A DNA stretch of 64,000 nt from an uncultured Ruminococcus sp. (lineage in GTDB: Bacteria; Bacillota; Clostridia; Oscillospirales; Acutalibacteraceae), in contig CACYTI010000007.1 of NCBI GenBank assembly GCA_902777275.1, forward strand, positions 1 to 64,000, in the 5' to 3' direction. A model generated the notes under the pieces. That model made no database searches, was not told the DNA's origin, and saw nothing but the letters and a program-made list of their open reading frames with translations. Positions 1 through 64,000 of the stretch are shown here, one piece after another. The position numbers and the translations under genes were made by a program. Position 1 is the first letter of the stretch. Every line of letters starts with the position of its first letter.

Positions 1-1
1 A

Positions 2-49
2 GAAAAAGTATATGAATATGTAAAACAAAAGAACGGAAAATACGAATAA
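2..49 (+). CDS. 3' end of a truncated gene
   Basis: An open frame enters from the left edge and ends at a TAA at 47-49; the 15 visible residues are charged (EKVYEYVKQKNGKYE). This could be the C-terminus of a gene that starts outside the window. Too little is visible to name it, and a chance frame of this length is possible. Confidence 0.35.
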   Translation, partial: EKVYEYVKQKNGKYE

Positions 50-433
50 AGGAAATTGTGTTCGATATTTAAAATGATTGTCCGAAAGGTCATTGCAGAT
101 ATTACTTGAAAAAAAGATTATATTTATGCTTTAAGATTATCCGTAACGCCTAAACACATTTACCCTTCATAACAGATTTTGCTTCCCAAAAGGCGCATAA
201 ACAGTGCCTTTTGAAGCATAAAAGCGTGACACTTTTTCGATTTGTTACTCAGCTCAAAATGCATTTTATTTTACCGCTTTAAAGTGTTGATTTTAAAGGG
301 TGATTATGCTATAATAAACCAAAAGCGATCAGAAATAAACCAAGCTACGAATGATAGCAAATGACTGATAGCTTTTTGATAGCACAAGCTGTGATAACTA
401 AACTATTTTTCCACGAGAAGCAATATTTATTAA
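50..433. other. AT-rich intergenic stretch with one promoter
   Basis: No gene is supported here. The stretch holds a good promoter (287-315) firing rightward into a leader of about 110 bases before the small ORFs at 434-636. Several short near-repeats of the type gatagc occur around 354-385. Confidence 0.5.
287..315 (+). promoter_or_regulatory. Sigma-A type promoter for the small-ORF transcript
   Basis: TTGATT at 287-292, a 17-base spacer and a perfect TATAAT at 310-315. It points at the small ORFs at 434-636, whose transcript would end at the UUCG-loop terminator at 645-674, giving an RNA of about 350 bases. Confidence 0.6.
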
Positions 434-538
434 ACGGAGTTGTTTAATGATTGCTTTGCACTTAAGAGTGGGAATAGACATAAAAACCCCCAAAAAGCCG
501 GTGTTTATGTAGTAATTCCCGACGAAATCAAAAAATGA
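434..538 (+). CDS. Possible small ORF, overlaps the next by ATGA
   Basis: A short frame opens after a TAA at 431-433 and closes with TGA at 536-538. Its C-terminal half reads GVYVVIPDEIKK, which looks protein-like. A TTG at 440 could be a start, preceded by ACGGAG. The stop overlaps the ATG of the next small ORF as ATGA, as in translational coupling. A third frame from ATG 447 (RBS GGAG at 436-439) covers the same DNA for 21 codons, so this may also be one small gene broken by frameshifts. No family recognised. Confidence 0.25.
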   Translation, partial: TELFNDCFALKSGNRHKNPQKAGVYVVIPDEIKK

Positions 539-636
539 GCTCTGATGAGAGAAGATCGAGAATTCGCCAACTCGAAGAAGAAGCTCTTGCTGAAAAAAAG
601 AGTATCCTTGATGGGATGCGCCGCGAAACTGCTTAA
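535..636 (+). CDS. Small charged protein, 33 aa, unknown function
   Basis: ATG at 535 overlaps the preceding small frame (ATGA) and the stop is TAA at 634-636, nine bases before a strong terminator. The peptide is highly charged and predicted helical, with the core RIRQLEEEALAEKKSILDGM. Promoter, coupled start and terminator together suggest a real transcript. No similarity is recognised, and it could be the surviving tail of a decayed mobile-element gene. Confidence 0.35.
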   Translation: MSSDERRSRIRQLEEEALAEKKSILDGMRRETA

Positions 637-644
637 TATTCATA

Positions 645-674
645 AAAACCGCTTGCTTCGGCAGGCGGTTTTTT
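645..674 (+). terminator. Intrinsic terminator with UUCG tetraloop
   Basis: A 12-base stem (645-656 with 661-672, one G:T pair) closes on a C(TTCG)G tetraloop and runs into TTTTTT. A-rich sequence before the stem means it could also act leftward. Confidence 0.85.
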
Positions 675-735
675 GATCCAAAATTGTTTAATAGCCGCCC
701 GAATATAAGCTTACAACATTGTAAAGAATTTGTTG

Positions 736-764
736 TTGTATTGATAAGGGATATATGTTATAAT
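736..764 (+). promoter_or_regulatory. Promoter of nrdR
   Basis: TTGTAT at 736-741, a 17-base spacer and TATAAT at 759-764. It lies about 65 bases before the nrdR start. I could not identify paired NrdR boxes with confidence. Confidence 0.6.
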
Positions 765-830
765 TCTTTTATGGGAAATAAACCGATAATTGTTCTGTAA
801 AGCAAATTAAAAAACCACGAGGTGAATCAC

Positions 831-1295
831 ATGAAATGTCCCTATTGCGGCTTTGAGGAAAGCAAGGTAATCGACTCGCGTTCCGCCGACGACGGCGAGA
901 GAATACGCCGGCGCCGTGAGTGCCTGAAGTGCGGCAAGCGTTTTACCACTCATGAAATAATTGAAACCGTGCCGATTATTGTTGTAAAGCGCGACAAATC
1001 GCGCGAGGTCTTCGACCGCAATAAGCTGACTGCGGGAATTTTGCGCGCTTGTGAAAAACGCCCCGTTTCAATTCAGCAAATTGAGGCTATGGTAAATTCC
1101 ATTGAAACAAAAATTCAAAGCGCCCTTGAGCGTGAAATCACAGCTGCACAGATAGGCGAGCTTGCCATGGAGGAAATCAAAAAGGTTGACGAGGTTTCTT
1201 ATGTGCGTTTTGCTTCGGTTTATCGCCAGTTTAAGGACATCAATACATTTTTGGAGGAGCTTAACAAGCTTTTAACGGAAAAGGCTGAGAGTTAA
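831..1295 (+). CDS. nrdR: Transcriptional repressor NrdR
   Basis: NrdR is the zinc-ribbon/ATP-cone repressor that senses the ATP/dATP balance and controls ribonucleotide reductase genes. The sequence shows the N-terminal zinc ribbon (Cys3, Cys6, Cys31, Cys34 around MKCPYCG and CLKCGKRF) with the basic RIRRRRE stretch used for DNA contact. The ATP-cone domain follows from about residue 49 to 140. Length, 154 residues, is normal. I chose ATG 831 over the GTG at 822 because GAGG at 819-822 is spaced 8 bases from 831 and the family begins MKCP or MRCP. It is monocistronic, between its own promoter and a strong terminator; no nrd gene is in view. Confidence 0.97.
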
Positions 1296-1339
1296 TTTCA
1301 ATGTTTTTCAAAGAAGGAAAATCAAATACAAAGATAATA

Positions 1340-1380
1340 AGACGCGTAACCGTCAAAGCTTTCGGTTACGCGTCTTCTGT
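1340..1380 (+). terminator. Terminator after nrdR
   Basis: A perfect 13-base-pair stem (1340-1352 with 1363-1375, arm AGACGCGTAACCG) with a 10-base loop, followed by TCTGTTTTAATT. It separates nrdR from the convergent SGNH gene and may serve both. Confidence 0.85.
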
Positions 1381-1409
1381 TTTAATTATGAAGCTTTTTT
1401 AAGCTGATG

Positions 1410-2564
1410 TTACCAAAAATCTTCGCTTGAATATTTTTTAATTGCGCTCAGGGTGTTGATGTCCTCCTCCAACTGGATCCTTTCATCCTTTTTGATCAAT
1501 TCGTCGCAATAGCGGTAAAGCTGATTAAAGCTTTTTGCTGCGGATTCCCAGTTCTCCTTTTGTGAGTCGCTGAGCTCGCTTTTGCCGATCCCGTAATCGT
1601 TCTGAATGATGTTGCCGAGGTAGTTTGTCATTTTTACGGTGCCGTAAATATTGAGATGATCCAGATTGTAGTAATCGGTTTTAATGTCGATGCCTATTTT
1701 GTCCCAAGAGCGCTCAAGATTCAGGTAATCAAAGCCATATCCGTTTACGATCTGCTCGGCGCGGTTGGAACGCTTTACGCGGTCGTAGGTTTTGTTGTAG
1801 ACCATGTGCGGCATACGGACAAACACAACATTCAAATCCTGCTCTACACAGTAAGTTAGCAGCTCGCGGAGCTTTCGCTCCAACTCTTGGTTAAGCGGAA
1901 GAACTCCTGTTTCGGAACCAATTCTTTTGTTTATTTTTTTTACGTCGGAATTGTAGATATCTGTTGTGGTGCGATAGCCCTTTAAAATGGATCTGCCCCT
2001 GATATCCTGCAATATTGTCGAAACAACTCTGCGGGCGGGTTCGGGATAATCACGCCACATACCATGATATTTTATAAGCGGCACATAGTATTCAAGCTTT
2101 TCGTCGGGTTCGACGTTGTTGTTGATATATTCGATTTTGTTTGAGTTAAGCGGAATATTGTCTATAAGCTTTCTGATGTGCGGTTCCTTTTCTTCGTTTT
2201 TTGTGTTGCTGTAAAGAAACGCGTTTGGCTCAATTAATATAAGCTTGGGATTTTGCGTTCTGACGATTTCCTTAAGAGCGGTAATCGTTCCGGCAGCGGT
2301 TATCGACTCGGTGGCAAAAGGATAGCTTGTAAAGCCGTACTTGTTGTAAGCGAGTCCTGCGGAAAAACTTGTGTAAATCTCGCTCGCTCCCAAAAGCACA
2401 ACGTCAATAGATTCCTCTTTTTCGTGATAGTAGCCGTTGAGCCGTATGCTGTTATGGTCGAGCCGACGCAAAAAATATGTTTGTAAAAGCGAAAGACTTA
2501 TAATAACCGCAAGGAGAAAACAAGTTATTTTAACGACTCGCGTTATATATAGCTTTTTCTTCAT
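1410..2564 (-). CDS. Membrane-anchored SGNH/DltD-like protein
   Basis: Last gene of the dlt-like operon, 384 residues. An N-terminal membrane anchor (about residues 9-30) is followed by an extracellular SGNH-hydrolase-like domain. The nucleophile block is GASEIYTSF with Ser61, and the C-terminal Asp/His pair is D302-H303 in DHLN. In dlt and alginate/wall O-acylation systems such proteins work outside the membrane with the MBOAT protein, either transferring or hydrolysing the acyl group on the polymer. It follows the MBOAT gene by 24 bases on the same strand. The substrate polymer is not visible. It is more DltD-like by position than by any specific motif I can confirm. Confidence 0.75.
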   Translation of the reverse strand: MKKKLYITRVVKITCFLLAVIISLSLLQTYFLRRLDHNSIRLNGYYHEKEESIDVVLLGASEIYTSFSAGLAYNKYGFTSYPFATESITAAGTITALKEIVRTQNPKLILIEPNAFLYSNTKNEEKEPHIRKLIDNIPLNSNKIEYINNNVEPDEKLEYYVPLIKYHGMWRDYPEPARRVVSTILQDIRGRSILKGYRTTTDIYNSDVKKINKRIGSETGVLPLNQELERKLRELLTYCVEQDLNVVFVRMPHMVYNKTYDRVKRSNRAEQIVNGYGFDYLNLERSWDKIGIDIKTDYYNLDHLNIYGTVKMTNYLGNIIQNDYGIGKSELSDSQKENWESAAKSFNQLYRYCDELIKKDERIQLEEDINTLSAIKKYSSEDFW

Positions 2565-2588
2565 AGTTTCAATTTCGCCTCAATGTAA

Positions 2589-4223
2589 TTAGAATTGCAT
2601 ATAAACAAAATCTGCGGCGCTGTAGCCCGAGCCGTAAATTCCGAATATTACAACAGCCATAATTCCCAGATATAACAGCGCAAACCTGAGGATAAAAGGC
2701 TTTTTGTCGAGCATGGTGCGTAGGTTTGTATCTTTGTGGCGCTCCTGGATAATGCTTGCGATAAGGATAGTTACAGCTCCCAAAAGAATCACAAAATAAT
2801 CCTTTTTCCAAAGTCCGAGCGTCTCAATCTGCGAAAGAGCCGTTGAAAAGTTCTGGTTTGAGAAGAACTTTCCGATGGTGTTCATTCCGTCGCCGAAAGA
2901 CGGGGCAACATCAAATACATAGCCTACGAGAACAACGATAAAGGTTCTGAACATCTGGAAAAGGCTGTACCACCAACTCTCGCGCCTGATGTGAAGCTTG
3001 GCGATGATAAGGTCGAACACCGGCTGCAGCAGAATGCTGAGCATGATGATCATGCCGTTCCAAACGCCGAACGCCACGTACTTCCAGTCGGAGCCGTGCC
3101 AGATACCGACTACAAGAAAGACGATCAGAGAGGCTACGCTTGTCGGCAGCACCTTTGAAATGTGTGCGCCCGCCGCAGTTTTGCCGAAGCGAGTACCCTT
3201 CATCTTTTTGCTTGCAGTGAGGAACACATTCGACATGGCGATGGGGTAGAAGAGATAGTTCTTGAGCCACGCGCCCAGCGAAATGTGCCATCTGCGCCAA
3301 TACTCGTTGATTGATTTTGAGAAGTACGGGCGCTTAAAGTTGTCGATCATGTCTATGCCTAATATTTGAGCTACGCCGCGCGAAATGTCAATTCCGCCGG
3401 AGAAGTCGGCATAAAGCTGTAAAGCGTAAAGAAGAATAATAAAGGTAAGCGTTGTGCCGTTGTAGCTGCCATAGTCGTCCTGAACCGCGCTTATTGCGAT
3501 AACGGCTCTGTCGGCGATGATAAGCTTTTTGGCAAAGCCCCACAGAATAAGCTCCATGCCGTGCTTTACGCGCGTAAAGTCGAAATCATGAGGCTCGTAT
3601 AACTGATGTGCGAGCTGGTCGTAAATGCTGATAGGACCCTGAACGATCTGCGGAAAAAACGAAACGAACAGCAGCAGCTTGAGAGGGTTTTTCTGCGTCT
3701 CGGTTTTTTCGCGGTACACGTCAATGATATATCCCATTGACTGGAAGGTGTAGAACGAAATACCAAGCGGCAGAAACAACTTGAGCGTCGGCGCCGAAAA
3801 ATCGAAACCGAAGTTGCCCATGATGTCGTTCAGGCTGCCCGCGAAGAAATTGTAGTACTTCAAAAACGCGAGTATTCCGAAGTTGATCACCAGCGCGAGC
3901 GTCATTACCAAACGCTTTTGAACCTTTAATCGGTTTTTATACTTCTTTTTTTCCTCGCGGCTCCATTCCTTCTTTTTTTCTTTTAGAAGCTTTTTGGAGC
4001 TTGCGGTCATTTTCTCCAGCCAAAGCGCGATGAAATACGTGCTGACGGAGGTTATAAGAATGAACGCCGCAAATTTGTAACCCGCGACGGCATAAAAGAA
4101 CATACTCGCCGCAAGCAGAACCGTCCACTTGTATTTTTTTACGGGGAACAGAAAGTATACCAGCATGGTAGCCAGTACAAAAAAGATAAAATTAAATGTG
4201 GTGTATGAGATATTGAAAAGCAC
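2589..4223 (-). CDS. MBOAT acyltransferase, DltB/AlgI-like
   Basis: A 544-residue polytopic membrane protein of the MBOAT family, which passes an acyl group from a cytoplasmic donor across the membrane to an extracellular acceptor. The family signature region is present: H313 in RRWHISLGAWL and the catalytic-type H376 in VVGIWHG. Hydrophobic segments run through most of the protein, with a lysine-rich cytoplasmic loop at about 71-105. In DltB the donor is D-alanyl-S-DltC, and here the acyl carrier is encoded two genes upstream. The gene sits between the PLP decarboxylase (18-base gap) and the SGNH gene (24-base gap). AlgI-type O-acetylation is the alternative, but the carrier and adenylation genes in the same operon argue for an aminoacyl donor. 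Confidence 0.88.
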   Translation of the reverse strand: MLFNISYTTFNFIFFVLATMLVYFLFPVKKYKWTVLLAASMFFYAVAGYKFAAFILITSVSTYFIALWLEKMTASSKKLLKEKKKEWSREEKKKYKNRLKVQKRLVMTLALVINFGILAFLKYYNFFAGSLNDIMGNFGFDFSAPTLKLFLPLGISFYTFQSMGYIIDVYREKTETQKNPLKLLLFVSFFPQIVQGPISIYDQLAHQLYEPHDFDFTRVKHGMELILWGFAKKLIIADRAVIAISAVQDDYGSYNGTTLTFIILLYALQLYADFSGGIDISRGVAQILGIDMIDNFKRPYFSKSINEYWRRWHISLGAWLKNYLFYPIAMSNVFLTASKKMKGTRFGKTAAGAHISKVLPTSVASLIVFLVVGIWHGSDWKYVAFGVWNGMIIMLSILLQPVFDLIIAKLHIRRESWWYSLFQMFRTFIVVLVGYVFDVAPSFGDGMNTIGKFFSNQNFSTALSQIETLGLWKKDYFVILLGAVTILIASIIQERHKDTNLRTMLDKKPFILRFALLYLGIMAVVIFGIYGSGYSAADFVYMQF

Positions 4224-4241
4224 AGTAACAACTCCAAGGAA

Positions 4242-5429
4242 TTAGATGGCGGGGGTGTTAAATACGTCGGAGTACAGCATTTCGCGGATCACGGTCAATC
4301 CGTCCTTTTCGCTGTAAACCGAAACAACAGGCATTTCTCTGCTGAGGAACACAGCCATACCCTCGGTGACCGAGTATGCGCCGGTGCGGCAGAATACCAG
4401 GATATCTCCGATTGAAAGCGCGCTGAACATCGCGTTGCGCGACAAAACGTCGGCGGTGGTGCAAAGACTTCCGCAGAGCGTCCACGGCTGCTCGTCGTTA
4501 TCCTGAGAATTATTCTTTAAGTGAATTATTTGGGGAATCTGCATTCCCTGAAGCTGACCGTCATATTTCAGTTGGTTCAAGCCTCCGTCAACAATGGCGT
4601 AATTTATTCCGTAGTTTGTTTTTACGTCGATTACCTTGGTCAGATAATAACCGCACGGAGCGGCGAAGAATCTGCCCATCTCAACCGTAAGGCTGACCTT
4701 TTCCGACAGAGCGCGGATCTTCTCCGAAACAGAAGCGAGGCGCTCCTCTTCAAGAGCGTCGGCGTTTGCGTCGAAATAATCAACCGCGAGACCCGTGCCG
4801 TACTCAACGCGCTCTACTGTAAAATCAAGATCGGTTTTTATTCGGAGAATAAGCTCGTCAAGATAATCAAGCTCGCGAATAATAGGCTTCGCTTTTTTCT
4901 TTTGGGTGCCGGTGAAGTAGTGGATGCCGACGATCTCAATGCCGGGATATTCGACGCGGCGGCTGATTATGTCGAGCACCTGAGCTTCCTCCATGCCGAA
5001 CTGGCTGCCGCCCTTCACGTCGGTGACGCGCAGCAAAACGGGGTAGACCTTGCCGCGAGATTTGCCCTCGGCGTTGATCATCTCAACGTGCAGCAGACTT
5101 TCTGCGGTGAATGTGCCGACCTCGTCATCGGCGGCGCGCTTTACGTCCTTTTCGGTTTTGTTTACGCCCGAAAAAATGATTTTATTCTTGTCAACGCCTG
5201 TTTTTTCGCAAACAGTCAGTTCGCCCGGGCTGCAAACCTCGATTTTGTCAAAAATCTCCGGAAGTCTGCCCAGCAAAAACGGATTTGCCTTTATAGAAAA
5301 GCAAAGCCCCGTTTTATCGCCGAAATATTTGCGCACCAGCTCGGCACGCTTGCGGAATTCATCTAAATCAAAGATGTACGAGGGCGTGTCAAGCTGAGCG
5401 GCAAGCGTTTTTAATACCTGAGTATTCAT
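4242..5429 (-). CDS. Fold-III PLP amino acid decarboxylase (LysA/ODC/BtrK-like)
   Basis: A 395-residue alanine-racemase-fold (type III) PLP enzyme of the diaminopimelate/ornithine decarboxylase superfamily. The Schiff-base lysine is K47 in CFSIKANP. The HYFTGTQ block and the glycine-rich EYGTGLAVDYF block follow the superfamily order. The C-terminal catalytic region CGSLCTTADVL keeps Cys323 and Asp327, equivalent to the CxxxD element of decarboxylases. The usual GPxCES wording is altered, so the substrate is unlikely to be plain diaminopimelate. It lies 2 bases downstream of the carrier protein gene and upstream of the MBOAT. BtrK of butirosin synthesis belongs to this group and decarboxylates an amino acid while it is bound to a carrier protein. 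That precedent suggests a carrier-bound substrate here. A free amino acid decarboxylase or a racemase remain alternatives. Confidence 0.82.
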   Translation of the reverse strand: MNTQVLKTLAAQLDTPSYIFDLDEFRKRAELVRKYFGDKTGLCFSIKANPFLLGRLPEIFDKIEVCSPGELTVCEKTGVDKNKIIFSGVNKTEKDVKRAADDEVGTFTAESLLHVEMINAEGKSRGKVYPVLLRVTDVKGGSQFGMEEAQVLDIISRRVEYPGIEIVGIHYFTGTQKKKAKPIIRELDYLDELILRIKTDLDFTVERVEYGTGLAVDYFDANADALEEERLASVSEKIRALSEKVSLTVEMGRFFAAPCGYYLTKVIDVKTNYGINYAIVDGGLNQLKYDGQLQGMQIPQIIHLKNNSQDNDEQPWTLCGSLCTTADVLSRNAMFSALSIGDILVFCRTGAYSVTEGMAVFLSREMPVVSVYSEKDGLTVIREMLYSDVFNTPAI

Positions 5430-5431
5430 GC

Positions 5432-5659
5432 TTATTCATCCTGAAGCTGCTCGATCAGCTTCATCATAGCTTCGGCTGAGTTGAAGTTTTCGGGAACGAG
5501 ATTGTTGGGCTTGATCTCAATGTCAAAAGCGTCGTTCAGCTCGCCTACGAGCGCAACAATGTCAAATGAATCGAGCACTCCGTTGGTGATGAGAGCGGTT
5601 TCGTTTGCGAAATCAACGTCGGGTCTGAGTTCTTCCAAAATTTGCATTAATTCTTCCAT
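5432..5659 (-). CDS. Acyl/peptidyl carrier protein, DltC-like
   Basis: A 75-residue acidic four-helix carrier protein. The phosphopantetheine attachment serine is Ser31 in GVLDSFDIVAL. The length and the LDSFD wording match D-alanyl carrier protein and small NRPS-type carriers rather than fatty acid ACP, which has DSL. The RBS AAAGGAG lies just upstream of the ATG. It is encoded between the adenylation enzyme that should load it and the PLP decarboxylase that may act on its cargo. It works in the cytoplasm, delivering the aminoacyl group to the MBOAT. Confidence 0.9.
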   Translation of the reverse strand: MEELMQILEELRPDVDFANETALITNGVLDSFDIVALVGELNDAFDIEIKPNNLVPENFNSAEAMMKLIEQLQDE

Positions 5660-5800
5660 GATATTTTTCTCCTTTAGAAATATTAATATTTTATTTTGAC
5701 AGCGGTTTTCAGCCGCCGAATAATAACGTGAAAATACTTATAAATTCAGGTTTTTATATGTGTGAAGCATTAGCTTTGCAATAATTAATTATCACGCTGC

Positions 5801-7306
5801 TCACTTGAAGTATGTTTTTAATGTCTGCATATCGGTCTTCCCGTTGGGAAGGGTGGGGAGGCTGTCGAGGCTGATAAGCTTGCGCGGCACCATAAAGGCG
5901 GGCATATTCTGACGGAAATACAGCACAATCTGCTTTGAAGCTGCTTCTCCCGTGTAGAACAGGTACAGCGTAGCCTTTTCCTTGTAGTAAAGCGCGCAGC
6001 AGTCTGTAACGCCCGGTATTTTTTTGGCGGTCTCCTCAATCTCGCCTAACTCTATGCGGTGACCCAAGTGCTTGATCTGACGGTCTTTTCTTCCGTGGAA
6101 GTGAAGAACGCCGTCTTCGTCAAAGTGACCGAGGTCGCCTGTTTTGTAAATCAGCTCGCGGTAATTATCGTTGAGCGGATTCTGTATAAACGATTTTGCT
6201 GTCTGCTCCGCGTTTCCGTAGTAGCCCAGAGCCAATATCGGTCCGCTTACGCAAATCTCGCCTGTGCTTCCCGCGGGCGTTGCGGTGTTGTCCTCGTTGA
6301 GAAGTGTCACCTTGTAGTTGTCATAGGGCTTGCCAATCGGCAGCACGGTATCGTCGGTAACCTTTTCTTTAACAACATAATAGGTGCACGAGGCGGTTGC
6401 TTCGGTGGGACCGTACTGGTTCACATAGAGAACGTCGGGCAGGTGCTCCTGCCAGATTTTCAGGTATTTGCACGGCATGACCGATCCTGAGAAGCAGAGC
6501 TTTTTCAAATATTCGGGCTTGCCTATATCAAACGCGCCCAGCTTTGCGGGAAGCTCAACGCCTGCGACGCTCCAGCAAAGCGCGGTGATCTTCTCGCGGT
6601 TGAGGGTTTCAAACAGCGCGGCGGGGACCGCGAATTCATTCTTGGGAATGATATAAGTAGAAGCGCCGAAGCTTATCGGGAAATAGATATCTCTGACAGC
6701 GGCAATATAATCGAGCGGGCTTTGGTTGCCGAAAACGTCGGTATCGTCTATCGAGAGCACCTTAGCGACCGCATCGATATAGCACATCAGCGACTGGTGC
6801 GAGGTGATCACGCCCTTGGGCACTCCGGTGGAACCCGATGTGAAGATGACGTAAAGGGGAGAGGTGCAGCCGAGAGTCGCTTCTCTTTGAGCGAGCAGCG
6901 CGTCGTCGGGAGCCGTGTCGCAAATGTCCTCAAACACCGCGATCTCACCCTGAAAATCGAGCGACTGCGCGGTTTCAAGGTGCGCCCTGTCAACAAGCAT
7001 GAAGTCGGCTTTGATAACGCCGATTATCTGATTCAACCTTGCTTTGGGCATATCTCCGTCCATCGGCGCGTAGAAGCAGCCAGCTCTTACCGCGCCCAAA
7101 AAGCAGGCGGGTGTAAGAACGTGTCTGCCGGACATCACGGCTACGGGCGAGCCGCAGGGAACCTTATTCGCAATAAAGGTGCCGACGGCTTTTGTAAGGC
7201 GGTTAAATTCGCCGAAGGTTATCCCGGAGGCTTCGTCCTTAAACATCATTTTTTCGGCATAAGCCCCGGCTGTTTTGTCAAGTCGGTTCAGAATAGAAGT
7301 TTCCAT
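5801..7306 (-). CDS. Amino acid adenylation enzyme, DltA-like
   Basis: A 501-residue stand-alone adenylation (ANL superfamily) enzyme that should activate an amino acid with ATP and load it on the adjacent carrier protein. Core motifs are visible: A3 FTSGSTGVPKG (about 154-164), A5 NQYGPTEAT, A7 YKTGDLG, A8 GRKDRQIKHLGHRIELGEIE, and the A10 lysine in LPNGKTD near the C-terminus. Length and motif wording fit DltA, but the specificity pocket cannot be read reliably by eye, so D-alanine is not assured. It is the first gene of the operon, with RBS AAGGAT and its own promoter at 7352-7379. The 141 bases to the carrier gene show nothing else. Confidence 0.88.
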   Translation of the reverse strand: METSILNRLDKTAGAYAEKMMFKDEASGITFGEFNRLTKAVGTFIANKVPCGSPVAVMSGRHVLTPACFLGAVRAGCFYAPMDGDMPKARLNQIIGVIKADFMLVDRAHLETAQSLDFQGEIAVFEDICDTAPDDALLAQREATLGCTSPLYVIFTSGSTGVPKGVITSHQSLMCYIDAVAKVLSIDDTDVFGNQSPLDYIAAVRDIYFPISFGASTYIIPKNEFAVPAALFETLNREKITALCWSVAGVELPAKLGAFDIGKPEYLKKLCFSGSVMPCKYLKIWQEHLPDVLYVNQYGPTEATASCTYYVVKEKVTDDTVLPIGKPYDNYKVTLLNEDNTATPAGSTGEICVSGPILALGYYGNAEQTAKSFIQNPLNDNYRELIYKTGDLGHFDEDGVLHFHGRKDRQIKHLGHRIELGEIEETAKKIPGVTDCCALYYKEKATLYLFYTGEAASKQIVLYFRQNMPAFMVPRKLISLDSLPTLPNGKTDMQTLKTYFK

Positions 7307-7351
7307 GGCATTTATCCTTAGTTTTTTATAATACAGTATTTTTCATTATCT

Positions 7352-7379
7352 ATTATAAGGATTTTTGGGATAAAGTCAA
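7352..7379 (-). promoter_or_regulatory. Promoter of the dlt-like operon
   Basis: On the minus strand: TTGACT (7379-7374), 16-base spacer, TATAAT (7357-7352). About 40 bases upstream of the adenylation-enzyme start. No other promoter of this quality is visible inside the five-gene run. Confidence 0.7.
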
Positions 7380-7688
7380 TTGATTTTGAAAAAATCGGAC
7401 ATAAATCCTCGGTTTTGGCAGAACAAAGCGAAAACAGCGGGATTTACAAAAATATTCCCTATTAAACTATTGTTATAAATCTATAGATAATTGCTCGCTT
7501 TCGCCTGTCGTGACTGTGCAAACGGAGATTTCCGCCGCTTTCAAAGCTGTAAACGACAGAAGTGTCACTAAACAAAACTTTAGTAATATATATTTTGCAG
7601 TAAGAAATCGCATTGTCCTTTGAGATACTGTGTAAAAGGAAGATTTTTTCAAAATTCCGAAGTTTGTGTATCAAATTTGAAAAAGGTA
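7380..7688. other. Intergenic region, no gene seen
   Basis: Between the divergent dlt-like promoter and the lipoprotein promoter. Only one weak 70-codon minus-strand frame is present, without RBS or protein-like composition. I see no hairpin or repeat that stands out. Confidence 0.5.
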
Positions 7689-7697
7689 TGATATACT
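7689..7697 (+). promoter_or_regulatory. Extended -10 promoter of the lipoprotein gene
   Basis: TG-A-TATACT, an extended -10 element. No convincing -35 at the right distance (the TTGAAA at 7677-7682 is too close), which is usual for extended -10 promoters. A short palindrome, CTGTCTTAGAAAAGACAG, follows at about 7706-7723 in the leader. Confidence 0.5.
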
Positions 7698-7774
7698 AAT
7701 CGTGCTGTCTTAGAAAAGACAGCTCATCCGCTCTTTTAAATTACTTGATTCAAAATGAAAAGGAGTATTTCAAA

Positions 7775-8485
7775 ATGAAAAAAATTACAATCGGCGCAAT
7801 AGCTATATCACTTTCCGCGATAACCGCGACATTCGCCCTGACAGGATGCGGCAATTCGGGCGGCAGCTCAAGCAGCACTGAGACCACTGCGGCAGCCACT
7901 ACCGCCGCTGTTGAAACGACCGCAGCTCCGGCAACTACAGAAGCCGCGAAATCAGCTCTTATCGGCACATGGGATTCCGTAGAAGCCCCCGGCACATACT
8001 ACACCTTCAACGAGGACGGCACAGGCGTTATCGGCGGCGAGGGTTATACTATTAAAATGAACTATGTTGACAAGGGCGCTTCGGTGGAATTGACCAGCGA
8101 GGGAAACACTTCGGCTTTAGTCTGGAACTACACGATTGTGGGCGATAAGCTCTCAATGACAGACGCGGATGGCGCAACGCTCACATACACAAAGGGTGAG
8201 GCAAAATCCACCGAAGGCACCGTTTCCGCGACAGAAAACGGTTCCGTGCTTGCGGGCACATGGAACAGCGATAAGGAAGAAGGATCGATTACCTTCAACT
8301 CCGACGGAACGGGCGTTATCAAAACAGGAGCTTATGAGGAGTCTTTCACCTATGTTGACAACGGCTCTTCCGTTGAAATAAAGTTTGCAAATGCTGACGC
8401 TCAGTCATCAACCTACACAATTGAGGGCGACAAGCTCACAATGACAGACGCAGCCAATGTTTCAACCACTTATACAAAGCAGTGA
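7775..8485 (+). CDS. Lipoprotein with two tandem beta-rich repeats
   Basis: 236 residues, exported and lipid-anchored. A signal peptide ends in the lipobox ALTGC with Cys25, followed by a Ser/Thr/Ala linker to about residue 58. Two related domains follow (about 60-140 and 155-236). Each opens with LIGTW or LAGTW and contains a DGTGVI turn, a NYVDKG or TYVDNG turn, and a GDKL(S/T)MTDA strand before a final TYTK. This looks like the DUF5640-type small beta-barrel common in clostridial lipoproteins. The function is unknown. I chose ATG 7775, not the upstream in-frame 7745, because AAAAGGAG lies 9 bases before it and the signal peptide starts there. It is transcribed alone between its own promoter and terminator. 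Confidence 0.85.
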   Translation: MKKITIGAIAISLSAITATFALTGCGNSGGSSSSTETTAAATTAAVETTAAPATTEAAKSALIGTWDSVEAPGTYYTFNEDGTGVIGGEGYTIKMNYVDKGASVELTSEGNTSALVWNYTIVGDKLSMTDADGATLTYTKGEAKSTEGTVSATENGSVLAGTWNSDKEEGSITFNSDGTGVIKTGAYEESFTYVDNGSSVEIKFANADAQSSTYTIEGDKLTMTDAANVSTTYTKQ

Positions 8486-8518
8486 GCTTTTTGAAAAATT
8501 GATATGAACAAAACAACA

Positions 8519-8560
8519 GCCGGCGCGGTTCATTCCGTGCCGGCAAAATTTTATGTTTTT
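8519..8560 (+). terminator. Terminator after the lipoprotein gene
   Basis: Ten-base stem GCCGGCGCGG with CCGTGCCGGC (8519-8528 / 8535-8544, one mismatch), then AAAATTTTATGTTTTT. Confidence 0.75.
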
Positions 8561-8624
8561 ATGAAATAGCCGCCTTGAACGGGTCAAGTTATTCTAAAAT
8601 GAATGTCTGCCCTTGTTTATGCTT

Positions 8625-9509
8625 TTACGGCTTTATCTGTGATTTCATGTTGTTCTGTTTTTCAGTATTATCCGGTTTTTCTGTCACACGCTTGTTCACG
8701 GTCACGCTGTCGTAGCGTTTTTTGAACGAAACCCGCCCTGTAAAACGGCGGCCGCATTTGGCGCAGTAGAAATCCGCGCAGAAGCTTCTGTTGCGGATAT
8801 GCCATTTTTTGACGCGCTTTGCGGGGCTGCCGCAGACGTCGCAGTTAAATGTCATTTCCTTGCGGTCAATGTCGGGGGAGGTTATGTCGGTGATAAAGTA
8901 GTTTTTAAACAGGAGCCGCTCGTAAAATTCCTCGCAGTCCGCCTTTTGCACGCAGCTTTCAAGCGGATAGCCGTTCATGACCTTTTTAAGGCATTTAAGG
9001 CTGAGATAAGCGTCGGCGGCGGCGCGGTGCTGTTCCTCCTCGGAAAACTCCACTCCGATAATCCCGGCGAACCTGCCCAAGCCGATTTGATTGCCCTCGT
9101 CATATTGGTTAATAGCCCTTTCGCAGTACTCCTGCAAATCGCAGTAGCTGTGCAGAAACGGGATGTGACCGTCGTTTGTGTAAAAGCGGTAATTCTCGAT
9201 AAGCGTATGTATGTCGGTGGTGCCCCATGTCATCACCGTAGCGCCGTCCACAAAGTCGGTGAACGCGCGGCTAACGGTCAAAAAATCTCCGCCTTCGGCA
9301 ACTGCCTCGTTTGTCAGGTGAGTAAGCTCCTTTACTCTGCCGCTCAGCCTTTTCTTTACGCGTGGGGCGATAAGCTGTGAAAACTCGCCCACCGGGTTGA
9401 AGTCGCCGTCAACCTTTACCGCGCCGAACTCTATAATTTCATTCAGGAACCTGTGCACCGACCTGCTGTAGGCGCTGTTCCACTCTAAATCCAAAATAAC
9501 ATAGTCCAT
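8625..9509 (-). CDS. DEDDh 3'-5' exonuclease with C-terminal zinc ribbon
   Basis: 294 residues. The N-terminal 185 residues are a DnaQ-like (DEDDh) exonuclease domain: Asp7 and Glu9 in ILDLEW, Asp99 in GTTDIHTL, His161 and Asp166 in HRAAADAYLS, as needed for two-metal catalysis on DNA or RNA 3' ends. A second part has two CxxC pairs (CDVCGSPA and CAKCGRRF, about residues 223-260), a zinc ribbon that probably helps bind nucleic acid or a partner. The last 30 residues are polar and probably disordered. Such KapD/epsilon-like stand-alone exonucleases are common in Clostridia. The physiological substrate is not known. It lies 13 bases downstream of typA on the same strand and may share its transcript. 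Confidence 0.85.
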   Translation of the reverse strand: MDYVILDLEWNSAYSRSVHRFLNEIIEFGAVKVDGDFNPVGEFSQLIAPRVKKRLSGRVKELTHLTNEAVAEGGDFLTVSRAFTDFVDGATVMTWGTTDIHTLIENYRFYTNDGHIPFLHSYCDLQEYCERAINQYDEGNQIGLGRFAGIIGVEFSEEEQHRAAADAYLSLKCLKKVMNGYPLESCVQKADCEEFYERLLFKNYFITDITSPDIDRKEMTFNCDVCGSPAKRVKKWHIRNRSFCADFYCAKCGRRFTGRVSFKKRYDSVTVNKRVTEKPDNTEKQNNMKSQIKP

Positions 9510-9522
9510 ATTGCGCCTTCTG

Positions 9523-11346
9523 TCAGGATTTCTTTCTGAACTGCTGCTTCATGCGCTGTTCCTTCGAGAGTATTCTTTTGCGCATCCTGATATTCTCAGG
9601 CGTGACCTCAACCAACTCGTCGTCGGCGATGAACTCAAGGCACTGCTCCAACGACATTATAGTCGGGGGAGTCAGCTTCAGCGCGTCGTCGGAGCCTGAG
9701 GCTCGGGTGTTGGTGATGTGCTTCTTTTTGCAGACATTTACGGTGATGTCCTCGGCTTTCGGGCTTGCCCCAACGATCATTCCCTCATAAACGGGAACGC
9801 CCGCGCCTATAAACAGTCTGCCGCGCTCCTGCGCAGCGTACAAGCCGTAGGTAACGGTCTCGCCCGTTTCAAAGGCTATGAGCGAGCCCTGGTGACGGGT
9901 GATTATTTCGCCCTTGAACGGCTCGTAGCCGTCGAATACATGGTTCATTATTCCGTTGCCGTTGGTGTCGGTGAGAAATTCGGGGCGATAGCCCATGAGA
10001 CCCCTGGCGGGTATCCTGAATTCGATATGTGTTACGCCGCCGTCGCGGGTGCCCATGTTTACAAGCTCAGCCTTGCGTGCGCCTAACTTTTCCATGACCG
10101 CGCCGACGTATGAATCGGGAACCTCAACAATAAGGTACTCTATTGGCTCGCAGAGCTTGCCGTCAACGGTTTTGGTGATAACCTGCGGGCGCGACACCTG
10201 AAACTCAAAGTTCTGGCGGCGCATTGTTTCGATTAATATTGAAAGATGAAGCTCGCCTCTGCCCGACACCTTGAATGTGTCGGCGCTGTCGGTTTCCTCA
10301 ACGCGCAGGGCGATGTTTGTTTCGGTTTCCTTAAAAAGACGGTCGCGGATGTTTCTTGAGGTGACGTATTTGCCCTCCTTGCCCGCGAAGGGGGAGTTGT
10401 TTACGATAAAGTTCATTGTGACTGTCGGCTCGTCTATCTTAACAAAAGGAAGCGGCTCAACGCAGTCGTTTGAGCAGATGGTTTCTCCGATATTTATATC
10501 CTGAATGCCGCTGACGCATACGATGTCGCCTAAATTCGCCTGCTCGCACTCTATGCGCTTCAAGCCCTCAAACTGATAAAGCTTGCCGATCTTTACCTGC
10601 TTTGTCGTTCCGTCGGTGTGACAGAGCGTGACGGACTGACCTGTTTTTACAGTGCCGCGCTCAACGCGTCCCACGCCTATCCTTCCAACGAAGTTGTCAG
10701 CGTCGATGTTTGAGATGAGTATTTGAAGCCCGCCGTCGGCGTCGCCCTTAGGCGCGGGGATATCGTTGATGATAGCCTCGAACAGCGGCTTCATGTCGGT
10801 TCCCTGCTTTGTATAGTCGTCGGTGGCGTAGCCGTCGCGTGCCGAGGCGTAAACAACGGGGAACTCAAGCTGATCCTCGTCGGCGCCCAACTCGATAAAC
10901 AGATCAAGCACCTCGTCGGTGACTTCCTCGGGGCGTGCTCCGGGGCGGTCAATCTTGTTGAGGACAACAAGCGGCTTTTTGCCGAGCCCAAGGGCTTTCT
11001 TCAGCACGAAGCGCGTCTGGGGCATACAGCCCTCAAAAGCGTCCACCAAAAGCACGACTCCGTCAACAAGCTGCAAAATGCGCTCAACCTCGCCGCCGAA
11101 GTCCGCGTGACCGGGCGTATCCACAATGTTTATTTTGATTCCGTTGTACATGACCGAGGTCGGCTTTGACAATATCGTAATGCCGCGCTCGCGCTCCAAA
11201 TCGTTGGAGTCCATTACTCGCTCCTCAACAGCCTCGTTGTCGCGGAACACTCCGCTCTGGCGCAGAAGCTGATCAACAAGAGTTGTCTTGCCGTGGTCAA
11301 CGTGCGCTATTATCGCAATATTTCTTAAATCTTCTCTAACGTCCAT
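9523..11346 (-). CDS. typA: Ribosome-associated GTPase TypA/BipA
   Basis: 607 residues. TypA/BipA is an EF-G-like translational GTPase that binds the 70S ribosome and supports ribosome assembly and stress growth. Visible: G1 AHVDHGKTT, switch region RERGITI, G3 DTPGHADF, G4 NKID, then the domain II beta-barrel, the EF-G-type domain V, and the TypA-specific C-terminal domain with ITRHQGSL and NTRASGSDD. The start is ATG 11346 (MDVREDLRN), preceded by GGAGAAG. An in-frame extension back to 11490 crosses low-complexity non-coding sequence and is rejected. Confidence 0.97.
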
Positions 11347-11697
11347 AATGCTTCTCCGATTCTGATTTTTATGCTTATTTTTATACTTATTTATATATAT
11401 AATTATTATAACACTGCGCCGCCGACTTTGCAACTTGAAAATTACATCACATTTGCGCCCGCCGCCGCGTATTTTTGCGAAAAATGCCAAACTGCGCGTA
11501 AAGGGACCGCTGATTTGCGGCGTTAAAAAACGGTTTCACAAAAAATAAAATATTCCGTCACACTAAAATCAGAAAAAATCCTGTGTTTTTCAGTATTATT
11601 TCATACAGTTTTCACTTTAGGGTATTATTATATTGACAACATCAAAAAACAAAAAAACCTTCACGCAAGGCTTCTGAGTTTTTAAGGAGGATTCAAT
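11347..11697. other. Divergent promoter region, typA / htrA
   Basis: AT-rich spacer of 351 bases. The htrA gene has a strong AAGGAGG site just upstream of its ATG; TATTAT/TATATT boxes near 11625-11635 could be its -10. A sequence around 11500-11512 (GGGACCGCTGATT) resembles the end of the inverted-repeat element at 16506-16642 and may be a relic copy. No gene seen. Confidence 0.45.
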
Positions 11698-13350
11698 ATG
11701 TCAGACAAATATTTTAATAACGAAAACAACGAATACTTTGATAACAATGAAAGCAACCGTATTGATAACAGCGAGAATACCAACGGCGAGAATACCAACG
11801 GCGAGAATACCCGCAATATATACGACGGTGACGAAAACTATTTCAGCCGTCCCGACGAAGCGGTAGAGGAAAGCTCATACGAATGGAACTCTGACCGCAG
11901 CTACAGAAACGGCGAATATCATTATTCGTATATCAACGGCAACAACAGCGGCGCCGACCACAACCCCAACAACTATGACGACGCTTTTTCCACCACGGGC
12001 AGCTCCGACAGCTACGCCTCAGAGCGCAATGACGACAGCTCGAACCCCTACAGCAGCAGCTACACGGGTCAGGCGGACAGCACGAGGGTCTACTCCTACG
12101 GAACAGAGCCCGCTCCGCAAAAGAAGAAAGAAAAGCGCAAGTCAAAGGGAGCTTCACGCGGCTTTGTAGCGGCAGCCCTGGCGATCGCGGTGCTCGGCTC
12201 CACAGCGGCGGGGCTCGGCGGAGGATTCCTGATCGCTAAGTCTCAGAACAGCTCGCAGACAAGCTCAAGCGGCAGCCTGACGATCAAGCAGGTCTCCTCT
12301 GACAGCGAGAACGCCACAAACGTCGCTTCCGACGGCACAACGCTTTCAACCACCTCTGACATCGTTAAAAAGACAGCGAACAGCGTTGTTGAGATCGCGA
12401 CCGAGGGAATAACAACAGGCACCTTTGCCCAGCAATATGTTACAAAGGGCGCGGGCTCGGGCGTTATCATTTCGGAGGACGGTTATATAGTGACCAACCA
12501 CCACGTTATCGACGGCGCGAACAAAATCACTGTCACCCTTCGCGACGGCACAACGACATATGACGCCAAGCTGATCGGCAGCGACGAGGACAATGACATA
12601 GCGCTTCTCAAAATTGACGCGTCCGGTCTTTCGGCAGCCACCTTCGGCAACAGCAGCGACCTCGTTGTAGGCGACTATGTTGTAGCGATAGGCAACCCGC
12701 TCGGCACCCTGGGCGGCACCGTTACCGACGGTATCATCAGCGCACTGGCGCGTGAGGTCACAATTGAGAACAAGAACCTTACCCTGCTGCAGACAAATGC
12801 GCAGATAAGCCCCGGCAACTCCGGCGGCGGACTCTTTAACGCAAAGGGCGAGCTTGTCGGCATTGTAAACGCCAAGGACAGCGCGACCGAGGTTGAGGGT
12901 ATCGCGTTCGCTATTCCGGTCAACAATGTTGTCGGCATCATCAAGGACCTCAAGGATTACGGCTATGTAACGGGCAAAATATCCACCGGAATGGAGTTTG
13001 TAGATATAAACTCATACGACAGCGCTTTCTACTATAATGTTTCCGCTTTAGGCGTGTATGTGCTTTCCGTTGAAAGCGGCTCCAACGCGGAGAAGGCGGG
13101 CTTCAGATCGGGCGACATGATTTCCGAGGTCAACGGCACGTCGGTGTCTTCGTCAGCCGAAATCGACAAGGCGCTTGAGAACAGCAAGGTCGGCGACACC
13201 GTGACATTTACCGTGACTCGCTCCGGCAAGCAGCAGAATCTCAGTCTTGAGCTGAGCGAGTATGTTCCGACAGTCAAGCCCAACGAAGAGCAGGATCAGC
13301 AGGAATTCAAGTCTAACGACAACCTCTGGAAGCAGCTCCTCGATTGGTAA
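11698..13350 (+). CDS. HtrA/DegP-like membrane serine protease with PDZ domain
   Basis: 550 residues. Order: a long polar, Asn/Ser/Glu/Tyr-rich cytoplasmic tail (1-140), a basic patch KKKEKRKSK, one transmembrane segment (about 155-180), a Ser-rich linker, a trypsin-fold protease domain (about 220-410) and one PDZ domain (about 430-520). The triad is complete: His269 in TNHHVID, Asp300 in DNDIALLKID, Ser375 in SPGNSGG. It degrades or refolds misfolded exported proteins at the outer face of the membrane, as HtrA/YkdA types do. The tail carries a 15-base tandem repeat (11771-11810) encoding ENTNG units. RBS AAGGAGG. A terminator follows at 13422. Confidence 0.93.
   Translation: MSDKYFNNENNEYFDNNESNRIDNSENTNGENTNGENTRNIYDGDENYFSRPDEAVEESSYEWNSDRSYRNGEYHYSYINGNNSGADHNPNNYDDAFSTTGSSDSYASERNDDSSNPYSSSYTGQADSTRVYSYGTEPAPQKKKEKRKSKGASRGFVAAALAIAVLGSTAAGLGGGFLIAKSQNSSQTSSSGSLTIKQVSSDSENATNVASDGTTLSTTSDIVKKTANSVVEIATEGITTGTFAQQYVTKGAGSGVIISEDGYIVTNHHVIDGANKITVTLRDGTTTYDAKLIGSDEDNDIALLKIDASGLSAATFGNSSDLVVGDYVVAIGNPLGTLGGTVTDGIISALAREVTIENKNLTLLQTNAQISPGNSGGGLFNAKGELVGIVNAKDSATEVEGIAFAIPVNNVVGIIKDLKDYGYVTGKISTGMEFVDINSYDSAFYYNVSALGVYVLSVESGSNAEKAGFRSGDMISEVNGTSVSSSAEIDKALENSKVGDTVTFTVTRSGKQQNLSLELSEYVPTVKPNEEQDQQEFKSNDNLWKQLLDW
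11771..11810 (+). repeat. 15-bp in-frame tandem repeat in htrA
   Basis: Units at 11771-11785 and 11786-11800 are identical (GCGAGAATACCAACG), with a partial third at 11801-11810. They encode ENTNG repeats in the cytoplasmic tail. Because the unit is a multiple of three, copy changes would alter tail length without breaking the frame. Confidence 0.8.
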
Positions 13351-13421
13351 TAAATAAAATTTTGAACATTTCTTTTTACTTTTTCTCTCTCCTAAACATT
13401 TAAATATACTCCTAACCAAAA

Positions 13422-13454
13422 GCAGCCCTGCGGACAGACCGCGGGGTTGTTTTT
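13422..13454 (+). terminator. Terminator after htrA
   Basis: Stem 13422-13433 with 13439-13450, including G:T pairs, then TTTTT. It sits about 70 bases after the htrA stop. Confidence 0.65.
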
Positions 13455-13542
13455 GGCGGTGCCGTTAACAGAGTATTGCGCCAACGACCGGTTGGCTCTC
13501 AAAGAGCTTACAGACCCGTTTGCGGGCAGCAAGAATATTTTT

Positions 13543-13573
13543 GCAAAAACAAACAGCCGCACGTGAGCGGCTG
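13543..13573 (-). terminator. Leftward terminator-like hairpin
   Basis: Stem CAGCCGC/GCGGCTG (13554-13560 with 13567-13573). Read on the minus strand it runs into TTTGTTTTTGC. No convincing minus-strand gene ends here; it may cap read-through from the glycosidase gene at 13954. Confidence 0.45.
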
Positions 13574-13663
13574 CCTGTGACGGTAATGCGTTGTCAAATA
13601 TTCAAAGCCAAAGAAATGAACTTGATCTCCGTTTCGCTTTTTACATTTTAGCGAAGGTTTTTG

Positions 13664-13692
13664 TAGACTATTTTCCGGTTTTCCGTTATAAT
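13664..13692 (+). promoter_or_regulatory. Promoter upstream of the candidate ncRNA
   Basis: TAGACT at 13664-13669, a 17-base spacer and perfect TATAAT at 13687-13692. It would start an RNA at about 13699, where no protein-coding gene follows. Confidence 0.5.
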
Positions 13693-13698
13693 AAAGCA

Positions 13699-13783
13699 GG
13701 CAAGGGGCGCGGACCGCCCGTCGGCTCAGCCGACCGAGCAAACGCTCCTAAAAACTCAACACAGTCCGGGGGAAAGCCTTTTT
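13699..13783 (+). ncRNA. Candidate structured RNA with three hairpins and a pseudoknot
   Basis: Directly after a promoter, a GC-rich stretch in AT-rich surroundings folds by eye into three consecutive hairpins. They are GGGCG/CGCCC (13705-13709 with 13715-13719, loop CGGAC), GTCGGC/GCCGAC (13720-13725 with 13729-13734) and GAGC/GCTC (13736-13739 with 13744-13747). The loop of the first, CGGAC, is complementary to GTCCG at 13764-13768, a possible pseudoknot. GGC at about 13699-13701 could close with GCC at 13776-13778, followed by a T run. I do not recognise it as 6S, SRP, tmRNA, RNase P or a named riboswitch. No gene follows on this strand until 15219. Confidence 0.4.
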
Positions 13784-13802
13784 ACCTTATAAACTTTTTA
13801 GA

Positions 13803-13940
13803 ACTGTGACGGGTTGTGACGGGGTGACGGGTTTTTTCTATTGTTGTGTATAAAAAAATTATAATTCTATAAAAGAATATATAAATATATAGAGGGTTTA
13901 TAGAAAATGCCCCAAACCCTGCACAACCCTGCATAAAATT
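13803..13940 (+). repeat. AT-rich core element, copy 1
   Basis: A core of about 72 bases (13838-13909) built around GTGTATAAAAAAATTATAA. It closely matches the reverse complement of 22438-22510. It is flanked on the left by short G-rich units (GACGGG, three times within 13807-13832) and on the right by C-rich units (ACCCTGCACAACCCTGCA). The remaining 13454-13803 sequence holds the hairpins and promoter listed separately. Confidence 0.75.
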
Positions 13941-13953
13941 TAAAAGTCCGTTG

Positions 13954-15192
13954 TCAACTGTCAACCGTCCCTATTGCTTCCTTCAGGTTTTCAAGCTCCT
14001 TTTCCGCCTTGGGGTCGTTCAGCGAGGCATAGCTGTACAGCATAAAGCCCTTGTATTTATTATTCCTTTTAAGAATATTGTATTCCCGGGCGAGCATATC
14101 GTCGCTGTCCAGCCATGTACCCCCGTCCGCGTCTGAGCCTGCCTTGTAGCCTGCAAGTCCCGCGTAAAGGCGAACGCCCTCGGCATAGCTCAGCGACTCC
14201 CATTCGTTAAGAGCCGTTTCAAAGCCTAAATACGGGTGGTCTATGCTCAGATAAAGCTGCGGGCATATGTAATCTATATAGCCTTTTTTGCCGCACCATG
14301 TCACAACGTCAGCGCACAGAAAATCGTTGTTTGAAAGGTTGCCCTGAGGAGAAACACCGAAAACGGCGTCGGCACGGCTTTTGTGAACCGTCATATATGT
14401 TTCGGCTATAAGCAGATCGACGTTGAAGCAGCGCCACGTGTGCAAATCCATAGCGCTGTCCTTAGGCGCGGTTTCAAGGTAGCTTTCGTAGCTGTCGCTG
14501 TCCTCGTCCTCGATGTCCTCAGGGTAGAAGTAGTCGTCAAACTGTATGCCGTCCACGGGATAGTTCTCCACGATCTCTTTTACGCCGTCGGTTATCAGCC
14601 TGCGCGTCTTTTCGTTTGAGGGGTCGAGGATTATTCCGCTCTCTGTTTCGATTCCCAATCCGCTTTCTATTATATAAGGATTATCCGCGCTGAGCTTTGA
14701 GGGCGTGTTCTCAGCCGTTACGCGGTAAGGATTGACCCACGCGTGAAGCTTTAGCCCGTATTTGCCGCAGATATCGCAGATAATACTGAGAGCGTCATAG
14801 CCCGCGCTCTTGCCCTGTTCGCCCGAGAGAATGTGCGACGGCGGATAAATCGACGATTCGTAAAGCGCGTCGCAGAACGGGCGCACCTGAACGATCAGGG
14901 TGTTGAACCCGAAATCCTTACATTCGGCGGCAATCGAATCGAATTTGTCAGTGAACGCGGCTTCGCTTTTGTCGCTTTCGTATTCCATTGTCAAATCCAT
15001 AAAGCTGACCCACACCGCGCGCATATCGTCCGTTGTTTCGTCCGTATGCACCGGGTAAGCCTGCGATACAGTGGCGGCTGTCTGCCGCGCTGCGCTCTTG
15101 TCAGAATTTTGCCTGCTGACCGAGCTGATGACTATCATCGCAATAAGTAATACGGCGGCTGTAATAAAGGCGGCAGGTTTTTTATGTTTCAA
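13954..15192 (-). CDS. Secreted family-10-like glycosyl hydrolase (GHL10/DUF187)
   Basis: 412 residues. An N-terminal membrane segment (about 7-26) leaves the catalytic TIM-barrel outside the cell. The domain begins with MRAVWVSFMD and carries the GHL10 (YngK-like) landmarks: NTLIVQVRPF, LHAWVNPYR, the GIQFDDYFYP acidic block and FGVSPQGN, through YICPQLYLS. These proteins are linked to the cell envelope and probably cleave peptidoglycan-type or other surface glycans; the substrate is not established. The start is a TTG at 15192; the GGAG for it lies in the palindrome CTCCGGAG shared with the divergent gene. C-terminal length is normal. Confidence 0.85.
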   Translation of the reverse strand: MKHKKPAAFITAAVLLIAMIVISSVSRQNSDKSAARQTAATVSQAYPVHTDETTDDMRAVWVSFMDLTMEYESDKSEAAFTDKFDSIAAECKDFGFNTLIVQVRPFCDALYESSIYPPSHILSGEQGKSAGYDALSIICDICGKYGLKLHAWVNPYRVTAENTPSKLSADNPYIIESGLGIETESGIILDPSNEKTRRLITDGVKEIVENYPVDGIQFDDYFYPEDIEDEDSDSYESYLETAPKDSAMDLHTWRCFNVDLLIAETYMTVHKSRADAVFGVSPQGNLSNNDFLCADVVTWCGKKGYIDYICPQLYLSIDHPYLGFETALNEWESLSYAEGVRLYAGLAGYKAGSDADGGTWLDSDDMLAREYNILKRNNKYKGFMLYSYASLNDPKAEKELENLKEAIGTVDS

Positions 15193-15202
15193 AAAATATC
15201 AT

Positions 15203-15210
15203 CTCCGGAG
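15203..15210. promoter_or_regulatory. Palindromic Shine-Dalgarno shared by two divergent genes
   Basis: CTCCGGAG supplies GGAG to both strands: 8 bases before the ATG at 15219 (plus) and 10 bases before the TTG at 15192 (minus). The two start codons are only 26 bases apart, so each promoter must lie inside the other gene or its leader. Confidence 0.75.
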
Positions 15211-15218
15211 TTTAAAAA

Positions 15219-15491
15219 ATGATTTTTCTCTATATATATTTAGCATTGATAAGCTTAATTGCTGTCATAATAACAGTATTTGACAAGGTTCGGGCGATAC
15301 ATCACGGCTGGCGCGTCAGGGAATCGACCCTGCTTGTTACAGCCGCGCTCGGAGGAAGCGCCGCAATGCTCCTGACAATGCTGCTGATTCACCATAAAAC
15401 AAGAAAGCTTAAATTTATGTTAGGCATTCCCGCAATAATTATATTGCAGGCTGCTGCTGTTATCATCGTTTGGAGAGTTTTATATGCCTGA
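15219..15491 (+). CDS. DUF1294 family membrane protein
   Basis: 90 residues with three or four hydrophobic segments. It matches the DUF1294 pattern: FDKVRAIHHGWRVRE, then ALGGSAAMLLTMLLIHHKTRKLKF. The function of the family is unknown. The ATG has GGAG 8 bases upstream. The last 8 bases overlap the start of the pseudouridine synthase gene, so the two are co-transcribed. Confidence 0.88.
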   Translation: MIFLYIYLALISLIAVIITVFDKVRAIHHGWRVRESTLLVTAALGGSAAMLLTMLLIHHKTRKLKFMLGIPAIIILQAAAVIIVWRVLYA

Positions 15492-16359
15492 GCAGCTTAG
15501 ATTTACGGTTCCTGCGGAGTACGACGGCAAGCCCGCCAAAATTTTTTTGAAGGGCTTTTGCGGCTTGTCCACAAGAATGATAACATCTTTGAAGCGCGAA
15601 AAAGAGGGGATCATGCTGAGCGGCAAAATTTTGCGCACGGTTGACCCTGTTTTTGCCGGTCAGGAGATAGTGATAACTCTTCCCGACGAGGACAGCCCGT
15701 ATATCAAGCCTGTCGGCGGCGAGCTTGATATCAGGTATGAGGACAGCTTTTTGCTTATCGTCAACAAGCCGCCCTATATGCCCGTTCACCCCGTTAAGCA
15801 GTATCAGACAGACACTCTTGCAAACAGGGTAATGGCACACGCGCAGGGCAGGGGAGAGAGGTACGTTTTCAGAGCCGTCAACCGCCTTGACCGCAACACC
15901 TCGGGCTTGGTGATGACAGCAAAGGACAGATACACTGTAAATAAGCTTAAAAACCGCGTTCACAAGGTTTATTACGCGCTCGTTCACGGGGAGCTGAACG
16001 GAAGCGGAACGGTTTCCGAGCCGATAGGACTTAAAGAGGATTCCAAAATAGTACGTCATGTTTTAAGCGAGGGGACGCCCGCTGTAACTCACTATGAGTC
16101 TGTTTATTCCAAAAAAGAATATTCATTGATTAGGCTTTGGCTCGAAACGGGCAAAACACACCAAATCCGCTGCCACATGGCTTATTTGGGACATCCGCTG
16201 TCAGGCGATGATCTGTACGGCGGCAGCCGCGAAATAATTCCGCGTCAGGCGCTGCACTGCGCCGAAATGACATTTGTTCACCCCGTTACAAATCGGGAGA
16301 TCATTATAAAAACCGACTTGCCAAAGGATTTTTTAATTCCTTTTCGTAATATGATTTGA
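15484..16359 (+). CDS. RluA/RluD-family pseudouridine synthase
   Basis: 291 residues. An N-terminal S4-like RNA-binding region (about 15-65) precedes the RluA-type catalytic domain. The catalytic Asp is D136 in NRLDRNTSGLV; the downstream motifs KVYYALVHG, LETGKTHQIRCHM and HPLSGDDLYG are all in place. It isomerises specific uridines in rRNA or tRNA; the exact site cannot be told from sequence alone. It is translationally coupled to the DUF1294 gene. No clear terminator directly follows; a hairpin-rich region begins at 16370. Confidence 0.93.
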   Translation: MPEQLRFTVPAEYDGKPAKIFLKGFCGLSTRMITSLKREKEGIMLSGKILRTVDPVFAGQEIVITLPDEDSPYIKPVGGELDIRYEDSFLLIVNKPPYMPVHPVKQYQTDTLANRVMAHAQGRGERYVFRAVNRLDRNTSGLVMTAKDRYTVNKLKNRVHKVYYALVHGELNGSGTVSEPIGLKEDSKIVRHVLSEGTPAVTHYESVYSKKEYSLIRLWLETGKTHQIRCHMAYLGHPLSGDDLYGGSREIIPRQALHCAEMTFVHPVTNREIIIKTDLPKDFLIPFRNMI

Positions 16360-16505
16360 TTGAAAAAAAGCGCCGGTGGGCGCTGCTTCCCGCCTTTGGA
16401 AGCGTTCATCTTACAACGCGTTCATAAACGGCGGGAAAAGAAGTTTACAATAAAGCAAAAAAAAATCCAAACCGTTCCTTTTACGGAAACCGATTCGGAT
16501 TATTT

Positions 16506-16642
16506 AGGAGCCGCTGATAAAAAGCCTGCGCTAAGCGCACCGTTAAACAAAAGACTAAAGAAACAAAAGACAGATAAAAGAATTGGATAGCTAATTCTTT
16601 TTGGGATAAGCGCGGTTAGCGCGGCAGAAATCAGAGGCTCTT
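16506..16642. repeat. 137-bp inverted-repeat (MITE-like) element
   Basis: The left end AGGAGCCGCTGAT...CTGCGCTAAGCGC is an imperfect inverted copy of the right end GCGCGGTTAGCGCGGCAG...ATCAGAGGCTCTT. The AT-rich centre has no coding potential. This is the form of a small non-autonomous element or a long transcribed hairpin. Its ends resemble short sequences at about 11500 and 21574, but no transposase is in the window. Confidence 0.5.
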
Positions 16643-16709
16643 AAAAGCATTAATATTTTTTACAAGCATATTTTAGCATTGCGAAGCACAGTTGTCAATC
16701 AAATGTAAG

Positions 16710-16742
16710 TTTAATTACTAAACCGTTGTTTTAGTAATTAAA
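16710..16742. promoter_or_regulatory. Perfect 13-bp inverted repeat, possible operator
   Basis: TTTAATTACTAAA (16710-16722) and TTTAGTAATTAAA (16730-16742) with a 7-base spacer. Such AT-rich symmetry suits a MarR-type or similar dimeric regulator. The nearest downstream gene is the metal exporter at 17064, 320 bases away, so a link is speculative. Confidence 0.4.
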
Positions 16743-16795
16743 CCAATGGTTGATTTTTTCAAAAAAGAAAAAAACACATAGTGCCATTAAATTAA

Positions 16796-16966
16796 ACCGC
16801 TGTTTCAGAAGCAGGAGTTATCCGAACGGAGCAGCCTGAAAAGCACGACAGTATCAATCGCGGAATTCTGATTGCAGCTGATTCTGTCAGCAAACCGCAC
16901 AATTTAAATGAAAAAAGCGCTGTTGGCAAAATTGATTTCCGCGAGTATATCAATATTTTGCCATAA
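16796..16966 (+). pseudogene. Possible gene remnant, 56 codons without start
   Basis: Immediately after a TAA at 16793-16795, a frame with protein-like composition runs to a TAA at 16964-16966, ending in GKIDFREYINILP. It has no ATG, GTG or TTG near the beginning and no RBS, so it looks like the tail of a decayed gene. No family recognised. The rest of 16360-17063 holds the inverted repeats listed separately and nothing else I can support. Confidence 0.25.
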
Positions 16967-17063
16967 ATCTTCCGCACTTCTGAATTACATTGAATTATTA
17001 GGGATTCCCTTAATCAACAGCAAGCTATACATTATTACTATGTTTTTTTAACGGAGGTAAAAA

Positions 17064-18200
17064 ATGACATCAACCGAAACAAAAAATGAAATCACGCGCG
17101 AGAAAAAAGTTATCCGCACCAGTATTATAGGAATTGCCGCCAATGTGCTTCTTGCGGGCTTTAAGGCGGCTATGGGTCTCCTCTCAAATTCCATAGCCAT
17201 TACCCTTGACGCGGTCAACAACATATCCGACGCGGCTTCCTCGGTTATTACAATCATAGGAACAAAGCTTGCGGGTAAAGCTCCTGACAAAAAGCACCCC
17301 TTCGGCTACGGAAGAATAGAATATCTCAGCGCGATGATAATAGCGGTGATCGTGCTCTATGCCGGAATAACCTCGTTCACCGAATCCGTCAAAAAAATCA
17401 TTACGCCCGAGACTCCCGATTATCCGCCGGTGGTCCTTATCATCGTTGCCGTCGGCGTGGTGGTAAAGATAGTGCTCGGTCGTTACGTCAAGTCGGTCGG
17501 AGAAAAAATCAATTCGGAATCGCTTATCAATTCGGGCGCGGACGCTACTCTCGACTCAATTATTTCCGCTTCAACTCTTGCGGCTGCCGCAGTTTACCTG
17601 ATTTGGGGGATATCTCTTGAGGCATGGCTGGGCGCGGTCATCTCTATCGTTATCATAAAATCCGGAATTGAAATGCTCGGAAGCGCGATATCCCAAATTT
17701 TGGGAGAAAGAGCCGACGCGCAGCTTGCAAGGGACGTCAAGGCGACGGTCTGTTCTTTTCCCGAGGTGAAGGGAGCCTATGACCTTGTTCTTAACAATTA
17801 CGGTCCCGACCGCTTCAACGGCTCCATACATATCGAGCTTCCCGACGACTGCACTTTGAACCGAGCCGATGAGCTTATCCGCGAGATAACCTCCGAGGTT
17901 TACCAAAAGCACGGGATAATTATGACCGCTATAAGCATTTACTCAATCAATTCGGAAGATAAGGAGCTTGTTTCCCTGCGCAAGGGTATCGCCGAAGTCA
18001 TCTCCGATCATCCCTATATCCTCGGTATGCACGCGCTTTCAATTCAAAGGGAGAGCAAAACCGTGCGGGTGGATTTCGTTGTCAGCCTTGACGCAAAGGA
18101 CAGGGCGGGCGTTTTTGCCCAAGCTGTAAGCGCCGTTGAAAAAAGGTTCCCCGAATATAATTTTTATGCCGTTATGGATACGGATTTTTCGGAGGGTTGA
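17064..18200 (+). CDS. Cation diffusion facilitator, probable Mn/Fe exporter
   Basis: 378 residues, six predicted transmembrane helices and a C-terminal cytoplasmic CDF domain (from about 215). The last 95 residues look like an additional repeat of that domain. Transport-site residues can be placed: TM2 has N52xxxD56 (NNISD) and TM5 has D160xxxD164 (DATLD). A zinc CDF usually has His at one of these places. The N-D/D-D combination is the one associated with manganese-type CDF exporters such as MntE, so Mn(II) or Fe(II) efflux is the better guess. RBS ACGGAGGT. Transcribed alone; I see no manganese riboswitch upstream. Confidence 0.88.
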   Translation: MTSTETKNEITREKKVIRTSIIGIAANVLLAGFKAAMGLLSNSIAITLDAVNNISDAASSVITIIGTKLAGKAPDKKHPFGYGRIEYLSAMIIAVIVLYAGITSFTESVKKIITPETPDYPPVVLIIVAVGVVVKIVLGRYVKSVGEKINSESLINSGADATLDSIISASTLAAAAVYLIWGISLEAWLGAVISIVIIKSGIEMLGSAISQILGERADAQLARDVKATVCSFPEVKGAYDLVLNNYGPDRFNGSIHIELPDDCTLNRADELIREITSEVYQKHGIIMTAISIYSINSEDKELVSLRKGIAEVISDHPYILGMHALSIQRESKTVRVDFVVSLDAKDRAGVFAQAVSAVEKRFPEYNFYAVMDTDFSEG

Positions 18201-18273
18201 TGACGATTTATTTTTAAAACATACGGAAATCAATTTTTATCATTTTGTCAAATTAACTGTTAACCGTACTGTC

Positions 18274-18390
18274 GTAGGGGCGCACCGATGTGTGCGCCCG
18301 GGGACGCTGAACAAATCGTTTGTGTTCCTACCGACAATCGGACGTGAAAACAACGTTGGCGCAAGGGCGAACACATGGGTTCGCCCCTAC
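18274..18390 (-). repeat. 117-bp dispersed repeat, copy 1
   Basis: Begins GTAGGGGCG and ends CGCCCCTAC, so its termini are inverted repeats. Its reverse complement aligns over the whole length with 62974-63090, which is also exactly 117 bases. Shared internal blocks include ACGTCCGATTGTCG. It lies in the 344-base gap between the CDF gene and the LOR-fold gene. Confidence 0.85.
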
Positions 18391-18452
18391 AATGTAAAGG
18401 AAAATATGTGCATTTTCCAAAATTGATTTCCGTGATAAATACAAAAAATCCC

Positions 18453-18481
18453 TTGTATAAATTATGAAACTGTAGTATAAT
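18453..18481 (+). promoter_or_regulatory. Promoter of the LOR-fold / Lrp / aminotransferase / ispE run
   Basis: TTGTAT at 18453-18458, a 17-base spacer and TATAAT at 18476-18481. About 60 bases upstream of ATG 18545; the four following genes are tightly packed on the same strand. Confidence 0.65.
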
Positions 18482-18544
18482 AACAATAGGTATACATTCG
18501 TGCATATCTGTGGTTATTATTGCTTTTGGTGGTGCTGCAATATC

Positions 18545-19033
18545 ATGAAGCTTCATTTAAAACGTGACGTTTCGGCGGGCGACGCCTGTTTTTCGGTGTT
18601 TGACGAGTCGGGCGCGGAAAAGTTCCGCGCTGTTCAGGTCAGCACCAAGGTCACAAAACGGACAAATCTTATTCTGCTTGACAACCAAGGCAACACGGCA
18701 GCCAAAATCCGCCGTCTGCCCATTGTCGGCACGTGCACCTTTGTTCTCAAGGTCGGTCGCGCTCACATCACATTTGTTATCGTTCCCACCAAAAACGGCA
18801 TACTCTCTAATTTTTACGGCAACAACTGGCACATAAACGGCAGCATAGCCGCCAAGGATTTCACCGTAAGCGACGTTGACAACACCGTTATCCTAAGCCA
18901 CCGCCGCCACGCCGATCACTGCACCCTTGAAATTTTCGATCCCGAAAACGAGCTGTACTGTATTGCGGTGTCGGTTTGCGCGAATTTGATAAATACCATT
19001 GAAAAGCCCGTCGTCAAGACGGCGAATATATAA
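18545..19033 (+). CDS. LURP-one-related / YxjI-like protein
   Basis: 162 residues. The sequence is almost all beta-strand, starting MKLHLKRDVSAGDACFSVFD. It then repeats a pattern of short strands with turns (LDNQGN, DPENEL) typical of the LOR (tubby-like, YxjI) fold. No catalytic motif is visible. These proteins are thought to bind membranes or lipids, but no role is established. The start is ATG 18545; an upstream in-frame start at 18500 has no RBS. A 13-base gap leads to the Lrp gene. Confidence 0.65.
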   Translation: MKLHLKRDVSAGDACFSVFDESGAEKFRAVQVSTKVTKRTNLILLDNQGNTAAKIRRLPIVGTCTFVLKVGRAHITFVIVPTKNGILSNFYGNNWHINGSIAAKDFTVSDVDNTVILSHRRHADHCTLEIFDPENELYCIAVSVCANLINTIEKPVVKTANI

Positions 19034-19046
19034 TTGGAGGTACACT

Positions 19047-19529
19047 ATGGACAAACTGTTAAAGCTTTTAAGTGAAAACGCGCATTTTTCAACCGCAGAG
19101 CTTGCGGCTATGCTGGGCAAGCCCGAGGAATTTGTAAAGAATCAAATATGCGAATATGAGAAAAATGGCGTAATAAAGGGCTATCAGGCTATCATCAACT
19201 CTGAAAATATAGAGGACAGCTTTGTTGAGGCGCTTATCGAGCTAAAGGTCACGCCCAAAAAGGAGACAGGCTTTGACGACATCGCGGAGATGTGCATGGC
19301 GTTTGAGGAGGTTGAGTCGGTGTATCTCATGGCGGGCGTGTACGACCTTGCGCTTATCGTGCGCGGTCAGACCATGCAGGAAATCGCCATGTTTGTGGCT
19401 AAAAAGCTTTCCACTATCGAAGGCGTTCTTTCCACCGGCACACACTTTATAATGCGCCGCTACAAGGACAGAGGTATCTGCCTTACCGACTTTGACGCCG
19501 ATAAGGACGAGAGGAGCTTAATTCTGTGA
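19047..19529 (+). CDS. Lrp/AsnC-family transcriptional regulator
   Basis: 160 residues. An N-terminal winged helix-turn-helix (about 1-55, AELAAMLGKPEEFVKNQICEYEKNGVIKGY region) precedes a RAM/AsnC ligand-binding domain (about 65-145, with VYLMAGVYDLALIVRG). Lrp-like proteins sense amino acids and often control the neighbouring gene. Here the next gene is an aminotransferase whose GTG start overlaps this stop by 4 bases, so the pair is translationally coupled and probably autoregulated. The start was set by TGGAGG 6 bases before ATG 19047. Confidence 0.88.
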   Translation: MDKLLKLLSENAHFSTAELAAMLGKPEEFVKNQICEYEKNGVIKGYQAIINSENIEDSFVEALIELKVTPKKETGFDDIAEMCMAFEEVESVYLMAGVYDLALIVRGQTMQEIAMFVAKKLSTIEGVLSTGTHFIMRRYKDRGICLTDFDADKDERSLIL

Positions 19530-20713
19530 TAGATTATGACAAGTATTTAAACGGCGCTGTAAAATCGCTTGCTCCGTCGGGCATACGCAAATTTTTCGAT
19601 ATAGCCAACGAGATGGACAATGTGATTTCGCTGAGCATAGGCGAGCCCGATTTTCAGACGCCGTGGCATATCCGCGACGAGGGTATCCGCAGCCTTGAAA
19701 AGGGCAGGACATGGTACTCGCCCAACCGCGGCTTTTCCGATTTATTAAAAGAAATTTCAAATTACTACGAAAGGCGTTTTTCGCTTACATACAATCCTCA
19801 GGATCAGACGCTCGTCACCGTCGGCGGCAGCGAGGCGATAGACCTTGCGTTCCGCACCCTGGTTGACGAGGGCGACGAGGTCATTATCCCGCAGCCCGCG
19901 TTCGTCTGCTACAACCCGCTCTGCGTAATGGCGGGCGGCGTTCCCGTTAACATCAATACAAAGAACGAGGACAATTTCAGGCTTAAGGCAGCCGATTTAG
20001 AGGCGGCTATAACGCCCAAATCAAAAATGCTCGTTCTCCCGTTCCCGAACAATCCCACGGGCGCTATAATGGAGCACAGAGATTTGGAGGAGATAGCCGA
20101 GGTGGTCAAGCGGCACGACCTTATCGTGCTTTCGGATGAAATCTACTCCGAGCTGACCTACGGCGGAAGAAACCACGTTTCTATCGCTTCAATAGACGGG
20201 ATGTACGAGCGTACCGTCGTTATCAACGGCTTCTCAAAATCCTACGCCATGACGGGCTGGCGGCTCGGCTACGCGCTGGGACCCGCGCCGATCATCTCTC
20301 AAATGACAAAGCTGCACCAGTACGGTATAATGTGCGCTCCCACCACCGCGCAGTACGCCGCTATCGAGGCTCTGCGCAACGGCGACCGCGATGTTAACCA
20401 TATGCGCGACGAGTACGATATGCGCCGCCGTTTGGTGGTTGACGGCTTCAACGACATGGGGCTAAGCTGCTTTGAGCCGCTCGGAGCCTTTTATGTGTTC
20501 CCGTGCATTAAGTCCACGGGGCTCAGCTCCGAGGAGTTCTGCACGCGTCTTATTATGGACAAGCAAGTCGCAGTCGTTCCGGGCAACGCCTTCGGCAAAT
20601 GCGGCGAGGGCTTTGTAAGAGTTTCGTACTCGTATTCCTTGAAGCATTTAAAGGTAGCGCTCGCGCGCATAAAAGAATTTGCGGAGGAGCTTAGGAATGG
20701 AAGTAAAGCTTAA
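19526..20713 (+). CDS. Class I/II aminotransferase (PLP)
   Basis: 395 residues, fold-type I aminotransferase of the aspartate/PatA-like subgroup. Visible: LGxGExxxTPxx-type opening SIGEPDFQTPWHI, the NNPTGA turn, SDEIYSELTY, the Schiff-base lysine in GFSKSYAMTGWRLGY, and the C-terminal arginine region FVRVSYSYSLK that binds the substrate carboxylate. It transfers an amino group between amino acids and 2-oxo acids. The exact substrate (aspartate, alanine, aromatic or N-acetyl-diaminopimelate) cannot be told. The start is GTG 19526, overlapping the Lrp stop; GAGGAG lies upstream. Confidence 0.92.
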   Translation: MIDYDKYLNGAVKSLAPSGIRKFFDIANEMDNVISLSIGEPDFQTPWHIRDEGIRSLEKGRTWYSPNRGFSDLLKEISNYYERRFSLTYNPQDQTLVTVGGSEAIDLAFRTLVDEGDEVIIPQPAFVCYNPLCVMAGGVPVNINTKNEDNFRLKAADLEAAITPKSKMLVLPFPNNPTGAIMEHRDLEEIAEVVKRHDLIVLSDEIYSELTYGGRNHVSIASIDGMYERTVVINGFSKSYAMTGWRLGYALGPAPIISQMTKLHQYGIMCAPTTAQYAAIEALRNGDRDVNHMRDEYDMRRRLVVDGFNDMGLSCFEPLGAFYVFPCIKSTGLSSEEFCTRLIMDKQVAVVPGNAFGKCGEGFVRVSYSYSLKHLKVALARIKEFAEELRNGSKA

Positions 20714-21566
20714 AGCGCCCGCCAAAATAAATTTATCGCTCGACGTGCTGGGCAGGCGTCCCGACGGATATCACGAGCTTTCAACGGTAATGCAGACGGT
20801 CGATTTGTACGACGAAATAACCCTGACCGACAACGACAGCGGCAAGGTGACGGTTTCCTGCGACTATGAGGGGATCCCCTGCGACGAGAGGAACATCTGC
20901 GTAAAGGCGGCATACAAGTTTTTTGATTACAGCCGTATTCCCGTATCGGGCGTTCACATCGACATTCACAAAACAATACCCGCGCAGGCGGGGCTTGCGG
21001 GCGGAAGCAGCGACGGAGCCGCGGTCATCGTCGGTCTGAACTATCTGTTCAACGCCAAGCTCACGCCCTCCGAAATGCTTGATATAGGCGCGAGGATAGG
21101 AGCCGACGTGCCGTTTTGCATTGAGGGCGGAACAAAGCTATGTACGGGAATAGGCGCGACGATGAAAAAAGTGCCGTCGCTGCGCGGAGTTCATATAGTT
21201 ATCTGCAAGCCCGACACCGTGAGCGTTTCAACGGCGGAGGCGTACCAAAAGGTTGACGCGCTCGCGCCGCACCCGTGCTTTACCGACGAAATGGTAAAGG
21301 CGCTTTACAGCCGCGACCTGTACATGATAACCTCAACCATTTTCAACGACTTTGAGCTTGCCCTGCAAATTCCCGAGGTGACCGAAATAAAAAAAGCCAT
21401 GCTCGAAAGCAAGGCTATGGGCGCGGGAATGTCAGGCTCCGGCTCGGCGGTGTTCGCGGTTTTTTCAAGCGAAAGCAAAGCGAAAAAATGCGCCGAAAAG
21501 CTGAAAGAAAAATATCCCGAAACCTTTGTCTGCAAGACCGTAAAAACAGGCTGTGCCGTGGTTTGA
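20697..21566 (+). CDS. ispE: 4-diphosphocytidyl-2-C-methyl-D-erythritol kinase
   Basis: 289 residues, GHMP kinase family. IspE phosphorylates CDP-methylerythritol in the MEP isoprenoid pathway. Visible: APAKINLSLDVLGRRPDGYHEL at the N-terminus (motif 1), the ATP-binding loop PAQAGLAGGSSD, and the C-terminal MSGSGSAVFAVF motif. The start is ATG 20697 with GGAGGAG upstream, lying inside the end of the aminotransferase gene (17-base overlap). The last 102 bases overlap the convergent carbonic anhydrase frame on the other strand. Confidence 0.97.
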   Translation: MEVKLKAPAKINLSLDVLGRRPDGYHELSTVMQTVDLYDEITLTDNDSGKVTVSCDYEGIPCDERNICVKAAYKFFDYSRIPVSGVHIDIHKTIPAQAGLAGGSSDGAAVIVGLNYLFNAKLTPSEMLDIGARIGADVPFCIEGGTKLCTGIGATMKKVPSLRGVHIVICKPDTVSVSTAEAYQKVDALAPHPCFTDEMVKALYSRDLYMITSTIFNDFELALQIPEVTEIKKAMLESKAMGAGMSGSGSAVFAVFSSESKAKKCAEKLKEKYPETFVCKTVKTGCAVV

Positions 21567-22238
21567 TTTGAAGGGAACCTCTGACGATTCTCTACCGCGC
21601 AGAAGCCGGCATGATCTTGCCAAAGCTCCTTGAAATGCGTAAAACCCATATCTGTAACAAGCTGAAACCGAGTTTGAGACGCCCAGGTGATACAGCGCGC
21701 CTGTGACCCTCAAGCCGTGTTCCTCTTCCTCGTGAATGGCAAAGCTGCTCTTGATTATCTCTATGCTGTGGCGGACATTAAGACGGCAGGCTTCTTCCTC
21801 GTCGGTTTCGTCACCAACGGCAAGGCGGATCTCATCGGTGATGAATTTTATATATCCGTCGGGGTCGTGATTGATAGCGGCGTCCACCGCTCCGCAGTGA
21901 TCGTGACCCATTACGACGATAAGCTTGGCGCCGAGATGTGACGCGGCGTATTCCACCGAACCGAGCTGATGATCATCCATAACGTTGCCCGCCACGCGAA
22001 TGACAAACAGCTCGCCGATCCCCGCGTTGAAAATGCTTTCGGGGATCACGCGCGAATCCGAGCAGGTGATTATTATTGCATAGGGGAACTGACCGTTTTC
22101 GCAGGTGTCAAGCCGCTTCTCGGGCGAGATATCGCCGCTGCCTGTTTTGCTGTTAAGAAATATTTTGTTTCCGTTTTTCAGCCTTTCCAAAGCTTCTGCG
22201 GCTGAAATTGAATTGATGTGATTGTGCGACATTTTCAT
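21465..22238 (-). CDS. Beta-carbonic anhydrase with aberrant C-terminal tail
   Basis: Residues 1-184 are an ordinary beta-class carbonic anhydrase, which hydrates CO2 to bicarbonate. The zinc site is Cys59 and Asp61-Arg63 in CSDSRV, plus His112 and Cys115 in GHDHCGAV. The family normally ends soon after VTGALYHL. Here about 70 more residues follow with odd composition (SACYRYGFYAFQG..., then Phe/Ala-rich). The last 34 of these are read from the antisense of ispE. The original 3' end was probably replaced by a repeat fragment around 21570-21690. The enzyme core is intact, so activity is possible. RBS and terminator are not clear. Confidence 0.85.
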   Translation of the reverse strand: MKMSHNHINSISAAEALERLKNGNKIFLNSKTGSGDISPEKRLDTCENGQFPYAIIITCSDSRVIPESIFNAGIGELFVIRVAGNVMDDHQLGSVEYAASHLGAKLIVVMGHDHCGAVDAAINHDPDGYIKFITDEIRLAVGDETDEEEACRLNVRHSIEIIKSSFAIHEEEEHGLRVTGALYHLGVSNSVSACYRYGFYAFQGALARSCRLLRGRESSEVPFKSNHGTACFYGLADKGFGIFFFQLFGAFFRFAFA

Positions 22239-22408
22239 CTACCTTTGCATTTTATTGGATTTATCCCGCCGTTGAAGAATGTTTTCACAGGCGGGGTTTT
22301 TATTATTGTAGCACCTTTACAACGCTTGAGTCAAGCAAAAACGGATAATGAACAGCATACCCGGTTCAGAAATAACTCTTTGGCTGACCACATAACCTGC
22401 GCGGCGTA

Positions 22409-22600
22409 TTGTGGTGGGTTGTGGTGAGGTTTAGCCGTTTTTCATAAACTCTCTATATATTTTATATTCTTATATAGAATTATAATTTTTTTATACACAA
22501 CAATAAGAAAACCCCGGAACCCCACCACAACCCACCACGTTTTTTCTATACACAACAATAAGAAAACCCCGGAACCCCACCACACCCACCACGGTTTTTC
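22409..22600 (-). repeat. AT-rich core element, copy 2, with 55-bp tandem duplication
   Basis: 22438-22510 is, on the minus strand, a close copy of the core at 13838-13909. It is flanked by long complementary arms: GTGGTGGGTTGTGGTG at about 22411-22426 and CACCACAACCCACCAC at about 22523-22538. One arm plus part of the core is tandemly duplicated with a period of 55 bases (22492-22546 and 22547-22600). The whole can form a very long hairpin. The remainder of 22239-22716 holds a short hairpin after the carbonic anhydrase start and nothing else recognised. Confidence 0.75.
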
Positions 22601-22716
22601 TATAAACAGTCAAAGAAATGCATTTGACTGTTTTTCAGACATTTTTTACTGTTTTCCCTAAACGCAAAACGCCAAGCCGGACAGACACGACTTGGCGATA
22701 ATTGTTGAATATTTTA

Positions 22717-23271
22717 TTATTTGCACCTTTCGATTGCAAGCTCAAGCGTTCCCTCAAACAGCTCACAGATACGCTTGGCTTTCATAGATAGGTCGTACTG
22801 AACTCCGTCGTTGATCCAGTCAAACACAAAGCCTATCAACAAGCTCTTGTAATACATCACAATAGCCTCGCGATCTTCCTCGCTTATATTTTTTACACCC
22901 TTAGTGTAATTGTCAAAAAACCCGGTCACAGTTCTGCGCGCCACACGGTTCAGATAACGGTCGAGAAACTGACGGTTAGGGGAATTGAATACGTGTAAGA
23001 TCGCGGTTTTATTTTCAAGAGAAAACGCGATAGCCGCCATTATGCTGTCATACAAATTCTCGTAAGAAAAGCTGCGGCTGACAAATTCATCAGCCTGATC
23101 GTTGAAGATCTCTTCCATCAGCGAAGGGATATCGGCAAAATGATAATAGAAGGAATTGCGGTTGATCCCGCAGTCCTGAACGATCTCCTTCACGGTGATT
23201 TTATCTATCGGTTTGCTGTTCAGCAGCTTTAGAAAGGATTGCTTGATCGCGTCCTTGGTAAGCGAAGTCAT
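22717..23271 (-). CDS. TetR/AcrR-family regulator
   Basis: 184 residues. The N-terminal helix-turn-helix reads IDKITVKEIVQDCGINRNSFYYHFADIPSLMEEIF, a standard TetR DNA-binding domain. The C-terminal all-helical half (about 70-184) resembles the DhaS-like ligand-binding type. It probably represses neighbouring genes; the target is not known. It lies 71 bases downstream of the ECF S-component gene on the same strand, so it may be the last gene of the pyridoxal salvage unit or separate. Confidence 0.88.
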   Translation of the reverse strand: MTSLTKDAIKQSFLKLLNSKPIDKITVKEIVQDCGINRNSFYYHFADIPSLMEEIFNDQADEFVSRSFSYENLYDSIMAAIAFSLENKTAILHVFNSPNRQFLDRYLNRVARRTVTGFFDNYTKGVKNISEEDREAIVMYYKSLLIGFVFDWINDGVQYDLSMKAKRICELFEGTLELAIERCK

Positions 23272-23342
23272 GGAGCACCTCGTTAAATTGATATCTCCGA
23301 AAAAAGATGACGGAGTATAAAATTTTATTTGACAGATTTATT

Positions 23343-23894
23343 TTAGGATGCACTGATCAACTGCTTGAACCTTACGGCGTCAAGCGCGAGACCCAGCGCC
23401 GTAAACAACACCGCGCCTATAACGGACTGCATGATGTTGAAAGGGATCTCCGCCGCTGCAGCGCTGAAATCGTAGAGCACGCATTCGGCGGCAAAGTAAC
23501 CCGCGACGGTTATTGCCGAGGAAATAATAAGGGAGATCACAACTGAGATATGAAGGATTTTGCCGTCTTTATTTTTCTTTGAAAGAATTTTTCTTACAAT
23601 AAAGAAGGGCAGAACATTCAAAGCCTTTATTATAGCGGTCGGGATCGCCCACACAGCCGCTCCCGAGAGCAGGTCGGCGAGAGCGCCTCCTATCGCTGCC
23701 GCGATAAAGCTGAGCGGCGCGGGAAGAACAGACGCGGTTAAGAAAACCATTGAATCACCCGCATGAGCGTAACCGAGCGGCGCGGGAATGCGGATAAACG
23801 CTGTTGCCACAGTGATAAGAGCGGCAAAAACGGCTCCGAGCGCAAGCATTTTTGTATTTAAGCGTTTTTTGTCTGCGGTTTTTAGAGTTTGCAT
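23343..23894 (-). CDS. ECF transporter S-component, probably for vitamin B6
   Basis: 183 residues with about six hydrophobic helices. It has the ECF S-component pattern: an N-terminal TM helix with ALGAVFAALITVATAF, the loop RIPAPLGYAHAGDSMVFL and an AAIGGALADLL helix. S-components bind the vitamin and dock on a shared EcfAA'T module. The gene directly follows the pyridoxal kinase gene (start and stop almost touching). By context the ligand is therefore pyridoxine or a related vitamer (PdxU-like). Thiamine or hydroxymethylpyrimidine is the alternative, since the kinase family also includes ThiD. Confidence 0.82.
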   Translation of the reverse strand: MQTLKTADKKRLNTKMLALGAVFAALITVATAFIRIPAPLGYAHAGDSMVFLTASVLPAPLSFIAAAIGGALADLLSGAAVWAIPTAIIKALNVLPFFIVRKILSKKNKDGKILHISVVISLIISSAITVAGYFAAECVLYDFSAAAAEIPFNIMQSVIGAVLFTALGLALDAVRFKQLISAS

Positions 23895-23895
23895 A

Positions 23896-24732
23896 TTACA
23901 TTACCTCCGATAGTTTTTTTAAATATTTTTCAAAGTTGACGCCGTACAGCGGATCATGGGGTTCGTTGACCGTGCCTGAAACAGATAATTCAACAAAGTC
24001 CGCGGCGGTCTGAGCCGCCTTGATCAAGTCTTTGCCGTTCAGCAGACAGCCGAATACGACCGAGGAAAAAATATCTCCCGTGCCGGAAAAGCTTCCGCCC
24101 ACGCGTTTTGCGCCGATAACAGTACAACGGTCACGGTAAACCGCGAGGTTAAGGATTTTTTCGCCGCTGTTAATCCCCGTTATTACAACGCCGCGCTTTT
24201 CGGAAAGGGGAGAAGCGAGCGAGGCGATCCTTTCGGCATAATCCGCCTCTCCTTCGTGGCTCGTCAGTTCTCCGTAATCGGCTCCGGTTAAAATACAAAG
24301 CTCGGTCAGGTTTGGAGTGATAACGGTCGCGGCGTCTGTGAGAAGCATCATTTTTTCCCGCGCTTCGCTTTCATAGCCGGGGTACAGGCTGCCGTTATCG
24401 CCCATAACGGGGTCAACGAGAACGACCGACTCTTCCTTTTTAAACGCGTGAATCACCGCAAGAGCTTCATCAATCTGTCTGCCGCTTGAGAAGTAGCCGG
24501 TACATATGCCGTCAAAGCTTTCATTGTTTGCCGCCCATGCAGCACGGAACCCCGGCATGATATCAGTCAAATCCTTTTTGAAAAAAACAGGGAACTCCGA
24601 TTGCGCGCTCAGAACAGCAGTGGGGAAGGGACAAGCCTGAATTCCCATAACCGCCAAAATCGGGAGGAATACGGCGAGCGAACACCTGCCGAATGATGAT
24701 AAATCGCTTATTACCGCTGCTTTTTTAGTCAT
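23896..24732 (-). CDS. pdxY: Pyridoxamine/pyridoxal kinase
   Basis: 278 residues, ribokinase-fold family. It uses ATP to phosphorylate B6 vitamers to their 5'-phosphates. Visible: the N-terminal VISDLSSFGRCSLAVFLPIL with the substrate-covering loop, VDPVMGDNG, the ITPNLTEL strand and the anion-hole/catalytic GGSFSGTGDIF. The wording SSFGRCSL fits clostridial pyridoxamine kinases more than ThiD. It is the first gene of the unit with the S-component; 109 bases upstream separate it from a terminator pair. The gene symbol follows the family name used for such kinases. Confidence 0.85.
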   Translation of the reverse strand: MTKKAAVISDLSSFGRCSLAVFLPILAVMGIQACPFPTAVLSAQSEFPVFFKKDLTDIMPGFRAAWAANNESFDGICTGYFSSGRQIDEALAVIHAFKKEESVVLVDPVMGDNGSLYPGYESEAREKMMLLTDAATVITPNLTELCILTGADYGELTSHEGEADYAERIASLASPLSEKRGVVITGINSGEKILNLAVYRDRCTVIGAKRVGGSFSGTGDIFSSVVFGCLLNGKDLIKAAQTAADFVELSVSGTVNEPHDPLYGVNFEKYLKKLSEVM

Positions 24733-24841
24733 GCTATCCCTCCCGCAATGATATCTTATTTGAATTCTACCACATCACTGTACATAAAGAAATAGACAGT
24801 TATATCAAAAATAAAGAGTACAGTTTTAGGCGGCAAAAAGG

Positions 24842-24869
24842 CGTGCGCACCCTGTGCGTGCGTTTTTTT
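24842..24869 (+). terminator. Terminator-like hairpin, twin of the gdhA terminator
   Basis: Stem CGTGCGCAC/GTGCGTGCG (24842-24850 with 24854-24862) and seven Ts. It is nearly identical to 36590-36617. On the minus strand it is followed by CTTTTTGCC, so it can also act leftward as a backup for the lipoprotein gene. Confidence 0.7.
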
Positions 24870-24935
24870 CAGCCATCGTTCATGCGCGCGCAGCTGAGCG
24901 GGTATTTTATTTCTTTGCAGAAATTTCCAAAAAAG

Positions 24936-24964
24936 AATAAAAAAAGCGGCGCGATTTGCGCCGC
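24936..24964 (-). terminator. Terminator after the Ser-rich lipoprotein gene
   Basis: Stem GCGGCGC/GCGCCGC (24946-24952 with 24958-24964), followed on the minus strand by TTTTTTTATTC. It lies 17 bases after the stop. Confidence 0.85.
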
Positions 24965-24981
24965 CATAAATGCATTTGATA

Positions 24982-25884
24982 TTATGAATAAACCTCGGAA
25001 ACCTTTGCGCCGTTTGTCAAAGCTCCGTCGCTGCCCGCGTAAGCCTTGTCGCCTGTGTCGGTAAGAACTTCAAAGGAGATAGACGGCTCTGTGGTGCCTG
25101 TTTTAAGAACCTCGTACTCAACTACAAGGAACTCGTAGCCGGGTGATTTGAAGTCGTAGCCGCTGAGGTCGGAGCCGTTGAATACGACACGTCCTTCAAG
25201 ATTGGGGTTAACAAGCGAGTTGTAGCTTGCGGGAGCAATCAGATAAGCGTCGGTCTTTTTAAGCATACTTGTGTCATACTGAACGCGTCCCTGGAAGTTC
25301 AGCATTTGGTTGGGAACGGTGAGATAATATGTGCAGGTCACTTTGTCGCCGACCTTATAGCTCTTTCCGGCGATTTTCAGCTCCTTAGCGCTGTCATCCT
25401 TTTTTGTTTCCGGTTTTGTTTTGGTATCGGCTGCGCCCGAGGGGGTCGGCTTGCGGGAGCCGCTGTCGGTCTTGCTGCCTGAGCTTTGAGGAGCTGCGGA
25501 GCTTTGCGCGCTTTTTGAGCTTTGAGCTTTATCCGATTCCGTCTTTGACGAGCTGCTCTTGCTTTCGGTTTTGCTTGAAGCCGAGCCCGAGGAGCTGCTC
25601 TGCTGCTTGCTGTCGGATTTTGAGGTTTTTGAATCCTTTGCCTTTGTCGTCTCTTCGGTAGCCTTGATCGGGTTGCCGCTCGGGTCAGTGATCGCGTTGC
25701 CGTTTTCGTCAACGTATACGCCGTTTACGATCTCGGTAACGACCTGGGTTTCCACCACGGTGTCGGGCGTGGCGCTTTTTGATTCACTGTTGCCGCCGCA
25801 GCCCGCCATTGCGCCCGCAGCGAGTACGGCAGCCGCGATTATAGCTGCAAGCGAGCTGTTAATGATGTGTTTTTTTGATGACAT
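24982..25884 (-). CDS. Ser/Lys-rich lipoprotein with a cohesin-like beta-sandwich
   Basis: 300 residues. A signal peptide ends in lipobox AMAGC (Cys29). Residues 33-70 hold a small DENGNAITDPSGNPI segment. About 70-165 is a Ser/Lys/Thr/Ala-rich linker suited to crossing the wall. The last 130 residues form a beta-rich domain: VGDKVTCTYYLTVPNQMLNFQGRV, then QYDTSMLKKTD, then FLVVEYEVL. That strand order and the YD...L pattern resemble the cohesin/bacterial beta-sandwich family. I cannot confirm that it binds dockerins. The point matters because two dockerin proteins are encoded at 46-48 kb. Otherwise it is simply an uncharacterised surface lipoprotein. Confidence 0.7.
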   Translation of the reverse strand: MSSKKHIINSSLAAIIAAAVLAAGAMAGCGGNSESKSATPDTVVETQVVTEIVNGVYVDENGNAITDPSGNPIKATEETTKAKDSKTSKSDSKQQSSSSGSASSKTESKSSSSKTESDKAQSSKSAQSSAAPQSSGSKTDSGSRKPTPSGAADTKTKPETKKDDSAKELKIAGKSYKVGDKVTCTYYLTVPNQMLNFQGRVQYDTSMLKKTDAYLIAPASYNSLVNPNLEGRVVFNGSDLSGYDFKSPGYEFLVVEYEVLKTGTTEPSISFEVLTDTGDKAYAGSDGALTNGAKVSEVYS

Positions 25885-26089
25885 AATGCCACTTCCTTTT
25901 CAAAATCTTTTCTTTTTTACGCATACCATTCCAACTGATATGTAATCGCAGACATATTATAGCAGATTATTTAAAAAAAATAAAGCTAAAAATAAAAATT
26001 CTTTAAAATTTTGAACAAATCGGTCAAATCAAAGGAAAACTATAAGCTAAAACAAATCATTCTTCCGCGTTGCTATATGCAAAAAAGCA

Positions 26090-26118
26090 TTGACATAGCG
26101 GGTTGTCTATTATATAAT
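26090..26118 (+). promoter_or_regulatory. Perfect consensus sigma-A promoter
   Basis: TTGACA (26090-26095), 17 bases, TATAAT (26113-26118). It fixes the start of the following gene: any start before about 26125 would lie upstream of the transcript. Confidence 0.85.
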
Positions 26119-26166
26119 GAAAATGTAAAAATATATAATTTTACACAAAAAGGAGCGTGTATTATC

Positions 26167-27051
26167 GTGCTATATGATGAAGATTTTTTGAGCGGAGAAC
26201 AGCAGAAGATTGAGGATTGCTATACCGAAATCGGTCGTCAATACTATGCCTCCCACAAAAATGACGCGGAGCCCGAATTTGCCGATTTGTTTGACTCGGT
26301 AAAGAAAAGCGAAAAAGCGATGGCTGACCACAAAGCCGAGGTTTTGCTGGCAAACGGACTTATGCTTTGTCCGCGCTGCGGAGAACAGATTTATTACAAA
26401 TCTATTTTCTGCAACTTCTGCGGTATAAGAGTTGTTGAGGAAAAGCCGGCCGAGCCCGTTGCAGAAGAGCCTGCGGCAGAGGAACCTGCTCCCGAAGAGA
26501 CCGTTGCGGAAGAGCCTGTTCCCGAAGGATCTGCCGTAGATGAGCCTGACGTCAGCGGCTTTACAGATACGGAAATTGATATGGAATCGGATTTTGAGGA
26601 TTTTCACTTTGAAAAAGCTCCCGTCAGTGAGCCTGAGCCGGACGAGGAACAATTGCCTGAAAGCGAACCGGATATCGCTCCTGCTTTCGAGCCTGCTCCC
26701 GCAGCAGATTCCGAGCCCGCAAACGGAAAAATCATCTGCAAGCACTGCGGAGCTGAAATTGACGACGACTGCTTCTTCTGCATTGAATGCGGAAAGCTTG
26801 TTGAGAAGGACGAAATGCCTGCCGCAAAAACGGAGGAAAAGTCTCAGCAAGACAATGTCCGCTTCTGTAAATGCGGCTATCGCGTAACCGACCCCGAGGC
26901 TGTTTTTTGCAACAGCTGCGGCTCACGCCTTGAAAGCAGTTCATTCGCGGGCGCCGCCAAGCCTTCTATCAAAAAGAGATGTCCGCGCTGCGGCTTTACC
27001 ACCGATGACCCCGGGGTTTTGTTCTGCATAGAGTGCGGACACAAGCTGTAA
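26167..27051 (+). CDS. Protein with four zinc ribbons and acidic linkers
   Basis: 294 residues, cytoplasmic, no membrane segment. Four CxxC...CxxC zinc ribbons are visible: CPRCGE/CNFCGI (about 66-90), CKHCGA/CIECGK, FCKCGY/CNSCGS and CPRCGF/CIECGH at the end. Between the first and second lies a Glu/Pro-rich, probably disordered stretch with repeated EEPAPEE-type units. Such proteins are usually assembly or regulatory scaffolds; no function is known. I chose GTG 26167, preceded by AAAAGGAG, because the promoter at 26090-26118 rules out the longer frame from 26011. Confidence 0.7.
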   Translation: MLYDEDFLSGEQQKIEDCYTEIGRQYYASHKNDAEPEFADLFDSVKKSEKAMADHKAEVLLANGLMLCPRCGEQIYYKSIFCNFCGIRVVEEKPAEPVAEEPAAEEPAPEETVAEEPVPEGSAVDEPDVSGFTDTEIDMESDFEDFHFEKAPVSEPEPDEEQLPESEPDIAPAFEPAPAADSEPANGKIICKHCGAEIDDDCFFCIECGKLVEKDEMPAAKTEEKSQQDNVRFCKCGYRVTDPEAVFCNSCGSRLESSSFAGAAKPSIKKRCPRCGFTTDDPGVLFCIECGHKL

Positions 27052-27138
27052 TCGCATTACTTTTACATCAAGCTTATTTACCCCGTCTTTGCACATCGTT
27101 TGAAATGATTTTTCAAAGGCGGCAAAATTGCCCACCGG

Positions 27139-27170
27139 CACCCAAGGGCGGGTGAAAGCGCCTTTGGGTG
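27139..27170 (+). other. Hairpin in the leader of the GT39-like gene
   Basis: CACCCAAGGGCG pairs with CGCCTTTGGGTG (12 base pairs, one G:T) 28 bases before ATG 27198. No T run follows, so it is not a standard terminator. It may be a leader structure. Confidence 0.4.
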
Positions 27171-27197
27171 CAAAATTTACCAAAAAGGATGGATGAA

Positions 27198-28913
27198 ATG
27201 AAACTTGGCAACAAAGCGTCGCGAATCACGCTAACGGTAATTATCTTGGTCAGTCTCGCTGTAAGCTTTATTTTCATGGCGGTAAAACAGGGTTATCACG
27301 AGGACGAGCTGCTCACCTATAATCTCGCCAATTCCTCAAAGCAGCTCGGAGTTGACGGAGAGTGGAACACACCGCAGGATTTTAACGAATATCTCGCCGC
27401 GGGCGAGCACCGCTTTGACTACAAAAACGTTTACGAGAATCAGATAACAGACGCATCTCATCCGCCGCTTTATTACGCGCTTGTTCACACCGTCTGCTCG
27501 TTTTTCCCCGGAGTGTTCAGCCGTTGGCTGGCGTTTTCAATAAATGTCGTTATGATGACGGGCTCTCTGATTTTGCTGTACAAAATAGGAAAACGCGTCA
27601 CGGGTAACAACCTTTACGCGCTGATAGGTACGGGCGGCTACGCGTTGAGCATAGCCTGTATCACCACCACAATCTATTTACGGATGTACGCGTCGCTCAC
27701 CTTTTGGGTGCTTGCGTTCCTGTATCTCACCCTGCGTATGTACGACAAAAAGAACACCGTTGGCTTTGTTGACTGCCTGCTGTTGTTCTTCACGGTCACG
27801 CTCGGAATCCTTACGCAGTATTATTTTATTCTCTGCGCGGGCTTGATCGGCTTGGTATTCCTTATTTTTAAAATCAAAGAGAAATGCTGCAAGGATTTGA
27901 TTTTCTACATCATCACCGCAGCAATCGGGGCGGGAGCCGCTCTCGCTATCTATCCCTACATAATCACAAATGTGCTCGGCGGAAACAGAGGCTTCGGTTC
28001 GTTGAAGTTAGATATCGACATGATAACCATCGTGACATACTTTATTTATAAAGTGTTCTGTTATGTGCAGATTTTGGCTAAGGATATGTTCCTTAATCAG
28101 ATTTGGCTGCTCATCCTTTGCACGGTTTGCCTGATCGTTTCGTTTATTTATCTCAGAATATTCAAAAAGAAAAAGCTGCCCCGCAAGGCGTGGTTCATAA
28201 TAGTGCCGGGAGTGCTGTATTTTATCGGAATTTCGCTTGTATCACCCTTCAACAGCGACCGTTATGTCATGGCTTGTCTGCCGCTGCTGTCGCTTGTGTT
28301 CAGCTTTGGATTTATCAGAGCATTCGGCATTATCAGGAATAAAAAGCTCAGCCTTGCGGTTCCTGCGGGAATCGTGGCGGCGAGCGCGCTTGCTTTTGCC
28401 TTGGTAAAGCCTTATTATGTCTACGGCGAAACAAATCTTTACGATCCCAAAACCGACAACTGCGTATTTGTCGGCACGGCGATGATGGAGTGGAACAAGT
28501 GCATCGACAAGTTTATGAACTACGACAGTGTGATGATAGCCAAAACTACCGATATGTCAAGCACGCTTTACGACGAGCTTGACGAGTTTGCTCAGGAGCG
28601 CGGCGTTATCACAAACGGAAAGGTCAGTTCGCTGGCGCAGAGCTTTATGAACAACGGAAGCGTTGACCGCAAGGAAAGCGACAGCCTTGGCGTTATGGTC
28701 AACGATGAAAAGCTCAGGGGGCTTGACGAGGTGACGGTTTACATCTCGCGTCTTGCCGACAGCGATAAGGTTATCAATAAAATCACCTCGGAAACCGACC
28801 TGAAAAATTATGAGCTGATTCAGAAGGACAGGCAGTTTGATGAATTTTACAATTGGTACGACTACTTTGTTGAAACCGAGTCGTATTGCAATGTTTACAG
28901 ATTCTATAAATAA
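27198..28913 (+). CDS. Polytopic GT39/GT83-like glycosyltransferase
   Basis: 571 residues. About ten hydrophobic helices are followed by a soluble C-terminal part (about 415-571). The first extracytoplasmic loop has the acidic GYHEDELLTYN, the place of the catalytic Asp/Glu pair in GT-C enzymes that use polyprenyl-phosphate sugars. The loop also carries SHPPLYYALVH, a wording typical of GT39 (PMT/ArnT-like) proteins. It probably glycosylates a surface polymer or protein outside the membrane. The start is ATG 27198, 8 bases after AAGGA. The patatin gene follows after 11 bases and should be co-transcribed. Confidence 0.8.
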   Translation: MKLGNKASRITLTVIILVSLAVSFIFMAVKQGYHEDELLTYNLANSSKQLGVDGEWNTPQDFNEYLAAGEHRFDYKNVYENQITDASHPPLYYALVHTVCSFFPGVFSRWLAFSINVVMMTGSLILLYKIGKRVTGNNLYALIGTGGYALSIACITTTIYLRMYASLTFWVLAFLYLTLRMYDKKNTVGFVDCLLLFFTVTLGILTQYYFILCAGLIGLVFLIFKIKEKCCKDLIFYIITAAIGAGAALAIYPYIITNVLGGNRGFGSLKLDIDMITIVTYFIYKVFCYVQILAKDMFLNQIWLLILCTVCLIVSFIYLRIFKKKKLPRKAWFIIVPGVLYFIGISLVSPFNSDRYVMACLPLLSLVFSFGFIRAFGIIRNKKLSLAVPAGIVAASALAFALVKPYYVYGETNLYDPKTDNCVFVGTAMMEWNKCIDKFMNYDSVMIAKTTDMSSTLYDELDEFAQERGVITNGKVSSLAQSFMNNGSVDRKESDSLGVMVNDEKLRGLDEVTVYISRLADSDKVINKITSETDLKNYELIQKDRQFDEFYNWYDYFVETESYCNVYRFYK

Positions 28914-28924
28914 AGGGTGAAATC

Positions 28925-29818
28925 ATGGGTAAAAGTGATAAGGAAAGCAGAAAAAACGCATTTGGCGTTGTGTTCTCGGGCGGAGGCTTGCAGGGAATAG
29001 CTCATGTAGGCGCGGTCAAGGCGCTGCATGAGTTAGAGCTGTTTCCGGAGTATGTTTCAGGCACAAGCTCGGGCGCGGCTATGGCGGCGCTTGTGGCTAT
29101 GGGCTGCGACTATAATTATATGAAAAGCTTTGCGGAACGCTACTGGGAAAGCTTGGCTGATTTCAGACCCATTCCCATAGTGGCACAGCTTGCGGCGCTC
29201 AAATTCAAAAAAAATACCGGCAAGGACGGACTAAAGGACGGCTCGGTTATTTCCAATGTCATTAAAAAGGCCATGGACGAAAACGGGGTCACAGGCTTTG
29301 ATGACCTTCCGATAAACCTGTCCATTTGTACAAACGATACATACACCACCGACGAGTGCATTTTTACAACGCTTGACGAGGGGCTCCAAAGCGACCACAT
29401 TCACTATATCCACGGCGCTCCGCTTGAGCTTGCGGTTCGCGCCAGCATGACATTCCCTGCGATATACACCACCTGCAATTATAATCAGTTCAACTTTATC
29501 GACGGCGGCTCCAAGGACAATCTGCCGGTTAAGATACTGCGCGATATGGGTGTCGGCAAGGTGCTTGCCATAAGCTTTGATATTATGGACTATGTTCCCG
29601 AAACGGGACTTGAAGGCATGATGAAGGTTGTGTGGCGCGCGCTCGACCTGTATTCGATCAACAGCACGCGCGAATCCATGAAGCTTGCGGATTATTGTGT
29701 GGAAATCAAAAACAGCAATACCGCGATTTTCTCAATGGAAAATTTGAACCTGACCATTCAGGAGGGGTATGACTGCGTAATGAGCTGCAAGGACGATCTG
29801 CTGCGTATCTTTAAATAA
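28925..29818 (+). CDS. Patatin-like phospholipase
   Basis: 297 residues. The patatin fold is clear: oxyanion hole FSGGGLQGIAHVGA (about 17-30), nucleophile Ser48 in GTSSG, and catalytic Asp193 in FIDGGSKDNLP. Such enzymes hydrolyse acyl esters of membrane lipids with a Ser-Asp dyad. No signal peptide, so it probably acts at the inner face of the membrane. Co-transcribed with the membrane glycosyltransferase. A terminator follows at 29880. Confidence 0.92.
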   Translation: MGKSDKESRKNAFGVVFSGGGLQGIAHVGAVKALHELELFPEYVSGTSSGAAMAALVAMGCDYNYMKSFAERYWESLADFRPIPIVAQLAALKFKKNTGKDGLKDGSVISNVIKKAMDENGVTGFDDLPINLSICTNDTYTTDECIFTTLDEGLQSDHIHYIHGAPLELAVRASMTFPAIYTTCNYNQFNFIDGGSKDNLPVKILRDMGVGKVLAISFDIMDYVPETGLEGMMKVVWRALDLYSINSTRESMKLADYCVEIKNSNTAIFSMENLNLTIQEGYDCVMSCKDDLLRIFK

Positions 29819-29879
29819 AGGGCACCTCTAAACGCCGTCGGGGAATTTCAACTGTTTTCAAAAAATAATAATATTCTTA

Positions 29880-29920
29880 AACGGCTCTGCTCCTTTTGGG
29901 GGTTGAGCCGGTTTTTTTTT
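29880..29920 (+). terminator. Terminator after the patatin gene
   Basis: Stem ACGGCTC with GAGCCGGT and a run of nine Ts (29912-29920). A short sequence just before it (GGGCACCTCTAAACG at about 29820) resembles ends of dispersed elements seen elsewhere in the window. Confidence 0.75.
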
Positions 29921-29985
29921 GCGTCAGCGCGCGCCTGTAAACAAGCGGCGGGGCAGGGGAGAGAAGGCGCAAAATACCCTGCGAA

Positions 29986-30195
29986 TCACTTAACAAACTT
30001 TTCAATATCAAGAATATAGTCGGCGGAAACGCGGTAGAGACAGCATAAGGCAATCAAATGCTTTATCGGCAGCTCACGCTTTCCGCTTTCGTATTTGCTG
30101 TATTGCTCCTGACGGGTGTGGAGAATAAAAGCAATCTGCTCCTGTGTGTATCCGTTTTTGATTCTCAGCTCTTTCAAACGCTTGCAGTAATTCAT
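29986..30195 (-). CDS. Small XRE-family DNA-binding protein
   Basis: 69 residues, essentially only a Cro/CI helix-turn-helix: LKELRIKNGYTQEQIAFIL, then the recognition helix TRQEQYSKYESGKRELPI, ending in VSADYILDI. It is probably a dimeric repressor without a sensor domain. It is transcribed alone. The 60-80 bases upstream contain the inverted half-sites ATTATACA/TGTATAAT, also found in front of the recombinase gene at 36890. Confidence 0.9.
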   Translation of the reverse strand: MNYCKRLKELRIKNGYTQEQIAFILHTRQEQYSKYESGKRELPIKHLIALCCLYRVSADYILDIEKFVK

Positions 30196-30252
30196 AATAG
30201 CCTCCGATTTATGGGTACAGTTTATTCTTTTAGGGCTTATTGTTCTAAATGA

Positions 30253-30273
30253 GAATTATACAATCTGTATAAT
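30253..30273. promoter_or_regulatory. Candidate operator upstream of the XRE gene
   Basis: GAATTATACA, 3 bases, TGTATAAT: 8-base perfect arms (30255-30262 and 30266-30273). A further CGAATTATACAAAA half-site lies at 30358-30371. The same half-sites occur at 36774-36824. Confidence 0.5.
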
Positions 30274-30385
30274 ATAACTTTCAACACTATTATAACATGT
30301 TAATATGTCCAATTGCAACTAAAATTTATGTTGACACCATTGTTAAAACAAGGCTTCCGAATTATACAAAAGCAGCGTGACGCTG

Positions 30386-30420
30386 CAAAAAAAGCTGCCT
30401 TACACATTGGTAAGACAGCT
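30386..30420 (-). terminator. Terminator of the Stn-like operon
   Basis: On the minus strand, stem AGCTGTCTTAC/GTAAGGCAGCT (30420-30410 with 30403-30393) then TTTTTTT. It lies about 30 bases after the operon's last stop. Confidence 0.88.
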
Positions 30421-30448
30421 AAGTTAAATGTTAAATTTTTTGAAGCGA

Positions 30449-32653
30449 TTATTCCTTAACTAACTTCATCAATTCCTCGCGGCTGAGTCCGCAGGTTTCC
30501 GAAAGCTTGTCGTTGGGGATAACGCGGAGGATCTTTCCGTTGTAGCGCGATACCATGACGCTCGCCTTCTCGCCGTTTATTTCAACGGTCTCCTCGGTGT
30601 ACTGCTCGTCGAGCGGAACCTGCTTAACAAGGTTTGCTTTTTCGGTAAGCGCGCCTGTGGGACAGAGCTGCACGCACAGTCCGCAGTTGTTGCATTTTGT
30701 CTGATCGAGCGGAAGCGCGAACGCGGGTGAAACCTCGGTTTTAAAGCCTCTGCCCATCAAGCCGATAGCGTGGATATCCATAACCTCGCGGCAGCTTCTC
30801 ACGCACAGACCGCAGAGAATACATTTAGCGGTGTTTCTCTCGATGAACGAGTTTTCGTCGCGGGTGTATTTTTGCGGCATCTCACCGGCAAAACGGTCGG
30901 GATCGATGTCATAACGCTGCGCGGCGTTGAGGAGCTTACACTTGAAGTACTCGCGGCAGCCGCATTCAAGGCAGCGTGAAGCCTCTGCCTTTGCCTCTTC
31001 TTCGGTAAAGCCGAGCGAAACCTCGTCAAAGCTCTTGTTGCGCACGTCGGCGGGAAGAACCTTAGGAGAAATTCTGCTCTCCTTTTTCCTGTCTGAGTAA
31101 TCAATCGTGCTTTCGTTCCGCTTGCTGATGTAGGGAACACGGGTATCAAGAGCCTGACCGTTGAGATATGCGTCAACAGCCTTTGCACAGCGGTCGGCTT
31201 CTCCGATGGCCTCAATAGCGATAGACGCGCCGCGGTTGGTCGCGTCACCTATGGCGAACACACCGTCAATGCTTGTGGTGAAGAAATCGTCGTCAGCGAC
31301 AATATTGCCGCGGTTGTTCAGCTCAAGCTCGGAAACGTCCTCGGTAACGAGCTTTTGACCGATAGCTAAAATCACGCTGTCAACAGCGATTTCCTCTGTT
31401 TTGCCCTCTACGGGAACAGGTCTGCGTCTGCCGGAAGCGTCGGGCTCGCCGAGCTCCATGATTTGCAGAGTGATAGATTTAACCTTTCCGTTCTCGCCGT
31501 TGAAGGAAAGCGGATTGGTGAGGAACTTGTAAATTACGCCCTCTTCCTCAGCCTCGTCGATTTCAAGCTTGTCGGCGGGCATTTCGTTGCGCGTTCTTCT
31601 GTAAACTACATAAACCTCTTTGGCTCCGAGACGGACGGCTGTTCTGCAGGCGTCCATAGCGGTGTTGCCGCCGCCGCAGATCGCGACCTTCTCACCGATT
31701 TCGGGAGGATTCTTCTGAATAACGGCTCGCAGGAAGTCGATACCGCCGTATACGCCCTCTAAATCCTCTCCGGGAGTGCGCATCGAGCTCGATTTCCAAG
31801 CGCCGACAGCCACGATGACCGCGTCGTTTTCGGCTTTGAGCGATTCAATGGTGAAGTCTTTTCCGAGCTTCACGTTGTTTACAAGCTTTACGCCTGATTT
31901 TTCTATAATAGAAATTTCCTTATCTAAAACCTCTTTGGGAAGACGGTACTGCGGGATTCCGTAGCGGAGCATACCGCCCATCTTGTCCATCATATCGTAT
32001 ACGGTGACGCTGTGCCCCATGATCGTGAGATAGAATGCCGCCGTAAGACCCGCAGGACCGCCGCCGATAACGGCTACCTTTTTGCCTGTTGCGGGCTGCT
32101 TTTCGGGGAGATAGCTCTCAGATTTCAAATCCATATCTGCGGCAAAAGCCTTGAGCTGAGCGATGTTTATCGGTTCCTCAACATTCTTTCTGCGGCAGGC
32201 TTTCTCGCAGGGGTGCGGGCAAACTCTGCCTATTGAAGCGGGAAGCGGAATTTTATTCTTGATAAGCTTGATAGCCGCGTCGTATTCGCCGTTTGCGATC
32301 AAGCCAACATAGCCCTGACAATCTGTTTTTGCGGGGCAGTTTAGCTGACAGGGAGCCACGCAGTCGCCGTCGTGAGCTGACATCAAAAGCTCCATCGCGA
32401 TTTTTCGCGAACGAACAACGCGCTCGCTCTCGGTGTTTACTACCATGCCTTCCATCACCTTGGCGGAGCATGAGCGCAGCAGCTTGGGAATACCCTCAGC
32501 TTCAACAACGCACAGACCGCAGGCGCCGTAAATCTCGACCGCCTTGTCGTAACACAGTGTTGGAATATCAATACCGTTCGCTTTGGCGGCTTCCAAAATC
32601 GTTGAGCCCTCGGGGGCTGTTATAGCTTTTCCGTTAATTGTTAAGTTGATCAT
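30449..32653 (-). CDS. Fused [2Fe-2S] / GltD-like flavoprotein / 2x[4Fe-4S] subunit
   Basis: 734 residues, cytoplasmic redox subunit. Order: NuoG/HydA-type [2Fe-2S] domain with Cys34, Cys45, Cys48 and Cys62; an Asp/Cys-rich linker CVAPCQLNCPAKTDC and CPHPCEKACRR (about 98-155) that binds [4Fe-4S] as in GltD/NfnB. Next come FAD and NAD(P) Rossmann motifs VAVIGGGPAGLTAAF and VAICGGGNTAMDA, then a C-terminal bacterial-ferredoxin domain CILCGLCVRSC...CNNCGLCVQLC. There is no H-cluster or molybdopterin domain. With the NuoE- and NuoF-like partners just upstream it matches the layout of the Sporomusa-type transhydrogenase (Stn), which couples NADH, NADPH and ferredoxin. Last gene, 12 bases after the NuoF-like gene. 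Confidence 0.88.
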   Translation of the reverse strand: MINLTINGKAITAPEGSTILEAAKANGIDIPTLCYDKAVEIYGACGLCVVEAEGIPKLLRSCSAKVMEGMVVNTESERVVRSRKIAMELLMSAHDGDCVAPCQLNCPAKTDCQGYVGLIANGEYDAAIKLIKNKIPLPASIGRVCPHPCEKACRRKNVEEPINIAQLKAFAADMDLKSESYLPEKQPATGKKVAVIGGGPAGLTAAFYLTIMGHSVTVYDMMDKMGGMLRYGIPQYRLPKEVLDKEISIIEKSGVKLVNNVKLGKDFTIESLKAENDAVIVAVGAWKSSSMRTPGEDLEGVYGGIDFLRAVIQKNPPEIGEKVAICGGGNTAMDACRTAVRLGAKEVYVVYRRTRNEMPADKLEIDEAEEEGVIYKFLTNPLSFNGENGKVKSITLQIMELGEPDASGRRRPVPVEGKTEEIAVDSVILAIGQKLVTEDVSELELNNRGNIVADDDFFTTSIDGVFAIGDATNRGASIAIEAIGEADRCAKAVDAYLNGQALDTRVPYISKRNESTIDYSDRKKESRISPKVLPADVRNKSFDEVSLGFTEEEAKAEASRCLECGCREYFKCKLLNAAQRYDIDPDRFAGEMPQKYTRDENSFIERNTAKCILCGLCVRSCREVMDIHAIGLMGRGFKTEVSPAFALPLDQTKCNNCGLCVQLCPTGALTEKANLVKQVPLDEQYTEETVEINGEKASVMVSRYNGKILRVIPNDKLSETCGLSREELMKLVKE

Positions 32654-32665
32654 TTTCAGCCCTCC

Positions 32666-34408
32666 TTACTCTTTTACGACCGCGCCGAATTTGCACACGG
32701 TAAAGCACTTGCCGCACTTTATGCACTTGTTCGGGTCGATCACATGGGGATTCTTAACTGTTCCCGAAATTGCGTTAACGGGGCAGTTTCTCGCGCAGAG
32801 CGTGCAGCCTTTGCACTTTTCGGGAATGATTTTATATTCGATAAGAGCGCTGCATTCGCCCGCAGGACATTTCTTGTCGCGGATGTGCGCCTCGTATTCG
32901 TCGCGGAAATATTTGATGGTCGTCAAAACGGGGTTGGGAGCAGTCTGACCGAGACCACAGAGCGCGCCGTCCTTAATGGAGTAGCACAGCTCCTCAAGCA
33001 GCTCGATATCTCCCTCTTTGCCCTCGCCGTTTGTAATGCGTTCAAGGATCTCAAGCATACGCTTGGTGCCGATGCGGCAGTGAATGCATTTTCCGCAGCT
33101 TTCCTTAGCCGTGAAATCGAGGAAGAACTTCGCCATGCCGACCATGCAGGTGCTCTCGTCCATTACGACCATGCCGCCCGAGCCCATGATAGCGCCCGTT
33201 GCGCCGAGAGCCTTGTAGTCGATCACGGTGTCGATAAGGTCGGTGGGGATACAGCCGCCCGAAGGACCGCCCATCTGCACAGCCTTGAACTCCTTGCCGG
33301 TTTTTATGCCGCCGCCGATATCAAAAATAACGTCGCGGAGCGTCTTGCCCATCGGGATCTCAACAAGACCCGAACGTTTTACCTTGCCGGTTACCGCGAA
33401 CACCTTGGTGCCCTTTGAGCCCTCGGTGCCCATAGCGGCGAATGCCTCGCCGCCGTTGTTGATTATCCAAGCGACGTTAGCGAAGGTTTCAACATTGTTG
33501 ATGTTTGAAGGCTTTCTCCAGAAGCCCGACTGAGCAGGGAAGGGAGGCTTGAGTCTGGGCATTCCTCTGTGACCTTCAAGACTCTCGATAAGCGCGGTCT
33601 CCTCGCCGCATACAAACGCGCCGGCGCCCGCCTTAATAGTAAAGTCGCATGAGAAATCCGAGCCGAAAATATTGTTGCCGATGATCCCTTTTTCGGTAGC
33701 CTGAGCAATTGCATTCTTCAATCTTTTGATTGCTAAAGGATACTCAGCACGGACATAAACGACCGCGTGCTTTGCGCCGATGGCGTAAGCGCCGATGAGC
33801 ATACCTTCGATTAAATTATGCGGGTCGGACTCGATGACAGCTCTGTCCATGAACGCGCCGGGGTCGCCCTCATCGGCGTTGCAGATAAGATATTTTTCTT
33901 CACCCGCACTCTGTCTCGCGGCGTTCCATTTGAACCATGTCGGGAAGCCCGCGCCGCCTCTGCCGGCGAGTCCCGAGGTCTTGATAACATCTATGACCTC
34001 TTCGGGCGTCATGTCGCAGAGAGCTTTTTTCAGCGCGGTGTAACCGTCAGCCTCAAGATAAGCGTCTATCTGCTCGGGGTTTATAATGCCGCAGTTGCGC
34101 AGAGCAATGCGGATCTGCTTTGATAAGAACTCGCTGTCCTCGGCGGAAACCTCTAACTTTTCAATAAAGCTTTTGTCGCCGCTATTTATATAAGAAGCGA
34201 TAGCCTCCGCGTCGTTCTCGGATACCTTAACAAGTCTTGTCAGCTTGTTGTCGTCGTCATAAATATCCACAATCGGTTCGAGGTAACACATACCGATACA
34301 GCCGGTAACCGAAACCTCGCAGTTGATATCGGCGCCGAGCAATGCCTTTCTCACCTTTTCCGCGCCTGCCGCTATGCCGCAGGAGCCTTGACCGATAACT
34401 ATTCTCAC
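32666..34408 (-). CDS. NuoF/HydB-like diaphorase subunit
   Basis: 580 residues. An N-terminal thioredoxin-like [2Fe-2S] segment (GSCGIAAGAEKV...TGCIGMC) precedes the NuoF core, where GLAGRGGAGFPTWFKW binds NADH and NADEGDPGAFMDR binds FMN. The [4Fe-4S] site is SCGKCIHCRIGTKR and a C-terminal 2x[4Fe-4S] ferredoxin domain (CKGCTLCARNC, CIKCGKCFTVC) follows. The subunit is the NADH port, where electron bifurcation is thought to occur in HydABC-type complexes. The start is GTG 34408, with GGAGG 7 bases before, overlapping the NuoE-like stop by 4 bases. A longer frame to 34531 lies inside the upstream gene and is rejected. Confidence 0.92.
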   Translation of the reverse strand: MRIVIGQGSCGIAAGAEKVRKALLGADINCEVSVTGCIGMCYLEPIVDIYDDDNKLTRLVKVSENDAEAIASYINSGDKSFIEKLEVSAEDSEFLSKQIRIALRNCGIINPEQIDAYLEADGYTALKKALCDMTPEEVIDVIKTSGLAGRGGAGFPTWFKWNAARQSAGEEKYLICNADEGDPGAFMDRAVIESDPHNLIEGMLIGAYAIGAKHAVVYVRAEYPLAIKRLKNAIAQATEKGIIGNNIFGSDFSCDFTIKAGAGAFVCGEETALIESLEGHRGMPRLKPPFPAQSGFWRKPSNINNVETFANVAWIINNGGEAFAAMGTEGSKGTKVFAVTGKVKRSGLVEIPMGKTLRDVIFDIGGGIKTGKEFKAVQMGGPSGGCIPTDLIDTVIDYKALGATGAIMGSGGMVVMDESTCMVGMAKFFLDFTAKESCGKCIHCRIGTKRMLEILERITNGEGKEGDIELLEELCYSIKDGALCGLGQTAPNPVLTTIKYFRDEYEAHIRDKKCPAGECSALIEYKIIPEKCKGCTLCARNCPVNAISGTVKNPHVIDPNKCIKCGKCFTVCKFGAVVKE

Positions 34409-34884
34409 AGTGCCGCCTCCCTTAATTCTTTGAGGATTTTCTTTGTCTTGTCGGGCGTAAGGCTGCCGTAGGTGTCCTCGTTGATCATCATAACGGGTGA
34501 CAGTGAGCAGCAGCCCAGACAGGCAACGCATTTCAGCGAGAACAAGCCGTCCTCTGTAGTTTGTCCGTCCTCGATGCCGAGCTCGTCCTTGATAGTCTGT
34601 AAAATCAGCTCCGATGAGTTAACGTGGCACGCCGTGCCCTGACAGAGCATGATAAGATACTTTCCGACAGGCTCAAAACGGAACTGGGTGTAAAAGGTTC
34701 CCACGCCCATTATTTCGGATGTCGCTATACCTGTTTTGTCGGAAATCAGCTCAATGGCTTCCTTAGGGAGATATCCGTAGATATCCTGAGTGTGCTGTAA
34801 GATGGTGATCAGACTGCCCTTTACCGGCGCGTATTCCTCAAGAACACCGTCGAGCAGGGACAGATCCACTGTTTTTTTCTCCAA
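34405..34884 (-). CDS. NuoE/HydC-like [2Fe-2S] subunit
   Basis: 159 residues, thioredoxin-like [2Fe-2S] protein of the 24-kDa complex I family. Cluster ligands lie in CQGTACHVNSS and KCVACLGCCSLSPV. It passes electrons to or from the NuoF-like partner. The start is a TTG at 34884, preceded by an excellent GGAGGT with 7-base spacing; the longer frame to 35106 runs through AT-rich DNA that contains the promoter. First gene of the three-gene operon. Confidence 0.92.
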   Translation of the reverse strand: MEKKTVDLSLLDGVLEEYAPVKGSLITILQHTQDIYGYLPKEAIELISDKTGIATSEIMGVGTFYTQFRFEPVGKYLIMLCQGTACHVNSSELILQTIKDELGIEDGQTTEDGLFSLKCVACLGCCSLSPVMMINEDTYGSLTPDKTKKILKELREAAL

Positions 34885-34929
34885 GTTTCTTACCTCCGAT
34901 TGTATTTTCATAATTTTGCATTGTTTTCT

Positions 34930-34958
34930 ATTATACATCAAACATATTTTTTTTGCAA
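34930..34958 (-). promoter_or_regulatory. Promoter of the Stn-like operon
   Basis: On the minus strand TTGCAA (34958-34953), 17 bases, TATAAT (34935-34930), about 45 bases before the TTG start. The remaining 34959-35217 is AT-rich. It holds the divergent gdhA promoter, where TATAAT at 35127-35132 has a TTGCAA at 35101-35106 with a long 20-base spacer. Confidence 0.7.
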
Positions 34959-35199
34959 TATTTATTTTATTAGTATGTATTTTTTTCAAAAATGCCAGTT
35001 TGTCAACAGCAAATCCTGCAAAATTTCGTGCAATTTGCGAAAAAGCAGCGGTTGAAAAGCGGTAAAATGAAACTTTTTTAAAAAAACTTGCAAAAAGCAC
35101 TTGCAAAATCGTTAAAGTTATAGTAATATAATAGCGTTGGTGAAATCACACCACTATTTCCCTGCAAACAAATGAGTTTTTGATTTTTTTATCTTATAA

Positions 35200-36549
<1,350 letters not shown>

Positions 36550-36589
36550 TTTAGTTTAAAAAATCTACCATATACCATATATAAAAAAG

Positions 36590-36617
36590 CGTGCGCACTT
36601 GTGCGTGCGTTTTTTTA
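36590..36617 (+). terminator. Terminator of gdhA
   Basis: Stem CGTGCGCAC/GTGCGTGCG (36590-36598 with 36601-36609), seven Ts. Preceded by AAAAAA, so bidirectional in form. Confidence 0.85.
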
Positions 36618-36773
36618 TATCTCTTTTTCTGCAGATTGAAGCTGCACCGGATCCGCGCTTCTTACTGTCGATTATTTATGTTGTGATTGATCTGATGGGG
36701 CTTTCTGACACGGCGGTGGGTAATCTTTAAACGGTTTTGTCAAAAGTAGCCTAAAGCGTTCACTGACTTCCCC

Positions 36774-36824
36774 GAATTATACAAAATATTCATTTTGTAT
36801 AATTATTCCGATATGGAATTATAC
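36774..36824. promoter_or_regulatory. Candidate operator region of the recombinase gene
   Basis: A perfect 13-base inverted repeat AATTATACAAAAT - ATTC - ATTTTGTATAATT (36775-36787 and 36792-36804), plus a third GAATTATAC at 36816-36824. The third overlaps the expected -35 position of a TATAAT at 36841-36846. The half-site is the same as upstream of the XRE gene (30253-30273, 30358-30371). The rest of 36618-36773 shows nothing notable. Confidence 0.6.
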
Positions 36825-36889
36825 CTCTCTCTTTATGTGTTATAATGTATATATAAGGTTAAATAATACAATGATTAGGAGTTGATTAA

Positions 36890-37885
36890 ATGGCGGTTCG
36901 TTTTCAGGATGAAGCTTTTCCCATTCTCAAGGAATATTTATTTTATCAGCAGACTATACGACAGAAATCTCCAAAGACAATTGACGAATACTTTTTGGAT
37001 CTGCGAACATTTTTCCGTTATATGAAAATTTATCGCGGGCTTGTTCCGGCTGATACTGAGTTTGACGAAATCGTTATTGACGACATTGATTTAGATTTTC
37101 TGAAAACAATTGAGCTTAACGACGCTTACGAGTTTATGAATTATCTGCTTCGCGAGCGTGAGAACAGCGCTGCCTCCCGCGCAAGAAAATGTTCAAGCTT
37201 GAAGGGTTTTTTCAAGTTTCTATCTGTAAAAAAGCATTATCTTGATAAGGACCCGCTTGAGGAGCTTGAAACGCCTAAAAAGAAAAAAGCCTTGCCCAAG
37301 TATCTTACCCTTGAACAAAGCCTTGAGCTTCTGAATGCCGTTGACGGCGATAACCGCGACCGCGATTACGCTATTCTCACATTGTTCCTCAACTGCGGTC
37401 TTCGCGTGTCCGAAATGGCAAGACTAAATTACACCGATATCCGCAGCGACCACACTATCCGCGTGCTCGGCAAGGGCAACAAGGAACGCATTATTTATCT
37501 GAACACGGCTTGCATCAACGCTGTGAACGATTATATGCGCGTGCGCCCCGTCGACGGCGTAAAGGACAAAAACGCGCTGTTCATCAGCCGCAACCACCGC
37601 CGAATGTCTGTTAAAACGATTCAGGCTATGGTTTACAAGTATCTTGAAAAAATCGGGCTGAACGCTCAGGGCTATTCCTGCCACAAGCTCCGCCACACCG
37701 CCGCTACGCTTATGTATCAGCACGGAGGCGTTGACGTCAGAGTGCTTAAAGATGTTCTCGGGCACGAAAACCTCGGTACCACCGAAATATACACGCACCT
37801 GAGCAACGAGCAGATGAAAAACGCCGCCGAAGCTAATCCCCTTTCAAAGGTCGGCACAAGAGCAATGAAGAAGAAAAACAATTGA
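36890..37885 (+). CDS. Tyrosine recombinase, XerC/XerD-like
   Basis: 331 residues. A SAM-like core-binding domain (about 10-125) is followed by the catalytic domain with all active-site residues in place: Arg172 (GLRVSE), Lys196 (GKGNKER), His265 and Arg268 (HKLRH), His292 (GHENLG) and the nucleophile Tyr301 (IYTHL). It could be the chromosome dimer resolvase or a Xer-like integrase. No att site or mobile genes flank it, and no canonical dif was seen. The N-terminal stretch between the domains (about 50-75, IVIDDIDLDFLKTI) is longer than in E. coli XerC. RBS TAGGAG with 8-base spacing. Confidence 0.9.
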   Translation: MAVRFQDEAFPILKEYLFYQQTIRQKSPKTIDEYFLDLRTFFRYMKIYRGLVPADTEFDEIVIDDIDLDFLKTIELNDAYEFMNYLLRERENSAASRARKCSSLKGFFKFLSVKKHYLDKDPLEELETPKKKKALPKYLTLEQSLELLNAVDGDNRDRDYAILTLFLNCGLRVSEMARLNYTDIRSDHTIRVLGKGNKERIIYLNTACINAVNDYMRVRPVDGVKDKNALFISRNHRRMSVKTIQAMVYKYLEKIGLNAQGYSCHKLRHTAATLMYQHGGVDVRVLKDVLGHENLGTTEIYTHLSNEQMKNAAEANPLSKVGTRAMKKKNN

Positions 37886-38539
37886 TCAAAGAACAACTGC
37901 TCCGCCGATATCCGTCAGCGGTTCAGATTCGCATAATATTTCTATATTGGAATTATTCTTATCGCAGAACGCCTTGATTTTCTCGTAATCAGGGTGTTTT
38001 TGTACGTCTCCGAAAAAGAAAACCCGTCCGTCGTCGCAAAATCCCGAACCGCCGATAAACCCGTATTCAAAGCCTTCAAGCCTGATATTACCCGAAGAAA
38101 TCAGCAGAACCTCTTCCCCGTTGTTTTTCAGCGCTTTTTCGATCGACTTGTCCGCCGTGATGATTCCCGATTTGCCTTTTACGCCAACGACAAGCGCGGA
38201 GCAGCGGGTGTAGCCCTGATTGACATTGACGGTTTCAATTCCGCTTTCGCGGCAGTAATCAAGCACCGAGGGGTCAACCGCGCCGAGCTTTCCGTAGAGC
38301 CTGTTGTTAAAGAACAGACAATTGAGCAAAACGTTTTTCGGATAACTTTGTTCGGGTGAATTTACGCAGTTATCAAGCGTGAAAAGCCTGTTGCGGATTT
38401 TAAGGATCTGCATATCGGCGTGAAGCTGCTCGGGCTTGTGAAAGGTATCAATTTTCTTTGTAAGAATTATTTTGGAGCCTCGCACTGCCGCTTCATCACA
38501 GAAGCACGGGTATAAGCCGCTCGTTATAAGCCGCTTCAT
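37886..38539 (-). CDS. DUF6873-like protein (GME-fold)
   Basis: 217 residues. The pattern of blocks (HADMQIL, NVNQGYTRCSALVV, KSIEKAL, GFIGGSGF and the terminal LTDIGGAVVL) looks like the DUF6873 family, assigned to the guanidino-modifying-enzyme fold. The conserved Cys in GYTRCS and Asp/His residues could be an active site. No reaction is known. The ATG at 38539 overlaps the radA stop; a TTG at 38545 is an alternative. It is probably co-transcribed with radA and the amidase. Confidence 0.6.
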   Translation of the reverse strand: MKRLITSGLYPCFCDEAAVRGSKIILTKKIDTFHKPEQLHADMQILKIRNRLFTLDNCVNSPEQSYPKNVLLNCLFFNNRLYGKLGAVDPSVLDYCRESGIETVNVNQGYTRCSALVVGVKGKSGIITADKSIEKALKNNGEEVLLISSGNIRLEGFEYGFIGGSGFCDDGRVFFFGDVQKHPDYEKIKAFCDKNNSNIEILCESEPLTDIGGAVVL

Positions 38540-39900
38540 CGGCAAACCGCCTCGAACGCCTCGCGGATATTTTTAACTCCTATCAGCTCGGCTTCGTCGC
38601 AAGACACGCCTTTAAGATTGTGAAACGGCATGACGATTCTTGTAAAGCCCAGCCTGACCGCCTCGTTTATCCGCATTTGCGCCTGAGAAACCGCGCGTAT
38701 CTCGCCTGCTAAACCGATTTCTCCAAAAACCACGGCGTGCTCGTCCACGGGAGTGTCCTTCATGCTGCTTATAAGCGCCATTGCTATAGCGAGGTCGATC
38801 GCGGGCTCGTCCACCCTGAGTCCGCCGACTATGTTTATGTAAGCGTCATAGTTTGAAAAGTAGTAGCCCGCGCGTTTTTCGAGCACGGCAAGCAGCATTG
38901 AAAGGCGATTGTAGTCCCAGCCCGTAGCCATTCGGCGCGCGTTGCCGTAGCCGCTTTGAGTTGCAAGACCCTGAGTTTCGGCTAAAATCGGGCGCGAGCC
39001 CTCGACCGTGCAGGTAACGCAGGTTCCCGAAACGTTTGTCGGTCTGCCCGAAAGCAGCATGACTGAGGGGTTATCGACCTCTTTCAAGCCCTTGTCTGTC
39101 ATTTCAAAAACGCCGATTTCGTTTGTGGAGCCGTAGCGGTTTTTGACGGCGCGCAGAATACGGCACGACATCTGTTTGTCGCCTTCAAAATGAAGCACTG
39201 TATCGACAACGTGCTCTAACACCTTGGGTCCCGCGATAGAGCCTTCCTTGTTTACGTGTCCGACGACAAACATCGGTATATCCATGTCCTTGGCGGTACG
39301 CATGAGCATATTTGTGCATTCCCTGACCTGAGTGACGCTACCCGGTGACGAGCTTAGCTCGGTCAGGTTCATTGTCTGGATAGAGTCGATCATGACCAAA
39401 TCGGGCTTTAGATTTTTGATTTGACCGCAGATTATTTCCACGTCGGTTTCGGTCATAACATAAAGATTTGGGGAATTGACTTCGAGCCTGATTGCGCGGA
39501 GCTTTAGCTGGCGCTTGCTCTCTTCGCCCGATACATAAAGAATTTTAAGGCTTTCTCCCAAAAATCGGCAAATTTGTAAAAGAACGGTAGATTTTCCTAT
39601 GCCCGGGTCGCCGCCCAAAAGGATCAGGCTGCCCTTTACGATTCCGCCGCCCAGCACTCGGTTCAGCTCTTTGCAGCCCGTGTCGTAGCGCTGTTCGTCG
39701 CCGGTTGATATCTCGTTGATTGAAAAAGGCGCGGAATATGAGGAAAATGTGCGCGTTTTCGCTGTCGATACGGTTTTTGCCGTGTCCTTGATTTCCTCGT
39801 TCATGGTGTTCCACTCGCCGCAGGACGGGCATTTTCCGTACCATTTAGCGGTTTCGTGGCCGCACTGTGAACAAACATAAACGCTTTTTATTTTTGCCAT
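38536..39900 (-). CDS. radA: DNA repair protein RadA (Sms)
   Basis: 454 residues, normal length. Order: N-terminal zinc finger CSQCGHETAKWYGKCPSC, RecA-like ATPase with Walker A GGDPGIGKS, the RadA-specific KNRYGSTNEIGVFEM loop, and a C-terminal Lon-like domain (GGLRVDEPAIDLAIAMALIS). RadA drives branch migration and processing of recombination intermediates. Three bases separate it from the amidase gene upstream, and it overlaps the DUF6873 gene downstream, so the three form an operon. Confidence 0.97.
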   Translation of the reverse strand: MAKIKSVYVCSQCGHETAKWYGKCPSCGEWNTMNEEIKDTAKTVSTAKTRTFSSYSAPFSINEISTGDEQRYDTGCKELNRVLGGGIVKGSLILLGGDPGIGKSTVLLQICRFLGESLKILYVSGEESKRQLKLRAIRLEVNSPNLYVMTETDVEIICGQIKNLKPDLVMIDSIQTMNLTELSSSPGSVTQVRECTNMLMRTAKDMDIPMFVVGHVNKEGSIAGPKVLEHVVDTVLHFEGDKQMSCRILRAVKNRYGSTNEIGVFEMTDKGLKEVDNPSVMLLSGRPTNVSGTCVTCTVEGSRPILAETQGLATQSGYGNARRMATGWDYNRLSMLLAVLEKRAGYYFSNYDAYINIVGGLRVDEPAIDLAIAMALISSMKDTPVDEHAVVFGEIGLAGEIRAVSQAQMRINEAVRLGFTRIVMPFHNLKGVSCDEAELIGVKNIREAFEAVCR

Positions 39901-39902
39901 AT

Positions 39903-40619
39903 TTAATCACATCCGTTAGTGTTGTAATAATCTATAAATCCCGTGCAGACCGCTAAGGCTATCTGCTTTTGGTACTCGTCTGTAACAAGCATTTCACGCT
40001 CATTTTTGTTTGAAATGAACCCGCATTCGACGATCACGGCGGGATTTTCCGCGTTTATTAAGAGATAGATATCCTTCCCTGCTGCCTTGCATTCGCGCTC
40101 GTTGTCGGGTTGGAGCATTGATCTCAGGGAATGTCTCAGGCTTTGGGCAAGAGTCGCGCTTTTTTCATTGTTGGGCGAATAAAACACCTGAGCGCCGTGA
40201 GAAGCCGAGTCGGAAAACTTGTTCTGGTGAATGCTGATTACAGCGCTGTTGCCGGCGGAATTGTACATTTCAAGCCGCGTTTTCATGTCGTTGTATTTGC
40301 GCTGCTTAACGTTCTCTCCCTCCTTGGAGAGCGCGTCGTCGGTTTTGCGCGTCATTTCAACGTCAAAGCCGCATAAAAACAGCAGGTCGGCTGTATCGAG
40401 CGAAACGCTTAAATTAATATCCTTTTCGGTGACTCCGCCGCATACCGCTCCCCCGTCCTCTCCGCCGTGCCCCGGATCTATCAGAACCTTTTTTGCGGGG
40501 ACATTTGGAACAGCGAAGGTTGTAAGCGTTACGGTTCGGGCGGATTTTATCATTAAAAACAAAAACACTGAAAGACAGAGCGCACCAGCCGCGGCGGGCA
40601 GAAATTTTTTGATCCTCAT
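39903..40619 (-). CDS. cwlD: N-acetylmuramoyl-L-alanine amidase, CwlD-like
   Basis: 238 residues: one N-terminal transmembrane/signal segment (about 7-26) and an Amidase_3 domain. The zinc and catalytic residues are in VLIDPGHGGEDGG, GVTEKDINL, SIHQNKF and IVECGFISN. This short, membrane-anchored form with no wall-binding repeats is that of CwlD, which with PdaA makes muramic delta-lactam in the spore cortex. That role is inferred from size and layout; a vegetative amidase is possible. First gene of the operon with radA. Confidence 0.82.
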   Translation of the reverse strand: MRIKKFLPAAAGALCLSVFLFLMIKSARTVTLTTFAVPNVPAKKVLIDPGHGGEDGGAVCGGVTEKDINLSVSLDTADLLFLCGFDVEMTRKTDDALSKEGENVKQRKYNDMKTRLEMYNSAGNSAVISIHQNKFSDSASHGAQVFYSPNNEKSATLAQSLRHSLRSMLQPDNERECKAAGKDIYLLINAENPAVIVECGFISNKNEREMLVTDEYQKQIALAVCTGFIDYYNTNGCD

Positions 40620-40705
40620 ACAAACACCTCTGCCTAAAAATATGCCGCAGACCTACATTATTATACATCATTTTAATATCATTGGCAACAAAAATAAAAT
40701 TTCTC

Positions 40706-40734
40706 TTGTAGTTGTTTTAACAAAGTGATATAAT
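40706..40734 (+). promoter_or_regulatory. Promoter of map
   Basis: TTGTAG (40706-40711), 17 bases, TATAAT (40729-40734), 35 bases before the ATG. Confidence 0.65.
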
Positions 40735-40768
40735 ATTAAATCGGAGAATAAATTAAGGAGCGGTTAGC

Positions 40769-41641
40769 ATGAAGAAACCCGGCAGAAACGAAGCTTGCTG
40801 GTGCGGAAGCGGAAAGAAATACAAAAAATGCCATATTGATTTTGACGAGAGGATCGAGGAAATTGAAGCTCAGGGGCATATCGTCCCCGACCACAGCATT
40901 ATCAAAACTCCCGCGCAAATCGAAAAAATCAAGGAGAGCGCCAAAATCAATATCGCGGTGCTTGATTATGTAGCAGAGCATATCAAAGCGGGAATATCCA
41001 CAGCGGAAATCGACCGCTGGGTGTATGACGTCACGACCTCTATGGGCGGCGTTCCCGCGCCCTTGGGTTACGAGGGCTTTCCCAAGAGCGTCTGCACTTC
41101 TATAAACGACGAGGTTTGCCACGGGATCCCGTCCGAGGATATTATTCTGAAAGATGGCGACATCGTTAACGTTGATGTTTCAACCAACCTGAACGGCTAT
41201 TACTCCGATTCGTCGCGTATGTTCCTTATAGGCGAGGTCAGCGAGGAAAAGAAAAGGCTCGTCAAGGTAGCGAAGCAGGCTCTTGACGAGGGCTTGAAGG
41301 CGGTAAAGCCATGGGGATTTTTGGGCGATATGGCGCAGGCGATAAACGATTTCGTCACGGCGAACGGCTGCTCGGTCGTCAGAGAGGTCGGCGGTCACGG
41401 AATAGGGCTTGAATTCCACGAGGACCCGTGGGTAAGCTACGTCACCGAAAAGGGCACCGAAATGCTCATGGTTCCGGGCTTCTGCTTTACTATTGAGCCG
41501 ATGATAAATTTGGGCAAGCCCGATATTTTCACCGACGAGGAAAACGGCTGGACGGTTTATTCAAAGGACGGCTCGCCCTCTGCCCAGTGGGAAATACAAG
41601 TCCTCGTCACCGATGACGGTTATGAGATTATTAGTTATTAA
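40769..41641 (+). CDS. map: Type I methionine aminopeptidase with SEC-C zinc motif
   Basis: 290 residues. An N-terminal SEC-C motif (CWCGSGKKYKKCH, residues 10-22) binds zinc and probably helps docking on the ribosome. A pita-bread methionine aminopeptidase domain follows. The metal ligands fall in DGDIVNVDVS, YYSDSSRMF, GGHGIGLEFHEDP and FTIEPMI. The enzyme removes the initiator methionine from new proteins. The RBS AAGGAG is followed by 8 bases and ATG. It converges on the B12-uptake operon, with a shared hairpin between. Confidence 0.95.
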   Translation: MKKPGRNEACWCGSGKKYKKCHIDFDERIEEIEAQGHIVPDHSIIKTPAQIEKIKESAKINIAVLDYVAEHIKAGISTAEIDRWVYDVTTSMGGVPAPLGYEGFPKSVCTSINDEVCHGIPSEDIILKDGDIVNVDVSTNLNGYYSDSSRMFLIGEVSEEKKRLVKVAKQALDEGLKAVKPWGFLGDMAQAINDFVTANGCSVVREVGGHGIGLEFHEDPWVSYVTEKGTEMLMVPGFCFTIEPMINLGKPDIFTDEENGWTVYSKDGSPSAQWEIQVLVTDDGYEIISY

Positions 41642-41668
41642 ATGTTAGTATTCAAATCAAATATAATT

Positions 41669-41708
41669 GCCGACTTTTACTTAAAGAGCAAAGGCCGGCT
41701 TTATTTAT
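41669..41708. terminator. Bidirectional terminator between map and the ECF operon
   Basis: GCCGACTTTT pairs with AAAGGCCGGC (41669-41678 with 41690-41699, G:T pairs). T-rich on the plus side (TTTATTTATT), A/T-rich on the other. Confidence 0.55.
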
Positions 41709-44329
41709 TCTATAATAGAATTATACATATCATATTTTATTTTTATTCTGTCAAGCTTTTCGAGCATTGGATCAGCCAAAAAGAACAGGAAAACCGCTGT
41801 TGACGCGCCGTGGATCATGTCGAACGGCAAGCCCTGCGCCATAAACGCCAAAACGGATTCATAGCTCACGAGCGTGCGCGACAGAATAAGCGAGGAAAAA
41901 TTCATTATTCCTCCGTAAACCGCCACTGTCATTACAAAGCCGTACACACACAGAACCGCTTTGTTTTGCAGAAAGAAGCCTCTGCCGAGCAATAACCCCG
42001 AGATAAAGCCGATTATGCCCGCCGCGAACATCTGCCACGGCGTCCACGCGCCCTGCCCGAAAAAAATATTTGACACTAACATTGACACCGCTCCTATCAC
42101 AAAGCCCGTTTCACTTCCGAACGCCGCGCCGCAGATCATAACGAGCGCTAAAACAGGCTTGACTTGCGGAAGCGCGGCAAAGGCTGAGCGCCCCGCGATG
42201 GTTATCGCACACATCACCGCGATGAGCACAAGCTCGCGCGCCTGCGGCTTTCTGCCCTCGAACATCAAAAAGAACGGAACCATTGCTTCAAGAATTATCA
42301 GCAGCGAGATGAAAATATATTTTTGATCCTGCAAAAACACCACTCCCGCGTAAATCGTGAACGGAATAAGCAGCGCTGTGACAACGGCTGCCGCGACGAT
42401 CGCTTTTGCGGGCTTTTGATTTTTGTATGCCTTTGGCTTTATCCGTCGCGTTTTTGTGCCGAATGCGACCATGAGGAGCACAACTGCAATTGCGATAAAA
42501 GAATAATTTGCCCAAATCGGAAGCGTTTCAGTCTTTAAAAACGGAAGCGCGTTCAGATTCACTAAAATACCGAATAACAGCATAACCGCGCCTGATGCTC
42601 CGCAAAGCCTTTTCCAAAGCGGCAGCTTTTTTTTTGACTTTTCGGGTATTTTTTTGTGAACCGCTGTCGCAGCTTTCGGTTTATTCAAAGGGATATCGGG
42701 CGGAAGCTCCCCCGTGCAGCAGAAAATCACGTCCTCAGCCGTTATCGCGCCGGGGATAATTTTTGCCGCCATTCGCGTTGCCGAGGTCACATAAAAGCTG
42801 TTTGAGCCGAAGAATTCTCTCGGCGTACCGCCCGCGATAAGCTCGCCGTTGAACATCATAAGGCAGCGGTGGCAGTATTTCGCGCAAAACTCGGTGTCGT
42901 GGCTAATCATCACCACAGCTGCGCCGTTTTTTACAAGACTGTTGATTATTATTGCGAACTCTGCCTTGAAATGCGCGTCAAGCCCTTTTGTCGGCTCGTC
43001 AAGCAGCAGAATATCCGGAGACAGCAGAAGCAGCTTGGCGAGCGCCGCCTTTTGCATTTCTCCGCCTGACAAATCAAAAGGGTGCCTTTCGGTCAAATCC
43101 TCAAGCTGACATAGCTCTATTACCGATTGAAGCCGAAGCTCCCGTTCCCCCTGCGGAAAATTCGCGTTGATCAGGGCGTTTTCAAGAGTCTGAGCCACGG
43201 TGGAGCCGTCAAAAAGCACCTGCGGATTTTGCGGCATAGTAAGGCATAATTCGTTATTAGAAATATATTTTCCACTGTACGGCTTGTTTGTGCCGTTCAG
43301 CAGAGAGATCAGAGTGCTTTTGCCCGTGCCGTTGCCGCCCAGAACCGCTAAAAACTCGCCCTTTTTCACAGTCAGGCTAAGACTCTTTATAACGTCGGGA
43401 GAGTTCTTTTCATATCTGAACCACACGTTTTTCAGCTCAACAGCCGTTTCTCCGGCAGGCGGGATTTTCTCGGGCGGAAGCGCGACAAGCTCGTTCGTTT
43501 TGGAAAAGTGCCCAAGCCATTCCCTGCCCTGAGCGATGGTAACGGGACAGGGCGCGCCGTCTTTATCGACCGCGTCCCATATCCGCATAGGAGAAGGCAG
43601 CGAGTAAAAGCAGCCGCTTTTTGCTTTTTTCAGGTTTGCGCCGGTGTTTTGCGGCGTGTCGTCCGAGATTATCGCGCCGTTTTCGATCACAATGACTCGG
43701 TCGCTTACGGGGATAATTTCCTCAAGGCGGTGCTCGGTTATGATTACCGTCACCCCGAGCTCACGGTTGATTTTTGCTACGCAGGCGAGGAAATCCGCCG
43801 CCGCGATCGGGTCAAGCTGAGAAGTCGGCTCGTCAAGAATGAGAAGCTCCGGCTGCATTGCAGTGACAGAGGCGAGGTTAAGCAGCTGCTTTTGACCGCC
43901 CGAAAGTTGAGATACGCTCGACTCGAACATCTGCTGAATTCCGAAAAACGACGCCGTTTCAGCCGTTCTTCGGCGAATCACATCCTGCGGCAGCCCGAGA
44001 TTTTCCAAGCCGAAGGAAAGCTCGTGCCACACCTTGTCGGTCACTATCTGGTTTTCGGGCGACTGCTGAACAAAGCCGATTTTTTCGCTCTGCTCTCTCA
44101 TGTCAAGAGATTTTATGTCCTGTCCGTTAAACAGCACTCTCCCCTGCCCTGTGCCGTGCGGAGTGAGCGCGGGCTTTAAATGGCGCAGCAGAGTGCTTTT
44201 TCCGCTGCCCGAAACGCCGCACAGGGTCACAAATTCGCCGTTCCTGATTCGGATGTTTATATTTTTTAAAACGTCGCTGTCGCTTTGGGGATAGCAAAAG
44301 CTTAGATTCTCGATCGCAAGCATTTCCAT
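41705..44329 (-). CDS. ECF transporter fusion: ATPase-ATPase-S-component
   Basis: 874 residues. Two complete ABC ATPases: Walker A GVSGSGKST (38-46), LSGGQ (142-146), DEPT (166-169); second copy GGNGTGKST (331-339), LSGGE (420-424), DEPT (444-447). After a linker (about 530-575) come roughly eight hydrophobic helices (580-874). The final five or six read as an ECF S-component (ALPQVKPVLALVMICGAAFG, GWTPW-like loop GAWTPWQM). Normally EcfA, EcfA' and the substrate-binding S protein are separate. With EcfT encoded immediately upstream this is a dedicated importer. The riboswitch and the DUF4430/toroid genes in the same operon point to cobalamin as cargo (CbrT-like role). The start has GGAGGGG before it; the gene overlaps ecfT by 28 bases. 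Confidence 0.88.
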   Translation of the reverse strand: MEMLAIENLSFCYPQSDSDVLKNINIRIRNGEFVTLCGVSGSGKSTLLRHLKPALTPHGTGQGRVLFNGQDIKSLDMREQSEKIGFVQQSPENQIVTDKVWHELSFGLENLGLPQDVIRRRTAETASFFGIQQMFESSVSQLSGGQKQLLNLASVTAMQPELLILDEPTSQLDPIAAADFLACVAKINRELGVTVIITEHRLEEIIPVSDRVIVIENGAIISDDTPQNTGANLKKAKSGCFYSLPSPMRIWDAVDKDGAPCPVTIAQGREWLGHFSKTNELVALPPEKIPPAGETAVELKNVWFRYEKNSPDVIKSLSLTVKKGEFLAVLGGNGTGKSTLISLLNGTNKPYSGKYISNNELCLTMPQNPQVLFDGSTVAQTLENALINANFPQGERELRLQSVIELCQLEDLTERHPFDLSGGEMQKAALAKLLLLSPDILLLDEPTKGLDAHFKAEFAIIINSLVKNGAAVVMISHDTEFCAKYCHRCLMMFNGELIAGGTPREFFGSNSFYVTSATRMAAKIIPGAITAEDVIFCCTGELPPDIPLNKPKAATAVHKKIPEKSKKKLPLWKRLCGASGAVMLLFGILVNLNALPFLKTETLPIWANYSFIAIAVVLLMVAFGTKTRRIKPKAYKNQKPAKAIVAAAVVTALLIPFTIYAGVVFLQDQKYIFISLLIILEAMVPFFLMFEGRKPQARELVLIAVMCAITIAGRSAFAALPQVKPVLALVMICGAAFGSETGFVIGAVSMLVSNIFFGQGAWTPWQMFAAGIIGFISGLLLGRGFFLQNKAVLCVYGFVMTVAVYGGIMNFSSLILSRTLVSYESVLAFMAQGLPFDMIHGASTAVFLFFLADPMLEKLDRIKIKYDMYNSIIE

Positions 44330-45207
44330 TTTATCCCCTCCGAAACATTGATAATCAGCGGCGTAAGCAGCAGCAAGGCATAAACGCAGTAAAAAATTAC
44401 GGGAAACACGCCCGTAAGCTCGCCCTTTAACGACGGAAAATATCTGAATTTGAGTTGTCCGCCGAACAGCAAAGCGCAGAGCGCGACGGTTTCAGATACA
44501 ATAACCGAAAGCGCTGCGGCGTCGCTCCTATGAAAACTGAAAAGCGAGAACGCCGTGCGCCCTTTCAGCCCGTATCCGCGGCTTTTCATCGAGTCCGAGG
44601 TTTCTATGGCGTTTTCCATTGACCAACCGATCATAGCCGAAAACACCCCCGACACGGCTTTGAACCGCGCCAATAGTTTGCGGGAAGCTTTTGATCCCGA
44701 CGTTGATGCTCGCGTCATTTGCCGCTGCGCCCTCATTGTTTCTTTGAACCGCATTGTAAAAAGCGGGATAAAGCGCAGCGCCATAGCCAAAATCAAGCTG
44801 AGCGCGGGAGATATTTTCCCAAAAAGAAAAATAATCTTGTCCGAGTTTATAACGGCGTTGAAGGAGCTGAACCACAGCGCCGCCGAGCTGATCACAGCCG
44901 CCGATACAAAGCCGTAAAGTATTGATTCCAGCGTCAGCGGATTGCCCCACGGCAGATAGCACAGCACTGTCGCTCCCCTGTGATTTACAAGCGGATTGAT
45001 GATAATTATAAACAAAGAAGCCGGAAGCAGGAATTTAAGGCTCAGCGACACGGCTTTTTTTCCGTTCAGATACAGCGCGTTTGCAAGAGCGCAGAGCAGA
45101 CCTATCGCAACGCAAACGGGCTGAGTTATTAAAAATGAAAATGTGATCGCAGCCGCGAAGAACAGAAAGCTCACAAGCGGATGTGTTTTTGAAAACGAAT
45201 CTCTCAT
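44302..45207 (-). CDS. ecfT: ECF transporter transmembrane subunit EcfT
   Basis: 301 residues, about six hydrophobic helices. EcfT motifs are visible: the coupling-helix region RFIPLFTMRFKETMRAQRQM and the second short motif SMKSRGYG, where the Ala/Ser-Arg-Gly triplets contact the ATPases. It joins the S-component to the ATPase pair. The start is ATG 45207, one base after the stop of the DUF4430 gene; an upstream in-frame ATG at 45234 is possible. Part of the five-gene riboswitch operon. Confidence 0.9.
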   Translation of the reverse strand: MRDSFSKTHPLVSFLFFAAAITFSFLITQPVCVAIGLLCALANALYLNGKKAVSLSLKFLLPASLFIIIINPLVNHRGATVLCYLPWGNPLTLESILYGFVSAAVISSAALWFSSFNAVINSDKIIFLFGKISPALSLILAMALRFIPLFTMRFKETMRAQRQMTRASTSGSKASRKLLARFKAVSGVFSAMIGWSMENAIETSDSMKSRGYGLKGRTAFSLFSFHRSDAAALSVIVSETVALCALLFGGQLKFRYFPSLKGELTGVFPVIFYCVYALLLLTPLIINVSEGIKWKCLRSRI

Positions 45208-45208
45208 A

Positions 45209-46087
45209 TCAGTTATATTTGATGTTGTCTCCACCGATATCCCTGCCCAAATCGCAGGTGTACAGCCATTCTATTTTATCGCCGTCGTGAACGGTGTACC
45301 GCGAACACCCGTAATTCGGAAAAACGCCGTTGACCCTGTACATCCAGCCCGAGCCGGAGCCGCAGTCAAACTCGTAAAGATTGCCGATTCCCTCGATGTA
45401 AGCGGTGTTGTATAAGGGTGTGGTGGTGTATTCCATATGTATATTATTCCGTACGCAAACGCGGCTCAGTATGTCAAAAACGTTTTCTCCCTCGGTGAAT
45501 TTTTCGGTCGTCACGCTTAGAATCACCCCGTCTGAGGGTATCACCTCGGCAACGTCATCGTCAAGCTCGTCAATGCGCGCGAGGGCGGTAGAACAGGATA
45601 TTGAAACAGTGCAGGTTTTCTCGGTTGAAACGGTCGTTTTCTCCTGAGGCTTCGGCTTTGTCGCGGGCTGTGCCGAGGTCGGAGCGGGAGAGGTTTTTGG
45701 AGGATCGGTCGCCTTTTGTTCCGCCGCGCGGGTTCCGGCTTCGGACTTTTCGGGAGTTTGATTACCCAGAGACGGATTTGCCGCCTGATTTACCGTCGCT
45801 TTAGATGAAACCGACGTTGCAGGAGCTGTGGAACCGACTGCGGTCGAAGCAGCAGGAGAAGCCGTTGATGATAATTGTCCGGAGGCAGCCTGAGAGGTTT
45901 TTTCCGCTGCGCCGTTTGCCGCAGCGGAAGTGTAAATTTCTTTTTTAGAATTAACCGCAGACTGCGTCTGTTGCTCAAGCGTGCTTTTTGAAAGGCTTCC
46001 GCCGCATAAAAACGCTATGACAAGAGCCGCTATGACAGCCGCTGAAATTCCGATAATCAGTTTGTGTTTTTTAATAAACGGGATCAT
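45209..46087 (-). CDS. Membrane-anchored DUF4430 (transcobalamin-like) protein
   Basis: 292 residues. One N-terminal transmembrane anchor (about 8-28) is followed by a long Ser/Ala/Thr/Pro linker (about 35-155), suited to reach through the wall. The C-terminal DUF4430 domain (about 160-290) contains GENVFDILSRVC, GSGSGWMYRVNGVFPN and the final YTVHDGDKIEWLYT. DUF4430 is the bacterial relative of the beta-domain of intrinsic factor and transcobalamin. There is no dockerin: this copy is the membrane-tethered member. The start is ATG 46087 with GAGGAA. It is 10 bases after the toroid gene and 1 base before ecfT, so it is probably the hand-over protein between capture and import. Confidence 0.88.
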   Translation of the reverse strand: MIPFIKKHKLIIGISAAVIAALVIAFLCGGSLSKSTLEQQTQSAVNSKKEIYTSAAANGAAEKTSQAASGQLSSTASPAASTAVGSTAPATSVSSKATVNQAANPSLGNQTPEKSEAGTRAAEQKATDPPKTSPAPTSAQPATKPKPQEKTTVSTEKTCTVSISCSTALARIDELDDDVAEVIPSDGVILSVTTEKFTEGENVFDILSRVCVRNNIHMEYTTTPLYNTAYIEGIGNLYEFDCGSGSGWMYRVNGVFPNYGCSRYTVHDGDKIEWLYTCDLGRDIGGDNIKYN

Positions 46088-46097
46088 AACTATTCCT

Positions 46098-47255
46098 CTA
46101 TTGAGCGAGCAGCTTTTGCAGCAGAGTAACGTCTCCGATATCGACCTGTCCGTTTTCATTCAGGTCAGCGAGCTTTTTTTGCGAAGTGCTCAGCGGAGAG
46201 TCAAATTCGGCAAGAAAACGCTGCAAATATGTTGCGTCGTTTATAGTCAGATATCTGTCGCCGTCAACGTCGTACACCGCAAGGTTTTTGATATCGGTCA
46301 TATCATACAGGAATTTTTGATTGTTTTTAAGCCTTTTAAAAGCTGTCATTGCATAAAAAACCTGTTCGGTTGCCATTTGGTTATAGCCCGCTCCCGATTC
46401 GTGCTCAAAGCCGTTCGGTACAGAGAACTTCATTACGGTATCCCACAGGGAAACGCCGCCTGAGACAAACCGTTCGTCGGTTTCGCAGTTAATGCCCAAA
46501 GCGCACAGCGCGGTAATGACCTGAGCGCAGCTTTCGGGATTAAAGCCGGCGCTTTCGTTTTGCATTGCAGCAAGCCTGTTGACGGCGCGGTCAACAGCGG
46601 ATCGAACTTCTTCGCCGTAAAAGCGGTAGGGCGCCAGCGCCTGCAAAGCCATGCCTGTCATATCGGGATCGGAAACGTCACCGTTCATGCTCCAGCCGCC
46701 GTCGGGACATTGATTATCTATTATAGCCGAAATCAGATTTTCGCGCGTCACTTGGTTTTCGCCGCTGTTATTTTCGGGAATGGGATAGTTATGGGAATCC
46801 AAGGCTATCAGCGCCCAAATAACGCCGTTCAAGCCCTGAGCCGACACGTAATCGTAATCGGATAGCGGCGCGAGCAAATCATAGCCTTCAACATCATCGG
46901 CTGTTTTTCCGATTGAAGCCAAAGCTAAAATAACGCGCGAGTTCTCGGTCGATTTGCGGCGGTGCAGCTTGTCCGAGCCGACCGCCTTAACGTATTCGCA
47001 AACCGTGTTATAATACTCTGTTTTTTCGGCGTCATCAAGAAGCTCTCCGCGCGACAGCCCAATAACTCTCCATTCGCCGCCGATCGAGCCGACCTGCATC
47101 GGGAGCGTTTTTAGATGTTCGGCGGTGCCGCTGTATTTTTCATTAAAAGCTTCCCGCGACAGCGCAGAGGCGTGTCCGACCGAGCCGAACAAAGTCAATG
47201 TGCAAAGCAGCAGGCACAGCGCGGTATATCGCAAAGAACGGCGGTTAAGACCCAT
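46098..47255 (-). CDS. Secreted alpha/alpha-toroid protein with C-terminal dockerin
   Basis: 385 residues. A signal peptide (about 1-32) precedes an all-helical domain (35-320) of the prenyltransferase/squalene-cyclase repeat type. Repeats read VGSIGGEWRVIGLSRG, NGVIWALIALDS, NQCPDGGWSMNGDVSDPDMTGMALQAL and SAGFNPESCAQVITALCALGI. The alpha domain of human intrinsic factor and transcobalamin has the same alpha6/alpha6 toroid fold. A type I dockerin ends the protein (about 326-385), with two calcium loops: VDGDRYLTINDATYL and LNENGQVDIGDVTLL. It lies between the two DUF4430 genes. My reading is a B12-binding alpha subunit; a generic structural toroid is the alternative. Confidence 0.85.
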   Translation of the reverse strand: MGLNRRSLRYTALCLLLCTLTLFGSVGHASALSREAFNEKYSGTAEHLKTLPMQVGSIGGEWRVIGLSRGELLDDAEKTEYYNTVCEYVKAVGSDKLHRRKSTENSRVILALASIGKTADDVEGYDLLAPLSDYDYVSAQGLNGVIWALIALDSHNYPIPENNSGENQVTRENLISAIIDNQCPDGGWSMNGDVSDPDMTGMALQALAPYRFYGEEVRSAVDRAVNRLAAMQNESAGFNPESCAQVITALCALGINCETDERFVSGGVSLWDTVMKFSVPNGFEHESGAGYNQMATEQVFYAMTAFKRLKNNQKFLYDMTDIKNLAVYDVDGDRYLTINDATYLQRFLAEFDSPLSTSQKKLADLNENGQVDIGDVTLLQKLLAQ

Positions 47256-47261
47256 ATTTTA

Positions 47262-48248
47262 TCAACCCTTTAAATCATATTCGGCAATGATTCTCTGCAT
47301 TTGAGTTGCGTCGTTGATATCGACTTTTCCGTTGCCGTCAACGTCGGCAACAGCAAGCTGTGACTCGCTGAGAGTTTCAAACTCGCAGAGGCAGCGCTGC
47401 AAAAATGTTACGTCTTCTATCTCAACCTCGCCGCTGCCGTTGAAATCTCCCAAAACGGGAACGAATTTCACGTTTACGGTATAAACCGTTTCATCGGCTA
47501 TGCCGACCCAGCTGTTCATCGTAGGCCACGCCGGATTGCCTACTCCGATGTAAAGCACGTCGCCGTCGCTCACCTCAACCGGCAGGCTCTTTTTAAGCTC
47601 GGTTCCGTTTACCTCGGGCTGATACTCGTTTTTATAAACCCTGACCTGATAATTTTTGTTGTAGGCTTCGGGCGCAAGGGTGATTTCGGCGTTTTCTTTT
47701 GAGATGTTTACCGTGTATTCTGTCTGAGCCGGATCAAACTCCGCCGTGAACGTTCCTCCCGTTGCCGAAAGCGCGTTGAGCGAGGTGTTCAAATCGCCGT
47801 ACAGACTGCCGCAATCCGCGCCCCAGTCATTTGTGTACATCATTACAATTTCGTCGTTAGCCTCAAGACCGCCGTTTTCAACGGTGTAATCTGTGGTTGC
47901 GCTGCTTGTGAACCAGTCGTTCAAAGTCGCCATCCAGCCGCCGCTGCCGTCGTGAGCCATTTCGCTGAGACCGTTGATCGACGAAATGTAGCCGTAGTCC
48001 GATATCTCAAACGGGAAGCCCTTTGATGTGATCGCGTTTTCAATAACCGATTCCATCGAATCAGTTTCCGAAAGCGGCGCCCACTCGTCGATAAGCACGC
48101 CGTCCCAAGCCGCGCCGTCGGCGGTTGAGAATTTGTCGTTCTTTACGACAATGTGAACCATGTCCGAGCTTTCCGCAGACGCGCCCAAAGCGCCCGCGGC
48201 GGATAATACGATACCGAAAGCCAATGTTGTTGAGATGATTTTTTTCAT
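47262..48248 (-). CDS. Secreted DUF4430 protein with beta-sandwich and dockerin
   Basis: 328 residues. Signal peptide (1-25), then a DUF4430-type domain (about 28-145) with DSMESVIENAITSKGF, GGWMATLNDWF and LEANDEIVMMYTNDWG. A cadherin-like beta-sandwich follows (about 150-262), then a dockerin (about 268-328) with calcium loops GDFNGSGEVEIEDV and ADVDGNGKVDINDA. First gene after the cobalamin-type riboswitch. The DUF4430 domain corresponds to the beta-domain of transcobalamin; with the toroid protein next door it could rebuild the two-domain vitamin clamp. The start is ATG 48248 with GGAGG; the frame back to 48284 has no better signal. Confidence 0.85.
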   Translation of the reverse strand: MKKIISTTLAFGIVLSAAGALGASAESSDMVHIVVKNDKFSTADGAAWDGVLIDEWAPLSETDSMESVIENAITSKGFPFEISDYGYISSINGLSEMAHDGSGGWMATLNDWFTSSATTDYTVENGGLEANDEIVMMYTNDWGADCGSLYGDLNTSLNALSATGGTFTAEFDPAQTEYTVNISKENAEITLAPEAYNKNYQVRVYKNEYQPEVNGTELKKSLPVEVSDGDVLYIGVGNPAWPTMNSWVGIADETVYTVNVKFVPVLGDFNGSGEVEIEDVTFLQRCLCEFETLSESQLAVADVDGNGKVDINDATQMQRIIAEYDLKG

Positions 48249-48311
48249 TTGTTCCTCCTGATTTTTCAGACAAATAGCTTCCAAAAAAGCAAAATGCCTT
48301 TCTTTATTTTT

Positions 48312-48377
48312 ATAAAGAAAAGCACATCACAAATAACCGCACGGCAATGCGGTTGTTTTATAATTGTGGTTGTGCTT
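48312..48377 (-). terminator. Attenuator hairpin of the riboswitch
   Basis: On the minus strand a long imperfect stem. AAGCACA with TGTGCTT forms the base (48377-48371 with 48326-48320), AACCGCA with TGCGGTT the top, followed by TTCTTTATTTTTA. It lies between the riboswitch core and the first gene, as in transcription-attenuation control. Confidence 0.7.
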
Positions 48378-48384
48378 CTTCTTA

Positions 48385-48575
48385 TCCAAGAATACAATCC
48401 AAGCCAACGCGGAAGCGACCCGACTCACCCGCAAAAAGCGGATACACGGTAATGAAAGTTGCTGCGGATTCTGACCGCATTCCCTATTACCCGCCCCAAA
48501 GTAGCGGAACGCGAAAGCTGTCGGGAGAACGCCGATTTTTGCGGATGCTCTCCCCTATTAATTTTTCTGTTTGCT
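48385..48575 (-). promoter_or_regulatory. Cobalamin-type riboswitch (variant)
   Basis: Read on the minus strand, the core AATAGGGAAT-GCGGTC-AGAATCCGC-AGCAA (48488-48459) matches the conserved B12-riboswitch block AGGGAA..GGTG.AAATCC..C.GC. It is preceded by a hairpin with GGGAGA/TCTCCC arms and followed by a GC-rich region ending GCGGGTGAGTCGGGTCGC. Some positions differ from the classical consensus (GTCAGAATCC rather than GTGAAAATCC; no CCCGCNACTGT). It may therefore be a class II or divergent adenosylcobalamin aptamer. It controls the DUF4430/toroid/ECF operon, presumably off when B12 is plentiful. Confidence 0.75.
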
Positions 48576-48607
48576 GTTAATCAGTATATCACATACAAAA
48601 GCGCAAG

Positions 48608-49546
48608 TCAACGCCGACGCCCGATTTTTTCAAGCGGAAGCTGAACAAATATGACAGCTGCAAACATTATTGCGCAGCCCAAAATCTGGATCGCCGACAG
48701 GGTTTGATTCTGAGTAAGCCAGCCCATACGGTATGCGGCATAGCCCGCCAAAGCCGAAAAAACCGACTCCATGCTCATTATCATAGCCGCGATAGTCGGA
48801 TTGAAGTTCCGCTGACCGAGGATCTGCAAGGTGTACGCTACGCCGCTCGACATAATTCCCGCGTACAGAACCGGAACAAGTCCGTCCCAAAGCTGTGAAA
48901 GCGTCGGCTGCTCAAAGCAAAAAGCCAATATACCGCTGATTATCGCGCTCACAAAAAACTGAATACACGACAGCAGAACGCCGTTTGTTTTCGGCGCGAA
49001 ATGATCTACAAGCAGAATATGGATAGAGAACAGCACCGCGCAGATCATCACAAGAGAATCGCCCTGCGACAGAGAAAAACTTTCGGTGACGCACAGAAGA
49101 TACATTCCCAACACAGCGGCAGCCGCGCCTATCCAGACGGTAAAGCGGCATTTTCTTCCTATAAAAATACCGATGATCGGCGTAAAGATTATATAGAGCG
49201 TGGTGATAAAGCCCGCCTTGCCGACCGTGGTGTATTTTATTCCGAACTGCTGTACGATTGAAGCCGAGCAGAGCGCGGCGCCGCACAAAATTCCGCCCAA
49301 TGCCGTAAGCTTAACTGGAACCTTTTTAACGGGGATCTCGTCAATGTCCGCCAAAAAGCGCGGGTGATCGTACTTTATCAGCACAATAGGCACAAGCAGC
49401 AGACCGCCGAGCAAATATCGCGACGCGATAAAGGTAAACGCGCCCATGTTATTGTTTCCCATGGATTGAAACACAAAGGCGATGCCCCAAATAACAGCTG
49501 TAAGCGAAAGATATACGCTGCTTCTCAAATTGTTTGATTTTGTCAT
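48608..49546 (-). CDS. EamA-family (DMT) transporter
   Basis: 312 residues with ten predicted membrane helices, in two EamA repeats (about 8-150 and 160-300). The repeats start SVYLSLTAVIWGIAFVFQSMG and SLSQGDSLVMICAVLFSIHILLVDHF; the second contains YAGIMSSGVAYTLQILGQ. DMT carriers move amino acids, metabolites or drugs; the substrate is unknown. It ends 33 bases before the riboswitch region on the same strand. Read-through into the B12 operon would also be subject to the riboswitch. Confidence 0.88.
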   Translation of the reverse strand: MTKSNNLRSSVYLSLTAVIWGIAFVFQSMGNNNMGAFTFIASRYLLGGLLLVPIVLIKYDHPRFLADIDEIPVKKVPVKLTALGGILCGAALCSASIVQQFGIKYTTVGKAGFITTLYIIFTPIIGIFIGRKCRFTVWIGAAAAVLGMYLLCVTESFSLSQGDSLVMICAVLFSIHILLVDHFAPKTNGVLLSCIQFFVSAIISGILAFCFEQPTLSQLWDGLVPVLYAGIMSSGVAYTLQILGQRNFNPTIAAMIMSMESVFSALAGYAAYRMGWLTQNQTLSAIQILGCAIMFAAVIFVQLPLEKIGRRR

Positions 49547-49663
49547 AATCCCACTCCCGATTCAACCAAAGATATTTTAGCACTTTGAAAAGTTGAAATC
49601 AAGTTTTTTTCACCTGATCCCCAGCTCCTCATAAAATGACAACAGGAACACGGAGATGATTTG

Positions 49664-49909
49664 ATGAAAAACAACTGCTGCAAGCTCAGCGAGCTTCCAC
49701 TGATGACCGAGGCCGCAATAACGAGCGTCGAAATTGACAACGCGCTTACAAGGAGAATGGCTCAGCTCGGAATTTCACGGGGTGAGATGATCACGCCTGT
49801 TTTTAAAAGCCCGTTCGGAGATCCCATCGCATACAGCGTAAAGGGCTGCGTGGTCGCGCTGAGAAAATCGGACTGCGAAGCGATAAAAGTCGGCGTTGAG
49901 GTAAAGTGA
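49664..49909 (+). CDS. feoA: Ferrous iron transport protein A
   Basis: 81 residues, SH3-like FeoA. It shows the pattern RRMAQLGISRGEMITPVFKSPFGDPIAYSVKGCVVALRKSDC. FeoA is a small cytoplasmic partner needed for FeoB-dependent Fe(II) uptake. The ATG at 49664 has CGGAG 8 bases upstream. Its stop overlaps the feoB start, so the two are coupled. Confidence 0.93.
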   Translation: MKNNCCKLSELPLMTEAAITSVEIDNALTRRMAQLGISRGEMITPVFKSPFGDPIAYSVKGCVVALRKSDCEAIKVGVEVK

Positions 49910-51744
49910 TGAAAAAATACAGCGTCGCGCTTGCGGGCAACCCTAATGTAGGAAAAAGTACGATATTCAACGCGCTGACGGGCTTGAAGCAGCACACGGG
50001 AAACTGGACGGGGAAAACCGTCGACTGCTTTGAGGGACAGTTTGAGGAAAACCAGGCGGAGTTTTTCGTCACCGATCTGCCGGGAGCGTATTCATTGATC
50101 TCATACTCCCGCGAGGAAGCTGTCACGGCGCATTGCCTGAGAAAGCGAGAATATGACTGCGTGATTCTTGTGCTCGACGCGGGAGCGCTTGAGCGGAACC
50201 TTTGCTTTGCGCTTGAGGTGCTGTCGCTGAACGTAAATGCCGTTATCTGCCTGAATCTAACCGATGAAGCGGAGCAAAAGGGCATAATCATCGACGATAA
50301 AGCTTTATCTGAGGCTTTCGGTTTGCCTGTTGTGAGGTGCTGTGCCGTTAAAAAGCAAGGTATAAAAGAGCTGAAAGCCGCCGTAAATAACGCCTGCGAA
50401 GCTCCAAGAACCGCAAGGCTTGATTTCTGTCCGGATTATTCGGACGGAAAGAAAAATATTGAAATAATCAGCAAATACAGCAGAAAGCTCTGCTCGGGCT
50501 GCGTCACCGTGACCGAAGGCGATAAAATAAAACATGACCGCAGGCTTGACAGAATGCTGACCTCAAAAGCTCTCGGCATTCCCGTTATGCTTTTGCTGTG
50601 CGGTCTGCTGTTTTGGATAACGGTCGCGGGCGCGAATTATCCGAGCGAATGGCTGAATTACCTGTTCGGAGCCGTTAAAAACAGGCTTGACGAATGGAGC
50701 GCGGCGCTTAGTCTCCCGCCGTTTTTGTCGGGCTTGCTCATTGACGGAGTGTATTCAACGCTGACTCGGGTAATAGCCGTAATGCTTCCGCCGATGGCGA
50801 TATTCTTTCCGCTGTTTTCTCTGCTTGAGGATTCGGGATATATGCCGAGGATCGCTTTTAACCTTGACAGGATTTTTTCGCGCTGCGGAGCGCACGGCAA
50901 GCAAAGCCTGTGCATGATGATGGGTATAGGCTGCAACGCCTGCGGAGTTACGGGCTGCCGGATAATCGAAAACAAAAAAGAGAGGCTTATCGCCGTAATT
51001 ACAAATAATTTTATGCCCTGCAACGGACGTATGCCCATTCTGATCTCGCTTCTCATGATGTGCTTTTCGGGCGCGGAGTTCGGGTTTAGCTCGTCGTTTC
51101 TTATTTCTTTTTCCTTGGTCGGGGTGATAGCCTGCTGCGTGATCGTCACGCTGCTTGTTTCAAAGCTGCTTTCCGCGCTGTTAAAGAGCGGCGGAGAATC
51201 GGGCTTTGTGCTGGAGCTTCCTCCCTTCCGCAGACCTCAGATAATCAAAACCTTAGCGCGCTCCTTTTGGGACAGAACCTTGATCGTGCTCGGCAGAGCC
51301 GTTGTCGTAGCCGCTCCCGCAGGAGCAATAATCTGGCTGTGCGCGAACATTTATGTTGGAGACGCTTCGATTTTAAAGCACTGCACCGATTTTTTAGATC
51401 CGTTCGGACGCTTTTTAGGCTTGGACGGCGTAATAGTAATGGCGTTTATTTTGGGCTTTCCCGCAAATGAAACCGTCATACCGATTATTATCATGTCATA
51501 CTCGGCAACGGGAGCGCTGACCGATTTTGAGGGCTATAACGAGCTTTTCAGCCTGCTTTCGCAAAACGGCTGGACTATAACTACCGTTGTCTGCATGATA
51601 ATAATGACCGTGATGCATTTTCCCTGCTCCACAACCTGCCTCACCATAAAAAAAGAGACGGGAAGCATAAAGTGGACGCTGCTTTCAATGGCGGTTCCGA
51701 CCGTCTGCGGAATCGCGCTCTGCGCTGTCGTTTCGCATATTTAA
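49909..51744 (+). CDS. feoB: Ferrous iron transporter FeoB
   Basis: 611 residues. The N-terminal G-domain has G1 GNPNVGKST, G3 DLPGAYSL and G4 NLTD. A short GDI-like region follows, then about eight membrane helices with the Gate motifs (FPLFSLLEDSGYMPRIAF, GIGCNACGVTGCRII, PCNGRMPILISLL). The conserved Cys of GCNACG is typical of the iron path. It imports Fe(II), which is abundant in anaerobic gut settings. It is on the short side for the family, mostly from a short linker. ATG 49909 overlaps the feoA stop; a GTG at 49906 is an alternative. Confidence 0.96.
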   Translation: MKKYSVALAGNPNVGKSTIFNALTGLKQHTGNWTGKTVDCFEGQFEENQAEFFVTDLPGAYSLISYSREEAVTAHCLRKREYDCVILVLDAGALERNLCFALEVLSLNVNAVICLNLTDEAEQKGIIIDDKALSEAFGLPVVRCCAVKKQGIKELKAAVNNACEAPRTARLDFCPDYSDGKKNIEIISKYSRKLCSGCVTVTEGDKIKHDRRLDRMLTSKALGIPVMLLLCGLLFWITVAGANYPSEWLNYLFGAVKNRLDEWSAALSLPPFLSGLLIDGVYSTLTRVIAVMLPPMAIFFPLFSLLEDSGYMPRIAFNLDRIFSRCGAHGKQSLCMMMGIGCNACGVTGCRIIENKKERLIAVITNNFMPCNGRMPILISLLMMCFSGAEFGFSSSFLISFSLVGVIACCVIVTLLVSKLLSALLKSGGESGFVLELPPFRRPQIIKTLARSFWDRTLIVLGRAVVVAAPAGAIIWLCANIYVGDASILKHCTDFLDPFGRFLGLDGVIVMAFILGFPANETVIPIIIMSYSATGALTDFEGYNELFSLLSQNGWTITTVVCMIIMTVMHFPCSTTCLTIKKETGSIKWTLLSMAVPTVCGIALCAVVSHI

Positions 51745-51840
51745 AGCTCATTCGTCACAACATCCGTTCCCGTTCATATTATGAAGGTGAGCGGCGCTCA
51801 GGAACCGAAGGTTCCCAAGAAAACGAAAAGGAGAATTAAA

Positions 51841-52041
51841 TTGAATATAGTAAAAGCGGCGGAACAGCAATACGGAATTGCCCCACTCCCCGACGATCCC
51901 GTATGCGCAATGGCGTATGTTCCGTTTCAGGGAGAGCGGTCAAAGACTTTCTCACCCGATCATGGGTTTATGCTCGGAACAATGTACCCGGATTTGAACA
52001 AGCCGTTTTACGGCAGTAAGTGCGGTGATAACAGTGACTAA
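51841..52041 (+). CDS. cotJA: Spore coat protein CotJA
   Basis: 66 residues. It has the CotJA signature PLPDDPVCAMAYVPFQ and a C-terminal YPDLNKPFYG. It is a small coat-associated protein needed for assembly of CotJC. I chose TTG 51841, exactly 7 bases after AAAAGGAG, rather than the in-frame ATG 51781, which has no RBS and is followed by a small hairpin (GGAACCGAAGGTTCC). It overlaps cotJB by 17 bases. Confidence 0.88.
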   Translation: MNIVKAAEQQYGIAPLPDDPVCAMAYVPFQGERSKTFSPDHGFMLGTMYPDLNKPFYGSKCGDNSD

Positions 52042-52288
52042 ACGAGAGGCTCTGCTGAAAAAGCTATCGACCTATCAGTTTGCGGCACACGATTTGCAGT
52101 TGTTCTTAGACACCCACCCCGGCGACGAGACGACAATTGAACAGATGAGCCGTTACCTTAGGCTCGCCGAACCGCTTGCGGAGCAGTACGAGGAGCAATA
52201 CGGCTCGCTTACAAAAAGAGATGATGACGGCAACAACTGGAACTGGATAAAAGCTCCATGGCCGTGGGAAAACGGGGAGGATTGCTGA
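52025..52288 (+). CDS. cotJB: Spore coat protein CotJB
   Basis: 87 residues, helical. It matches CotJB: LLKKLSTYQFAAHDLQLFLDTHPGDETT and the C-terminal WNWIKAPWPWENGEDC. The start is GTG 52025 (or GTG 52034), with no strong RBS because it is embedded in the end of cotJA. The stop overlaps the ATG of cotJC. Confidence 0.92.
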   Translation: MITVTKREALLKKLSTYQFAAHDLQLFLDTHPGDETTIEQMSRYLRLAEPLAEQYEEQYGSLTKRDDDGNNWNWIKAPWPWENGEDC

Positions 52289-52914
52289 TGTTTGTTTATG
52301 AAAAAAAGCTTCAATACCCGATAAATATAAAAACCCCCAACGCAAAGCTTGCAAAAGTTATAATGAGCCAGCTCGGAGGTCCGGACGGTGAGCTCGGTGC
52401 GGCATTAAGGTATCTGAACCAGCGATACACCATGCCGATGCCGGAATTGAAGGCGACACTGACGGATATAGGCACCGAAGAGCTTAACCACATTGAGATG
52501 ATCGGTACAATATTGTATCAGCTCACAAAAAATCTAACGGTTGAGCAAATAAAGGCGGCGGGCTTTGACGCTTATTTTGTGGATCACACGTTGGGAGTTT
52601 ATCCTCAGTCTGCGGGAGGCGTGCCCTTCACAACGGCATATATAGCCTCAAAGGGCGACGCTATAACAGATTTGCACGAGGACCTTGCGGCGGAGCAGAA
52701 AGCGCGGACCACTTACGACAATATTCTTCGGTTGGCTGACGATCCCGACGTCAAGGACGCAATACGATTTTTGCGCGAGCGCGAGGTCGTTCACTACCAG
52801 CGCTTCGGAGAAAACCTGCGGCTGCTGACCGATAAGCTTGACGAGCGAAACTTCTATGCGTTCAACCCGGAATTTGACAAAGCGTGTTTTAAAAAGAAAA
52901 AGGGCACACAATAA
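52288..52914 (+). CDS. cotJC: Spore coat protein CotJC, manganese-catalase family
   Basis: 208 residues, ferritin-like four-helix protein of the Mn-catalase family. Di-metal ligands are likely in GTEELNHIEMI, DLAAEQKARTTYDNI and REREVVHYQRFGE. In the spore coat it may detoxify peroxide. The start is ATG 52288 with GGGGAGG. Last gene of cotJABC, closed by a strong terminator. In Bacillus the operon is SigE-dependent; a matching promoter was not identified here. Confidence 0.95.
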   Translation: MFVYEKKLQYPINIKTPNAKLAKVIMSQLGGPDGELGAALRYLNQRYTMPMPELKATLTDIGTEELNHIEMIGTILYQLTKNLTVEQIKAAGFDAYFVDHTLGVYPQSAGGVPFTTAYIASKGDAITDLHEDLAAEQKARTTYDNILRLADDPDVKDAIRFLREREVVHYQRFGENLRLLTDKLDERNFYAFNPEFDKACFKKKKGTQ

Positions 52915-52942
52915 TTTTTTAGAATAACAACGATAAAAATAC

Positions 52943-52992
52943 AGGCAGAAGAGTTGCGGTTCAATCCGTTATTCTTCTGCCTTGTCTTTTTA
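52943..52992 (+). terminator. Terminator of cotJABC
   Basis: Ten-base perfect stem AGGCAGAAGA/TCTTCTGCCT (52943-52952 with 52973-52982), then TGTCTTTTT. The rest of 52993-53158 shows no gene or clear structure. Confidence 0.88.
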
Positions 52993-53158
52993 CGTGATTT
53001 TTTCGAGTGAAGCATTAGAGCTAATATGATCAGATGGATTCACGCCGATTTATTTCTTAATTCGCATTAAATCGCTCAGCTTTCCGCATTGAGTTATATT
53101 ATCAGGTGGCTGTCAGATAAAACACATTGAAATAAACACCACATGATTTGCCAAAGTC

Positions 53159-53187
53159 TTGTAATACGATTGGAAATAATGTATAAT
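53159..53187 (+). promoter_or_regulatory. Promoter of the SNF2/SWIM pair
   Basis: TTGTAA (53159-53164), 17 bases, TATAAT (53182-53187), 37 bases before ATG 53225. Confidence 0.65.
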
Positions 53188-53224
53188 TCAAACATATTAA
53201 CATTTTGCGGGGATGAGGAAAGAT

Positions 53225-55816
53225 ATGGAAAAGCTACGGTTTATACTGACCAAGGAAGGCTTTCGCGCGGACGATGTTGTTTATGCGGAGAAAGATCCGG
53301 TAAAATGGTTTGTAAAATTTACAAAATCACCCTATGAAACGCTCTATGAGCTGTCGTTTCGGGAGCGACCCGATTGCTTTGACGCTGCGGGAATATTTCT
53401 GTGTCAATTCGCGGAACATTTTACAGCTGAATTAACGGCTGTCTCGGGCTTGGAGCTTAGCCGTGAAAAAACAGAGCTTGTTCCAAACGAAGAAACTATC
53501 GAAATATTGCTCGACTCCGTTCCGTTTGCGCTTGGCGCGGAATTTGTGACGCGCACTTGGATAAAACGGCAGTACCGTAAGCTGTTGGCGGTGTTCGCAA
53601 AGCAAATCAAAACGTATAATGGGAAGGTTTCGCTCTACTTTGCCGAAAAAAGCCAGAAGCTCCATGTTCCCGAACGCGTGTTTTTCCATTTGGTGGAAAA
53701 CAGTGAGGGCGAGTGTCCCTTCGCGTTTTTAGCCACCTACGCTACCAAGGGCGACGGCGGACGCGTGCGTCACGTGCCGCTGCGATACGCGCTGACGGAG
53801 TACCGCGATGACCGCTCAAAGCTGCTGGAGCTGCTCGCCTGTCTGAATAAGGCGGCGGAACGATCAGAGTTGATCGGAGAGTTGATGGAAAGCGGCGAGC
53901 TGTTCCATCCGCTGCGGTTCAACGCCGATGAAGCGTTCCGATTTTTGAAGGATGTTCCGATTTATGAGAGCTGCGGAATTCTGTGCCGTATTCCGAATTG
54001 GTGGAAACGCCGCTACAGCTCTGTAACGATGACGGTTAAAATGGGCGAGGACAAGCCCGCTCTGCTCGGTCTTGACGGCTTGCTGCACATGGTGCCGTCT
54101 CTCACGGTCGGCGGCGTTCCGCTTACAGAGGAAGAGATCCGCGACCTGCTCAGTCAGTCAGAGGGATTGTCATTTATAAAGGGCAAGTGGATTGCCGTAG
54201 ATCACGAGCGTCTTCGCAGATTGCTTGACGAGATGAAAAAATATGACGGCGATATTACGCTTTTGGACGCGCTGCGTTCGGAAATCAAAAATGTCGATGA
54301 TGAAGAGGACGTCGGACCTGTCATTACCAACGGCAAATGGCTGGGCGGTTTGCTGAAAAGCCTGCGAAATCCGCGGAAACAGAAAAACATAGGCACGCCT
54401 GGGAGCTTTTGCGGAGAATTGCGCCCTTATCAGGAGGTTGGCTATCAATGGCTCCTGCAAATGAATCAGCTCGGCTTCGGCGCTTGTCTTGCCGACGATA
54501 TGGGACTGGGCAAAACCGTGCAGATTTTAGCCTTTTTGGAAGCACTGCGTGAGAAAAAGCCGAGCGCAAAGGTGCTGCTGATCGTACCCGCCTCGCTATT
54601 AGGCAACTGGCAAAAGGAGGCTGCGCGGTTCGCACCCGGTTTGACCATGGATATCCTGCACGGCTCCAACAGTTCAACATTATCCGAACGGTTCGAGCGA
54701 TCTGCCGCGTTTCTCACCATAACCACCTACCGCATGGCGCTCTCTATTGAAGCTCTCACAAAGCCGTTATGGAGTTGTGTAATTCTTGACGAGGCGCAGG
54801 CTATCAAGAATCCGCTTGCCAAACAGACAAAGCAAATCAAAAAGCTTCGGAGCCGTATGCGTATCGCCATGACGGGTACGCCTATCGAAAACGACTTGTC
54901 TAATCTCTGGTCGCTGTTCGATTTTCTGAACAAGGGACTGCTGGGCAGCTCGGAGGAATTCCGGCGCTTTTGCAAAGGCTTGGAGCAAAACCCGGAGGGT
55001 TACGCCAAGCTGAAAAGAATGATCGCGCCGTTCCTGCTCAGGCGCGTCAAAACCGATAAAAAGATTATTTCCGATTTGCCCGACAAGCTGGAGCAAATTG
55101 ATTATGTTACGCTTTCTCCCAAGCAGACAGTGCTCTATCGCAAGCTGCTTGCGGAAACGCAGGAGAAGGTGTTGACAAGCGACGGTATACAGCGCAGGGG
55201 CATTGTGCTCGCCCTTCTGCTGCATTTGAAGCAGATTTGCAATCATCCCGACCAGTATCTGGGAACAGAGGAATACAGCCCGACGCAGAGCGGCAAGTTT
55301 GAGCTGCTCAAACAGCTTGCGCAGACGATTGCCGAAAAACGCGAGCGTGTGTTGGTGTTCACTCAATTCAAAGAGCTGACGGGTCATCTTGATGATTACT
55401 TGGCGGAGGTGTTTGGCAGGCGCGGCAGCGTGATACATGGCGGCGTTCCCGTCAAGGAACGCAGTGAGATCGTTGAGCGTTTTCAAAGTGACGCCTATGT
55501 GCCTTATTTAGTGCTGTCTGTCAAGGCAGGCGGAACGGGCTTGAACCTGACGAACGCAAATCACGTCATTCACTTTGACCGCTGGTGGAACCCGTCAGTG
55601 GAAAATCAGGCGACTGACCGAGCCTTCCGTATCGGTCAGCAGAAAAATGTAATGGTGCACAAATTCGTCTGCAAGGGCTCGGTTGAGGAAAAGATCGACA
55701 CTCTGATCTCCTCAAAAAAGGAGCTTGCCGAAAACGTCATCGGTGCGGGCGGAGAGAGCTGGATCACCGAAATGAATAACGACGAGCTGATGGATCTGCT
55801 GCGCTTGGAGGTGTAG
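53225..55816 (+). CDS. SNF2-family helicase-like ATPase
   Basis: 863 residues. The N-terminal 400 residues form the bacterial SNF2-associated domain, without a SWIM motif of its own. The ATPase follows: motif I LADDMGLGKTVQIL, motif II LDEAQAIKNP, motif III MTGTPIEN, motif V SVKAGGTGLNLT and motif VI QATDRAFRIGQ. It translocates on double-stranded DNA, removing or remodelling bound proteins; the cellular role of bacterial RapA-unrelated SNF2 proteins is poorly known. Start ATG 53225 with GAGGAAAG; ATG 53213 is an alternative. The SWIM protein gene follows 2 bases after the stop. Confidence 0.93.
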   Translation: MEKLRFILTKEGFRADDVVYAEKDPVKWFVKFTKSPYETLYELSFRERPDCFDAAGIFLCQFAEHFTAELTAVSGLELSREKTELVPNEETIEILLDSVPFALGAEFVTRTWIKRQYRKLLAVFAKQIKTYNGKVSLYFAEKSQKLHVPERVFFHLVENSEGECPFAFLATYATKGDGGRVRHVPLRYALTEYRDDRSKLLELLACLNKAAERSELIGELMESGELFHPLRFNADEAFRFLKDVPIYESCGILCRIPNWWKRRYSSVTMTVKMGEDKPALLGLDGLLHMVPSLTVGGVPLTEEEIRDLLSQSEGLSFIKGKWIAVDHERLRRLLDEMKKYDGDITLLDALRSEIKNVDDEEDVGPVITNGKWLGGLLKSLRNPRKQKNIGTPGSFCGELRPYQEVGYQWLLQMNQLGFGACLADDMGLGKTVQILAFLEALREKKPSAKVLLIVPASLLGNWQKEAARFAPGLTMDILHGSNSSTLSERFERSAAFLTITTYRMALSIEALTKPLWSCVILDEAQAIKNPLAKQTKQIKKLRSRMRIAMTGTPIENDLSNLWSLFDFLNKGLLGSSEEFRRFCKGLEQNPEGYAKLKRMIAPFLLRRVKTDKKIISDLPDKLEQIDYVTLSPKQTVLYRKLLAETQEKVLTSDGIQRRGIVLALLLHLKQICNHPDQYLGTEEYSPTQSGKFELLKQLAQTIAEKRERVLVFTQFKELTGHLDDYLAEVFGRRGSVIHGGVPVKERSEIVERFQSDAYVPYLVLSVKAGGTGLNLTNANHVIHFDRWWNPSVENQATDRAFRIGQQKNVMVHKFVCKGSVEEKIDTLISSKKELAENVIGAGGESWITEMNNDELMDLLRLEV

Positions 55817-55818
55817 AA

Positions 55819-56544
55819 ATGGCAAGATACTGGAACGAAATGAATTATTCTCAGCCGACCGAGAAAGAGTTGAAGGAAAACGCGAAGAACACGCGCAAAA
55901 AAGCTGCGGCAAAAGGTCAAACCCTGCACCCGATCGTGATCACCTCACGACAGATCGCTAAAAGCTGGTGGGGCAAATCATGGTGTGAAAACTTGGAGCG
56001 TTACGCCGATTTTGACACGAGACTCCCGCGCGGCAGACGGTACGTCCGCACCGGAGCGGTCATCGACTTGCAGATGAAAAAGGGCAAAATAACGGCGCGT
56101 GTGCAGGGCACTCGCAAGACACCGTATAAGGTGGAGATCCGCATCAGTCCGCTGTCCGAGCAGCGCATCGAGAAAATCACCGGCAAATGCACCACGCGAG
56201 TGGAATCGCTCGATCAATTGGTCAACGGCGACTTCCCCGAGGAGTTGAAGGAAGTCTTTTTGGATGAGGGAGGTCTGTTCCCGAAACCGAGAGAGATTTC
56301 GTTTTCCTGCTCCTGCCCGGACTGGGCGGTCATGTGCAAGCACGTCGCCGCGTCCCTTTACGGCGTCGGTGCAAGGCTTGATGAGGAACCTCTGTTGTTC
56401 TTTTCCCTGCGCGGCATCGACACGAACCGCTTTGTGGATGTGGTCATTTCAAGCCGCATAGAATCCATGCTCGCAAATGTCGATAAACCCGGCAAGAGAA
56501 TCATCCGGAACGCACAGATTGAAGATTTGTTCGGAGTACTGTAG
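55819..56544 (+). CDS. SWIM zinc-finger protein, SNF2 partner
   Basis: 241 residues. The SWIM motif CSCPDWAVMCKHVAA (CxC...CxH) lies at about 155-170 and should bind zinc and DNA or protein. The N-terminal region IAKSWWGKSWCENLE is conserved in SWIM proteins encoded beside SNF2 helicases. In many bacteria the SWIM domain is fused to the helicase; here it is a separate, co-transcribed subunit (2-base gap), supporting a complex. Confidence 0.92.
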   Translation: MARYWNEMNYSQPTEKELKENAKNTRKKAAAKGQTLHPIVITSRQIAKSWWGKSWCENLERYADFDTRLPRGRRYVRTGAVIDLQMKKGKITARVQGTRKTPYKVEIRISPLSEQRIEKITGKCTTRVESLDQLVNGDFPEELKEVFLDEGGLFPKPREISFSCSCPDWAVMCKHVAASLYGVGARLDEEPLLFFSLRGIDTNRFVDVVISSRIESMLANVDKPGKRIIRNAQIEDLFGVL

Positions 56545-56617
56545 GAGAAAGTATATATCGGGTTTTAGAAACCGGGTGACTGAAATTATAAACAATGAAT
56601 TGATATACAAATAGAAA

Positions 56618-56653
56618 AATGGGCGAAGGTGATTTATTTCATCTTCGCCCAAT
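56618..56653 (-). terminator. Terminator of the DHHW gene
   Basis: Stem GGGCGAAGGTGA/TCATCTTCGCCC (56621-56632 with 56639-56650). On the minus strand it runs into ATTTTTCTATTTG. Confidence 0.75.
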
Positions 56654-56669
56654 GTTTGGTGCATAATTA

Positions 56670-57878
56670 TTAAAAGAAATCATATTTTCCGTGTGATTCT
56701 TCAAAATTTGAAACACCGGAGTATAGAACAATAACATAATCCGGGGCTATTTGCTTGATATATTCTTCTGCATTAAGTTTGTCGCCTACATAGTATTCGA
56801 AATCTCTCATATCACAAATATGCAGTTCCGATGTTTGCAAAGACAGAAAAGGAGCAACTACGCAAGAAAAAGAGTCTCTGATCATCAAGATTTTCTTTCC
56901 CTTAGGATTAAGATTATTATACATAATCTGCAAACGGAAATCTCCTCCGCTGTAGGTTGCATATGTATTACTTTTGTAATAGTCTTTCTCCATATTTTCC
57001 ATATAAAGAACAGTATCCTTGAATTCTCCGTTACGTATTTGATTCTTTATAGGTTGTTCTTCAGTCATATCGGTTTTGAATTTCGGAGTAATCAATTCAA
57101 AATCATCAGCTCCATTCCAAGAGAAAAAAGTGCCGACTTTTTTTCCTTTAGATCCGAGGAACCAATTGGGGTAATTAGTAACATCATAATTATTAATATC
57201 AGTGCACTGATTGGAATAATTAAATTTATAGCGTGAGTTTAATTCTTTGAGCAGGGCGTTATTCGCCGCAAAGCCCGATCTTACTGTCCAGTGATGGTCT
57301 GAATTATAATATGTTTTGAATTTCGATTCGTTCTCTGTCAACACTTTTGAAAAATCAACGTATGGGATCTTGCTGTTATCCAATTCTGTTATAAACGAGT
57401 TATAATTGTCAATAGAATAGTTGTCAATATTCAATGGAGACTTCTGATAATACTCTTTACCCGGAACGGCACAATAAAGAAAACTTGCTCCATTGCTTTC
57501 GCTTACTGTTTTTATTTCATCAATGGCAGAAACCACTTTTTTTATTTCTCCGCTATCGAGCTTTTTTACAGAATCAATTAAACTATCTGAATCCGCCTTA
57601 ACAACAGTAGTGTCATCTTTTACTACTCTTGTTCCCAGCAAATTATCTTTAATTGAGTTGACATCAATCATTTCGTTGTGATAGCTTAATGCTTTGTTGG
57701 AAATATCATCCACGTCGTTTTTATAATCAAGGAATTTGCTAATGTTTCCGTGTTTGATTCCGGCGGCTAAATCGATTGTTTTCGACTTGAGCTGCTCAAA
57801 GCAATGCCCCCAAATGCCTGCTATTATAAAAACAACAAAAAACAAGAACACTAAGATGTTTTTATTAATCAAAAGCAA
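56670..57878 (-). CDS. DHHW-family exported protein (AlgX-like SGNH fold)
   Basis: 402 residues: one N-terminal membrane segment (about 7-25), then an extracellular domain with the family motif NSDHHWTVRSGF (about 192-203) and a C-terminal GKKILMIRDSFS strand-turn, the place of the SGNH/AlgX nucleophile region. Such proteins accompany polysaccharide O-acetylation. Base use is clearly more AT-rich than neighbours, suggesting separate acquisition. The start is weak: a TTG at 57878 with no Shine-Dalgarno and an in-frame TGA just upstream. The N-terminus may be damaged, or a TTG six bases later may be used. No MBOAT gene is adjacent; the nearest is at 2589. Confidence 0.75.
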   Translation of the reverse strand: MLLINKNILVFLFFVVFIIAGIWGHCFEQLKSKTIDLAAGIKHGNISKFLDYKNDVDDISNKALSYHNEMIDVNSIKDNLLGTRVVKDDTTVVKADSDSLIDSVKKLDSGEIKKVVSAIDEIKTVSESNGASFLYCAVPGKEYYQKSPLNIDNYSIDNYNSFITELDNSKIPYVDFSKVLTENESKFKTYYNSDHHWTVRSGFAANNALLKELNSRYKFNYSNQCTDINNYDVTNYPNWFLGSKGKKVGTFFSWNGADDFELITPKFKTDMTEEQPIKNQIRNGEFKDTVLYMENMEKDYYKSNTYATYSGGDFRLQIMYNNLNPKGKKILMIRDSFSCVVAPFLSLQTSELHICDMRDFEYYVGDKLNAEEYIKQIAPDYVIVLYSGVSNFEESHGKYDFF

Positions 57879-57947
57879 ATAAAATCAACATATTTTACTT
57901 AAAAAGTACAGGGTTTAAGATTTTTTTGTAAGATTAAAACGACACAA

Positions 57948-57975
57948 CCACCGTGAAATGTAACTTCACGGTGGT
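57948..57975 (-). terminator. Terminator of mtaB
   Basis: Perfect stem ACCACCGTGAA/TTCACGGTGGT with a 6-base loop. On the minus strand followed by GTGTCGTTTTAATC, 33 bases after the mtaB stop. Confidence 0.75.
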
Positions 57976-58007
57976 CAAATAACTGTCTATCGTTTGTAAA
58001 AGAGATT

Positions 58008-59309
58008 TTAGCCCGGAACCAATGTCAATTCCCCATCGCACCAATCCTCTTTTGCCTCTGTCAGCTTTACGTTCGCTATTGTGCCGCAGAGTGATGTGTC
58101 ATCGGAATACACTCGAACGGGGGTGTAGTTTTTGGTGTAGCCCTCGAGGTATCCGCGGCGGAGACGCTCGAACAGCACGGGTTCGACTCTCCCCGTCTGC
58201 GAGCGCAGAAATTTCTGCCTTTCATTATCGGTAAGCTCTCCCATAAGGCGCGCGCGGCGCTCCTTTTCGGCGGGCGGAACATGGTCGGGCATACGCTCGG
58301 CGCGCGTTCCCTTTCTGAGCGAATACGGAAAAACATGAACCTTGGCAAAGCCTATGCTCTTTACAAAATCCATTGAAGCCTGAAAATCCGCCTCGCTCTC
58401 ACCCGCAAAGCCAACCATTACGTCGGTCGTTATTGCGGCGTTGTCGAACGCCGAGCGCAGACGCGAGACGATCTCCGCGTATTCGGCGGAGTCGTAATGG
58501 CGGTTCATCGCTTTTAATGTATTGTCGCAGCCGCTTTGGAGCGAGAGGTGAAACTGCGGGCAGAACTTCGGCTGAGCGGCAAGGCGTTTGATAAGCGGCT
58601 CGTCCATCTGCTCTGGCTCTATCGAGCCGAGGCGCACTCGGTCTATCCCCTCCACGGCGCAGGCGGCTTCTACCGCGTCGGCAAGGTCGAAACTCTCCCC
58701 CAGCCCGTAGGCGGACAGATTTATCCCCACAAGCACGACCTCGCGGTAGCCGTTGAGCGCGACGTTTTCAAGCTCACGGCGCAAATCGTCAAGCGGCTTT
58801 GAGCGCACCCTTCCTCTCGCATAGGGAATTATGCAGTAAGAGCAAAAGCGGTTGCAGCCGTCCTCTATTTTTATAAACGCTCTTGTGTGCTCGTCAAACG
58901 AGGTGACGGTCAGGTTCTCATATGAATCGGCGCTTAAATAAGCGGGGATATCCGTTAAGGGGGTTTTATTTGAAATATACTCCTCGATTGCGGGCACCAG
59001 CCTTGCGCGATCCTTGTTGCCTAAAATGACGTCGCAGTTGGTAAAAGCCTTCATCTCGTCGGGAAACGCCTGCGGCATACAGCCCGTAAGCACGATTATA
59101 CCGCCGGGGTTGTTCCTCCTTACGCGGTTAATCAGCTTGCGGTTCTTGGCGTCGCTTACAGAGGTCACGGTGCAGGTGTTTATCACGGTGATGTCCGCTC
59201 TGTCCCTGTCGGGCGATTGTTCAAAGCCGTGCCGCAGCAAATCCTCGCGCATCGCTTGAGATTCATACTGATTTACCTTGCAGCCGAGCGTAAGTATATT
59301 AAATTGCAT
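58008..59309 (-). CDS. mtaB: tRNA t6A37 methylthiotransferase MtaB
   Basis: 433 residues. Order: N-terminal UPF0004 domain with three cluster cysteines (LGCKVNQYES, NTCTVT, LTGCMPQ), radical-SAM core with CNRFCSYC (about 151-158) and a C-terminal TRAM domain (about 370-433). It uses two [4Fe-4S] clusters and SAM to convert t6A37 to ms2t6A37 in tRNAs reading ANN codons. The wording at LGCKVNQYES fits the MtaB subgroup rather than MiaB or RimO. Transcribed alone. Confidence 0.95.
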   Translation of the reverse strand: MQFNILTLGCKVNQYESQAMREDLLRHGFEQSPDRDRADITVINTCTVTSVSDAKNRKLINRVRRNNPGGIIVLTGCMPQAFPDEMKAFTNCDVILGNKDRARLVPAIEEYISNKTPLTDIPAYLSADSYENLTVTSFDEHTRAFIKIEDGCNRFCSYCIIPYARGRVRSKPLDDLRRELENVALNGYREVVLVGINLSAYGLGESFDLADAVEAACAVEGIDRVRLGSIEPEQMDEPLIKRLAAQPKFCPQFHLSLQSGCDNTLKAMNRHYDSAEYAEIVSRLRSAFDNAAITTDVMVGFAGESEADFQASMDFVKSIGFAKVHVFPYSLRKGTRAERMPDHVPPAEKERRARLMGELTDNERQKFLRSQTGRVEPVLFERLRRGYLEGYTKNYTPVRVYSDDTSLCGTIANVKLTEAKEDWCDGELTLVPG

Positions 59310-59450
59310 AATTTTGTTCTTCCTTTTTATTCAATATGTTGATTTTACATTATTTTGCATTTTTCTATTGATTATCTGTCGAAAAGATGATAAAATATTA
59401 TTACAGTGATGTAATATAATTCTTTTTTGTCAAAATATGAGGTGATCACA

Positions 59451-59693
59451 ATGTATTCCTTACCCATTGCTGCCGTTAACAAAAACGGGTTAATCGACAT
59501 TTTTGAAACTCTCGCACAGTTTCCCAATATAGGGATGATGATAAAAAGCGGCGAATATACCGTAGACGCTCATTCGCTTATAGGTGTTTTTTCACTTGAC
59601 ATCAACAAACCCATTGAGCTGCTGCTTGATAAAGAGCCTGACGAAGAATTCAAAAACGCGATTTCCCGCTTTTTGCCCGCTTCGGTTCATTGA
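59451..59693 (+). CDS. HPr-like protein lacking the phospho-histidine
   Basis: 80 residues with the HPr fold pattern: strand 1 LPIAAVNKNGL, helix, then MMIKSGEYTVDAHSLIGVFSLDINKPIELLL, very like the HPr Ser46 region. Where HPr has the active His15 (NGLHARPA) this protein reads NGLIDIFETL, so it cannot carry phosphate between EI and EII at that site. It may be a regulatory or structural paralogue, as often seen in Clostridia. The start is ATG 59451, 8 bases after GAGGTG; the in-frame extension to 59427 is not needed. A symmetrical terminator follows. Confidence 0.72.
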   Translation: MYSLPIAAVNKNGLIDIFETLAQFPNIGMMIKSGEYTVDAHSLIGVFSLDINKPIELLLDKEPDEEFKNAISRFLPASVH

Positions 59694-59724
59694 AGAATAA
59701 TTACATACAAACTGCTTTAAACAT

Positions 59725-59755
59725 AAGCCCTATGACACAACCGGTCATAGGGCTT
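59725..59755. terminator. Bidirectional terminator between the HPr-like gene and hisE
   Basis: Perfect 12-base stem AAGCCCTATGAC/GTCATAGGGCTT (59725-59736 with 59744-59755), loop of seven. It serves the two convergent genes. Confidence 0.88.
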
Positions 59756-59765
59756 GCTTTATTAA

Positions 59766-60104
59766 TCAAGTATTCTTGTCAACCTTATGTTTCGGCTTGA
59801 GATTCTGTGTCTTTTTGCTGCGGCTCGCGATTTCAGCCAAAACCTCCTCAAGCGGAATACCCTGATCAACCATCATAACAGTCAGATGATAGAGCAAATC
59901 GGCAATTTCGTAGATGGTCTCAACATGGTCGCCATTCTTCGCGGCGATGATAGTTTCGGCGCACTCCTCGCCGACCTTCTTGAGTATCTTGTCGATTCCC
60001 TTGTCAAGAAGATAGCAGGTGTAGGAGTTTTCTACGGGATTGTCTCTTCTGTTCTCGATTGTCTTGTAAAGATTGGTAAGAACTAATTTTTCCTGATCTA
60101 ACAT
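59766..60104 (-). CDS. hisE: Phosphoribosyl-ATP pyrophosphatase
   Basis: 112 residues, all-alpha MazG-like fold. HisE hydrolyses PR-ATP to PR-AMP, the second step of histidine synthesis. Visible: the metal-binding block KKVGEECAETIIAAK and EIADLLYHLTVMM. RBS AAGGAGG. Last gene of the his cluster, 91 bases after hisI; a hairpin lies in that gap. Confidence 0.96.
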   Translation of the reverse strand: MLDQEKLVLTNLYKTIENRRDNPVENSYTCYLLDKGIDKILKKVGEECAETIIAAKNGDHVETIYEIADLLYHLTVMMVDQGIPLEEVLAEIASRSKKTQNLKPKHKVDKNT

Positions 60105-60134
60105 TTAAAAATGCCTCCTTAATAATATGGATAA

Positions 60135-60190
60135 AGTCGGAGCCGCCGCAATAAGGAACTCGTTTATTTCTGTCAGGTTCCTAAGCGGCA
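60135..60190 (-). other. Hairpin between hisI and hisE
   Basis: AGGAAC (60153-60158) pairs with GTTCCT (60176-60181); the outer arms GCCGC/GCGGC extend the stem. There is no T run, so it may mark RNA processing or slow read-through rather than termination. Confidence 0.45.
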
Positions 60191-60195
60191 AACGC

Positions 60196-60510
60196 CTATT
60201 TTATTTTTTTGAAAAAACATGAATGCCTGCCCGTGTGACACGCAGCTCCCGTCTGTTCAACGGTTATGAGCAGTGTGTCGTCGTCGCAGTCGGCACTTAT
60301 TTCCGTGACACGCTGATAGTGCCCCGAGGTCGCGCCCTTGTTCCAAAGCTCCTGACGGCTGCGCGACCAGAACCAGGTATAGCCTGTTTCGAGCGTCTTT
60401 TGCAGGCTTTCGCGGTTCATATAGGCGAGCATTAAGACCTCGCCCGTGTCCTTTTCCTGAATTATGGCGGGAATCAAGTCCGCCTTTACAAAATATTTGT
60501 CCAAATCCAT
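60196..60510 (-). CDS. hisI: Phosphoribosyl-AMP cyclohydrolase
   Basis: 104 residues. HisI opens the adenine ring of PR-AMP, step three of the pathway. Zinc and magnesium ligands are in [10 protein letters not shown] and [13 protein letters not shown], with the [13 protein letters not shown] substrate loop. It is a separate protein from HisE, not the fused HisIE. It starts 3 bases after hisA ends. Confidence 0.96.
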
Positions 60511-60513
60511 AGC

Positions 60514-61233
60514 TTACATCTTCTCCGCAACCTCAATCGCCTGTTTCAAGTCAAGCGTGCCGCTGTAAATCGACTTGCCGCAAATCGCACCGTAGATTTT
60601 CAGCTCGGATAAATTGATTATGTCCTTTAGCACCGAAACGCCGCCGCTCGCGATTATGTTGCAGCTAACCTGATTTACAAGGTCGTCAAGCTGCTTTAGA
60701 TTGGGACCCGACAGCATTCCGTCGCGCGAAATGTCAGTGAAGATGATCGTCTGCACACCGACGTCCTCCATGCGCTTGGCAAGCTCAATATAATTTATCT
60801 CGCTGCTGTCGAGCCAGCCCTCCGCCTGAACCATTCCTTCCATGGCGTCGATCCCGACTGCGATTTTGCCGCCGTATTCCCTGACAGCCTCGGTGACGAG
60901 CTGAGGGTTCTTGACCGCCGCCGAGCCGAGGATAACTCTGTCTATCCCCCTGCTCAGATAATATTCAACAGCCTGCATACTCCGAATGCCGCCGCCGACC
61001 TCAACGCTCATTGAGCAGCTTTTGGCTACGTCGGCTATCAAATCGGCGTTGATAAGCTTTGCGTCCTTTGCTCCGTCAAGGTCAACCATGTGCAGCCACT
61101 TAGCGCCTGCCTGAGCGAAGGCGGAAGCCGCCTCGTAGGGTGATTCGGCAACCTTGTGGGCGGTGGAATAAACGCCCTTTTGAAGTCTTACGCAGTTGCC
61201 GTCCTTTATGTCGATCGCGGGTAAAATAATCAA
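60514..61233 (-). CDS. hisA: ProFAR isomerase HisA
   Basis: 239 residues, TIM barrel. It isomerises ProFAR to PRFAR. Visible: ILPAIDIKDGNCVRLQKG with the first catalytic Asp, VEVGGGIRS, FTDISRDGMLSGPN with the second Asp, and IIASGGVSV for phosphate binding. It lies directly downstream of hisB (stop and start adjacent). Confidence 0.96.
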   Translation of the reverse strand: MIILPAIDIKDGNCVRLQKGVYSTAHKVAESPYEAASAFAQAGAKWLHMVDLDGAKDAKLINADLIADVAKSCSMSVEVGGGIRSMQAVEYYLSRGIDRVILGSAAVKNPQLVTEAVREYGGKIAVGIDAMEGMVQAEGWLDSSEINYIELAKRMEDVGVQTIIFTDISRDGMLSGPNLKQLDDLVNQVSCNIIASGGVSVLKDIINLSELKIYGAICGKSIYSGTLDLKQAIEVAEKM

Positions 61234-61812
61234 TTACAACACTCCTTTTGCAGAAAGAGGTTTGCCGCTGCCGTTTTGCTTTACCGCAAGCCTTAGCGCG
61301 TGCGCAGCCGCCTTGTAAAGCGCCTCGGTTATGTGATGCGAGTTGTCGCCGTAGAGAGCCTTGAGATGAAGGGTTATTCCCGCATTGAACGCCAAAGCGC
61401 GCATAAACTCGACGGTCATTGCACAGTCGTAGCCGCCGCAGCGCGCCTGCGGAAACCGGGCGTCAAACACAAGATACGGTCTGCCGCTGATATCGACCGA
61501 CGCGAACGCCAGCGCCTCGTCCATCGGCACATAAAAGCTGCCGAAGCGGTCGATCGAGCCCTTGTCGCCCAAGGCTTTCGCGAAAGCCTGACCGAGCGCT
61601 ATGCCCGTGTCCTCAACGGTGTGGTGCTCGTCAACATACAAATCGCCCTTTACACTGAGCTTCAAGCCGAAGCCGCCGTGTATCGCGAATGAATTGAGCA
61701 TATGGTCAAAAAAGCCCACGCCTGTGTCGACGCTTATCTCTCCCCCGTCTAGGTCAAGAGTCAGCCTGATATCGGTTTCCTTTGTTGTTCTTTCAACAAC
61801 TGCCGTTCTCAT
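61234..61812 (-). CDS. hisB: Imidazoleglycerol-phosphate dehydratase
   Basis: 192 residues, the monofunctional HisB without a phosphatase domain. It dehydrates IGP to imidazole acetol phosphate. The two Mn-binding histidine blocks are FFDHMLNSFAIHGGF and DEHHTVEDTGI, each repeated later (SHHITEALYKA). It lies 6 bases after hisC. Histidinol-phosphate phosphatase must be encoded elsewhere. Confidence 0.97.
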   Translation of the reverse strand: MRTAVVERTTKETDIRLTLDLDGGEISVDTGVGFFDHMLNSFAIHGGFGLKLSVKGDLYVDEHHTVEDTGIALGQAFAKALGDKGSIDRFGSFYVPMDEALAFASVDISGRPYLVFDARFPQARCGGYDCAMTVEFMRALAFNAGITLHLKALYGDNSHHITEALYKAAAHALRLAVKQNGSGKPLSAKGVL

Positions 61813-61818
61813 ATACGC

Positions 61819-62868
61819 TTACCTCGCAAAGAATTGCCTGAGCGCGTCCAAAACCGCGCCTACCTCTTTTTCGGTGCCTGCCGTTATGCGGAGGTATTCT
61901 CCCATAAGGCGCACCACAATGGATCTGCTCTTTAAATATTCCCATATCTCACGGGAACAGCCTGTTTTCATAAAGACGAAATTCGCAACGCTTTCATAAA
62001 CAACTATGTCGTTTTGAGGCGCTGTAATTTCTTTAAGTCCATTATACAGCATTTCTTTATTGTTGACAATTGTTTTTTGTCGATTTTTTAAATATTCTTT
62101 TTGGAGGAAGATTACCTCGCCGAACGCCTGCGATATGCTGTTGACGTTGTAGGGCGATTTTACCGCCTTTATCGCGCGAGAAATCACGGGATTCGCCACC
62201 GCAAAGCCGAGCCTGAGCGCCGCCGCTCCCACAAGCTTTGAGGCTGTGCGGAAGATTATCAGATTTGAATAGTCCTCGACCTTGTCAAGCAGGCTCTCCG
62301 TCCAGAAGTCCATATAGGCTTCGTCGAGGATAACAAGGGCGTTCACCGAGCTTACAAGCTTCTCAGCCTGAGCGCGGGTGATACCCCTGCCCGTCGGGTT
62401 GCAGGGATTTGAGAAAATTACAAGGCTGATGTTGTCGCTGTTGATTTTCTCTATGAGCGCGTCAACGTCGAGGTCGAGGTTCTCGTCCTTGAAAAATGTT
62501 CCGCACTCCACCTCGCAGATCGAGGAGTAAAAATTATACATCGAGAAGTCGGGAGACGCGACAAGCATTTTGTCGCCCTTCTCCATAAACGCCGACTCAA
62601 TCAGGAAAATCAGCTCGTCGGAGCCGTTGCCCGCCGTAACAAGCTCGGGCTTAACTCCGTAATATTCCGCAAAAGAATTAACCAATCTCTCAGCCAACGG
62701 GTCGGGATATCGGTTGAAAGCAATTTCCGAAAGCCGCCGCGAAAGCTCCGCCCGAACATCATCGGGAAGATTGTCGGGACATTCATTGGCGTCAAGTCGG
62801 ATATCATAAACGCCGCTGATAGGCTCATACGGCACAAGATTTTTTATTTTATCGTTTAGTTCGTACAT
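61819..62868 (-). CDS. hisC: Histidinol-phosphate aminotransferase
   Basis: 349 residues, fold-type I PLP aminotransferase that makes histidinol phosphate from imidazole acetol phosphate and glutamate. Visible: RLDANECPDNLP, NGSDELIFLI, the FSNPCNPTGR turn, VILDEAYMDF, and the lysine in FRTASKLVGAAALRLGF. In this last block K falls one turn from the usual SKAFGLAGxR wording. RBS GAGGTAA. It is separated from hisD by 321 bases that hold a terminator and the 117-bp repeat, so it probably has its own promoter. Confidence 0.93.
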   Translation of the reverse strand: MYELNDKIKNLVPYEPISGVYDIRLDANECPDNLPDDVRAELSRRLSEIAFNRYPDPLAERLVNSFAEYYGVKPELVTAGNGSDELIFLIESAFMEKGDKMLVASPDFSMYNFYSSICEVECGTFFKDENLDLDVDALIEKINSDNISLVIFSNPCNPTGRGITRAQAEKLVSSVNALVILDEAYMDFWTESLLDKVEDYSNLIIFRTASKLVGAAALRLGFAVANPVISRAIKAVKSPYNVNSISQAFGEVIFLQKEYLKNRQKTIVNNKEMLYNGLKEITAPQNDIVVYESVANFVFMKTGCSREIWEYLKSRSIVVRLMGEYLRITAGTEKEVGAVLDALRQFFAR

Positions 62869-62973
62869 TGTTTTTGTTTTACCTCTGTATTTATTCGGAA
62901 TTCATTTTTTTGAATAGAGTATGTATAAGTTGATGTTTGGTTGTTAAATAAAGATGAATTATTCAGTGAGATT

Positions 62974-63090
62974 GTAGGGGCGCACCCGCGTGTGCGCCCT
63001 TGAACCTACGTTGTTTCAACGTCCGATTGTCGATAGGAAACAAAACGTTTTGTTCAACGCCCACGGACAGCCGGCTACGGCTGTCCTTAC
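62974..63090 (+). repeat. 117-bp dispersed repeat, copy 2, inside the his cluster
   Basis: Begins GTAGGGGCG and ends GTCCTTAC. It aligns end to end with the reverse complement of 18274-18390 (same length), including ACGTCCGATTGTCG and a TTTGTTCA block. Its right end carries a different, self-complementary stretch (ACAGCCGGCTACGGCTGT). The remaining spacer, 62869-62973 and 63091-63167, shows no gene. Confidence 0.85.
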
Positions 63091-63167
63091 ATGCTCAAGG
63101 AAACGGTCATATCCCACGGCATTACAAGCTCGACGCTTTGCGCCCCTTAACTCCACTCTACACACTT

Positions 63168-63189
63168 CAAAAACGCTAAGCGTTTTTGA
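63168..63189 (-). terminator. Terminator-like hairpin right after hisD
   Basis: AAAAACGC-TTA-GCGTTTTT on the minus strand, starting one base after the hisD stop: 8-base stem ending in five Ts. It would cut the his transcript between hisD and hisCBAIE. Confidence 0.65.
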
Positions 63190-64000
63190 TCACTCAAACC
63201 TAACCTTTATTGAATTCGCGTGCGCTGTCAGACCCTCTGTTTGAGCAAAGCGGACAACGTCGCTTGCGTCGGCTTTGAGCGCTTCTTCGGTGTAGTAAAT
63301 AAAGCTTGACTTTTTGATGAAGCTGTCAACCGAGAGCGGGGAGAAAAACCTCGCCGTGCCGCTTGTGGGGAGAACGTGGTTCGGTCCCGCGAAATAATCG
63401 CCAAGCGGTTCGGGGCTGTAATTTCCCAAAAATACGGAGCCCGCGTTGTCGAGTCTGCCCACATATTCCATCGGATTTGCGCAGCAAACCTCAAGGTGCT
63501 CGGGCGCAAGCTCGTTGGCGAAATCTATAACCTGAGAAATGTCGCTGCAAACGATTATCGCTCCGTAGTTGTCGAGCGAATAATTGATTATATCCTTTCT
63601 TTCAAGCTTTTCAGCCTGACACGCGAGCTCCTCCTTTGTTTTTTCGGCGATTTCCGCCGAATCGGTCAGCAGAATAGAGGAGGCGAGCCTGTCGTGCTCC
63701 GCCTGACTCATTAAATCGGCGGCAAGGAATTTTGGATTTGCGGTTTCATCGGCGACTATCAATATCTCGCTGGGTCCCGCTATCATATCAATATCTACCA
63801 CGCCGTAAAGGAGCTTTTTAGCTGTCGCTACGAAGATATTTCCGGGTCCCACGATTTTATCGACCTTGGGAACGGCTTCGGTGCCGTAAGCCATAGCAGC
63901 CACAGCCTGAGCGCCGCCCATTAAAAATATTCTGTCAACGCCCGCGATTTTCGCGGCGGCAATAATATCGGGGTTGGGCGTGCCGTCCTTTTGAGGCGGA
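63190..64000 (-). CDS. hisD: Histidinol dehydrogenase (5' part outside window)
   Basis: The visible 269 residues are the C-terminal two thirds of HisD, which oxidises histidinol to histidine in two NAD-dependent steps. Seen: IFLMGGAQAVAAMAYGTE, VGPGNIFVA, DMIAGPSE, LMSQAEHD with zinc-binding residues, LAPEHLEV, and the GPNHVLPTSGTARF block. The frame is open to position 64000, so the gene continues to the right. By gene order hisG probably lies upstream of it. Confidence 0.96.
   Translation of the reverse strand, partial: PPQKDGTPNPDIIAAAKIAGVDRIFLMGGAQAVAAMAYGTEAVPKVDKIVGPGNIFVATAKKLLYGVVDIDMIAGPSEILIVADETANPKFLAADLMSQAEHDRLASSILLTDSAEIAEKTKEELACQAEKLERKDIINYSLDNYGAIIVCSDISQVIDFANELAPEHLEVCCANPMEYVGRLDNAGSVFLGNYSPEPLGDYFAGPNHVLPTSGTARFFSPLSVDSFIKKSSFIYYTEEALKADASDVVRFAQTEGLTAHANSIKVRFE

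Follow-up and report, generated by a model that had tools for sequence, protein, structure and literature searches.

Known B12 capture systems and the operon in the window

The animal B12 carriers transcobalamin (TC), intrinsic factor (IF) and haptocorrin (HC) combine two folds, a toroid and a beta-grasp domain, and enter cells by receptor endocytosis. The BtuG and DUF4465 B12 binders of Bacteroides have other folds and an outer-membrane setting. They likewise act at the surface or as secreted proteins that capture B12 for uptake (PMC6143338, PMC13398666). For other bacteria, B12-scavenging operons with SLBB/transcobalamin-like proteins were predicted by Burroughs, Balaji, Iyer and Aravind in 2007 (PMC1796856). 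These operons share several features with the system described here: a DUF4430-type domain with signal peptides, fusions to toroids in either order, and CbiO/CbiQ accompanied by a pair of extracellular SLBB proteins in each operon; their hosts usually lack key B12 synthesis enzymes, and B12 scavenging was proposed for them (PMC1796856). On the import side, the CbrT of Lactobacillus delbrueckii is a proven B12 S-component (PMC5997447, PDB 6FNP), and ECF-CbrT has the same S-component family and EcfAA'T composition as our locus. The label 'Additional lipoprotein component of putative cobalamin ECF transporter' appears in a proteome paper on L. rhamnosus. Within the same genus as our locus, Ruminococcus bromii carries dockerin proteins on cell-surface scaffoldins, among them 22 'Doc' proteins in addition to the amylases with dockerins; unlike the B12 capture considered here, the papers on this amylosome deal with starch degradation (PMC5814915, PMC9112005).

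We analyzed a window of 64,000 nucleotides from an uncultured Ruminococcus sp. All parts that a sequence-only reading had named are present in it, every one on the minus strand, and the operon with its leader, the genes D1, TOR and D2, EcfT and the ATPase-ATPase-S fusion is real (Table 1). The two DUF4430 proteins, EcfT and the fusion were confirmed by Pfam and TIGR04520 matches. Unlike in the 2007 description, both secreted halves carry dockerins here, and a cohesin gene lies in the operon of some relatives. Unlike in ECF-CbrT of L. delbrueckii, the S-component is fused to both ATPases, and extracellular capture proteins belong to the operon. Compared with the animal carriers, the system is split in two, has additional cadherin-like and dockerin modules and feeds an ECF importer.

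The idea of the sequence-only reading is not new as far as B12 capture is concerned, this prediction having been in print since 2007 (PMC1796856); the dockerin plug, by contrast, looks new. The word 'dockerin' is absent from the main text of the 2007 paper, and no report of dockerin-bearing B12 proteins was found in the titles and abstract openings of the open-access journal papers listed.

Table 1. Operon features and their domains in window coordinates (Pfam cut-offs: DUF4430 23.8 bits, Dockerin_1 22.9 bits)
Feature	Position	Strand	Evidence
Cobalamin-riboswitch-like leader (RF00174 variant)	48393..48529	-	23.4 bits, E 4.4e-4; spans the whole model, 1-189
D1, secreted, DUF4430 + cadherin-like + dockerin	47262..48248	-	Pfam matches; likely start ATG 48248, preceded by AGGAGG; ORF as listed extends to 48284
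D1 DUF4430	47808-48164	-	Pfam, 25.6 bits; limits by local HMM
D1 cadherin-like domain	47472-47774	-	27.1 bits
D1 dockerin	47289-47453	-	Dockerin_1, 38.0 bits
TOR, secreted alpha/alpha-toroid + C-terminal dockerin	46098..47255	-	Toroid by homology
TOR toroid region	46302-47102	-	
TOR dockerin	46107-46274	-	Dockerin_1, 29.9 bits
D2, N-terminal membrane anchor + C-terminal DUF4430	45209..46087	-	Likely start ATG 46087
D2 DUF4430	45257-45490	-	71.8 bits
EcfT transmembrane coupling protein	44302..45234	-	CbiQ PF02361, 37.6 bits; ATG at 45207, just downstream of the D2 stop
EcfA-EcfA'-S fusion, S domain CbrT-like	41705..44329	-	TIGR04520, 342.9 bits; two ABC domains
S domain of the fusion	about 41777-42412	-	PF07155, 43.6 bits, residues 697-851

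The arrangement was examined in the best 80 of at least 576 loci. The order of toroid and DUF4430, then EcfT, then S was found in 53 of the 54 of these loci that carry all four. The importer is also found on its own: among the same best 80, 20 loci had no DUF4430 ORF and 25 had no toroid ORF. Contig ends account for part of these, but some, such as L092, L113 and L128, have long flanks.

The putative capture proteins and their probable kinship with animal B12 carriers

D1 and D2 are the only DUF4430 matches at E<=0.001 across the 2.59 Mb genome. Signal peptides of the secreted proteins D1 and TOR were read by eye, as were the N-terminal anchor of D2 and its linker rich in Ser, Thr, Ala and Pro. 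The sequence-only reading had described separate secreted proteins plus a membrane-tethered one; it had missed the C-terminal type I dockerins on both secreted proteins and the cadherin-like domain of D1.

The toroid of TOR is assigned by homology. TOR itself matches Prenyltrans with an E of 0.006, below the Pfam cut-off. SQHop_cyclase_C was matched at E<=1 in 41 of 49 aligned sequences (seven of these sequences are D1 proteins that lack a toroid), and the AlphaFold2 model of a DUF4430-first fusion from R. bromii, whose toroid is 51% identical to that of the window, reached a pLDDT of 94. Because the relatives match this family and the R. bromii model is confident, TOR is predicted to be an alpha/alpha toroid, as had been proposed from the letters of the window, where the signal is weak on its own.

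How close is this pair of domains to the animal carriers? A single ORF encodes both toroid and DUF4430 in 27 of the best 80 of at least 576 loci; taking only the first copy of each domain into account, 17 of these ORFs are DUF4430-first and 10 toroid-first. The AlphaFold2 model of a toroid-first fusion (pTM 0.66) had only TC, HC or IF among its 15 best PDB matches, and its beta domain aligned with the isolated human TC beta domain at a TMt of 0.72-0.74. The inter-domain arrangement of TC was not reproduced by this model (TM 0.31-0.42, rmsd about 11-12 Å), so the clamping of B12 between the two domains, as earlier envisaged, did not find confirmation in the predicted geometry. In the window, unlike in the toroid-first single chain, the capture domains are split over two secreted polypeptides. 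The split had been presented as the contrast with the single animal protein; it holds for the window, but it is not a defining contrast, since 27 of the best 80 loci carry the fused form.

At the level of sequence, PF01122, the eukaryotic cobalamin-binding family, was matched by only two distant toroid relatives, both below the cut-off of 25 bits: L124 (24.3 bits, E 1.9e-5) and L097 (16.2 bits). It was not matched by the TOR of the window. The link of the toroid to transcobalamin comes from these two relatives and from the structure search, and from no other source. A direct sequence link between TOR and transcobalamin was also sought and set aside: the profiles A2, A6 and A4 and the sequence of L124, searched against the PDB, returned no TC at the thresholds used.

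Riboswitch-like leader, importer and probable host need for B12

Across the genome, RF00174 is matched at E<=0.1 by the leader of the window and by nothing else. The score of this leader lies below the gathering score of 31.5 bits, which is not reached anywhere in the window. We consider it together with its relatives. For 36 operon genomes picked from 75 with the S domain, RF00174 was found at E<=0.01 in 28 and above the gathering score in 20, with no match in the other eight. Of the 33 matches, 26 were on a contig that had supplied the operon. Measured from where the nearest ORF of at least 150 aa on the same strand begins, 23 of these 26 were positioned at -84 to +591 nt, and for 21 of the 23 this ORF was a recognized operon gene; the remaining three were not closely upstream of the operon. 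When 12 orthologous leaders, that of the window among them, were aligned, the core was seen to covary. Pair 66-80 is GC in four sequences, AU in four and UA in four, with none broken, and two-sided changes that keep the pair were seen in 10 of 20 predicted pairs; several pairs are broken in some rows. The leader match, the survey of the operon genomes and the covarying core together support the cobalamin-type riboswitch claimed earlier. A riboswitch of another class had been named as evidence against B12, and a survey of capture genes under B12 riboswitches had been suggested; by sequence, the family is that of cobalamin, and it stands in front of the operon in relatives.

The importer comprises a complete ECF set, namely two EcfA ATPases, EcfT and a CbrT-type S-component. 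An S-domain profile built from 25 sequences, window included, matched the PDB entry of CbrT (6FNP_A) with an E of 1.1e-17 and RibU with 0.003. The nearest family is thus CbrT and not a non-B12 family, which the sequence-only reading had regarded as the outcome that would speak against it. Kinship of the S domain with CbrT suggests that the fused importer transports cobalamin. Riboflavin or another vitamin as substrate was considered, PF07155, a riboflavin-type S family, being the Pfam match of the S region among the matches listed; it was rejected, as CbrT is preferred by many orders of magnitude.

CbiC was found in none of 27 operon genomes, and a B12-binding domain was found in all 27. The host cell is probably unable to make B12 yet uses it, and the main user is probably one protein that has a B12-binding domain and an open frame of 825 codons and that, by size and domain, is probably a methionine synthase. 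By locus identity, R. bromii (L055/L100) belongs to the same genus as the window organism. It is stated to be a non-producer of B12, and a shortage of the vitamin has been suggested to limit it in co-culture (PMC6231298).

Proposed mechanism and alternative readings

On sequence and model evidence, we give a probability of roughly three in four to the reading that the operon encodes a cell-surface scavenging and import system for corrinoids (B12), with dockerin-held capture halves and a CbrT-like importer. When B12 is scarce, the cobalamin riboswitch would permit expression of the operon. The DUF4430 beta-grasp domain of D1 and the toroid of TOR would form the two secreted halves of a transcobalamin-like binder. 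Through their dockerins, they may be held at the surface by cohesins of scaffoldins, possibly side by side. As fold and fusions suggest, B12 would most likely be bound as in transcobalamin, with the toroid on one side and DUF4430 on the other, and would then pass to the membrane-tethered D2 and finally to the S domain of CbrT type. Import would be driven by EcfT together with the two fused ATPases; this importer composition is seen in the sequence. The functional core of the earlier proposal, capture feeding an ECF importer, is well supported by the CbrT-like S domain, the riboswitch family, the lack of CbiC matches in the operon genomes searched, the fusions and the TC/HC/IF matches; its clamp geometry is not.

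Two alternatives concern what is bound and by which domain. The substrate could be another corrinoid, a B12 precursor such as cobinamide or a related tetrapyrrole instead of cobalamin itself. CbrT carries both cobinamide and cobalamin (PMC5997447), and a search for CbiC found none in the 27 operon genomes. Both the family of the riboswitch and the kinship of the S domain with CbrT speak against heme, and the present evidence does not separate the corrinoids; we regard a substrate other than cobalamin as unlikely, though the strongest of the competing explanations. Far less credible is that the toroid is a cellulosome enzyme, of the terpene-cyclase or polysaccharide-lyase type, placed in a vitamin operon by chance. 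The fold is a common one, PDB searches with the toroid profiles return terpene/squalene cyclases and TED domains, and the Foldseek matches of the R. bromii model are generic toroids in which transcobalamin stands among TED domains, farnesyltransferase and cyclases. However, the position of the toroid beside DUF4430 genes under a B12 riboswitch is conserved, its direct fusion to DUF4430 recurs across 27 of the best 80 loci, and the animal carriers lead the structure matches once both domains are present with the toroid first.

The remaining alternative accepts a B12 system and takes the dockerins as incidental to uptake: the secreted scavengers would travel with the cellulosome or be released, and B12 would reach the importer through D2 only. 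D2 is indeed already membrane-anchored, and neither dockerin nor SLH was detected by local HMM in 11 of 55 loci. Docking is favored by 63 dockerin and four cohesin matches in a profile search of the window genome; on rechecking by hmmscan, one of the four cohesin-matching ORFs scored 24.2 bits, just above the cut-off, one 20.6 bits, below it, and two had no match. A dedicated cohesin inside the operon was not found in the window genome; it is rare, being present in 3 genomes out of 394 sampled from the taxonomic order. Against incidental dockerins, both calcium loops are kept in the dockerins of D1 and TOR when aligned with the other dockerins of the genome; in eight relatives, the operon contains a cohesin gene beside that of the anchored DUF4430 protein; and SLH anchors replace dockerins in 31 of the 55 loci. 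Because of these three observations, surface display looks selected, and we judge incidental dockerins to be improbable, slightly more so than a different corrinoid. The operon product appears to be a transcobalamin-like B12 catcher, predicted to be shown at the surface by cohesin-dockerin docking. Whether docking is also a vitamin-capture architecture, with the split clamp halves side by side on scaffoldins and, in some relatives, a membrane-anchored in-operon cohesin as a dedicated socket near the importer on which the catcher is exchanged, is in our estimate evenly balanced.

With this operon, the 2007 prediction on the bacterial relatives of intrinsic factor gains a concrete system that can be tested, in relatives of the gut bacterium R. 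bromii, which depends on B12 supplied by others. The split, dockable halves would offer a natural setting for studying how a transcobalamin clamp closes on B12. The docking plug is of the same kind as that on fibre- and starch-digesting enzymes. If docking is real, the cellulosome or amylosome would be a nutrient-capture platform besides a digestion machine, and part of the unassigned dockerin proteins in such genomes would be explained.

Composition of the operon

The sequence-only reading had described a split intrinsic-factor-like B12 capture system joined to an ECF importer. All of the parts it named are present in the window, but it overlooked the dockerins at the C termini of both secreted proteins, which scored 38.0 bits (D1, the DUF4430 protein) and 29.9 bits (TOR, the toroid protein) against a cut-off of 22.9. 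Profile searches of the whole 2.59 Mb genome returned no DUF4430 matches at E<=0.001 other than the operon's two, and at E<=0.1 the leader was its sole match to the cobalamin riboswitch model RF00174. The presumed ligand of this riboswitch is cobalamin.

Parts of the proposed capture and import operon, in order
Feature	Position	Strand	Observations
Cobalamin-riboswitch-like leader	48529-48393	-	RF00174 23.4 bits, E 4.4e-4, below the gathering score of 31.5
D1		-	Signal peptide (by eye), DUF4430, cadherin-like, dockerin
TOR		-	Signal peptide (by eye), toroid, dockerin
D2		-	Membrane anchor (by eye), long linker, DUF4430
EcfT, then EcfA-EcfA'-S fusion		-	Last genes of the compact operon

Near the operon, on the opposite strand, lie FeoB (NCBIfam) and a short FeoA-like ORF (by look, 49661-49909) of ferrous iron uptake (49661-51744 together). 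Elsewhere in the window, proteins resembling NuoF and glutamate synthase, with N- and C-terminal pieces related to hydrogenases (30449-34531), possibly form an electron-bifurcating complex, and an SNF2-type helicase (53213-55816) is partly similar to phage-defence helicases, far below their model cut-offs.

Putative capture proteins, importer and likely substrate among relatives

Our named-genome set comprised the best 80 of 576 loci. Within it, 54 loci held a toroid, a stand-alone DUF4430 protein, EcfT and S, and in 53 of these the toroid and DUF4430 precede EcfT, which is followed by S (the exception is L095). The importer can also stand alone: among the same 80, a DUF4430 ORF was missing from 20 and a toroid ORF from 25. 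Contig ends explain some of the missing capture ORFs; other such loci, among them L092, L113 and L128, have long flanks. Fusions of toroid and DUF4430 numbered 27 among the best 80 loci, with no locus having more than one; judged by whichever domain of each type comes first, 17 were DUF4430-first and 10 toroid-first. The existence of such fusions argues that the separate D1, TOR and D2 (the membrane-anchored DUF4430 protein) of the window act jointly.

Two fusions were modelled with AlphaFold2. The model of the fusion from R. bromii (L100; 542 residues, leader and dockerin removed; pLDDT 94.3, pTM 0.77) matched varied toroids in the PDB, including transcobalamin, whose best match ranked 14th (E 1.0e-4), a mixture that supports the fold without identifying the family. 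For the natural toroid-first fusion L139 (pLDDT 83.3, pTM 0.66), all 15 top matches were transcobalamin, haptocorrin or intrinsic factor, ahead of any cyclase; the alignments spanned 428-475 columns, and the matched chains are 378-414 residues long. This model did not reproduce the transcobalamin clamp geometry (TM-scores only 0.31-0.42). Its beta domain reached a TMt of 0.72-0.74 against the isolated human transcobalamin beta domain and 0.61-0.63 against the R. gnavus structure 3u7z. Toroid sequence profiles matched cyclases in the PDB, with no transcobalamin at the thresholds used, and PF01122 had only two hits, L124 (E 1.9e-5) and L097 (0.005), neither of which reached its cut-off.

An S-domain profile built from 25 of 40 sequences, the window's included, matched 6FNP chain A in the PDB at E 1.1e-17, followed by RibU (3p5n, 0.003) and 4hzu chain S ('Predicted membrane protein', 0.004). 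6FNP is ECF-CbrT, for which transport of cobalamin and cobinamide has been shown (PMC5997447). The earlier proposal of B12 capture feeding an ECF importer is probably right, though largely prior art, and the importer has a CbrT-like S domain.

The S domain was present in 75 of 118 relatives searched, and RF00174 was searched in 36 of those 75 genomes. It was found at E<=0.01 in 28 (over the gathering score in 20), with no match in the remaining 8. Of the 33 matches, 26 share a contig with an examined operon stretch; 23 of these lie -84 to +591 nt from the nearest same-strand ORF start (ORF >=150 aa), and the remaining three are more distant. The nearest ORF is a recognised operon gene for 21 of the 23; for the other two (G033 and G104:C24) it is unclassified and cut by the stretch edge. 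One operon, L062 (G104:C34), has tandem riboswitch matches before it on the minus strand (41.4 and 33.3 bits; locus positions 11285-11432 and 11867-11995). An alignment of 12 leaders, the window's included, has a common conserved core in which 10 of 20 predicted pairs are preserved by changes on both sides; some rows break several of the outer pairs.

CbiC, a B12-synthesis marker, matched none of 27 operon genomes, the window's included (19 of the 27 have a completeness of 90% or more and a contamination of 5% or less). All 27 carry a B12-binding domain, over cut-off in 26. The window organism probably belongs to the genus of R. bromii, which, according to PMC6231298, produces no B12 of its own; its B12-dependent methionine genes go down in co-culture with R. 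gnavus, and limiting B12 was suggested there as a possible cause. Operon pieces also occur in MAGs labelled Nitrososphaerota archaeon and Paludibacteraceae (L147 and L104), perhaps as misbinned Firmicutes contigs.

Probable surface attachment by dockerins, cohesins and SLH domains

The dockerins of D1 and TOR can be aligned with the others of the window genome and retain both calcium loops. A profile search of this genome gave 63 dockerin and 4 cohesin matches; the cohesins of ruminococci are divergent. On whole ORFs, hmmscan gave 24.2 bits, slightly over the cut-off, for one cohesin, whose ORF seems to have a membrane segment at its C terminus, and 20.6 bits, under the cut-off, for a second; the remaining two were not confirmed. 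The second lies in a 997-residue protein (G000:C11, L222 5091-8084) that also contains an X25 domain of the pullulanase type and seems to be anchored at its C terminus; it may be a surface scaffoldin resembling those of amylosomes. A 777-residue protein (G000:C6, L224 1096-3429), with a dockerin of 36.0 bits and a cohesin match by the genome profile search only, could be an adaptor scaffoldin.

Anchors were counted with local HMMs in the 55 of the best 80 of 576 loci that have at least one toroid and at least one DUF4430 ORF, the other 25 being dropped. SLH domains were present in 31 and dockerins in 13, never together, and the other 11 had neither. When 34 large proteins chosen from loci without a clear dockerin were scanned with Pfam, SLH was found in 23 and Dockerin_1 in 3; the dockerin of L153, although overlooked by the local HMM, scored 23.1 bits, just above the Pfam cut-off. 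This distribution suggests one capture module with different surface anchors in different bacteria. Among the 27 operon genomes searched for cohesins, 25 had matches at E<=0.001, both with and without an operon dockerin, so their presence alone does not separate the two groups.

In eight distinct loci, a cohesin gene directly precedes D2 (L059, L061, which is the same as L120, L062, L125, L149, L153, L228 and L229). The gene is about 207-237 codons long, except in L061, where the contig end leaves 189. All six cohesins scanned exceed the Pfam cut-off (25.6-38.3 bits), and all six inspected by eye have an N-terminal hydrophobic segment; those of L228 and L229 came from a protein search (65% and 49% identity). 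The protein encoded upstream bears a dockerin in all seven loci where it is visible, L061 starting at a contig end with that protein out of view. This dockerin is above the Pfam cut-off in L062, L125, L149 and L153, below it in L059 (20.5 bits), and weak in L228 and L229 (local HMM E 1.2e-4 and 0.0036, small set). Some relatives therefore have a complete plug and socket within a B12 import operon. The arrangement is uncommon, occurring in 3 of 394 genomes sampled across the taxonomic order and in 3 of 15 selected genomes, and a search of the window genome did not find it. One genome, G061, has two B12-type operons, a split one with dockerins (L058) and another in which a large fusion is accompanied by a cohesin of its own (L059).

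Prior work and proposed mechanism

Burroughs et al. 2007 (PMC1796856) named the superfamily and reported bacterial proteins with the toroid fused in either order, operons pairing two such proteins with CbiO/CbiQ, and host bacteria usually without key B12-synthesis enzymes; it predicted B12 scavenging, plus transfer to animals. The word 'dockerin' is absent from its main text. The R. bromii amylosome papers (PMC5814915, PMC9112005) count 22 proteins with dockerins in addition to the dockerin amylases, and 'B12' does not occur in their main text. A term search of a 2024 cellulosome survey (PMC11557425) found no B12, cobalamin, toroid or DUF4430, and our searches of open-licence papers listed no report of dockerin-bearing B12 proteins. 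The new part is the probable dockerin attachment, with in-operon cohesins in some relatives.

In the proposed mechanism, the capture proteins would bind a corrinoid (B12), clamped between toroid and DUF4430, the dockerins of D1 and TOR would dock to scaffoldins, and B12 would be handed from D1/TOR to D2 and then to S. The best reading of the operon is a surface-docked, transcobalamin-like putative corrinoid catcher supplying a CbrT-type importer.
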